Positions 1 to 64,000 of a stretch of DNA of 64,000 nt are shown here, in pieces. The notes beneath the pieces were generated by a model. The model worked only from the letters and a program-made list of their open reading frames with translations, was not told the DNA's origin and made no database searches. Made by a program: the position numbers and the translations under genes. The number at the start of each line of letters is the position of its first letter. Position 1 is the first letter of the stretch. This stretch comes from Phytoseiulus persimilis (taxonomy: Eukaryota > Arthropoda > Arachnida > Mesostigmata > Phytoseiidae): the NCBI GenBank assembly GCA_037576195.1, contig CM075103.1:36345250-36409249 (forward strand), in the 5' to 3' direction.

Positions 1-87
1 GATCAAATTTCCACGGCTTCTTGGTGTCTCAATCGCAAAACACTTCGGGGTTGTATCATAGCATGCAGGCGTGCGGGTGCAATCCTG

Positions 88-420
88 TCATCTGAGGGGC
101 CCGTTTTTCCTTCCTTCCGAAGGATTCCTTCATTCGGGCCGATGGTACTCCGGAGCAGCTCCCGTGGGCTTCAAGATTCACCTTCACTGACCCCCAGAGA
201 TGTGGTCAACTATCACCTCCATGGACCCTGAAAAGTATGGTCCACTCGACCTCGCGGATTTTCACGGCTCCCGGCTTCTTCCAACCAGTCTTACTTCGAA
301 TTTTCATTCACATCATGCAGGCTTGAAAGTAAAAGTACGTCATCTGAGGGGTCTCGATATCTGAGCGGTCCGTTATCTGAGGGATGATTTGGCGAAATTC
401 AGGGTGCGTTATCTGAGAGA
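88..420. repeat. Scattered short repeats of the TATCTGAG type
   Basis: Five copies of a short motif (C/T)ATCTGAG(G/C/A)G occur here, near 88, 341, 358, 373 and 410. Four of them fall within about 75 bases. Spacing is irregular, so this is a degenerate local repeat rather than a clean satellite. No gene is recognised between 1 and about 1,130. Confidence 0.5.
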
Positions 421-1134
421 TTTCAGGGTACTCCTCCATCCCTTCGCAGTCGTTGAATCGTCCACTCGTCAGCTCGTAAAGGTGTTTTGGCTGGTACAAT
501 TTTTCCAGCTTATCCCAGTTTCTTTGTCCCGGATTGAAGTGAAAAGGCTGCTCTCGACGGACTCCCATGAGGCACAGTCGAACAGATGGGTTTCCATTGC
601 AAATTTCCGATCGCGATAATCTGAGGCTCCTTCCAACTTCTCGAACGAGCTTCGTACAGCGACATTCTGCACGACTGCTCCGGACTTTGCTCTGGAACCT
701 GATGATGCGTTCCGAACTTCTCGCCAAACAACAAGCAGCAACTCTCAAGGTAGGATCCACTGCTGACAAGCGTTTTCACTTTGCCTGAGGAACACAACTA
801 CAAAGAGGGCTCTCGCAACCTAAAACGACTTTCAAAGGTCTCGTTTCCCCATCGCCGCTCGATACACTTACATCGATCAAGGCCCTTCCCGCCTCTTCTT
901 CCAGGAACAGACTGGTATGGGAGCTCTTGAGAGGACGCAACATCTCTTAAGAACATTCTCGGGAGCGCCGGTCCTTCGGAGAGTTAGCGAGCACTCTCGC
1001 TCGTGAACGTACATCGGTTGGCTCCCGTGTCAATTCCCAGGATTCTTTCGTAAGCATCGATTCCGTACAGATCTCAGTTTTTCGTGAGCTTTCATTCGTC
1101 GAGAAGTAGGTTCATATAAGCTGGATCGATATGA

Positions 1135-1345
1135 GACTCTTCATGTTCGATGGTGAGAAACTATGTCTCCCAGCAGGTTCTTGTACATGGAAAAGGATCG
1201 CTCCACTTCTACATCAGAGAGGATGGAGTGCTTGCATTTTTCGGAGTCTTTCCCTTACATTATCCGCCAGTGATCGGAATCGGGACTCTTGCACATAATT
1301 TTCTTGAGCCGTATCGCGGGAGGATCTTTGAGACTTCTCTGAATT
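1135..1345 (-). pseudogene. hAT-family transposase remnant, C-terminal dimerisation region
   Basis: Read on the minus strand, positions of about 1230 down to 1150 encode DVEVERSFSMYKNLLGD. This matches the hallmark of the hAT C-terminal dimerisation domain (a VERSFS-type core followed by K..L.D/R). A stop follows soon after the motif, and another stop lies just upstream in the same frame, so this is a broken fragment and not an intact transposase. The rest of the protein is not recognisable nearby. It differs from the hAT remnant at 7.2-8.6 kb, which has its own copy of this domain, so it represents a second element. The call rests on the motif alone. Confidence 0.5.
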
Positions 1346-1612
1346 GAGCTAGAGGTGCCGATCGTGCAATTCTGAAAGTTTCGCGATCAAATCGAGCTGG
1401 ACTAACAAGTCTGGGTCATCGACTGAGGATTTCAGCAACGAACTGCCCGCAGGTTTTGTTTGAATTCTCGAGACGAGCAATCCGATTCCCTCAAAATTCT
1501 CATGAGGGTGGAATGCGGTGCTTAGAAATGCACTCCAGCTTGTGATCAGTAGCTCAGGTCGTTCGATATCGACAATGTTTCCAAAGGGCGTCGCTTCGTT
1601 TGCGAAGTACAC

Positions 1613-4600
1613 CTCGCTACCTTTTGAAACTCCGTTGCCCCAGTCAATACACAGCCCCGCGGATAACGAGCGCTTTGTTGCTCGAAAACCCTTCGATACG
1701 TAGGTTCATTCAGAGCCATGGTCGATCAGTCGATCTGGAATCGAGCCTGAAAACCGGACATTTCCTCGCTTCCTCAAGAGAACCGGACCAACGGTAGGGA
1801 AGGCATGCCCGGTCATATGGGAGCTCTGATAATCATATGAACAACTGGGTTGGAGCCTTCCCTGGAGCCTGATTCTCCTCCCCTCAAGAGCTGCGAACTC
1901 TTTCGGAGCCCGACTCTTTCGTGGCGGATTGCTCGATTGACAGGAATGCAGGAATTTACAGCCTCCTTAGTGACATGGTGCATCGAAGATCATTTCTGAT
2001 AAGGTTTCGGCGGAACTCAAGCCGAGAGTCAGAAAGAGCCGGAGGATCATAAGAATATTTCGAACAGAGATACGAAAGCTGAATCAATAGATGGACCCGA
2101 GGGCGCGATGTATGATGGTTCGTCGGCATAGCGAAGAATCAGATGCCACAATCGGACTCTGATGATTCCGGACGCCGAATCTTCCAGGGAGAACTCGAGT
2201 TTCTCAATGTATCAGGCACGGAGGGGCGATTTTCTTTTGCGCCATGAGCCTGAGAGAAACCAATAGACAACGAGTCGCCACAGTTGACGTTCCATTCGTA
2301 CCTAATCGAAGGAGCAGCATCGAAGTGAGTGATAGCTGAGTACATCGGTGACAGTGACGATACGATGGAGTTGAAGTAACAAGTGGGGCTGTAGAGGAAG
2401 AACGCCCTGACTTCTCCAACACCTTCTCGGAGTAGCTATCGAGCTCCATCCTATACCGCAGTAGTCTTCCTCATGATCGAAACCACTCGGCGAATCGGCT
2501 CGAACACCGCGGAGAACTTCCGTTCACAAGCGTCCGTCAACGCACGAGAGAAGTCGACCAAGATCAAGGGGGCCCGGCGGTTTGAGGCTCAGTACTCCGG
2601 CTGCGCCGATTGAGCGATTGGAGTACAGAACTGGTGCCGGTTGAATCCACTGAAATTCACCCCACGGGCGGGAAACCTCATCAAAGGAGGTAAACCCCTC
2701 CGACAATACGGTCTCGACAGAGGATGTCGAAGACTGTCCGGAACGAGCTTGACCTGACATGAGAGAGAACTCGTGGTTGTGAATGAACAATCCAACCCTG
2801 CTACATGATCAAGGAGATCAGAGTTCCAGAGAGATTTCTGATGGCTTCAATCGTGTGATAGATCGGTAGGGTCACCTCAAGGAAACGAGTTCTCATTGAA
2901 CCCGATCTTTGTGTGATCTCGAGTCTCTGCACCAGACTCGATATGAGAGTTCGGAAAGTAGGACCCCATCTGTGAGAGATCCCGATCATGCTCCTCTCTG
3001 TTCTAACCGCGGATGTACCAGGTCTGCATCCATGTTCGCGAATCCAGAGCCGAGATCGCGGAAAAACTATGCCCGGCTCTCATCGAATGGTGATCAGGGG
3101 GGCTCTCGATGGTTCGATGTCGATTTACCAGTTGCATCACAGAATTCGGGAAGCTCAACGACCAACGTCGACGAAAAGTCAGGACCATCGACGTCTGACC
3201 CAAGGTCACCCGACCAGCTCTTCGAGGATCACGATGATGTATTGTGGAGCCTCGACCGCCCTTGAGCTTGAATGCTGCGCCAAACGAAAGAAACCCTATC
3301 CAACGAAGCCCGCCAGTGTCCGGGCAGCGTATCGAAGATGTCAGGAGCCCTCGATCCGATATCGTGGAGCCCTTACAACCAGAGTCGGTCGGTGCCACCA
3401 TCATCGTAACCATTCCGGTTTGTCAGGCAGTCCAAGACAGCCTTCAGACGGCGATCCTGAGAGCGGCAAGAAAGTACAGTGGAGCGGGCCTTGGACAGAG
3501 TACATCGAATAACAACAGCTTCAACTCGCCGGTGGGCCCCGAATGACCCGAAGAACGAGGTGCTCATTGCGCGAATGACCGAGTTTAGATATCGATGTAC
3601 TGAACAAGAGCGTTAGTCTTGGCAATATTCCCTCCGTGCCTCACTCCGATGGACTCCGATAGGACGAACGGCCTACATATATGCAGAACGCTGAAGTGAC
3701 AGCTCAACAGTCAAGAGGGAAGACCTAGGCCGAGGTGCATCAGAGGGAACGCGGGCTCAGTCTAGAGTATGTCTTGAGATACTCTATGAAAAGCAGATCA
3801 CAGCACAATCCCGGATGAATCGAATAATTCCTGCTAGAGAAAGTTTGTGTTATTGATGTCGAAAACGATCCATGTATTTGAGGTCTATATGATTAAAGTT
3901 CTAGTGTAATCGAGGAAGCAGTCAGTCACCTACACAGCTAGATAAATATCGCGGCAGTCTCCCAATCCGAGCAATAACGCAGTGAAGCGTAGAACAATGG
4001 CTCGTGTCAGCTGCCGAGTATACGTTTGACTGAGGTACGCCCGTGACCTCGGCGGAGAATGAGCTCAGAACAGCTCTTGGCTGAACTAACCGGGTGAGTG
4101 CGCTTGTGCCCATCACTGTCCGATGCGGACACGCGCTGAGATGCTCGAGTAACGGATTCGCTGCCGAGTTGATTGCTGACTTTTTTCGGAGCTTGTATGA
4201 TTGAACGAGAGGCAGAATGGTTGAGCAGATGGTCCTCGGAGCAGGAACTCCATGATTTGGCTCAAGAATCGATTAGTTCTCATGAGCTGCAATGGGACAT
4301 TGGTGTCAACGTCTGACTCCAGAAGATATCATCCAGTCAGCTGCGAGATCACCTCCATCCGACGTGGAACGCTCCCCGCCCCTCGGTCTGAAGACCCGCC
4401 TCCCGAAAGGCGACTCACGCGGGCCGTGGTCTCACGGCAGTGAGGCGGTCTTCTCCCCTCGACCGAGGACTTCCAATTCTCGCGGCGTTTGCGAGACGGA
4501 AGACGAATGATCCGGACCGAATACCGAGACGATTCGGACGAAAGGACCAGACCATACATCAAGCTTGAGTATCTCTGCATGACGCTCGTGAGGTGGAAAT

Positions 4601-5911
4601 TCTCCAGTTGGTCACCTGTTCTACGATGCCGGAGTCCATTGGTGGCGTCAACGAAATTCTGAGAGCTCTCTTGTTCGCTCAGCCCAGTCGGCGCGGCGGT
4701 GGTCTCTCTCCGTGACGTCATATCCCGGCGATATTCTCAAGCTGGAGTGAGCCCGGCGAGGAAATGTCAAGAATTCTCAAGCTCAACGGGGGCGAGCTTA
4801 TGCGTCCCGATGTGTGTCGACGAGTTTCAGCTGTACTCGGATGAGCCGAGTTCCTCTGGAGTCCGAGCTGTCTCCCGCGCCTGCTGCAGGTGTACCGAGG
4901 ACGAGTCTAGTTGAACCGGTTCTCTAGGAATACGATGGGAGGGAAGAAATCTAACTCGGCTCGCAAAGAGACGTGGTCTAAAATTGTGGCGTAGGATACT
5001 GTGTGAGCCCCATTGAGTAAGCCTCCTCCTGTGAGAGCCACCTGCATAACTGCGCTTCAACCAGGTCCTACCACTACTCCGCCGCACTGTTAATGCGGGC
5101 ACGTGGTAGGATTGCTCCTTTATGGAGTGCACTTTCTGCAATTGGTCCGGGGACTTTCCCTAGGGCATGGTTCGTGAACTACCAGGAGTTCCGTTTGAGG
5201 CCCCATAGCAGGTAGAGCACCCTCCGCACAGAGTCTAAGGGGGTGCTCTCACCTCATATACCGAAGGCTCGCGCGCGGCACACATATTCGAGCCAGCGAA
5301 CTAGATTGACTCAAGTTATGCCGAGAGTGCCTCTCCTTCGGGAACTGACATTACTCACTCTCGATGATATCTCCGCTGCGAAGCGAAATAAAACTGCTTT
5401 CAGTCAGTTGACGATTGTTTCCCGCGGCTGAGGAAGGTTTCATGTAACTTGGACGGAACAGCTGTGGCGGGGCGCTACGTGAGTATGTGAAGAAAGAAGA
5501 GGACGATGTATCGCTACAATGGGGAGAGCGTGAAACCCGCTCTCATCGAAAGCGCAGCGCGAGCTGATCAGACGCAGCTCATGCACTTGGTCCGTGAAAT
5601 TTGAAATAAATTTGCCCTTCGCACGGAAAGTGCAGGTGAGGCAGAGTCTCCACGAAGATGCTGAAAGACGCTGGGAAACGAATTCCTGACGGCTCTAGTT
5701 GGGAAGATTACTTAGAATCTCCAAAAGGAAGAGAGAGGGAACGAAATTCTGATTCTGACGGCGGGTTGATGAGGAAACGAGCCAAACTACTAAGCCTTGA
5801 TGGCATCGCTGCTCCACGTCTAGGGATTCCTAAGTCGGATCTCAACGTCCTTAGTAAATTCCACCGCTGAACGACCTCGCACAGCAGAACCATCCACCTT
5901 CACCCATGATT
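1613..5911. other. Gene-poor stretch with no recognised gene
   Basis: No coding region with family similarity was recognised. Two plus-strand ORFs overlap at 2909-3265 and 3244-3546 in different frames. Both are rich in Ser, Pro, Arg and Asp and could be a broken disordered or gag-like protein, but no motif supports this. A copy of the motif ATGCCCGGTCATATGG at about 1804 is shared with the inverted-repeat element at 5.9-6.65 kb. The stretch at about 5000-5240 has an unusual phrase-like composition of the kind seen in transposon ends, without a diagnostic feature. Confidence 0.4.
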
Positions 5912-6654
5912 AGAGACGCCATATGACCGGACGTTTTTCTCATGAAAACTGGAGATGGCTCGGACAGGATATCAGTGTCGAAACCGGACATCAAACCGGA
6001 TATTTCAAGATCCACCAATGTATATGAGTGGACGGGGCTCAAGCCTCGATATGTTTCCCTCATTCCACGCAGCATCGATGAGTACTCCAGTACTAGGCTG
6101 AGCAGCCAGAGTGAACTCCACTTTCTCTTCAATTATATCCATTGTCTGTTCCTCTGAGCACCGGGTTCTTTAGTCGAGATCTTCTCCCAATACGAGTATC
6201 CAGAGGCACTTCGCTCGGAGTATTCCCCGACGCAATGTAATTCGGACATGGAGAAGCGTATTTTTCAGTTTTCCGCTGGAAATAAGTCTTTGCGTGGGGA
6301 ACTAACGCTCTGAGTCTGCCACGGGGGAGGCTTGCTCTGCTCTCGCGGTGGCTGGCGCGGGCAATTTTCGCCGCTAGCCGACGAAACAGTGGTCTGCGAA
6401 GACGGTGCTCAACCGTCCGCGGGCGTGATGCGCTCTCACACGGTAAATGCTCTCCAGAGCCGGACATTTGCTCCCGGAAGGGCTTGGAATCGGACTGGGC
6501 TTCCTTCGATCTCTCAACTGTGGAAAATTATCTTCTTGGATCCCGAACTTTGGACCTTTTCTCCAAAACCTCAGAATCCGGACATTTCCCCCTGAAATCC
6601 CGAGAACCTGACAAACCGGACGGACAAGGACATGCCCGGTCATATGGCGTCTCT
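5912..6654. mobile_element. Small inverted-repeat element, probably a non-autonomous DNA transposon
   Basis: Positions 5912-5930 (AGAGACGCCATATGACCGG) are an exact inverted copy of 6636-6654. The flanking bases also largely match, giving a 743-bp segment bounded by inverted repeats. Inside it the motif ACCGGACAT or a close variant recurs (about 5985, 6461, 6579 and 6616), as expected of subterminal transposase-binding repeats. Diverged copies of one end occur at about 1804 and, as isolated CCGGACATT motifs, at 1758 and 14478. No transposase is encoded between the repeats. The superfamily cannot be assigned. Confidence 0.5.
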
Positions 6655-7200
6655 ATCCATGATCCATGGGGACTCAAGCTCAAACCATTCCATTTATATC
6701 CCGAGAAAAAAAACGGACAATCATGCATTCGATGCATGCTGCCTGATGTCATGCTTCCAGTGAACATTGATGTTCACTTGAGTCCAGCATCTCTCTCACT
6801 TCTCATGGAACATCCCGGTCATTCCAAGGAGTCCGGTGTCCGATGATTCCATCTCGTTTCGATACAGAGTACCTTTTATACTCACAATAGTGCGATCGTG
6901 CCACTACCTAGCTGGAGTACTCAGTCGATTTATTCACATTGACTGCAGCGTCGTTTGGCGGGAATGCTCAAGTTACCCTACTGGTGAAAGCGATTCCCCA
7001 CAGCGAGTTTGCACTCTGAAAGGAAAAGAGAGAACTGCTCTCAGAGAATTTCCGCTGGATGGAGAGCGAAAAGCGGATGATTCTGAGCTCAGCTTCTGGA
7101 GGATCTGCGTAACGGTGCCCGGTCCCTACAGTGTTCTCAATATCCTGGATTTGGGAGAAACCAAGACAGAGAACGGACCGACATTTGCTGACGATTCTGC
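6655..7200. other. No recognised gene; one unsupported ORF
   Basis: A plus-strand ORF (6836-7249, 137 codons) has no recognised motif. Its end overlaps the start of the hAT remnant in another frame. It may be the decayed 5' part of that element, but nothing in the sequence proves it. Confidence 0.3.
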
Positions 7201-7204
7201 TTTA

Positions 7205-8629
7205 TTCCGGCACACGCCTCGGATAGACAGCTACCCTGCGTTAGAGTAGTTCTGCATCACCCGGATGATGAAATCGACCTGCAATGCGTCGCTCTGCAAA
7301 CGCCTCCCAAGGGAGCGGCTATCCTCGGAGAGATACGAACCACGTCGAACGATTTTGAGCTGAACGGATATAATTTGTTCGCTGCGATAACCGACTCGGC
7401 CAGTAACATGGTCAAGGGTTTCGCAGATCGCGTTCACATCTGCTTCGCGGACTCCTATGTAACACCTAGCAGCAAAATAGTGCTGGCGCTCCGCTCGCGT
7501 TCGATGCTTATTCATCGGCATATCATCCATGAGAAAACTATGATCGCTCAGCTCGCAAAAGAGAGAGCACAGCGAACTTACTTGGAAGAGCTGTAAAGAA
7601 CGGACGACATTGAGAGCGTGAGGCAGCTAAAATGTTCACCTGCTCTTCGTCAGGCATTCTTGTACTTTGCTTGTACGTTGCTTCCGTGCGCAGAGCCCAC
7701 TGATCCAAGCTTCGTTCCCGGTTCTGCAGGTTGGAAGCGCGGATCACAGATGATTCACGGACCTAGATCACGAAGTTCATCCACGCGGCTACGATCCCAA
7801 GGCTTTCAAATCTGATGTTCCGAATCGGTGGAGATCGGTCCGCTCCTTATTTGAGTCAGCAGCTGCATCACACGACATCCTCAATGAGGTCCTGATCAAA
7901 ATTGTTTTGCACGAATACATTATCAACCCCGAGGACGAGTATAGAATCCAGATCGATGCGCGGCTCTACCGAGTAGGTTCGTCAACGAATCTCAAGCGAA
8001 TGTTTTCTTGACGCGGGAGAACTCTGCTTTCGAGTGCTGACAACCAAGAGAGACGTAACACCTTCTGTTCTTTTTCAGATGATACTTGATCTCATGCTGC
8101 TGATGCAAACATCACGAAAACCGTCCACTAATCTAGTAGCGCTCGGCGTGCTCTACATCGAAGATAACCTCTCGAACTTGTCGCAGGAAATCCGACCGGA
8201 CCTCAGTTCGACGGCAGCAAGCTTCCAAAATACTCTGGCGAATGAACTGAGGCAATGTATCCGTGCTCGGATGTGCCTCTTCGACCATATTGAAATAATA
8301 GGAGCTCTTCTGGACCCGGAGATGAAGAATTTGTTCGCAGGGGTCGATCGATATCTTGCCATACTAAACTCAGTGGAATAAACTCAGTGGAAGCAGTAAC
8401 TCGAACGCGAGGGACAGAATGCTCGGTTGCTGGAAAACGAACAAATCGATATTCCCTGATATTGCCGCATTGGCAAAGATCTTTCTATCCATACCACCTC
8501 AGCGGAGCTGGAACGGCGTTTCTCCGCCGCCGGGAACTTACTCCGGGAACAACGATGTCTCATTGAGCCTGTGACCAAGACAAAAGCTTCTTTTATCCAC
8601 GATAATGAGAACTTCTTATCTACCATTTG
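7205..8629 (+). pseudogene. hAT-family transposase pseudogene
   Basis: Successive plus-strand reading frames give a hAT transposase in the correct order. 7249-7596 encodes the catalytic-core segment with FAAITDSASNMVKGF, the TDNASNM-type motif around a catalytic aspartate. About 7807-8010 encodes DVPNRWRSVRSLFES, the conserved RW segment. 8034-8381 encodes a helical stretch with ALLDPEMKNLF, matching the LDPR-K motif. About 8480-8629 encodes IHTTSAELERRFSAAGNLL and ends in a stop at 8627-8629, the C-terminal dimerisation domain. The pieces lie in different frames and are separated by stops at about 7594-7596, 8008-8010 and 8379-8381, so at least three breaks destroy the gene. The zinc-finger N-terminus and terminal inverted repeats were not found. 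Confidence 0.78.
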
Positions 8630-8711
8630 AACGGGTCGAAATGGAACTCCGGATGTTTCCAGGGTCTTATTCTCTCCCCTGTTTGCTTGTCAAGCTCACG
8701 ACGGAGCCACG

Positions 8712-9086
8712 TCACGGCGCAGGTCCCTGCCGCCATGCGCCGCGGCTCACGCCACCACTGTGAACATTTTCGTCCGCCGCCGCCGCCGTCGATTCAGGCC
8801 ACGGCGCACAGCCCTCCTGGGGAACAGCTGGGTTCCTGCCGGCGGTGATATGGACCTCAACAGGGAGTGCGGGAACTTCTTCTGGCCGGACTACGTAGGG
8901 AGGGTCTTCAAGCGGCTCAAAAAGATCCTTGAACTCCTCCGGGTAGTTCCTCCTCACGAAAGTATCCATACTGCACCTCGTTGTTTCTGTAGATTGGCTT
9001 GGGTTGTCCCCTGATAATTTGTCGAACTTATAATCTGCCACGCCACACTCTTTGTATTGGCTATCCATGTTTTCTGTTCTCCCCAA
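8712..9086 (-). pseudogene. Possible Ty3/gypsy pol fragment (protease-RT junction)
   Basis: A minus-strand ORF of 124 codons contains RRNYPEEFKDLFEPLEDPPY. This resembles the linker just before reverse transcriptase in Ty3/gypsy polyproteins (Y-P-E-F/V-F-x-x-L followed by a basic PRR stretch). Just downstream the matching PRRAVRRGL-like stretch appears only in a different frame, which would be a frameshift. A low-complexity GCC/CGC run follows. It lies on the opposite strand from the integrase remnant at 9.4-10.1 kb, so the two are not one intact element. This is a resemblance, not proof. Confidence 0.35.
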
Positions 9087-9403
9087 TTAGGACTCGGCGA
9101 CCTTTGTCGCCGTCAATGAGTGAGATTCTGAGAGGGGAGAAAGACGATTTCGAGACAGAACGACACTGCACAGCCAGTGCTCCTACGATGTTCTTCGAGA
9201 TTCGTTCCAGTTGACGCTATTTTCACGGCTCTACCATCTATTGTCATACCTCTACCTCTCGATCCCAACTCTTCATGTTCAATAGACACATGTCCTGCGA
9301 TGTTCAATACACGTTCAATCGAGCTGTAGGTGTCGACCCTCGGCTTCTCGTTTCATAGGTGCACTTTCTGGAGTGGTGAACGCCTGGAATGTTCTGACTG
9401 ACG

Positions 9404-10129
9404 GTGGTTCAGGAGATCCATTACGCTGAAAACAGGGCGGCTCTAGAGTTCTCAAAGGCCCTCTCAGATCTACTTGTGGTCTCGCAGACTCGCCACGAGC
9501 TGCTCCCTCTGAGTTCACGGGGCGAGAGACTGAATTCCAATCCAATCGTCAATCGGAAGTTATCCCACTTCTTGCAGCGTCTCAGTTCTTCCCGCGCCAA
9601 GGTGAGAAGGCGCTCCCGCGATTTTGGTCATCCGTGTTGTACCCGGCGATCAACTACATTGAAGCGTTGCCCGCGACGCCACGGAAGGAGCGACAACGGT
9701 GGTCATCTCACCTCTGCTTCGTTCGCGGAACTTTGTCAAAAATTCGCAATTATCCTGCTGCGATCTTCTCCGTACACCACAATGAGCAATGGTTTGGCCG
9801 AGAAAATGTTGTGTTCTCTGGAAAATGCAATCGAGAGCACGGGTCCAGTGGGCTTGGACGAAGCCCTGTCGGCATACAAGTACACACCAGCTGCATCTCT
9901 CAACGGAAGAACTCCCTTTGAGACCCACTTCGGTCGGCCGCGTCGTTCGTTTGTTCCCATTTTTGGGTCCCAGTCTTCCTCGATTTCGGACAGCAGCAGG
10001 AAGTTCAAGATTGATTTCGACAGGCACCATGGGACGCGTCCACGGCTCTCCCGAAGAGGGGAGAAGGTCGTCGTCGCCGGGCTGCACAAACGGCGTCGAG
10101 TACCCGCAACGTTTGTGGAGCGGTCCTGA
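9404..10129 (+). pseudogene. Ty3/gypsy retrotransposon integrase remnant
   Basis: This 241-codon ORF contains, from about 9690 on, the second half of an integrase core. It has SDNGGHLTSASFAELC (second catalytic Asp), then SSPYTTMSNGLAEKML (third catalytic acidic residue, Glu), then LSAYKYTPAASLNGRTPFE, the conserved stretch after the core. The tail gives an R/K-rich segment, and the reading continues in another frame to about 10360. The N-terminal zinc-binding HHCC and the first catalytic Asp are absent, and unrelated sequence precedes 9690. The element therefore lacks a functional integrase. A polypurine tract and LTR-like start follow at 10361-10373. Confidence 0.72.
9635..9690 (+). repeat. 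LTR-start-like repeat, internal copy
   Basis: About 55 bases beginning TGTTGTACCCGGCGATC repeat, with roughly 80% identity by eye, at 10373. This copy sits directly in front of the integrase DNGGHL motif, where integrase sequence should continue upstream. It therefore marks a rearrangement junction. Confidence 0.6.
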
Positions 10130-10360
10130 CCCGTCTCGAGATGGACTGCAAGTGTGTGGTACGGTATCTCAATCAAATCTAAAAACGGACGGCTTCGTGG
10201 ACCGACGAAAGCGATCTCCGCCGGTGTCCGTAACCGCGGCAGGACCGTCCGAAGATTCTGAGGACAATGCAGGACCGACTTCGCGCTCCGGTAAAAGGAA
10301 GGCGACGGTCCTTCAGCTCAGTTGGGCGAGGATGGCAGCGACGACAGCACGAGCCCGCTG

Positions 10361-10430
10361 AAGCAGGAGGAATGTTATACACGGCGATCAACTACAACGA
10401 AGCGTTCCCCGCAACGCCATAAAAAGAGAG
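10361..10430 (+). repeat. Polypurine tract and probable LTR start
   Basis: The purine run AAGCAGGAGGAA (10361-10372) is directly followed by TGTTATACACGG, the typical layout of a polypurine tract before a 3' LTR that begins with TG. It lies just past the end of the gypsy polyprotein remnant, as expected. The far end of the LTR and a matching 5' LTR were not found, apart from the short copy at 9635. Confidence 0.5.
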
Positions 10431-10599
10431 GTCATCTTCGAATGAATTCTTGCTTGCTGATCCACTCTCCAAATCTCAACGTAGTTGTCCTGATCCTATC
10501 CCGATACACTTCAATCCAGATCTCTGCTCAATGCGTGATTCTCTCACTGAGGGCGATTCCAAAGAGCTCTCCGAAGCTGCCCGATGGTAGGTTCATAAC

Positions 10600-12250
10600 A
10601 CTCATGCAGTTGACGGCCATCGGTAACTTGATTTTCGCCTCATGGAAGAAGACAGAAGCCGAGGAAGAGGGTTGTGCTGAGCTCGCGGGTCGAGCTCAAC
10701 GCTCGGCCAGGCACTCTTCCAGCGGGCCGAAGCGTACCAAGGCATTGAGTTATTTGGATGGAAATTTTGATCTCATGTTCCGGCATTCTGATCTCACCCA
10801 GCAAGGCGGCCGCCATCATTGAAGGGAGCGCCATGAATCATGGGAGCGTCGAAACTATCGAACAATCTACGAACGAGTCCGTGCATCGCCCCGGGCTCCA
10901 GCACCTCTCTTTAGGTCACCGCACATCAGGCCTGCTAGCGACAGTGGCGTAGCCAGATATACCCCGGTCAGGGGCTGAATTAATTTTCCGTCCTCGAAAC
11001 CATTCATAGAGAGTCTATAAAATCCATCCATTCATGGAGTCCAATGAGAACGGTAGGATCGCATGATCAACAGCTGCAGGAAAACTCACGTTGGACTTGA
11101 AAACTCGAAAGCGAGGAGTTGAGGTTCTCGTTCCTCATGTAACTGGGCATCGATAGTCCCTATCAAACGCCTTTACCGTATCGTAACATATTAACCCGCC
11201 TTCGGCTGACTATGCTGGGCCCTCGCTTCGGGAATCTTGTGCCGACAAATAGACAGTGCCTTCTATGTATGTAGTGTCAAAAGGCCTCGAGGAGTGGCCA
11301 CCGATTCTCGATAGCAGAATATCCGGGCGGTGCGTCTCATGGTAGAGATTATATCCCTGTCATACCAATGAGCGAACACAATCCTGCAGTTTATCCTGGC
11401 AAAGAGGTGCTTTTCCCCCTCTTCATTAGGTCAGCACCATTTCGAAACTTTCTTCTTATTCGGCTACTCAGCGCATCTTGTCCGTTGAGAATCCGGTCAC
11501 ACCGACCCCGGGAACACTCACCTAAATTTCGAGAAGTGTGGTGAGATCGACTCCAGGATCCACCTCCTGAGACTCCCAAAACAATGAACGGATCGACCCC
11601 TGATTACCTACCTAGGTCTCAAAAAGTAAGATGGTCGGCTCCTCCCCCCCCTGGGTAAGCCACTGGCTCGAGAAGAGGTTCACTGCTCCTGTGAAGTACG
11701 CGTTCTTTCTTCAAAATATGATTCGGAAACTTCGCGACGCAATGAGAACAACCAGAGGGCACCGAAGGTTCGCCAGAATTATAGCCTTTCATCTATTGAA
11801 CTGAAGAGAGGGATTCGGTGGATGTTATTCATGCGTCACCATCAGGACACATGCCATGGATTTCGTTTGCTCCCCAGGGAATGCAGCTTGCTTCGAGAGC
11901 CGGGTCCCTGAGCTTTTCCCGAGCCGGCCTCGACCACCTGATAGGGTCCACTCCACAACCATCGTCCTTGCAAGACACTCTCGAGTACCTCGCAAGAGAA
12001 TCACCGCGGTCTCGTACCGTCATCATCAGCCGGAAGAATGTCTTTGGAATGGGCTCGCCATCGGAGCCCATTCTGTCATTATGGCGATTGCTGAGCTCCT
12101 CTCCACGGAGCTCGAGCTCGGATGTTCTGCCCGGGCTCGGCTGACAGAACCCTTTCAGATTGTATGAGCTCGAACTGTTCCTCGGAGTCCGGCTCTCTGT
12201 GAAGCCGAGGATTCTTTTAGGTGCGTTCACAATGCTTTATCATCGATACA
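10600..12250 (+). repeat. Diverged copy of the IR-array spacer (matches 23.9-24.88 kb)
   Basis: Stretches at about 10740-10940 and 11680-12010 align, with many changes, to about 24150-24330 and 24390-24720. Examples are the shared AAGTA(C/T)(A)CGCGTTC..TCTTCAAAATAT segment and the CCGCAACCGTCGTTCTTGCA-like segment. The spacer between IR units therefore exists in an older copy left of the array. It suggests that an IR unit once stood further left and was lost. No gene is recognised in it. Confidence 0.6.
10940..11200 (+). repeat. Interspersed repeat, copy 1 of the GGCGTAGCC family
   Basis: Begins AGTGGCGTAGCCAGATA and contains AGGGGCTGAATTA and CCATTCATTCATGGAGT-like segments, all repeated in order at 12555-12760. 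The opening motif is of the kind often seen at ends of arthropod transposons. Class unknown. Confidence 0.5.
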
Positions 12251-12554
12251 TCAATGCAATACGGACGTACCTCGACTTACGTCGGTAATTGGTGCCCGCT
12301 CGAGCGACGTTGGTAGAAGACCGGCGCAGGTCGGAATCACGGTTTTCCCATATCGTTTTAGAGGTCTAGGAAATATTAGCCGGAGCACGGTATTCCCCGC
12401 AACCTGCCCCACTTGAGAGAGTAATTCTGGAGAAGAAGAAATCGGAAGAGAATGGAAAATGAACATCAACATTTATTCTTTTGAGTACCACAGACTCGGT
12501 ATGGAAGGTGGAACACTCTGGTTGAACCCGTGTAAACGCGGCTACAGGACACTG

Positions 12555-12900
12555 GAACAGCGGCGTACCCAGGATTTTCTCCGGGGAGGGGCTGAATTAT
12601 TTTTCTGTCCACCCACCTTCCAAGCCTATTGTAACACCCCGAAGAAATCTTTCTCTTATCTTCTGCCGAGCCATTCATAGAGAATTCCTGGAATCCATTC
12701 ATTCATGGAGTTCAATGAGTACGGTAGCATCGCCTCGTCAACAACAACAAAGGAGCTTACTCTATGGTCTTCAACGATAGCCTCTACCAAACTACATCAC
12801 ACCAGCCGGACCAGTGGACTGCGGTTCCTGGCATAAACACCTTTCTCCTCTTCATGTATCATAGTCAGCATCGCTTCTAAAAGTATCTTCGGCCGATCGG
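12555..12900 (+). repeat. Interspersed repeat, copy 2 of the GGCGTAGCC family
   Basis: Begins CGGCGTACCCAGGATTTTCT and shares GAGGGGCTGAATTA, the CATTCATGGAGTTCAATGAG segment and following sequence with copy 1 at 10.94 kb. This copy carries about 80 extra bases in the middle. No coding capacity is seen. Confidence 0.5.
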
Positions 12901-13600
12901 TGCATGCTGTCAATTTTCTGTGAAGCAGTTCGCACTATGCTGAACGAACATTTTCACTGAAATCAGGGCACGCTCCGTGTCTCGTAGACGGTCCTCTACG
13001 CGCTTGTAGACACCCGGGGACGGTCTTGTGGATTCTTGAAAACGGTCTTGAAGACACATATACGTCAAATCATCTCCTCAGACCCAGAAGAGTACAGTCA
13101 GATCGATCTTGGAATGATCTTGAAGCCTGCTCAGCGCCAGCTGGCTACGCCACGGCACTGAAAAGTGCCCTGACTTCTTCGCCCGAAAGCCGAGCTCATT
13201 CAGGATTTCCTTCCAGGATGGAAAACTGTAAAAACAAAACTTTTGGCAAGATTTGGCAAAAGTGATCAGATCGACCCGGCATTTCCATGAACGGATAGTT
13301 TGGGCCATTCTATGAACTTCTCGCCATCGGAGTTTTTTTCGGATTCGGCTTCCATGAGGAGATGCGGGACGATTGAACCGAGGTGACATTATGTCAGCAG
13401 ATGAGAGATTTGTGCGATACTGGTGCGCTCGGTGGCCCTTCCTCGTGCTTTCGACCGATTCTTGCCATTTCTTCAGCGCATGAGGCACATCCTTTGCTGT
13501 ATCGAAATAAACGATGAAGAGCTGGATCGGTTCACGAAAGACTTTTCAGGGGCAGTTTTTTGGAGAAATCGACCTTCCTCCGACTAACGTTGACCACCCT
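12900..13600. other. No recognised gene
   Basis: Nothing recognised. The minus-strand ORF 13078-13488 has no motif and is judged accidental. Confidence 0.4.
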
Positions 13601-15217
13601 GTACTCATAATGTCAAACTCGATCTTCTCGGGCACTCTCGGGGCGTCTGAAGCTGATTACAGCAATTTCATTCTGTTCCCAATGGCTCGCTTTCGTAGAA
13701 TACGTGCCATCTTGTGGAATACGAGGGCCATACGTTTCCCGCGCCCTGCGCCGGGCCCCGCGCGTGGCCAGGTGTACGTTTACCGTGTTTCGCGTGCCCA
13801 CTATCTTCGGTGATGAAGACCTGGCGAGCTTCATCATGCTACGTATGAGGTAGAGCACTTCAGCATTTCCGCCTTGAACTCCCCACGAGTCCTCTCGAGA
13901 ATCCGTCAAGACTCAATATTTTTCGAAGTTGGAATACGCTCCCGTTCGAGATATCAGGTCGTCGAAGTTGCTCACGAACTGCTTTGAGAACCAGGGTGAA
14001 AGAACCAGCGATGGGCCATTCACCAGTCATAGGCCTACGGGTCTTTTCAGGATATGATTCCTGCTTGTAAAGTCCAGAGAGTCGGCCCGGACCTCGCCGC
14101 CGTTTTTCCGGGTAAATGTCCTGAAGTCTTCTCATCAGAGTTGCTCTTGAGACATTGGCTGCCTCTCTTTGACTCATGCCTCTCTGTTCGCTTCAGCGAT
14201 GGCATCGTATGCTACGATTCGTCGTGTACGGCGTCCTGGAACGCGGATATTTCCGGATCGCCAAAATGATAAGAAACACCCTGGTTTCTAAGGATGATAG
14301 ATATAAATCAAGGTCGAAAAACTCGCTAACGGCCTACTGGAGCTTCGGGTCGAGGTACAATGCAGCAAGGAACCAGAGACATAGCTCGCGATTTTGTTGT
14401 CTCACGAATAATTCGAGCACCTTTCTCCGGGCGGCTCTTGCCTTGTTGACTTCCGTGCCAATGGCCACATTTGACCGGACATTGAAACGTCCCTCAAAAT
14501 ATTCAGCGATTGATCGAATTCGACTTCCCTATCGGGTCTGCTGTCTCGCTCCTGGACCAGAATGAAGTTTTCATGGACACCTCTGGCTTCATATCCTCTC
14601 AGCTGACTCTACAGGAAAAATTGTGAAGAAATTCACTGCCCATGACTGGTTAGTACCTGACTCACAACCAGTGATTGGCCCAAAACTGATGACTGACCCA
14701 TATCTGGTTCTTCTGCCCCACATCCTCTCAACTAATCTACAAAACTTCACTACTTTTCGGGCTTGTGGGGAACTCCCCTTGGTGTACCCAGTATGCGAAT
14801 AAATAGAAAGCGTGCTTGGTGTGCATATGGGGTTGCTGGTCTTCATTAAATCTGAGGGAGGGGCACGGTTTGAATTCGGCCGAACCCGCATTTCATCGAT
14901 ATCCTGGTATCACAGTTCTCATATTGCGAACAGCAGCCTTGGAAACCTCCAGGAAGCTCTCAGGGGTCCGGGAACTTATCCGTTACTCCTATTCCACCCA
15001 ACCAGCTTTTTAGGTCAAGCAGAGAGCCGTCTCCGCGAAATTTGGTTTGAGAGGGAAGCTCGACCTCGAGCCCGAGTTCCTCAACCACCTCACTAGAGAT
15101 TCATGATTCCGCGTGACGTCCGTTGTTCCAGATCCCGCCAGCGTAGACGAAACGCTCGTAATTAGTAGACCCCATTCATAGGGCTGCTCGGTGGATAAAC
15201 TGGAGAGAGTTCCGAGT
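13600..15217 (+). repeat. Tandem unit U0, spacer part
   Basis: The first 400 bases match, with divergence, the left end of unit U1 (15640-16000). From about 14040 to 15217 the sequence is nearly identical to 20893-22094 (unit U2) at an offset of 6852-6877 bases. The match stops abruptly at 15217/22094 after GAGAGTTCCGAGTT. U0 then jumps into the middle of an IR gene. The unit carries the helix-turn-helix remnant at 14000-14280. Confidence 0.8.
14000..14280 (-). pseudogene. Psq/CENP-B-type helix-turn-helix remnant, copy in U0
   Basis: Minus-strand reading from 14177 gives MSQREAANVSRATLMRRL followed by EKRRRGPG. This resembles the Pipsqueak/CENP-B N-terminal helix-turn-helix found in pogo/Tigger-like transposases (S-x-x-x-A-A-x-x-x-V-P-x-x-T-L, then a basic linker). 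The segment preceding it, ending IVAYDAIAEANREA, is in another frame, and no catalytic domain follows. It is a fragment, duplicated together with the array unit (second copy at 20.74-21.13 kb). Confidence 0.5.
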
Positions 15218-15600
15218 TCCGCTCGGTCTATGATTATCTCAACAGCAAGATGATATGCAACTCAACAATGATCAACTTGAAATTCGAGCTCTCGACCGAG
15301 CAATATGGTGAGTATGATAAGCAGATGCTGAAACAGTATTCAACGACCCGAAACACCATATTCGAGTGTCTCTCACTAATCCATCATCGCGAAACCGATA
15401 TTCTTGCCTTGGTCCAGCCTCTCGAGGCTGGAGTTTGGGTAACGATATTTCTTCACATTTTGGTCTTGTGGGCTTAATGTCTTGGGGCTTGCTCTCTGGG
15501 ATATTATTGCGGGGAGGGATTAGAATGGTACTCGAACTTCACAGCGAATTCTCACCTTTCATTGGGGTATTGCTTGTGCGACATCAAAGGGAAACAATGG
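15217..15600 (+). pseudogene. IR0: chimeric fragment of an ionotropic receptor gene
   Basis: Nearly identical to the middle of IR1 (from position 18274 on). It encodes the segment before M1 and most of M1 (EAGVWVTIFLHILVL), with a stop at 15475-15477. It then skips about 200 bases of IR1, losing the third transmembrane segment, and resumes with the sequence matching IR1 from about 18737. It ends near 15600, where unit U1 begins. The first 200 codons, the M3 channel segment, ligand-binding half S2 and M4 are missing. The left join at 15217 fuses spacer directly to gene interior with a few bases of overlap, so this is a deletion product and cannot make a receptor. Confidence 0.82.
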
Positions 15601-15604
15601 TCAC

Positions 15605-16730
15605 CGCTCTGTATCATCCATATATCAACGGCTAACTCATAAGGTCAAACTCGATGTTCCCGGGCACTCTTGGGGCGTCTGACACTGATGATACCGATTC
15701 CGTCCTGTGAACCATTGATCGCTCTTGTATTATACGTATCATCTCGTAGAATACGAGTGCCATGCGCACATGGGATGTACATTCCACATGTTCGTTCCTC
15801 GGGTGTCCACTGTCTATGGACATCCGCAGAGGCAAATCTCTTTCTTGTAACGTCCATCATGCTACAGGTACGGTGGAGCAATTACGCGCTTCCGTCTTGA
15901 ACCTCCTACAACTTCTCCCGACTTCGCTCGAGAATCCCTTCAGACTCAATGCACTTCGATGTGGGATAGGCTCCCGATCGAGATACGTTTGGCTGTGTCG
16001 TTCAGGTCATCCAAAAACCGCATTGGAAACTAACCTCCTCTGAACTGACGTTCAAAATTTTGCCATGCTCTAAGTTCGCGAAGAGCTCCCCTTTTATTGT
16101 TTAGAGCTTCTCATATTGCTAACGAAAGCGTTGGAGATCTCCAGAGAGCTCTTGAAAATTTGGGCGCTGATCCGTGACCACAATGTCACCCGAACAGCTT
16201 TTCACATCAAACAAAGAGCCGTCTCAGGGAAAATATGAATCGAGACGGAAGCAACACCTCAACCTCGAGTTCCACGACGAACTCAGATTCATGGTCATGC
16301 GTGGCTGATACCGATTTATATTTTGTGTCGGCATGTATTTCAAATTGGGACAGCGGGATATCTTCCGCGACTCCATGGGAATAAAATTTCATCTGACCCG
16401 GATTCCGGTTTTAAACGGTTACTGGAGAATCACTGAGCATTGCAGTTCAAACCTTGCCCCAAATTATCGCTTCCCTCGAGGAGGAATACATGTTTATCTC
16501 TGCCTGATTTCGGTGAGGGGACGTCATGTTGTTGTGCTCGGAGAATACCTAGCGATCTCGCGAATCCATCTTCATCTAAGGCGTTTGAGGAATTCCTTCT
16601 TTCCGTTCGTCTGTAGCCATGGAAAGAGTGAACCATGTCGTTGTTTCCTCACACCTGGTTAGCTCGTTCGCTATTCCAGATAACCGCTTGCGTGCTAGAT
16701 ATGCGAGATGAAACGCTCGTGAGAAGTGGA
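15605..16730 (+). repeat. Left part of tandem unit U1 (copy of 24873-25998)
   Basis: From CGCTCTGTATCATCC at 15605 the sequence matches 24873 onward with an offset of 9268 and only scattered substitutions. The identity continues through the IR gene to about 19345/28615. The stretch at 16090-16730 is also a diverged relative of 14915-15200 in U0. ORFs here on both strands recur in both copies only because the DNA is duplicated; none shows a family motif. Confidence 0.85.
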
Positions 16731-17663
16731 CCCCATCCATGGGGCTGTTCGGTGAAGTAAACTGGAGAGAGTACCATGTGAACCATAGGGTTTACCCTCT
16801 GTGAGTTGTTCAAGAAACAAAAAAATCCAGCTGCCACTCCATCTTCGCTCGGCGATGGAGCCGTCTAACGACAAATCGATTGAACGAAAGAGGAAGAACG
16901 TCGATAAGAGAGCTCCGAGCCTCAATAATTCGCAAATTACAGGTGGGAACGATACGATCGGAGCTTCAACCGTAGGTCTGTGCCGACATGAGGACTATCA
17001 GGGGTGTACCAGATATCGCATCTCTCCGGCTCAGAGGCCAATCGCTGCATAGTGGATCCGGAACTCTTCTCAGTCAGTACAATGGAATGAACGGTGTGCA
17101 TCGTCGTCTTATCTATGGTGAAAATCGTTTTCCTTGCATCGAGGCCCTTATGACAATGCATTCCGCGGAATATGTTCGGCGAGTGACCACTCCTTTGCTC
17201 CGAGATTTCAGGGCAATGTCGAGCTCTCTGAGGCGGAGTCCAAGGCCAAAATTCTCATCTGCGCGATTTGCTTCGAATTCAGAGTGACTCATCGGAATGT
17301 TGGGATCCATCATCAACTTTGTTCGGTAGAGTGTTTCTCGACGACATAAAAGTTCGTGAAACCTTCCTTCCTCCTTGCTTATCGGGACTGAAGTTTCGTA
17401 ACTGTGAGAAGCGGACTGAAGTCGGCATGGAGTATGGATGCAGAAGATGCTCATTCCAGGAATCTGTTTTATTCTCAGTTTTTCTCTGCTAAGGGTCATG
17501 AAACAACCTCGCTCGTCGCGAAGGTCCTGCTTTCCGGATCTGTGAGAATGGAGAACTTGAGGGAGATCGATGAACACAATTCGACGCAATCGGACTCGCG
17601 ATCCCGACGTGTGTTTTTTGTACACCTATTTCGTTGGCATTAGCAATTTTTCGCCGTTTCAAG
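16730..17663 (+). other. Conserved 5' module of IR1, possibly containing a 5' exon
   Basis: This module precedes each long IR copy (also 22040-22895 and 25998-26933). It holds a conserved ATG at 16855 opening MEPSNDKSIERKRKNVDK. In the U2 copy the same start is kept and a 3-base insertion leaves the frame intact, which hints at past coding. Just before the IR start, all three modules keep an AG after a pyrimidine-rich stretch, followed by a reading frame open in the same phase into the receptor. This suggests a splice acceptor and an upstream exon. A GTAGG at the end of the first ORF could be a donor, but its phase does not fit. Function unknown. Confidence 0.35.
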
Positions 17664-19322
17664 ATGCTGACGGCCCTCTTGTTCTTAAATATAGGAATAG
17701 CCTCCTTCCACACTTCCGTACTGACCGTGAGCGAGATCCCAACGGAACCTAGCGCGATGGACGTTGTTACTGAAGCTGAGAATTTCGCTCTTGAACGTGG
17801 TACCCCGCCAACGAAATTACTCATCTTGGACATCACCGATTTCTTGGTGAAGGAAAGCGTCACACTCAATGCGAGCTTACTAGTTCAAAGACTGCCCTCC
17901 AAACTGGTTGCGACGTCGGGCTTCCATACGTTGCCTCTTTTCCTAGATGTATTGGCCACCAACTTGAAAGTTGTCGTCGTTTCGGTAGCCCCTTTCTACA
18001 AGCCGAGACCTGTTAATCCTCATACCCCAGATCCTTTCCAAAACTTCCGGCACAACTGTATCCTCCACATAGCGATAAAAGGAGTCTACAGTTTCAGTAA
18101 TACGATGTACGTTAACACGATTTTCTGGAGAATGGATGGAACGCGGCTTTTCAATTGTGTCACAAATTTCGATCACTTGCTGTTTTGGATCAGGAAAACC
18201 CCACCGAACTTATGTCTGCCAAGTAGAGAAGTTTGCTCGATGACGTCAATCACCTCCGAGAAAGTTTGGAAGGTCCGCTCAGTCTATGATTATCTCAACA
18301 GCAAGATGATATGCAACTCAACAACGATCAACTTGAAGTTCGAGCTCTCGACGGAGCAATATAGTGTCCATGATAAGCAGATGCTGAAACAGTATTCAAC
18401 GACCCGAAGCACCATATTCGAGTGTCTCTCACTAATCCATCATCGCGAAACCGATATTCTTGCCTTGGTCCAGCCTTTCGAGGCTGAAGTTTGGGTTGTG
18501 ATATTTCTTCACATTTTGGTCATTGTGGGCTTAATGTCTTGGCTCAGAATCGGCAGTTTCCTGAGCACGCTTGGCCGAACTTTGATGAACACCATAGCGG
18601 CCATCGAGATCAAGGCAGACATCCGCCGAAACTCTCATCTGCTAGTAGTTGGCTGTGTGATGGCGCTGTTATTCTTCGTTGGACACGTTTACACCAATTC
18701 TTTCATTTCTGTCTTCCTCGATCCCAGAGACTTCAGGGCTTGCTCTCAGGGAAGATATTGCGGGGAGGGATTAGAATGGTACTCGAACTTCACAGTGAAT
18801 TCTCACCTTTCGTTGGGGTATTGCTTGTGCGGCCTCAAACGGAAACAACGAGCCCTCACGAACAAGCCCCTCCAGCGTCAAGTCTTCCATGAGGGCGATC
18901 GGCTTCCCATGAACATGAGGAAAGGGAGACCTCGGTTCTTACAGAAGGCTCTTCATGAGAAATTTCGAGGAGAAGGCCTATTTCTCGTTGTTCCGATCCG
19001 GGTCAGCTCGAAAATCGATCGGCTGTTCCAGACCGGAATCTTGCTCAACTTTCCAGCTGAGCTTTCGGATGACAAAATCAGGCGATTTCTCAGGGGCTCT
19101 ACTAACAGCTTCATCGAATTACAATCCACTATTTCCCCCCTTAACATGCTCAGAGCCATAGAATTCAACACCACAAGCGATTGGTTTGATATGAAGAGCT
19201 TCATGAAACTGCTCCCGATCTACGAACTTTTTTCGGTACTCTTGTTCATCGCCTTCTTTGTCGAGTACCTCTATCCGATGCCGCCGAGACTGCGAATCCG
19301 CGTCAGCTCACGGAAACATTGA
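17664..19322 (+). CDS. IR1: divergent ionotropic receptor (chemoreceptor-like ion channel)
   Basis: Encodes 552 residues from ATG 17664. The frame is open ten codons further upstream but has no ATG there, and MLTALLFLNIGIASFH at the chosen start looks like a signal peptide. The layout fits the IR/ionotropic glutamate receptor family: an extracellular N-terminal half; M1 at about residues 276-294 (EVWVVIFLHILVIVGLMSWL); a short loop of about 30 residues; M3 at about 325-353 ending HVYTNSFISVFLDP, comparable with the YTANL-type end of M3; a ligand-binding S2 half; and M4 at about 517-536 (LPIYELFSVLLFIAFFVEYL). The glutamate-binding residues are not obvious, as usual in IRs. IRs are cation channels in sensory neuron membranes; the ligand is unknown. 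It is a near-identical paralogue of IR3. A 5' exon may exist upstream. Confidence 0.84.
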   Translation: MLTALLFLNIGIASFHTSVLTVSEIPTEPSAMDVVTEAENFALERGTPPTKLLILDITDFLVKESVTLNASLLVQRLPSKLVATSGFHTLPLFLDVLATNLKVVVVSVAPFYKPRPVNPHTPDPFQNFRHNCILHIAIKGVYSFSNTMYVNTIFWRMDGTRLFNCVTNFDHLLFWIRKTPPNLCLPSREVCSMTSITSEKVWKVRSVYDYLNSKMICNSTTINLKFELSTEQYSVHDKQMLKQYSTTRSTIFECLSLIHHRETDILALVQPFEAEVWVVIFLHILVIVGLMSWLRIGSFLSTLGRTLMNTIAAIEIKADIRRNSHLLVVGCVMALLFFVGHVYTNSFISVFLDPRDFRACSQGRYCGEGLEWYSNFTVNSHLSLGYCLCGLKRKQRALTNKPLQRQVFHEGDRLPMNMRKGRPRFLQKALHEKFRGEGLFLVVPIRVSSKIDRLFQTGILLNFPAELSDDKIRRFLRGSTNSFIELQSTISPLNMLRAIEFNTTSDWFDMKSFMKLLPIYELFSVLLFIAFFVEYLYPMPPRLRIRVSSRKH

Positions 19323-19344
19323 GTGGATTCCCGGGACGTAGCTT

Positions 19345-20430
19345 GCCGCCAGGAAAGGAACGAAGCGCTTTGCTGGCAGAAGAAATCGTTCTTTCGCTCG
19401 TGGCGAGATTCCGCAAGGCCCACGGCGTGACAGATGCGAAACCATGACGGTTTCACTGCAGCGGCCCCCTGACGGCCTCCCAACTGGAACCGGTGCGGGA
19501 CCGGTTCTGAGCCCAGAACCGTCTCTGGGCATCTTTCCTCGATCCGCTCAAACTGGTTCTCCGAATCGATTTTTCACTTCCTGTCACAGTTGTCGTCGCA
19601 GACAACGCTGGATTATATCTGAGCCCTGCATGTTTGTGAGATCATGCGAAAATATCAATACTTTTTTCGGAAAGGCATACTCTCCGATTCTTTTATTCAG
19701 AAGAGAGAATAGGGGGTCACGATGCCTGGCGAGCACCGGAACCGCAAAATGAAGAAGATTCCATACGGTTAGACTCCGAGGGGCACTTCGCTGGAAGTCG
19801 CTCAGGGCTCTGGACACATATGTATCCATGAAAGCGAATTTCCCGAATGCGGCCGATGTTTCACTCTTTCCGTGTAGAAACTTCACAGAACTAGGACCAG
19901 GAGAACAGTGCTCATTTATTATTCACAAAAAAATGAACTCCGGGGGCGTTCTCGCTGGAAGGAGTGAACAAGCTCACCTGATTATGGCAATTCGGTCCCG
20001 GCGGACTGCAACCTCTCGAGCCATCTCCATGGTTCACATTCCTAGCGAGCTAGGGCTAGAGTTGGTTTTTCTGGCCATTGCCTCCGTTTCTCTGGTGCAT
20101 ACCCGGAATCTCGAATACCCCGAATTCGTGAAAAATACCCAGGATCCCGAATACCCGAGATCCCGACTACTCCTCCCCCTAAAATCGAGCCTTGGTGAGA
20201 GTCAACGAGCCTTCTATGCTTAGCGATGAATCTGAATCCGTCGTGAATTGCCATGTCGCAGCACATGCGGAATGGAATGATCCTCATAACTGAATATTTC
20301 GGACGATTTTTCTGCGTGATTCTGCAGAAAGTGATACATGGAGCGAACTGTGGATCAGGATGGAGGCGTACGGCGCGTCGAGCGAAATCGACCTGACCCC
20401 AGAAGATACGCTCCCGTTCGAGATATCAGG
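19345..20430 (+). repeat. 3' flank of IR1, paralogous to 28615-29945
   Basis: Shared blocks in the same order show this is the duplicated 3' flank of the IR gene: TTTCACTGCAGCGGCC (19443), the TTTCGGAAAGGCATACTCTCC region, CTCTCGAGCCATCTCCATGGTT (20012), and the segment ending TCGACCTGACCCCAG. It is much more diverged than the gene itself, with indels. It includes a short CCCGAATACC-type minisatellite near 20098-20170. No gene is recognised. Confidence 0.7.
20098..20172 (+). repeat. Short minisatellite, unit about CCCGAATAC
   Basis: Several imperfect copies of a 9-10 base unit (CCCGGAATCTCGAATAC, CCCGAATTC, CCCGAATACC, CCCGAGATC) lie side by side. The same array occurs in the paralogous flank at 29634-29705. 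Confidence 0.6.
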
Positions 20431-22094
20431 TCGTTGAGGTTGCTGAAGAACTGCCCTGAGAACCAGAGCAAATGAACCAGTCATGGGCCAGCTGCAAGAT
20501 ACGGGCCACTTCAAAGAGGGATAGGCGTTAGAAATGACTGGAGTGTACTGGTAAAATCATCGAATATATCAAGTTACCCCAGCTGAGGCATATGATTCCA
20601 TGGCCCGACGGTGCTCGCGGCATCTCGTCGCCGTCTCGGCTCGAAGGGCGTAGAAATTCTCAAGATGTCGTCTTGAGAGGGACCGCCGAGAATTGACGAC
20701 GGCGAATCCTTTTCACTGTCTACTGGAGATCGTGGCAAGACATCATTCTCCGGAGTCCGGAACCCGCCGTGACCGACCGGTCCGGAACCTGAATTTGCGG
20801 ACCAGCCAGTCCGGTAAGTCGCTTTCCTTGATCCGAAGTTCCGGAAAGTGATTTTCCGTAAGCAGAGACCCGTGACCCAGTTGAGCCATTGTTCCTATCC
20901 AGGATATGATTCCTGCTTGTGAAGTCCAGAGAGTCGGCCCCGGACCTCGCCGCCGTTTTTCCGGGTAAACGTCCTGGAGTCTTCTCATCAGAGTTGCCCT
21001 TGGGACATTGGCTGCCGCTATTTGACTCATGTCTTTTGCTGGCTTCAACGATGGCGCCGCAAGATCGGCATCGTATACTACGATATGTCGTATACGGCTT
21101 CCTGGAACGCGGATACTTCCGGATCGCCGAAATGGTAAGGAACACCCTGGTTTCTAAGAATGATAAAGCAAAATCGAGGTCGAAAAACTCGCCAACGGCA
21201 TACTGGAGCTTCGAGTCGAGGTATACTGCGGGAAGGAATCTGAGACACAGCTCGCGGTTGTGTTGTCACACGAATAATTCGAGCACCTTTCTCCGGGCGG
21301 CTCTTGCCTTGTTGACTTCCATCCCGATACCCATATTCGACCGGACATTGAAACGTCCCTCAAAATATGCAGCGGTTGATCGAATTCGACTTCCCTATCG
21401 GGTCTGCTTCCTCGCTCCTGGACCAGAATGAAGTTTTCATGGACACCTCTGGCTCCATATCCTCCCAGTTGACTCTACAGGAAAAATTGAGAAGAAATTC
21501 ACTTCTCCTGAGGCCCATGACTAGTTGGTACCTGACTCATGACCAGTGGTTGGCCCAAAACTGATGACTGACCCATATCTGGTTCTTCTGCCCCACATCC
21601 TCTCAACTAATCTACAAAACTTCACTACTTCTTGGGCTTGTGGGAAACTCCCCTTGGTGTACCCAGTATGCGAATAAATAGAAAGCGTGCTTGGTGTGCA
21701 TATGGGGTTGCTGGTCTTCATTGAATCTGAGGGAGGGGCACGGTTTGAATTCGGCCGAACCCGCATTTCCTCGATATCATGGTATCACAGTTCTCATATT
21801 GCGAACAGCAGCCTTGGAAACCTCCAGGAAGCTCTCAGGGGTCCGGGAACTTATCCGTTACTCCTATTCCACCCGACCAGCTTTTTAGGTCAAGCAGAGA
21901 GCCGTCTCCGGGAAATATGGTTTGAGAGGGAAGCTCGACCTCGAGCCCGAGTTCCTCAACCACCTCACTAGAGATTCATGATTCCGCGTGACGTGCGTTG
22001 TACCAGATCCCGCCAGCGTAGACGAAACGCTCGTAATTAGTAGACCCCATTCATAGGGCTGCTCGGTGGATAAACTGGAGAGAGTTCCGAGTTA
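20400..22094 (+). repeat. Tandem unit U2, spacer part
   Basis: Matches U0: 20893-22094 corresponds to about 14040-15217 with few differences. 20405-20490 matches about 13940-14020, including GATATCAGGTCGT(T/C)GA. About 20530-20890 holds sequence missing from U0. At 22094 it continues into the IR 5' module instead of jumping into the gene, which shows that the U0 arrangement is the deleted one. Confidence 0.8.
20743..21130 (-). pseudogene. Psq/CENP-B-type helix-turn-helix remnant, copy in U2
   Basis: Minus-strand reading gives DMSQIAAANVPRATLMRRL, then EKRRRGPGPTLWTSQAGI and ISWIGTMAQLG. This matches the order found at the N-terminus of pogo/Tigger transposases and CENP-B: a Psq helix-turn-helix, a basic linker, then a second helix-turn-helix start. 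It is the better preserved of two copies (other at 14.0-14.28 kb). No DDE domain follows and the frame runs into unrelated sequence, so it is a fragment. A host Psq-domain gene fragment is an alternative. Confidence 0.55.
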
Positions 22095-22895
22095 CGGCTC
22101 CCACTCCTTCGCTTTGGGATGGAGACGTCTAACGACGAATCTATTGAACGAGAAAGGAAGAATGTCGATGAGGGGGCTCTGGAGGGCCTCAATAATTCGC
22201 AAACTAGAGGTGGGAACGATACGATCGGAGCTTCAACTGTAGGCCAATCGCTGCATAGTGGATCCGGAACTCGTCTCAGTTAGTACAATAGAATGAACGG
22301 TGTGCATCGTCTTCTGATCCATAGCAAAAATCATTCTGCCCGCATCGGGGACCTGATGACGATGCACTCCGCAGAATATTTTCGGCGAGTGGATACTCTG
22401 TTGCTCCGAGTGTTCAACGCAATGTCGAGCTATCTGAGGCGGAGGCCAAGGCCCGAATTCTCTCCTATGCGATTTGTTTCGAGCTGAGGGTGACTCATCG
22501 GAAAGTTGGCATCCATCATCAATGTTGTTCGGCAGAGTGTTTCTCGACGACCTCAATGTTCGTGAAACCTTCTTTCCTCCTCGCTTACAGGGCTGAAGTT
22601 TCGTAGCTGTGAAGTGCGGACTGAAGTCTGCATGGGGTGCAGATGCGAGGAATGATCATTGCAGGACGAATCAGTTCCGGTCATATTTTTTCCTTGCTGA
22701 GCTTCATGAAACAACCTCGCTTGTCGCAAACTTACATTGTCCTGGTTTCTGGATGAGTGCAAATGGGAAATTCGAAGGAGAACGGGAGAGATCACGGTTG
22801 TCGGTAAACACAATGAGACGCATTCGGAGTCGTGATCTCAACGTGTTTTTTATCCACCTCTTTCGCTGGCAGTGGCCATTTCACGCCGTTTGAAG
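22094..22895 (+). other. Conserved 5' module of the IR2 pseudogene
   Basis: Copy of the module at 16.73-17.66 kb. The conserved ATG at 22119 opens METSNDESIERERKNVDE, with an in-frame 3-base insertion relative to the other copies. A deletion of about 56 bases after GTAGG removes the segment present in the other two modules. The AG before the receptor start is kept (CTGGCAG). Confidence 0.4.
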
Positions 22896-23689
22896 ATGCT
22901 GACGGCCCTCTTGTTCTTAAATATAGGGATAGCCTTCTTCCACACTTCCGTACTGTCCGTGAGCGAGATCCTATCGGGACCTAGCGCGACGGTCGTTGTT
23001 ACTGGAGCTGAGAATTTCGCTCTTGAACGTGATATCCCGCCAACGAAATTACTCATCTTGGACATTACTAATTTCTTGGTCGAGGAAAGCGTCACACTCA
23101 ATGCGAGCTTACTGGTTCTGAGACCGACCTCCAAACTGGTTGCGATGTCGGTCTACCAGACGGTGCCTATTTTTCTAGATGTATTGGCCACCAACTTGAA
23201 CAACGAGCCCTCACCAACAAGCCCCTCCAGCGTCAAGTCTTCCATGAGGGCGATCGGCTTCCGATGAACATGAGGAAAGGGAGACCGCGGTTCTTACAGA
23301 AGTTTACTAATGAGAAATTTCGAGGAGAAGGCCTACTTCTCGTTGTTCCGATCCGGGTCAGCTCGAAGATCGATCGGCTGTTCCGAACCGGAATCTTGCT
23401 CAACTTTCCAGCTGAGCTTTCGGATGACGAAATCAGGCGATTCCTCAGGGGCTCCCCCAATAGCGTCATCCAAGTCCAATCCAATATTCACCCCCTTAAC
23501 ATGCTCAGAGCCTTAGAATTCAACACCACGATCGATTGGTTTGACATAAAACTGCTCCCAATCTACAAACTTTCTTCGGCACTCATGTTTATCGCCTTTT
23601 GTGTCGAGTACCTCCGCCAGATGCCGCAGAGAGTGCGATTCCGCGTCAGCTCACGAAAACCCAGATTGGATTCCAGGAGCCGAGCTTGA
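22896..23689 (+). pseudogene. IR2: ionotropic receptor pseudogene with an internal deletion
   Basis: The first part (ATG 22896, MLTALLFLNIGIAFFH) matches IR1 for about 100 codons. At 23200 the sequence jumps from the IR1-equivalent position 17968 to 18846. The 877 bases between, encoding the rest of the N-terminal half, M1, the pore region and M3, are missing. Since 877 is not a multiple of three, the frame shifts and stops at about 23265-23267. The remaining C-terminal sequence is open in another frame to 23689 and keeps S2 and M4 (LLPIYKLSSALMFIAFCVEYL), less four codons before M4. The edges lack GT and AG and share only two or three bases, so this is a deletion rather than a missed intron. 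Confidence 0.88.
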
Positions 23690-24872
23690 CGTGCTGAAGG
23701 ATAGCGAAGCGCTTTGCTGGCGCAATACATCATTTTTTCTCACTCTCGCCACAATTTCACAGCGCTCCGCTGAGCCCTGCGCTGGCCGCTAGCGGCGTCA
23801 GTTTTGGCATCGTGTTCGTTGGAGACGGGAGGAAGCTTGTCCGTGACCCACATGTCGTTTCAAGCCATGACAGATGCAAGACCATGATCACGATGGGTCG
23901 ACTTCGCTGCAGCGGCCTTCTTTCGGCCTCTCAAAACAGTTGGGGGCCATCCTGAAGCTCATGTCACGGTTCACGGCATAATGAGGCTTGTTTCCCTCTG
24001 CTTCGGAGGGCTCACCAATCTCCCACAGGCGGCGCAGCTGAGGTAGGTCGTGAATGAATGTCTATATGACAAAAAGTGCCTATTGATACCACCTTCCCGC
24101 TCGCAACTGGAAAGAACCAACGAGCCGAAACATGAAGAATTCGGGATGATAGATCGTTGGTTCTTCCCTCCATTTTGATCCCACTCAGCGGGGTGGCCGC
24201 CATATATCGACAGGGACGCCATAAACTTTCATTAGAGAACGTGAGGTTGGACAAATAATCGACGATCGAGTTCGTGCATACCTTCAGCACCTCCTCTCGG
24301 GCGCCATCAAACGGAACAAATACGCACCTTTAGCGCCCCCTGAAATGGGATCACAACTCAACGCGGATCATAGCTGCTGAAATTCAGAGAAGGTTCATGG
24401 CTTCCGCGAAGTATACGCGTTCGTCCTTCAAAATATAATTTGAACAATTCGTGACGCAATCAGCGCAACGAGAAGGCACCGACCGTGTCATCTTGCGTCA
24501 TCGAGCCCCGGAACGCATGGAACAGTTGAAAAGCTATCGACGATAGGCGACTGATGTACGTGTGTCAGTGCTTGGAATTCGGCGAGCAGTGTTCAACGTG
24601 AGAAACAGCGCATCCCGCTTTATTGGGTCATATCGCACCTGGAGCCTTGCGATCCAAGGTTCGGCTCCGCAACCGTCGTTCTTGCAGGACATTCTCGAGG
24701 ACCTTGCAAGAGATTCAGTGCATCATTGGTGGTGCATGATGATGGTGGAGGGGAGCTCCTCTCCTTGGAGCTCCTGCTTCGATGTCCCACCCGACCTTGG
24801 ACGACTGAAGCTTTCCAGATTGACTGAGCTCAGACGGCTACGTGCGGTTCGGCTCTCTGAGAAGCGGGTCGG
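23690..24872 (+). repeat. 3' flank of IR2 and spacer to unit U3
   Basis: The start shares GCTTTGCTGGC and the TTCGCTGCAGCGGCC(T) block with the flanks of IR1 and IR3. From about 24150 to 24720 it is the better preserved relative of 10.74-12.01 kb. No gene is recognised. ORFs at 23971-24290 (minus) and 24562-24903 (plus) lack motifs. Confidence 0.6.
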
Positions 24873-25998
24873 CGCTCTGTATCATCCATATATCAACGGC
24901 TAACTCATAAGGTCAAACTCGATGTTCCCGGGCACTCTTGGGGCGTCTGACACTGATGATACCGATTCCGTCCTGTGAACCATTGATCGCTCTTGTATTA
25001 TACGTATCATCTCGTAGAATACGAGTGCCATGCGCACATGGGATGTACATTCCACATGTTCGTTCCTCGGGTGTCCACTGTCTATGGACATCATCAGAGG
25101 CAAATCTCTTCCTTGTAACGTCCATCATGCTACAGGTACGGTGGAGCAATTACGCGCTTCCGCCTTGAACCTCCTACAACTTCTCCCGACTTCGCTCGAG
25201 AATCCCCTCAGACTCAATACACTTCGATGTGGGATAGGCTCCCGATCGAGATACGTTTGGCTGTGTCGTTCAGGTCATCCAAAAACCGCATTGGAAACTA
25301 CCCCCTCTGAACTGACGTTCAAAATTTTGTCATGCTCTAAGTTCGCGAAGAGCTCCCCTTTTATTGTTTAGAGCTTCTCATATTGCTAACGAAAGCGTTG
25401 GAGATCTCCAGAGAGCTCTTGAAAATTTGGGCGCTGATCCGTGACCACAATGTCACCCGAACAGCTTTTCACATCAAACAAAGAGCCGTCTCAGGAAAAA
25501 TATGAATCGAGACGGAAGCAACACCTCAACCTCGAGTTCCACGACGAACTCAGATTCATGGTCATGCGTGGCTGATACCGATTCATATTTTGTATCGGCA
25601 TGTATTTCAAATTGGGACAGCGGGATATCTTCCGCGACTCCATAAGAATAAAATTTCATCTGACCCGGATTCCGGTTTTAAACGGTTACTGGAGAATCAC
25701 TGAGCATTGCAGTTCAAACCTTGCCCCAAATTATCGCTTCCCTCGAGGAGGAATACATGTTTATCTCTGCCTGATTTCGGTGAGGGGACGTCATGTTGTT
25801 GTGCTCGGAGAATACCTAGCGATTTCGCGAATCCATCTTCATCTAAGGCGTTTGAGGAATTCCTTCTTTCCGTTCGTCTGTAGCCATGGAAAGAGTGAAC
25901 CATGTCGTTGTTTCCTCACACCTGGTTAGCTCGTTCGCTATTCCAGATAACCGCTTGCGTGCTAGATATGCGAGATGAAACGCTCGTGAGAAGTGGAC
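24873..25998 (+). repeat. Left part of tandem unit U3 (copy of 15605-16730)
   Basis: Nearly identical to unit U1 at an offset of 9268. U1 plus U2 (15605-24872) form one 9.27-kb unit, of which U3 is the start of the second copy. Confidence 0.85.
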
Positions 25999-26933
25999 CC
26001 CATCCATGGGGCTGTTCGGTGAAGTAAACTGGAGAGAGTTCCAAGTGAACCATAGGGTTTACCCTTTGTGAGTTGTTCAAGAAACAAAAAAATCCAGCTG
26101 CCACTCCATCTTCGCTCGGCGATGGAGCCGTCTAACGACAAATCGATTGAACGAAAGAGGAAGAACGTCGATAAGAGAGCTCCGAGCCTCAATAATTCGC
26201 AAATTACAGGTGGGAACGATACGATCGGAGCTTCAACCGTAGGTCTGTGCCGACATGAGGCCTATCAGGGGTGTACCAGATATCGCATCTCTCCGGCTCA
26301 GAGGCCAATCGCTGCATAGTTGATCCGGAACTCTTCTCAGTCAGTACAATAGAATGAACGGTGTGCATCGTCTTCTGATCCATGGCAAAAAAATCATTCT
26401 GCCCGCATCGGGGACCTGATGACGATGCATTCCGCGGAATATTTTCGGCGAGTGGATACTCTGTTGCTCCGAGTGTTCAGAGCAATGTCGAGCTATCTGA
26501 GGCGGAGGCCAAGGCCCGAATTCTCTCCTACGCGATTTGTTTCGAACTGAGGGTGACTCATCGGAAAGTTGGGATCCATCATCAATGTTGTTCGGCATAG
26601 TGTTTCTCGACGACCTCAATGTTCGTGAAACCTTCTTTCTTCCTTGCATATCGGGACTGAAGTTCCGTCGCCGTGAAGTGCGGACTGGAGTCGGCATGGA
26701 GTATAGATGCAGAAGATGCTCATTCCAGGAATCTGTTTTATTCTCAGTTTTCCTCTGCTAAGGTTCATGAAACAACCTCGCTCGTCGCGAAGGTCCTGCT
26801 TTCTGGATCTGTGAGAATGGAGAACTCGGGGCAGATCGCGGTTGCTGAAATCTCTGAACACGATTCGACGCGACCCTAACGTGTTTTTTTCTTGCACCTC
26901 TTTCGTTGGCTAGTCATTTTTCGCCGTTTCAAG
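25998..26933 (+). other. Conserved 5' module of IR3
   Basis: Copy of the module before IR1, with the ATG at 26122 (MEPSNDKSIERKRKNVDK), a small ORF ending at 26319, and the pyrimidine-rich stretch and TTGGCTAG directly before the receptor frame. As in the other copies, the frame after this AG is open into the receptor with two leading bases, consistent with a splice acceptor. No donor of the right phase was identified. Confidence 0.35.
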
Positions 26934-28592
26934 ATGCTGACGGCCCTCTTGTTCTTAAATATAGGAATAGCCTTCTTCCACACTTCCGTACTGACCGTGA
27001 GCGAGATCCCAACGGAACCTAGCGCGATGGACGTTGTTACTGAAGCTGAGAGTTTCGCTCTTGAACGTGGTATCCCGCCAACGAAATTACTCATCTTGGA
27101 CATCACCGATTTCTTGGTGAAGGAAAGCGTCAAACTCAATGCGAGCTTACTAGTTCAAAGACTGCCCTCCAAACTGGTTGCGACGTCGGGCTTCCATACG
27201 TTGCCTCTTTTCCTAGATGTATTGGCCACCAACTTGAAAGTTGTCGTCGTTTCGGTAGCCCCTTTCTACAAGCCGAGACCTGTTAATCCTCATACCCCAG
27301 ATCCTTTCCAAAACTTCCGGCACAACTGTATCCTCCACATAGCGATAAAAGGAGTCTACAGTTTCAGTAATACGATGTACGTTAACACGATTTTCTGGAG
27401 GATGGATGGAACGCGGCTTTTCAATTGTGTCACACATTTCGATCACTTGCTGTTTTGGATCAGGAAAACCCCACCGAACTCATGTCTGCCAAGTAGTGAA
27501 GTTTGCTCGATGACGTCCATCACCCCCGAGAAAGTTTGGATGGTGCGCGCCGTCCGTGATTATCTCAACAGCGAGATGATATGCAACTCAACAACGATCA
27601 ACTTGAAGTTCGAGCTCTCGACGGAGCAATATAGTGTCCATGATAAGCAGATGCTGAAACAGTATTCAACGACCCGAAGCACCATATTCGAGTGTCTCTC
27701 ACTAATCCATCATCGCGAAACCGATATTCTTGCCTTGGTCCAGCCTTTCGAGGCTGAAGTTTGGGTTGTGATATTTCTTCACATTTTGGTCATTGTGGGC
27801 TTAATGTCTTGGCTCAGAATCGGCAGTTTCCTGAGCACGCTGGGCCGAACTTTGATGAACACCATAGCGGCCATCGAGATCAAGGCAGACATCCGCCGAA
27901 ACTCTCATCTGCTAGTAGTTGGCTGTGTGATGGCGCTGTTATTCTTCGTTGGACACGTTTACACCAATTCTTTCATTTCTGTCTTCCTCGATCCCAGAGA
28001 CTTCAGGGCTTGCTCTCAGGGAAGATATTGCGGGGAGGGATTAGAATGGTACTCGAACTTCACAGTGAATTCTCACCTTTCGTTGGGGTATTGCTTGTGC
28101 GGCCTCAAACGGAAACAACGGGCCTTCACGAACAAGCCCCTCCAGCGTCAAGTCTTCCATGAGGGCGATCGGCTTCCGATGAACATGAGGATTGGTAGAC
28201 CTCGGTTCTTACAGAAGTTTATTAATGAGAAATTCCGAGGAGAAGGCCTACTTCTCGTTGTTCCGATCCGGGTCAGCTCGAAAATCGATCGGCTGTTCCA
28301 GACCGGAATCTTGCTCAACTTTCCGGCTGAGCTTTCGGATGACGAAATCAGGCGATTTCTCAGGAGCTCTACAAACAGCTTCATCCAATACCAATCCACT
28401 ATTTCCCCCCTTAACATGCTCAGAGCCATAGAATTCAACACCACAAGCGATTGGTTTGACATGAAGAGCTTCATGAAACTGCTCCCAATCTACGAACTCC
28501 TTTCGGCACTCATGTTTATCGCCTTTTGTGTCGAGTACCTCTACCCGATGCCGCCGAGACTGCGAATCCGCGTCAGCTCACGGAAACATTGA
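26934..28592 (+). CDS. IR3: divergent ionotropic receptor, near-identical paralogue of IR1
   Basis: Encodes 552 residues from ATG 26934, exactly the length of IR1, with roughly 20 to 30 residue differences by eye. Signal peptide (MLTALLFLNIGIAFFH), M1, M3 ending HVYTNSFISVFLDP and M4 (LPIYELLSALMFIAFCVEYL) are all present and no stop interrupts the frame. Differences cluster in the S2 half and M4 (e.g. KFINEKFRG against KALHEKFRG; LFSVLLFIAFFVEY against LLSALMFIAFCVEY). It is expected to be a sensory cation channel or co-receptor in dendritic membranes; the ligand is unknown. Intronlessness of the main body, as in many divergent IRs, is a reading from this sequence. A 5' exon may be missing. 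Confidence 0.86.
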   Translation: MLTALLFLNIGIAFFHTSVLTVSEIPTEPSAMDVVTEAESFALERGIPPTKLLILDITDFLVKESVKLNASLLVQRLPSKLVATSGFHTLPLFLDVLATNLKVVVVSVAPFYKPRPVNPHTPDPFQNFRHNCILHIAIKGVYSFSNTMYVNTIFWRMDGTRLFNCVTHFDHLLFWIRKTPPNSCLPSSEVCSMTSITPEKVWMVRAVRDYLNSEMICNSTTINLKFELSTEQYSVHDKQMLKQYSTTRSTIFECLSLIHHRETDILALVQPFEAEVWVVIFLHILVIVGLMSWLRIGSFLSTLGRTLMNTIAAIEIKADIRRNSHLLVVGCVMALLFFVGHVYTNSFISVFLDPRDFRACSQGRYCGEGLEWYSNFTVNSHLSLGYCLCGLKRKQRAFTNKPLQRQVFHEGDRLPMNMRIGRPRFLQKFINEKFRGEGLLLVVPIRVSSKIDRLFQTGILLNFPAELSDDEIRRFLRSSTNSFIQYQSTISPLNMLRAIEFNTTSDWFDMKSFMKLLPIYELLSALMFIAFCVEYLYPMPPRLRIRVSSRKH

Positions 28593-28614
28593 CTCGATTC
28601 CCGGGACGTACCTT

Positions 28615-29945
28615 GCTCTGCTGGCACAAGAGATCGTTTTTCCCGCTCGTGGCGAGATTCTACAAGGCGCACGGCATGATTACGAACGGTCGGTTTCGCT
28701 GCAGCGGCCTCTACAAAGTGTTGGCGGCCATCCCGGAGCTCGTGTCAGGACGAGGAACACCTCCGAATCTGTGACGAGCACGCTCGACGAGAAGATTCAG
28801 CCAGCGAGTATCGACAGGACTTGCAACACGAACAGCGATCCGTAATCTGATTCTGAGAGCCATCGGCAAGAATTCCAAGGGAGGACGCGGTTTCCGCCTC
28901 CTAGGATCCCCAAAGATAGGTCCGAGTACATGTACCACATGTAGCATATTCGACAAAAAGATTCGTCAAAATCGCAGTCAATGCCAGCGCGCTGTCACGA
29001 AAACAACCGATTTCGAATGTGCAGAACCGGCTCTGGGTGTCTTTCATCGATCTCTTCAAAATGGTTCTCCGAATCGATTTTTCACCTCCTGTGTCCTCTT
29101 CAAAAATTTCCAAGCTTCAGCTGATTCCGACCCTTGTCGTCGCAGAAAACGCTGGATTACATCTGAGCCCTGCTTGTTCGTGAGATCAAGCGAACATATC
29201 AATACTTTTCTCGAGAAAGCGTACTCTCTGATTCTGTTATTCAGAAGAGAAAACAGAGGGTCACGATACCTGGAGAACACCGGAACCGCAAAATGAAGAA
29301 GATTACATACGAGTCGACTTCGAGGGGCACTTCGCTGGAAGATCCTCAGGACTCTGAACACATATCCATGGAAGCAAACTTTTCGAATGCGGCCGATGTG
29401 TCACTCTTCACGAGCAGAGAATTCACCGTAATAGGAGTAGGAGAATAGTTTTCATTCATTACCCAGAACAGGAACTCTAGGCGGCGTCCTCGCTAGAAGG
29501 AAAAGAAAAGCTGACCTAATTATGGCGATCCGGTCCCGGCAGACTGCAACCTCTCGAGCCATCTCCATGGTTCCCATTCCTAGTAGCTAGGGCTAGAGTT
29601 CCTTTTTCCGGCCATGACCCCGTTTCTTCGGTGCATACCCGGAATCTCGGATACCCCGAATCCCTAGAAAAATAACTAGAATCCCGAATACCCGAGATCC
29701 CGACTACTTCTTCCCTTCAAATCAAGCCTTCGTGAGAGTAAACGAGACTTCTATGCTCAGCGATGAATCTGAATCCGTTTCGAATTGCCATGTCGCAGCA
29801 CATGCGTAATGAAACGTTTCTCAGAACTGAAAATTTGCACGATTTTCATCCGTGAATCCGCAAAAAGTGATACATGAAGCGAACTGTGGATCAGAATAGA
29901 GACGTACGACGCGTCGAGTGAAATCGACCTGACCCCAGGAGACTT
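28615..29945 (+). repeat. 3' flank of IR3, paralogous to 19345-20430
   Basis: Contains the same ordered blocks as the IR1 flank, from TTTCGCTGCAGCGGCC (28695) to TCGACCTGACCCCAG (29924), with about 250 extra bases near 28780-29030. It includes the minisatellite at 29634-29705. No gene is recognised. Confidence 0.7.
29634..29705 (+). repeat. Short minisatellite, unit about CCCGAATAC (second copy)
   Basis: Counterpart of the array at 20098-20172, with different copy sequences. A related phrase in the opposite sense, AGTATTCGGGAATACGG, lies further right at about 30318. Confidence 0.55.
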
Positions 29946-30780
29946 GAAGCTGAGGAGAGGAAGTGATCTCACGAGTTTCATTGAATTCCATTCCCCTCAT
30001 ATCAGACTACATTGCAGTCTATTCAGCTGGACCCGAACGGATGCAATGCACGTGTCGCGATTTCGACCAGATAGGTCCCGTATAAATCAATGATATAGGT
30101 TTCGCGTCAACTTCTCATTTCAAACACGCAATACCTACTATGAGTACCGGATCCAAGGCTGATCCAACCCGTAGCTTCTATGATCTCCTCTAGAACCTCA
30201 CTGTTCCCCAGTGCTCATCAAGACTCATCGCTGAGCATAGGAGTATCGTTGACTTTCACAAAGGCTCCATTTCAGGAGAGAGCTGTCGGGATCCTGAGTA
30301 TTCGGCAATCTCAGTATTCGGGAATACGGCACCTCGAACTCGAACCTCATCTCCACCGCTGCCTCGAGGCTTAGGCTCAGCGAGCGCTTAACGCAGCGCT
30401 GGGCTCTCTGTTTTCATCTTTTATTCAAGAATAAACGAAATATGTCGTTGGTAAACATGGACCTGGTGATCTCGAAGTCGATTGTTGACGACGAGGGAGA
30501 AGTGAAGTATAAGACTCGGACCGCGACTCGGTGACGCCCTCGTCAGCCAACGGCTTCCTCGGGGGAGCTCCCCTTTGTTGAAATCGACCAGATTCAGAAG
30601 GCTGATTCGATCTTCGATGTCGCCGTCCAAGGAACGCTGGATCAATGTCCCGCAGGTGAGCTCTATACTCCCAAGATCCAAGATTCGCTCGACAACTCTC
30701 CATCGTTCGAATCTCAGTCATCTCCTTCCCGGCGGACGCGGGATTCACTCAACTCCCGCACGCTAGCGACGGATCCGAGG
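29946..30780. other. No confident gene; one interrupted plus-strand frame
   Basis: A plus-strand frame from ATG 30442 (MSLVNMDLVISKSIVDDEGE) meets a TGA near 30532 and then stays open to about 30807, encoding a Ser- and Asp-rich segment with VEIDQIQKADSIFDVAVQG. It reads like protein but has no family match that I know. It could be a decayed ORF or two exon pieces. Confidence 0.25.
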
Positions 30781-30789
30781 TCAGGGTTG

Positions 30790-31000
30790 ACCCGTGGAGC
30801 CGCGAGTTAGCATGACGAAACCTTCGATTCTCTGGGAGCCCTCCTTAGCGGAAAACTCGTCGAACGGAGCGGGAAGCGTCAATTCTCTCATCAACTCACG
30901 GAACGTCCAGGAACAGCAATCATATCCACGGAGACTTTTCGAGACACTCGATCAGGATTTCCATTCCTTCGAAAGGCGCAAATTCCGTGCGTTGTCATGT
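30790..31000 (+). pseudogene. Possible LINE reverse-transcriptase remnant
   Basis: In one plus frame GKLVERSGKRQFSHQL is followed shortly by ETFRDTRSG. This resembles the non-LTR reverse transcriptase stretch GKLLERxxxRRL...QxGFRxGRS. The motif preceding it (RPSILWEPSLAE) is in another frame, and stops follow. If real it is a heavily decayed Jockey/R1-like fragment. A weaker protein-like segment (LADVDVPVLQSEDDAML) follows at about 31205-31330 in yet another frame. Confidence 0.35.
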
Positions 31001-31329
31001 GGGATCTTTGAAACTGGAAATTAGACGATGACGAAGGTGGGAGAGCAGGGGTCTCAGACGGGCTTCAGGCGTATCTTCCTCATTCACCGCGATATTCTTC
31101 GATACGAAGAGCTGAAGAATCCTCGATTCTTATCGACGTCGAGGGCGAGAAGGGGAAAATTGCGAGACTTGCGAGAATGATGGCTGAAAGAAACCAGATC
31201 GCTGCTTGGTAGGGGATGGTCGCTTGGAGTTCGCTTTACGGCATCTTGCGGATGTAGACGTACCAGTCTTGCAATCGGAGGACGACGCCATGCTCGACTC
31301 CAAATTGGACGATGGCAAGAGCGAAGTGT

Positions 31330-33147
31330 AACGCCGAGAGAGATCGACGTGAGTTGAACAGTCGGATCTTCACTATCCCGGCGTATGGAGTTGAATCATA
31401 TCGTGTATCAGTACATTTTCAACGGGGAGCGGCAACAAATATCATGAACTAATTCTCTCGATTCCCTCGAAGCTGATCGGGGAAACAAACCGAGACATCG
31501 GCACCCTGTGAAGATATCGCACTGCTCAGTGCTCGAGCGCCTGGTCGCCGTTCCACGCCGATCAGATGATTGAACACATTACGGAATCATTCCGGGAACG
31601 GTTAAAATGAAATCCAAGCTTCTCATACCGATGAGCCCTCGAGTGGGCCCTGTTGATGACTCATGATCAGCTCTGACTTGCTGATAGAACTCTCACAGCT
31701 GGCCAGTGTGACGGCGATGACGAGGAGAGTTCATGTGGCAACGCGCAGGTTCGGAAATAAGCTCTTGTCAGCGTATTGGTTGATGAAGTTGAGAAGTTTC
31801 ACTGAGGTCAGCACTCTCGCATCCTCCTTAGCAGAGACCAACATTTTCCAGTCGTTGATCTCCCCGATTTGTCGAACTGAAACTCCGACTTTGCTCCCCG
31901 GGAGCTCCCTGGGACGCGATCTCTTTTCGGAGGCGAGGTAAATTCCGGCTGCAGTCGGAGAGATTGTCAGAACCCCGATTCCCCCCTGCTTTCAGCCTAG
32001 CGCCGCTCGAGAGATAAACTTGCGAGTCCGAATTGCTCCCGCCAATGTCGTCTCTGGGACTCCAACCCCCCTGGGACGAGATTCCGTAAGCGAAACGAAT
32101 TCAATTCCCGATGCATACACAGATCTGGACAAAGGGCTCCGATTTCCAACTCTCCGGTGCGTGAACAAGTTTGTGAGTCGAATGAACCCAGGTTGCGGAT
32201 TGTGGAAAAGCGAGAAGAAGCGAGGCTGTTCGTTCTCGACGTTCGTCTAATGTCGCGGCTGGAAGCGCATAGTGCTGGTGCCTTCCCTCACTCCGGGAGA
32301 GAACGGTGAAAACCCAATCGCTTCTTGAGCAATTTTCACGATGCTCCCAGTCGGCAGAGGTAACAATCCTCCCCTACTTGTCTCTCTTTCCGTGTTAGGG
32401 CCTGAAACTTTCGGAGAGCCCATATCGGACAGCCTGGAGGAACGATTCGGCCGGCGCCAGTTGGATGAGTCCAATTGAATCCAAATTATCAAGGCTCCAA
32501 CATACGAGTCGTGTATCGGATCGGGAATCGCAAACACCTTTTCGACCCCTGATCTCCCAGGAGCATGACACCACCCAGAGGCTTCCCGGAACTTCTTCTA
32601 ATCTAGCGGTAGATGTCTGCACCCCTTGCCCAAGGCACGGTTTCCAGTATTTGTGCTCGTACTGCTCACACGTCTGAAGACAGGTTCTCCTCATTTAGGG
32701 GGGGGGGTCCCACCGGATCGCTATTCTCGTTCGATTAAACTCGAGTTCACTGTCATCGAGTGTTGACTTTCTATAAGAGGACAGTTCCTTTGCGAAGGGC
32801 AAAACTGATCATACTGAAAGCACTCTGTACTAGAATCCACGCTATTTTATGATGATTGTATATTCGCAAAATATATTCAGACAAATAACAGAAATATTAG
32901 TATTCAACTATTCGCAGCCCTTGAGACCGAGAATAATCAGTCGAGGAAACGATAATGGCTTCTATCGTCGCCTTTTGGGCCTGAGTCCTGAGTGCATGAG
33001 TGGAGAGGACAAGAAGAATCAGGCATGCCGAGCCGAGGACCGCGAAGCTTCTGATCGAGTGGCTCTCATCTCTGAAACTCTATCTCCCGGTCCATAGGCT
33101 CATGCGACAGGCCTTGGCAGCTTTGATACATGTTGCTGAGGCAGATC
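31330..33147. other. No recognised gene
   Basis: No supported coding region. A run of ten G lies at 32698-32707. The right end (about 32840-33147) probably contains the 3' UTR of the minus-strand cuticle gene. It is AT-rich at 32840-32930, but no perfect AATAAA was seen. Confidence 0.4.
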
Positions 33148-34363
33148 CTAACCGCGAACGGCGTTCACGCCGGCGAAGGTGCCGTAGGACGGGAGTGCTA
33201 CGCGGTTGTTGATCTGTCCGATCGGTCTGGCAACAGCGATCTGCCTCTCGGGAGGAGCTTGAGGACCGTATTGGATGGCGGCCTCTGCTCCGGTGATCGC
33301 TGATGAGTTGATTATCACATCGGCTGGGTTCTTCGATTCGGTTCCCAGCTCGTTAGTGGTGACCTCGGCGCGGTATCCGTTCTCATCGGCCACATAATTG
33401 ACGGTTCGCTGACGTCCATCGGCCAACGTGATTGTGTATGAGCCTTGCACACGCCCGTTGCCGTCGCCTGTTTGCTGAGCGGAATGGGCTCCTTCAACAT
33501 CATCGGACGAGTAGGCAAACTCGTACGGAGTCGGTGCGTAGTTTTGCGAGGCAACATATGCGCCGGAGTTGACGACATTCAAGTTGTTCAGGTTGTTCGG
33601 CACCACAACCCGCCGACCTTGAAGCGCAATCTGGGCTGAAGCCATCGAGGCGACCGCTATGACCAAGAAGACCTGGAATCAACGATTGATGGATCATCGA
33701 TTGATTGATTGAATGGATGAGCTGACGATTCGATCAGTTGATCAACGACCATCCCGATCACCGGAACGAGGAACGGGAGAATGGAAGACCGATACACTGA
33801 CTGAATCAGTTGATAAGTCGAGCGATCCGAGTCCTAAGCAATCAAATGCTGGATTCGATGCCATTATTCGACCTGAAGTTGCATGAATTAATGTTCAACA
33901 TCCACAACGTCCATGTGCGATGGCAAGTGCCGAGCGGCTCCAAATCGGACGAGTCCTTCTTGAACCCAAAGTCGAGCTCCTCGCACAAAAGCCAGAGCTG
34001 TCATCACTGTCACCGGGATCGCCACGACTGAGAGTTCGCATATGAACCAAACTCAGCTGGGAGCGATTTCCTCAGGAGCCGAAGAATGCGATCACACCAT
34101 CAGTCACAACGCCGAACGTTGAGTTCCCAACATCAGAACAGCTTTTCGAACGTGAATGCACGGAGCTCGGGTGCGATCAACGAAGAATTTTCCCAGTTTT
34201 GCGAAAATCCTCCCGAGTCCGACGATCACAACCGACACCCGGTCCGAAGCGACCAGACGAACACGTGGGACTAACCGTCCTCTAAGTCGCGCCTCTTGTT
34301 CACCCGCTGATCGAACTTCACCTGGAACGAACGTGTACGGAGGGAGAGCAAACACACCTTCAT
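33148..34363 (-). CDS. R&R-type (chitin_bind_4) cuticle protein, two exons
   Basis: Exon 1 codes only Met-Lys (34358-34363) and is followed by GTGTGT. Exon 2 (33148-33672) follows an acceptor TTGATTCCAG. The join gives 176 residues: signal peptide MKVFLVIAVASMASA, a spacer, and an extended Rebers-Riddiford domain at about residues 50-112 with YEFAYSSDDVEGAHSAQQ, RVQGSYTITLADGRQRTVNY and VADENGYRAEV. It ends in a Gln/Ala/Pro-rich tail. The G-x(8)-type spacing and Y/F residues fit chitin binding, so the product is secreted by epidermis into the exoskeleton. A two-codon first exon that splits the signal peptide is typical of arthropod cuticle genes. A TATA box lies upstream. Length and domain are complete. 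Confidence 0.95.
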
Positions 34364-34422
34364 CGTTGCAGTTGTCGCTCGTAGATGCACAAGTCGAGTG
34401 ACAAACTGTTGGGGTGCATCTT

Positions 34423-34431
34423 CTTATAAAG
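34423..34431 (-). promoter_or_regulatory. TATA box of the cuticle gene
   Basis: CTTTATAAG on the minus strand lies about 60 bases before the ATG. A TCACTC initiator-like sequence near 34398-34403, about 25-30 bases downstream, is the likely transcription start. The 5' UTR would then be about 35-40 bases. Confidence 0.7.
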
Positions 34432-34439
34432 CCGCATCT

Positions 34440-36190
34440 CAGCCTTGGATCGTAGAAAAAATATCCTGACTATTTTTTTTATCTGGATCCCGTTCGTCGT
34501 CGTAACGTAACCACGCCGACGTTTCCGATTCTGTTCAGATATATCGAACTGGAATGAATCGCGATCATCTGAAAGCAGACGAGTTTCTGTAGTAACCCGT
34601 TTTTAAGACTGAAAGCGCACGAGCTCATTGGATCTTCTTTGTGGTCGGGTCGACCTTGTCCGATCCGAACTGGCGCCGTGACATTCCCCGCCGCCAAAAG
34701 GGTCGCATTTCAATCCGCTACAGCGATGTCTTTGTCTCTGACTGAGTTCTGATTTGGAAGGAACTTTCCGGCTGACAATCAGAATTACGGCTCTACGTGG
34801 AGAAAACTGATTGTACGAAGTGGACCTGAATTGAACATTTCATGAAGCGTCCCGTACGATGCTGCGGGCTCCGTCTACTTGCACTGATAAGGAACAGCAC
34901 GGAAATATGCGAAAAAAATCTTCAGCTAACGGCTCGTTCGAGGCTGATCTGTGAAGTTGTTTGTTCAGCAGAGGGAAGTACTTCTGGGAGCCTTCAGCGA
35001 TACCGAGCTGAGCCCCGGTCGGGTATTTCAGAAGCATGCGGACTGGGAACGAGTAGCGGGTGGATGGCGTTTGCGAGTTTGTCCACTTGGATCGAATATT
35101 TACACCTGATCAACTCCAGAGCAGCTCACATTCATGGCGTCCGTTCCCCGACGGTAAGTCCGGAGGGGTATTCGTCTTTTCATTTGATTGGAAAACGAGC
35201 GATTCTCCGGATGAGCGAGTTTCTCCGTGACATTGCACAGCAAACCTCTACAGCAACCTCGAATCTTCGGCTTTCCGGAAATGAAGGAAAAGTCTCCAAC
35301 TACGACTCCTTCTCGGGCCTTTATTGTTATATCGTTCAATAGCTAAGTTGAAATTCGTTGGCTTCCTCACTAATCATCCACCGTGGAGCCGTTAACGGCG
35401 GTTCTTCTCAAACCAACGCTCCTTCCACCAGCATACAGAATTAAAATTAAGACGACGCGGAGTCCAATTTTGTTTGTCGTGCTTCCTCTGATTCGGTGCA
35501 ACTCCCGACCTGATTCTCGCTGAGAAAATCACCGCGTCTCTGTGCCGGTTCCCGCGGTTGTCGCCGCCATCATGATCCTCTCTCTACCCGACCATACCCT
35601 AACCATTACTCCTGAATCGACCTTATAATGATTCTCCTGAAGATCACCAACGTGAAACGAGTACGCATATATATGTCCGTGTGTGTGTGTGTGTTTGTGT
35701 CGATCACTTGCGCTCGAACGAAAAAGACATTACACTCTCTCTCTCTCTCTTTCCTTTCTCTCCGTCCTCCGTGGTTTCCATTCAATTTCTCATAATCAAT
35801 AATATTATAATCATCATCCATTGTTCCGTCGTTATCTTAACCCTTTCCTACCAGCAGAAAATTCCGTAATCGCTTGGAGATAGCGATGTACCTAAGCACA
35901 ATTCGTAGAATCCTCACGCTACCTACGAAGAAATCTTCCGCTTCGGTTTCCCAGCGCCTCCCTCAAGTCTCCTATCCTTCCGCTTTGTTGTGGTCCGTTT
36001 CACCCTTCGAACGGATATGAACTGTTTCCAATTCGTGTCGTCGGCCTCCGACGACACGTTCGGATGGGAATGACTCAAGGGACCTCTTGGAAAGTAGCGA
36101 AAAGAGAAAGTTCCCGAACAGGTTGTTGTAGTTTGGTTCTATTCTTCGAAGACGAACGAACGACAACGATTTATTCACGTCAGGATTCGT
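34440..36190. other. Intergenic; microsatellites and one unsupported ORF
   Basis: A plus ORF at 34842-35342 (166 codons) has no motif. It contains a donor-like GTAAGTCC at 35154, so an exon cannot be excluded. Simple repeats occur at 35678-35700 (GT) and 35735-35752 (CT). Confidence 0.4.
35678..35752. repeat. (GT)n and (CT)n microsatellites
   Basis: A GT run near 35678-35700 and a CT run near 35735-35752, separated by unique sequence. Confidence 0.9.
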
Positions 36191-36621
36191 CCTGTGCTAC
36201 CGTTCTATAGTTTTCCCGAGTGCCACGGTCGGCGCCGTTCCTTCAAAGGGGAACCGCGGCCGCTGTTTGCCTGGTGTCCTGGGTGTGCTGGATGCTCTTG
36301 GTTGTGCGACAGTCGTCATCTCTCTCCATCTCTTCCTCTTCATTGTTTGTTTCCTTATTCATTTATCCATTCGTTGGAACCGATTCCAGAGTTATTGTCG
36401 TGTCGTGGTTATCGCGATTGCCTCGTTCCTTCCTGCCCCCATCTTCTCAGCCGTCGCAAAGAGCACGTATCCAACTACGTCCATTTTTTACTCCGTGTCA
36501 ACTAAACGATCAATCTTAACTCGACACTTGCAGCCGGAGCCCGAAACTGGCTCCTTTCACCATTGTCCGGTACAAGCATCAAGGTATAATATCAACATCG
36601 TTTTTACACAGTTGGAGGAAA

Positions 36622-36915
36622 ATGGCCGCTGCCGAAGCCTCCGTCACCAACCTCTCCAGAATCATCACCCCTGTCGGCTTCGTCATCACTTTGTCATTCG
36701 GCGCTAAGGTGTATCAAGCTGTGACGTTAACTCTAGTTGGGGAACAGCCCCGAGGAGAGCTCCCGTGGCCACAACCTCGAATATGTTGTTGTGGTTGCTA
36801 TAGCTGTCGATGCGGCTTCGATTGCGGGAGTTACCGCAGCATCTACATCTGTCCTGTATCACTGCTGTTGTTGATGTTGTTTTTAAGCGCCAACGCATTC
36901 GCAATGTTGTTATGA
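36622..36915 (+). CDS. Possible first coding exon or small protein, product unknown
   Basis: An ATG in a good context (GGAGGAAAATGGCC) opens MAAAEASVTNLSRIITPVGF followed by VITLSFGAK, a plausible N-terminus with a membrane segment. A donor-like AAG/GTGTATC at 36708 would end the exon after 29 codons. Without splicing the frame continues through a Cys-rich stretch and a hydrophobic tail to 36915 (97 codons). A pyrimidine-rich TTTTTACACAG just upstream could be an acceptor, so a 5' UTR exon may lie in the TC-rich region at about 36200-36590. I do not recognise the family and found no convincing second exon. If transcribed further it would run antisense into par-1. Confidence 0.4.
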   Translation: MAAAEASVTNLSRIITPVGFVITLSFGAKVYQAVTLTLVGEQPRGELPWPQPRICCCGCYSCRCGFDCGSYRSIYICPVSLLLLMLFLSANAFAMLL

Positions 36916-37669
36916 ATTCGGGATGTCCACGAGCTCGCATAAGGAGAGCACTAGCACCGTTGTAGAAGCAGCTCAGGGAAAAGGCTTCTCGAACCAGCTC
37001 TGACGCAGAATTCACGGTGGCCATCCAAGAGAGGTTTCATCACGATCTTTTGGTGGATCGGGTACACAGCGTACTGATTTAGGTTCAGCCATTCCGATCC
37101 ATAGTCATTTTTGTAACTGATGGAGATCGGCTCAACTAATGACTCGCGGCGATGTTGTCGTTTGATACCGGGTTGTTGGCTGTGGATATTGAGGTTCTGC
37201 CGCGATTAGGATGGGACCGTTGTTGCTGCTCCCACAGACGGCGTGGAGTGAAACTAAATTCAATAATGCCATCGACTACGGTTCTGGTTGTCATGGTAGT
37301 GCTGATGTTGTTCTTGTTATCTGCAACGTTGGCGTGGCTCTCATCGTGCAGAGTTCTGGCCCGAAAAGGTTGTGGCCGCTTCAGAGACGCTGTCGTCAAT
37401 ATCCTTCAAGTGCGGATGATGATGATGATGCTGTTGTTGTTGTTGTTTGAGTCTCTGCTTCCAATTGATGTATCCGACTCGGCGAAGCGGTGGTCGGTTC
37501 GATATTGGAGCGTTTTGATCGAAAAGGTAGGACGGGCTGTAGTAGAAGGAGCGCGCTTCAACAACCAACTCCCACAGCCCTCCTGCGTTTTCTGAATTTT
37601 CTTCTCTCATGCCTATTTGGGATGTCCGACCACCGAACGGTCGCTGTCCGAGTCAGACGAGGCTCGTTC
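36916..37669 (-). other. Region beyond the par-1 stop: probable 3' UTR and spacer
   Basis: This segment follows the par-1 stop codon on the minus strand. It is rich in CAA/CAT triplet repeats in that sense (37415-37448 on the plus strand reads GAT and GTT repeats), as often seen in long arthropod 3' UTRs. Hydrophobic plus-strand ORFs here come from these repeats and are not believed. No clear polyadenylation signal was found. Confidence 0.4.
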
Positions 37670-55922
<18,253 letters not shown>

Positions 55923-58900
55923 TTTGTCTGGGTCCCTGTCGAGTCTACGGTGAGCGTGGAGGGATGGTTGCCGAGTCGTTTCGTGAAATTCGATACGCTA
56001 CAGGCTCATTCCTTCACCGAATCTCACTCAAAGTTCATGGATTTTGTGGTCGAGACTCGTCCTACGGGGTTTTATACAGTAAATGCGCGTGGATTCTCGT
56101 TTGGTGAGGAACCAAGTTAAAGCTTTCGAGGCCGGCCGCGTTAAAGCACGGGACGAGTCGTCCCAAAGGGTTTTCCTGACTCGCGGGAAGCCTATGTACA
56201 CTGAGAGAAGACTAAAGATGTCAGGATTCCCTCCTGGAAGGTTGTGTCCCACCGTTCACGGCCCCACCAATGCCGTGTAGGCTGCAGGACTCATAAACGG
56301 GCTTCCGGCCTGCATCGTTCTGGAACGAAAGAAAGATGACTTCAGTTCGATATTCCAATTACATCCAAACTCGTATCTCTACAGTTGACCAGCAACGCAT
56401 ATCGAGAGAAATCATAACTCCGTCAGCGGCATGAGACCAGAATTAGATTCGATAACAGTCAATTGCACCGCCGCTGGAAAAGATCCAGCAGCTAGTTTTG
56501 TAGCACTAGAGAGAATGACGTGGGTCATGTCAGGGCACGAAATTTTGAAGTAAAGAAGAGAGAGGTCCGTTCCGGAATTGACAATATGCCAGATCGTGTT
56601 GACGAAGACACTCCGGAGCCTTTTTGGCTACCGCCCGAATGTTCTACAGATACTACTTCCTTCATGAGAGCAGTTGTTCGAGCTGACATTTGTTGACGAG
56701 CAGGCATCCCAGAATCAATCGGTGAGAAGGTCTCAACTTTTGTTGCCGTCCGAACAACTTCATCAGTGGAAGCTACGGCGGAACCCCTTTGGGGGCAGAC
56801 GGAGCAACGACGGAGCTTCATTTACCGACGTTTCCATATGAAGAGCGGATTATCCGGGATCAGTGAGCTGGCCTCAATAATCCTCGGAGTCATGTTTGGT
56901 TATTACAGAAATGTTCTCCGCTCTTCGGCCTCTCGATGAAGCGCAGCCCGACTAAACCGGTGAAATGAGTTCTGAGGATGAGTTCCCCTTCCCGAGGTCG
57001 CCCCTCGCTGGGGAACCATACAGCTACACCAGAACTTTTTTCGGTGTCCGTTTCGCTAGAGTTCCGTCGCTTCTCTTATTCATCAGGTTGGAGCCGAAAT
57101 AGTTTCTCTCATCGCACCGCTTCACGCTGCGGAATCAAGCCTCCGTATTTTTCTCAGATGCGTCATGAGTTTGGTGAACCATCTTGCCGTGGAAGGGTCG
57201 GGTTAGAAACGCGAACTCTTCACTGAGCTCGCTCCGTGACTGGTTTGCAGAGAGAAATCTCCAGAACGGAGGTGTTGCGGGAGTGGGAGAATCAGGAGGA
57301 CTGGTCGTGGAGCGCTTGGATTCGCGGAACCTCCCAGGGCATCTCCTCGGAGGAAAACTCTTCAAGATCTGACACGAGGATGTCCGACGCCCAGCCGGTA
57401 GGCATTGTGGGTAGCGAGTGAGAGAGTGGAATCGAAAGCATCAAGTCTTTGAATTCAGGGGACAACCTCCGAGCCAATAAGAAGCTGGAGCCCACCTTGG
57501 AATTTCGTGAGAATGAAGAATTGAAGGGAACAGAGGTTTTCTGAACGACCACAGAGCGAGCACCGTGATCCATTTCGTTGACATCATAACGACCAGAAAA
57601 CTCATACGAATTTCTCAAGGGAATAAATATTCGAATTTTCTGATTTCATTCCTCCTGATATACATTTGATATCAGGCTGAAAGTCGGCCTCGTATATCAC
57701 CTTTCATGGAAGATTATTTCACGGAAATTCGATGCTTGTATGACGCACCGATTACGAATCGGTTCTGAATTCAATACAGTCGGGAGCGCTGGTTGGGAAC
57801 TGATATATTTATATCTCAGATATATGGTACATGATGATACTTGCGAACTGAAGCATTCTCGAAGTGTCATTCATTTTTATCCGCTAATTCTCGAGATGGG
57901 CCCAAGCTTTGTACGAGTCGTGTGGTGTTTTTTCAAGTTACCTATGAAGAGCGTTTTTCCTCGATTCTCCGAGCAGGGATCTCACTCGTCGGCGCTGTTC
58001 AACCCTGGCAGTCACACCGGAAGCTCGTGCACTCGGGTTAAATCTCTGGGGAAGCTCTGCTCGTTGCGGTTTTCCGAAAAGAAGCGAATCAGTTTTTTTT
58101 CATCATAGTATGCAAAACGTGGCGATCATCAACTGCGGATTCGTCCCAGTGACCAATGTCCAAAGAAAGCCGAGCCATGTTCAGATGCAAAGCCTGCCGC
58201 TTTAGAACTAGAGCAGCATCTAGCCGAACAGCCGCTGGCTAGTCGCTGGCTGCTTGTGCTCTGCCTCGACCGTCGACGATATTCGGGAATACACTCAAGC
58301 GCACAGTGACTGACTGACCACTGCCGCCGCTCGAACGAGCAGCACATAACACTCACGCATACTCACGAGCGGAGCGAATCGTTCCTAATTATTCCTTGAA
58401 ACCCGGCATTATTTCCGAATCGAGTTTTGAGTCTTGGCGAATTCCCCCTAAATCTCACTCGGTTCGGAAGGTCAGCGCAACTAGAATTCCGTACAAGTCT
58501 GCGAGAAAACACAGGATCGTAACAAGGAGTCGACAGCAATTAGCATGAGAACGGGCGAACCGGCGTCCGACAGGAACACGCGAACGAGGCGACTGCAGGC
58601 GTTACGTGAACTGAAGACTAGCCATACTACAACAAAACCGAACGACAGCCGTCGAGCAAACGCTACGGAACCGCTGAAAATTCTACAAAGACGATGACAC
58701 ATCGGAATTGCTCTCTGACTAGCCGCCTAGCTGACTAGAAGCGCGGCTCAAACTGAGGAGCACTTCAGGTGGTTCTAAGCATTATCAACGCGATCATTGT
58801 CATCTAGATTTGCCTGGAAGCCTGACTGCCAACCGACCGGCTGCCCGCGATATGTCACTCGATCATAGCAGCAGGAATCCGCTCATTTTTCATAACTGGT

Positions 58901-61300
58901 TCGTGTCCCTTATGCAAAGCGAGCCATTCAATCCTTGGCTCGTTTCGTTCCACTGCTCGCTAGGTAGATTTCTTTCTCCCTCATATCTGCCTTTATCTGG
59001 CTTTCTCTCCGGCGAACTCTGGATCCCTATCGCTCACACTCACAGACCGCACTCATACAAGCATTCACACGCACACACTGCCGGCAGATGACGGTGAGGT
59101 GGAGATTAACGACAACAACAACGATAATACCAACAACAGCCGCCGCGGCGGCCACAGATCAGGCAGGCACCTATAACCAGGACGTCGAACACCGGAGTTT
59201 CATCCGTCGCTCTGTCGGTTAGTCGTTCCTCCCTACGTAACGGGCAGCGAGTCCGCGATGCCGACGTCCGCGGCCACTGGAAACCGCTGGGCGTCAGCTC
59301 GATGACAGCCAACTTCTGCTGCAGTACGTCAGTGTAACGATCTCTGGCCCGGAGACACCCGGTCGGAGCGGCTTCCGGAGCCTATAGAAACCAACGACCA
59401 GAATGTCTGAGCACGATGACTAGATCTCCGAGCCTCACCAGTTTCAGTTCTGAGACATCTGCACCGACCCGACACACACACACACACTCAGAATGAACTA
59501 TTCAACCGGCCATGGCCCACTCCTCAAAGGGCTCGAGGTCACTGGCCCGCTGCACATTGAGGTCTGACGTTGGATGGGGTCGTGATCGACGCCATTTCAT
59601 CGACCCATTCGACGACCGCCTGTAGCCACCAAAAAACGAACTGTCCCACAGTAAACAGGTGAGAGACTAACCTTCGAGGCCAGGGACGGCCCCGCGGCAA
59701 GATCTTCTTCAAGCCTTCAAGCCGTGCGGGGAGCGCTCGCTAACGACCGAGGAGTCACGATTTTGCGAATCACGTCACGCTCTTCCAGCCCGTGAATCGG
59801 AGAGCCAGGTTGTTCGCAACGTACTCTCAACTTCACCCGCCTAACATCAGCATACCACTGCACCCTAACCAACCAACCAAACTCGATACTTGTGTGTGAA
59901 AGAAAACAAAATGGCCGCCGTTGACGACGATGATCTCTACCTAGGCGTCGCTGCTGTTGAGGCGGTCTGCTCACGCGTAGTCATCATCATCAGCGCATGC
60001 CTCGGGACCATCTGCTGCCCAGCTGCTCTACGTCTTTGTGAATTTGAGCTGTGACATTGTCTAGCATAGAGTAACTGCTGTTCGTAGTGCGGTAGCAGCC
60101 CGGTGCTCCTGTGGAGTTTCTCCGATTCAGTGGCGTGTATCCACTGGAGCTTCAGGGACCACTGCTCTTGGCACTGCGAACGATCCCCTCCTAGGGGACT
60201 GAACAACGTCAGTATGTCAGTTCACTCGAACGGGTTCTGAGTGTATTTCGAATGTGTCACAACCGAGCTCAGAACGCTGAGGAAACTCGGTAGTACCAAT
60301 GTGTGGTTTCAGGCGGTTTTGGAGGCTTTCTCGTTAATGAATACTACTTCGTTTCCGTCGAGATCACTGCGGAATTTAATCATTGATATGTATATTTGAG
60401 CTATGACTCTGGAGTTCTGTATTCGCCGTTCTCGAGCTGCTGTCGTTCTCCTATCATCATCGATCACTCCCGGAGTGTGTTCTCCTCTTGTTTTGGTACT
60501 ACGTATTAGTGAAATGTGCAGGAACGCCTAAGGTTCGCGCTCTGACGGATGGAGAGAATACGAGTATCCGCAGGTGTCACAGCAGTAGACGCATTCCGTC
60601 AACGTATATTGCTCCTCGCGATGATCAGATCGGAATCGAGGCTGGAAGTTTGAGTTGTGTGCCGTATCCCTCGGAGTATGGCGTCCGATCGTGGGAGGAT
60701 CCAAGAAGTTTTCGAATAACTGCAGTGTTTCTTGCGAGGCTTCGGACTCCGGATGCCTGGAACCGGTCTCCCCTCTGATGTCTCATGAAAATGCTGACAT
60801 CCCCTACCTACCTCCGCGTCACTCAGAGGAAGTCCGTCGATCTTTCCGGAGTAATGTATTCTCCTCTTCTTCAGAATAATGGAGAGCGTATCTTCCTTTT
60901 TAAGCCCGCCTCTCGCATGCTCTCTTGCATGGAAAGATACAACAGCCTGAAGGAGAAGCCCCAGATGCTACTTCTGGTTGCTGTCTGTTGATTCGATTGC
61001 GAACGACGACCACTGGAGAGAATGAACTAAGTTCTTTCGAGGTGTTCTGAGGTCTCTGGAGCGGTGATTCTCAATTTAGTGCCATGTGGTCCTAGGATGG
61101 TCGCGGTGAATTTCCGTTCGTCGGTATGGGGAACGTCGACGAGAGTCTGAGATCATTGGTCCAGGCTTGATTTCCGTGCCGGCTCACTTCTTCCCGCCTT
61201 CTCAACGCTATGTTACTGGTTGGAATAAACATGACGATCTCTCAGGGATTCTTTTGTGAATCCCGCTGGAATTCCTGAGTGAGGCTTACACGTTGTTCCC
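55923..61300. other. Upstream of par-1: no confident gene
   Basis: Probably contains the par-1 5' UTR, upstream exons or promoter. A plus-strand ATG near 59911 (ACAAAATGGCCGCC) opens a short frame, MAAVDDDDLYLGVAAVEAV, of 47 codons. It could be a first exon or a YY1-like AAAATGGC motif. A CA microsatellite lies at 59471-59487. Minus ORF 56525-56821 and plus ORFs at 57-58 kb show no motif. Confidence 0.4.
59471..59487. repeat. (CA)n microsatellite
   Basis: About eight CA units. Confidence 0.85.
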
Positions 61301-61323
61301 ACTGATAGTCCACGCTGATCGCA

Positions 61324-62960
61324 TCAGTGACGCTGAGCCGCCGCTGAGCGGCTCGTCATTGGAAGCGACGGCGGCGCGAGTTTTCGATAACCGTTCTCAT
61401 CGTGAAATGTGTGATGCTCCAGTACCTCCGTTATGTGAATTGGGCGTCGGGCATAGGCCAAGTTGCGATGAATCTCAGGATTGTTTGGGATCATGAAGGG
61501 ACTGCCGTGACATTTTTCACCAATCGTGTGATCAATGGATCTGGAACTCTTCGTCTTCAGACGAATGGACTCCAGCCGATATTTCATGCGTAAATGGGTG
61601 GCCAACGGTGAATTCGCCGAATATTGCAATCGTCACTCACACACACTCACGCACGGGATAGATGGGATGAAATATTTGATTGAATCGATTATTGGACCTG
61701 AGAATCTGGTGAATGAAATATCCATTCCAGCACCAGGATTTCGAACGCTGTTGTTCTGAGGCCGAATGCGTCGAATTCGGGAAGCATACCGATGATTGTG
61801 ATAAGATAGAAAATATTGAGGAAGATAGAGAATGCATCCCATTTTCTCGGACAGAGGGTTGCTAGAGTGATCGGTTCCGAGAACGCACCGATGCAGAGAT
61901 GTATCCCCAAAAAAGTTTAGAACCAGCTCAGACAGGAACTTTCCTCGCCATGGTGACGGTCTGCAGATTGATAGAGTTGGAATCATCTTACCAACGATAA
62001 TAGCATGGTTGGGTGATCAAGTTAAGAATCATCTAGCTTCCAGGGTTCCGGAATCGGAGGTGATTCAAGCGAGCCGCGCAGCGACATCCTGATCGATATG
62101 GTACTGAGCTCTTGCTCTCGCTCCCTCTCTGGTGTCCGATGTCCCACATCGCACTATCCCTCCGAAAAGTCCCATCAGAATGACTGTTGCGCAATTCTCA
62201 TGTGCTTCCCTCACGGACGATTCCCGCCCGAACGAATTCGTTATCCCTCGCCCACGGTTTGAATTCTTCCCGAGCCTAGCGGAGTTTCATTGACTGTCCT
62301 TCGTCACGGCAGCCCCGACCAAACGAGCTGTGGCGGATCTTTGGATTGGCCGACATTTGGCAAAGTTTCTGATGTCTGCACCGGGCGGGACAAACCCATG
62401 CCGCGCCATTGCCTTCCAGTACGATTTTACTTAATGAATTATTTTGCTCGCAATATGTGTCGTTGGGAGCCCAGGTATGCATACATGATTAGTCATTGGG
62501 TCGAGTGTCCTGTATGAGTCAGGCGAGTAACTTCACGCAACTCGTTCAGTTTCGGCGCGATCAGGAGGGATCAGTCCTCCTCTCGAGTGTTCCAGAGATC
62601 ATGCCATAGTAGCTTTTTCCTGAACTCGCTCTGCGATGACCAGCACTCAGGATTTCGAACCACCCCCAATTCGTAGTGAAGGAGATCGCGATTTTGAACA
62701 TCATCGAAATCGGGAACGGAACGAATTCGGCGCTCGATAATATTACTCAAACCTCCATCTTCTATAAATATCCATTGAGCTATGCGCTTTTCCACCACAG
62801 TCCGGTTCTGGAGAGCTCCTGCTCCCCGAAAAAGGCTTCGTTTCACGCGCGAGTTTGAGGTAAATGATAACGTATGGCAGTGTCACGATAACGCCGCGAA
62901 TGTGTCAGTGGATTGAATGCTCTCCGACCGTGAGCTGGAAGTACGAATCAGGGGCCTGCG
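61324..62960 (-). other. Protein-like minus-strand segments, product unknown
   Basis: Several minus-strand frames read like protein: 62571-62870 (NRTVVEKRIAQWIFIEDGG, PDFDDVQNRDLLHYELGVV), 61689-61910 (KWDAFSIFLNIFYLITIIGM, a membrane-like stretch) and 61324-61629 (SPFMIPNNPEIHRNLAYARR). They lie in order on one strand and could be exons of one multi-exon gene or a decayed one. I recognise no family and cannot join them by splice sites. Opposite-strand frames here look partly protein-like too, which lowers confidence. Confidence 0.25.
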
Positions 62961-64000
62961 ACGTCCACCGGGTATCGCGGTCTTGGGCCCAGGGTCTGGG
63001 TCAGCGTATCGACCAGCCGGGCATCGCGAAGTCCTTCTGGGATCCGGCGACGGCTTTCGCTGAACCCTACCTCGCGTGCCGAAACTTGCATAGGCCCTGA
63101 AGGTGGCGGGATTTCCCTCTTGCCAACTCGATGTCGGATCTTTACCCATGGGGGGCATAAGATTGAGAAAATTATCGCCATGAGTGGCATCAGATCTTGT
63201 CGATGAGCGCCGTCTCCCGCAGAAATAGGGAAAGCAGTTAGGGCTCCGATTCAGAGGAAATTTGGTATAGCTCAACAAAGAAAGTTGAAGAAAGAAACAA
63301 GATTCCCGGATCCATGAGCACGTTGGATAGACTGTCGCAGGGCCTCGGATCACATTCGTCCCAGCGAACAGCATGCTGGAGTCTCACAGCGCGCACATGG
63401 AATCATATTCCTTCCCGAGACGAGTTTGGTATGGGATAGGCACACGTTGACGTGACTCACTCCTGAGGAGGAACTCTCCGAAAGCTTCCTCGTATCTGGT
63501 TCGGGAAAGAGTGGAAGAAAGTTCCCTAACGATGCCCTTCCAAACGGTGCTTAAGTGTTCAATGACACGCGACTTGAGGAAACTCTGCGGGACGAACAAC
63601 GACTCCGAGAGTTATCTTCATTCCCGAAAATGAGGAAATCTCGTCCTAGTTTTGGCGGCTCCCTTCTTGAGTGTCGTCGATGCATCATCGGTGTAACGAA
63701 TGTTCTTCGGTTAACGAGATGATCCGGAGGTCGAAATCCAAGCCGTGAAATCGTTCGGTGATTTCAGATTCTTTTGAAATTGCTAGGCGGGCACCAGGGC
63801 TCGCGACGGGTCACGATGACTTTTCAGTTTGTCCGTTGAGGGCGACATGCCTCACACCACACCCACTCCAGTCGGACAAGAACTATCTTTTGTTTTATTC
63901 CTTCTTCTATAATGACTTAGTTTTGGTATCATTAGCAGTTTCGCTCTCCAGCACTGGTCTGCAAAGTATACAGCTCGGTTCTTCGGGTATTCAGCCCAAT
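62961..64000. other. No recognised gene
   Basis: Nothing supported. The minus ORF 62883-63374 (163 codons) has no motif. Confidence 0.35.

Follow-up and report, generated by a model that had tools for sequence, protein, structure and literature searches.

Divergent ionotropic receptors (IRs) standing in tandem arrays have been described for the IR94 and IR52 clades of Drosophila (Croset et al., 2010; PMC2924276). Among phytoseiid mites, an IR repertoire of 65 is reported for Neoseiulus cucumeris, with an equal number in Metaseiulus occidentalis (PMC6902594), and among Drosophila chemosensory paralogs a conversion signal was found in 8 of 14 groups, with a possible effect on the gene tree in two IR groups (PMC4122928). 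The available passages of the phytoseiid study (PMC6902594) make no mention of such an array as the one presented here, and our literature search found no description of it in titles, abstracts or passages, supplements aside.

Here we have analysed four receptor-like loci (IR0 to IR3) and the units that carry them (U0 and U2, of A type; U1 and U3, of B type) in a 64,000-nucleotide window (C3:36345250-36409249) of Phytoseiulus persimilis. The genome searched was a 181-Mb, 127-contig assembly whose contigs C1-C4 measure 54.7, 52.0, 38.9 and 28.1 Mb; its size compares with 173 Mb in N. cucumeris (PMC6902594), and the GC content of the window (about 50%) with 52% in M. occidentalis. IR1 has at least 79 matches in this genome, fragments included (78 of 96 candidates scored). 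Merging at 2.5 kb, which counts fragments and fuses IR0 with IR1, yields 70 places, 36 of which have a neighbour within 20 kb, a repertoire similar in size to the 65 of N. cucumeris and M. occidentalis (PMC6902594).

Table 1. The array and its flanks between 12 and 31 kb of the window.
Feature	Position	Strand	Evidence
Remnant of an inter-unit flank left of U0; diverged (70%) match to 24737-24867, which borders U3 on its left	12076..12207		homology search
Interspersed repeats between left flank and U0 start	12555..13568		genome copies of query 556-1116 and ~1176-1569, 40 of 432 candidates scored
U0 unit start, older A/B duplication	13603..13953	+	66-69% to 15635-15985 (U1) and 24903-25253 (U3)
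U0 upstream DNA, A type	13934..15224	+	matches U2 20406-20507 and 20895-22100; divergence falls from 21% to 2.3% left to right
IR0 relic	15191..15599	+	counterparts of IR1 ~18245-18542 and 18696-18850 only; 5' and 3' parts lost, as is the tail of the unit
U1 upstream DNA	15599..17663	+	15599-17000 at 1.4% from U3
U1 counterpart of converted tract, unlike U2 and U3	17084..17367	+	U2=U3 against U1 at 42/50 informative sites
IR1, intact single-frame receptor-like CDS, 552 aa	17664..19322	+	open frame
Two interspersed-repeat segments, U1 3' flank; second ends abruptly at 20406	19485..20406	+	genome repeat copies
Duplication junction: truncated repeat joined to 13934-equivalent, ~1 shared base	20403..20409		homology map and junction letters
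Interspersed repeat, left part of U2, missing in U0	20725..20871		query 1260-1406 matched elsewhere; gap in U0
U2 upstream DNA, A type	20895..22100	+	self-comparison
U2 tract, likely donor for DNA upstream of IR3	22290..22573	+	site grouping
IR2 5' part, open as far as deletion	22896..23200	+	homology to IR1
IR2 3' part, shifted frame, open to stop ending at 23689	23201..23767	+	homology to IR1
U2 tail, with repeat at 23987-24164	23768..24866		genome repeat search
U3 upstream DNA	24867..26933	+	self-comparison
U3 tract grouping with U2, 298-583 bp before IR3 start	26351..26636	+	site grouping
IR3, intact single-frame receptor-like CDS, 552 aa	26934..28592	+	open frame
U3 3' flank repeats; second element continues beyond 29942	29006..30329	+	genome repeat copies

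Receptor-like genes of the array

IR1 and IR3 had initially been annotated as intact and nearly identical, and this holds: both frames are unbroken over 552 residues, and the proteins are 95% identical. Their dN/dS of 0.49 (Fisher p 0.02) is consistent with moderate constraint; dS is 0.048 overall and rises along the coding sequence from 0 (first 103 codons) through 0.026 (middle) to 0.127 (3' part). Outside the window, scored matches covering most of IR1 go up to 43% identity, one 89-residue fragment reaching 52%, and the open frames of fetched members span 548-768 residues. The family shows several traits of divergent IRs, namely a single exon (from the open frame only), lineage-specific expansion, and tandem clusters with broken copies. 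Another tandem receptor pair, at C3:24110200-24119200 (loci L021, L069 and L022), gives a 2.6-kb match of 97.8% at an offset of 6369, both copies running off the ends of the 9 kb compared; five further pairs have longest matches of 96.4, 87.7, 89.2, 68.1 and 80.6% within the fetched stretches. Judging from the assembly, then, close tandem pairs exist elsewhere in this genome.

Ionotropic receptors are laid out as a signal peptide, M1, a pore loop, M3 and M4. Hydropathy peaks at residues 4-22, 276-294, 326-344 and 516-534, plus an extra one at 90-108, are compatible with all of these but the pore loop, which lies outside this method. A profile of 28 family members matched GluN2 (NMDA receptor) in the pre-M1/M1 segment only, with a best E of 0.03; 57 of the 58 matched sequences are glutamate receptors, though ones that barely differ among themselves. 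Through the same segment, the family profile also aligns with exons of iGluR type found in this genome (hhalign E 1e-4, probability 57%, 39 columns), and a search of 883 frames, all from PF00060 loci, gave a best E of 3.5e-4. At E up to 1, no Pfam family was found for IR1 or IR3 (two window proteins) and no ligand-gated channel model, Lig_chan (PF00060) included, for the 28 members; none of the 33 PF00060 places in the genome falls inside the window, and IR1, searched alone, had no PDB match. The initial assignment to ionotropic receptors thus keeps a weak but specific pre-M1/M1 similarity, without a Pfam Lig_chan match. The likeliest identity, weakly supported as it is, would be that of divergent IR subunits in a chemosensory channel, a function read from sequence. 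Some other membrane-protein family would also suit the empty Pfam, ligand-gated-model and PDB searches, but sits poorly with the GluN2 profile match, the hhalign link to the genome's own iGluR-type exons and the order of hydropathy peaks, and we consider it unlikely.

Elsewhere in the window, 33148-33678 (-) holds a frame for a cuticle protein, in which a Chitin_bind_4 domain was detected at E 1.2e-18. A kinase domain frame at 45710-46132 (-) and a sub-threshold UBA domain (E 5e-4) at 44619-45113 fall within what we take to be a MARK/Par-1-type kinase gene (44619-46132, -), and weak, sub-threshold similarity to an integrase core (E 0.016) at 9398-10129 (+) possibly represents a decayed retroelement.

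Duplication of the A+B block

Self-BLAST of the whole window aligned U1 15599-19466 with U3 24867-28709 (94.6% identity, offset 9268) and U0 14048-15221 with U2 20900-22096 (91.9%, offset 6852), in agreement with the matches at 9268 bases and about 6.86 kb reported initially. IR2 matches IR1/IR3 in two pieces (22241-23200 and 23186-23739, 82-88%), as does IR0 (15203-15485 and 15485-15600, 91-93%), all of these matches having E <= 3e-39. A finer search of 12-31 kb added three homologies that were absent from the initial annotation: 13934-14035 with 20406-20507, 13603-13953 with 15635-15985, and 12076-12207 with 24737-24867. As assembled, the array comprises four units, and the non-genic DNA of A and B is 66-84% alike, depending on the segment. 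In the genome search, the upstream DNA of U1 had only 22 matches outside the array, each of about 50 bases, and that of the A units had none among 40 of 432 candidates scored. The element at 16777-16827 is a dispersed one of about 50 bases, found at those 22 places and in both U1 and U3, and missing at the corresponding place in U2.

The first bases of U2, from 20406 on, correspond to those of U0 from 13934 onwards, and the repeat directly to the left of this point continues in U3 past 29942 to about 30329; the junction letters are U3-like on the left and U0-like on the right, with about one base shared. Seven of eight fetched genome copies of this second repeat match U3 past 29942, the eighth stopping about 50 bases before, and the match of U1 to such copies ends at or just before 20406; two further fetched copies match the first repeat only. 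In both U1 and U3 the same two repeats follow each other in the same order and at matching distances (138 and 140 bp between matched parts). Independent insertions as the source of this 3' flank similarity were rejected, since the two repeats are collinear in both units and only one occurs per fetched 2.5-kb stretch (10 of 10). Because the repeat is truncated at 20406 and continues in U3, and U0-type sequence stands to its right, A+B appears to have been duplicated as one block, 13934-20406 and 20406-29942 (U0U1 giving U2U3). Offsets along the block are 6472, 6852 and 9268, and their differences (380 and 2416 bases) reflect later indels, above all some 2.4 kb of net loss from U0. The repeat at 29630-30329 has inverted ends and occurs at many places in the genome, typically with matches of 72-83%.

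IR2 and IR0 are broken in different ways, as first annotated. IR2 has lost 877 bp, corresponding to 17969-18845 of IR1, and is joined at 23200/23201; this deletion shifts the frame and leaves a frame of 123 codons that starts at 22896. A long direct repeat as its cause was rejected, the BLAST pieces overlapping by 15 bases with only 2 junction bases fitting both sides exactly. What survives of IR0 corresponds nearly all to the segment deleted from IR2, and the 5' and 3' gene parts gone from IR0 are present in IR2. Since these visible lesions are private and complementary, gene A would still have had the tested parts at the duplication, and both breaks would be younger than the duplication of A+B, unless some of the lost sequence was restored by later conversion. 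With so little overlap between the two relics, A may already have carried point lesions before it was duplicated. The 3' part of IR2 has a dN/dS of 0.44-0.50 against the intact genes and the 5' part one of about 1.0 against IR1 and IR3. Such near-equality of dN and dS in the 5' part could reflect relaxed selection on A before the deletion, which counts against our preferred history. Of 8 variable sites at 18271-18303 in what remains of IR0, 6 group U0 with U1 and set U3 apart, which may mark a short tract. The "four stages of decay" of the initial annotation were an overstatement: two genes are intact, one has a single visible deletion, and one is a relic.

The initial annotation had also proposed two superimposed duplications, the later of which copied a 9.27-kb block, starting at U1, that already held one intact and one broken gene. 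A tandem array built in two rounds survives from this proposal; the history seems to have been different, with A+B duplicated as one block, and 9268 is the present distance between copies, not the length of a block with U1 at its left end. The proposal does account for U1/U3 homology beginning at 15599/24867 with exactly this offset. But copying U1+U2 needs a copy of U2 to the right of U3, and nothing right of 29942 matches 20407-24866 (BLAST of the whole window; finer search to 31000). As a duplication breakpoint, 15599/24867 was rejected: the apparent start of U1 at 15599 was set by the loss from U0 of its 3' part, which reached to that base, and the sequence flanking U3 on its left (24737-24867) has a homolog of its own to the left of U0, so that 24867 need not be a breakpoint. 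Together with the complementary lesions of IR0 and IR2, this makes a late copy with one gene already broken very unlikely. The left-flank homolog, 70% alike and today separated by repeats from the start of U0, lies where it would be expected if A and B came from an older tandem duplication.

Divergence along the block and the tract upstream of IR3

Divergence between the block copies (MAFFT) is 21% at the left end, where 102 bases align, then 9.5% at 14043-14700, 2.3% at 14701-15224 and 1.4% at 15599-17000, and 15.5% in both the 3' flank and the repeats; with CpG sites excluded, the corresponding values are 17.9, 9.0, 1.9, 1.4, 12.0 and 14.6%. The estimate for the right-end repeats varies by aligner (19% BLAST, 15.5% MAFFT). 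Mismatch variance per 100-column window over the whole block is 48.6, compared with 6.2 in shuffles (p 5e-5), and mismatches cluster beyond shuffles in the CDS (p 1e-4) and in the repeats alone (p 0.008); the shuffle test assumes an even rate, and clustering is by itself no proof of conversion. Unequal divergence along the blocks had been named in advance as grounds for doubting the duplications, and it is what we observe (1.4-2.3% inside compared with 15.5-21% at the ends); it leaves the duplication standing and points to later conversion. We read the block interior as having been homogenised after the duplication, a reading against which the intermediate value of 14043-14700 (9.5%) and the right end, being repeat DNA and uneven, have to be weighed.

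A single block in which constraint or mutation rate varies from place to place could be thought to leave such a profile with no conversion at all, as the CDS copies are in part very similar and repeats may change faster and are themselves uneven. However, 15599-17000 and 14701-15224 are non-coding yet only 1.4-2.3% diverged, as against 26-28% between A and B in the single segment where all four units align; the contrast persists with CpG sites excluded, and the grouping of copies itself switches in 17084-17367, which rate variation leaves unexplained. We therefore regard uneven rates alone as highly improbable. That haplotypes or reads were stacked into a false tandem array is scarcely credible, for although the array is known from assembled sequence, its copy ends differ by 15-21%, it has private indels and repeat insertions, and genome searches found no close extra copy on small contigs.

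Gene conversion is recognised by a tract at whose limits the copies change partners, and such a tract is present at 17084-17367 (U3 26351-26636): 42 of 50 informative sites there have U2=U3, 7 have U1=U3 and 1 has U1=U2, identically in four alignments. To the left, 22-27 sites have U1=U3, 1 has U1=U2 and none has U2=U3; to the right, as far as 17570, U1=U3 at 39 of 56-57 sites, and in 17571-17663 the pattern changes with the aligner. The best segment of the tract grouping has a shuffle p of 5e-5. This mosaic indicates gene conversion or paired unequal crossovers, either of which can produce such a trace in a single genome. Because the U1 sequence is unlike both U2 and U3, the A-type U2 is the likelier donor to the DNA upstream of IR3 and U3 the presumed acceptor.

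Discussion

From the homologies, the junction, the complementary lesions, the unequal divergence and the change of grouping in the tract, all of them direct observations, we infer an order of events, and the history as a whole seems to us quite probable. An old tandem duplication would have produced two receptor units, A and B. The A+B block would then have been duplicated in tandem, with an end-joining-like junction in the repeat element at 20406, giving U0U1 and U2U3; A1 (IR0) and A2 (IR2) would have been broken independently by deletion, and B1 (IR1) and B2 (IR3) kept open. Recombination between the block copies, whether interlocus gene conversion or expansion and contraction by unequal crossing-over, would have made the interior uniform; separately, a short tract of U2 would have been pasted upstream of IR3.

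If so, an array dated by the IR1/IR3 dS of 0.048 would look far younger than its 15-21% ends suggest. The locus may thus offer a base-resolved case of conversion hiding the age of receptor duplications, and estimates of birth and death depend on such effects. It also suggests that units with broken genes can persist as sequence donors. A rather doubtful extension is that U2, whose gene is broken today, was a working donor of the roughly 285-bp tract 298-583 bp upstream of the IR3 start, leaving twin receptors with a near-identical pore region and different upstream sequence; were this true, a decaying neighbour would have opened a way for the twins to diverge in expression.

Like the IR94 and IR52 genes of Drosophila, which are mostly single-exon, lineage-specific, of low identity to other IRs and arranged in tandem arrays with pseudogenes (PMC2924276), the mite genes form broken and intact tandem copies; unlike them, they are too diverged for Pfam Lig_chan, are known from sequence, and have a single exon as inferred from the open frame. 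Unlike the conversion described among Drosophila paralogs (PMC4122928), the tract here stands upstream of an intact gene and is grouped with a unit that now carries a broken one. With these differences, the array has the look of ordinary gene birth and death, with conversion added, in a divergent family resembling the ionotropic receptors, a kind of cluster already known.
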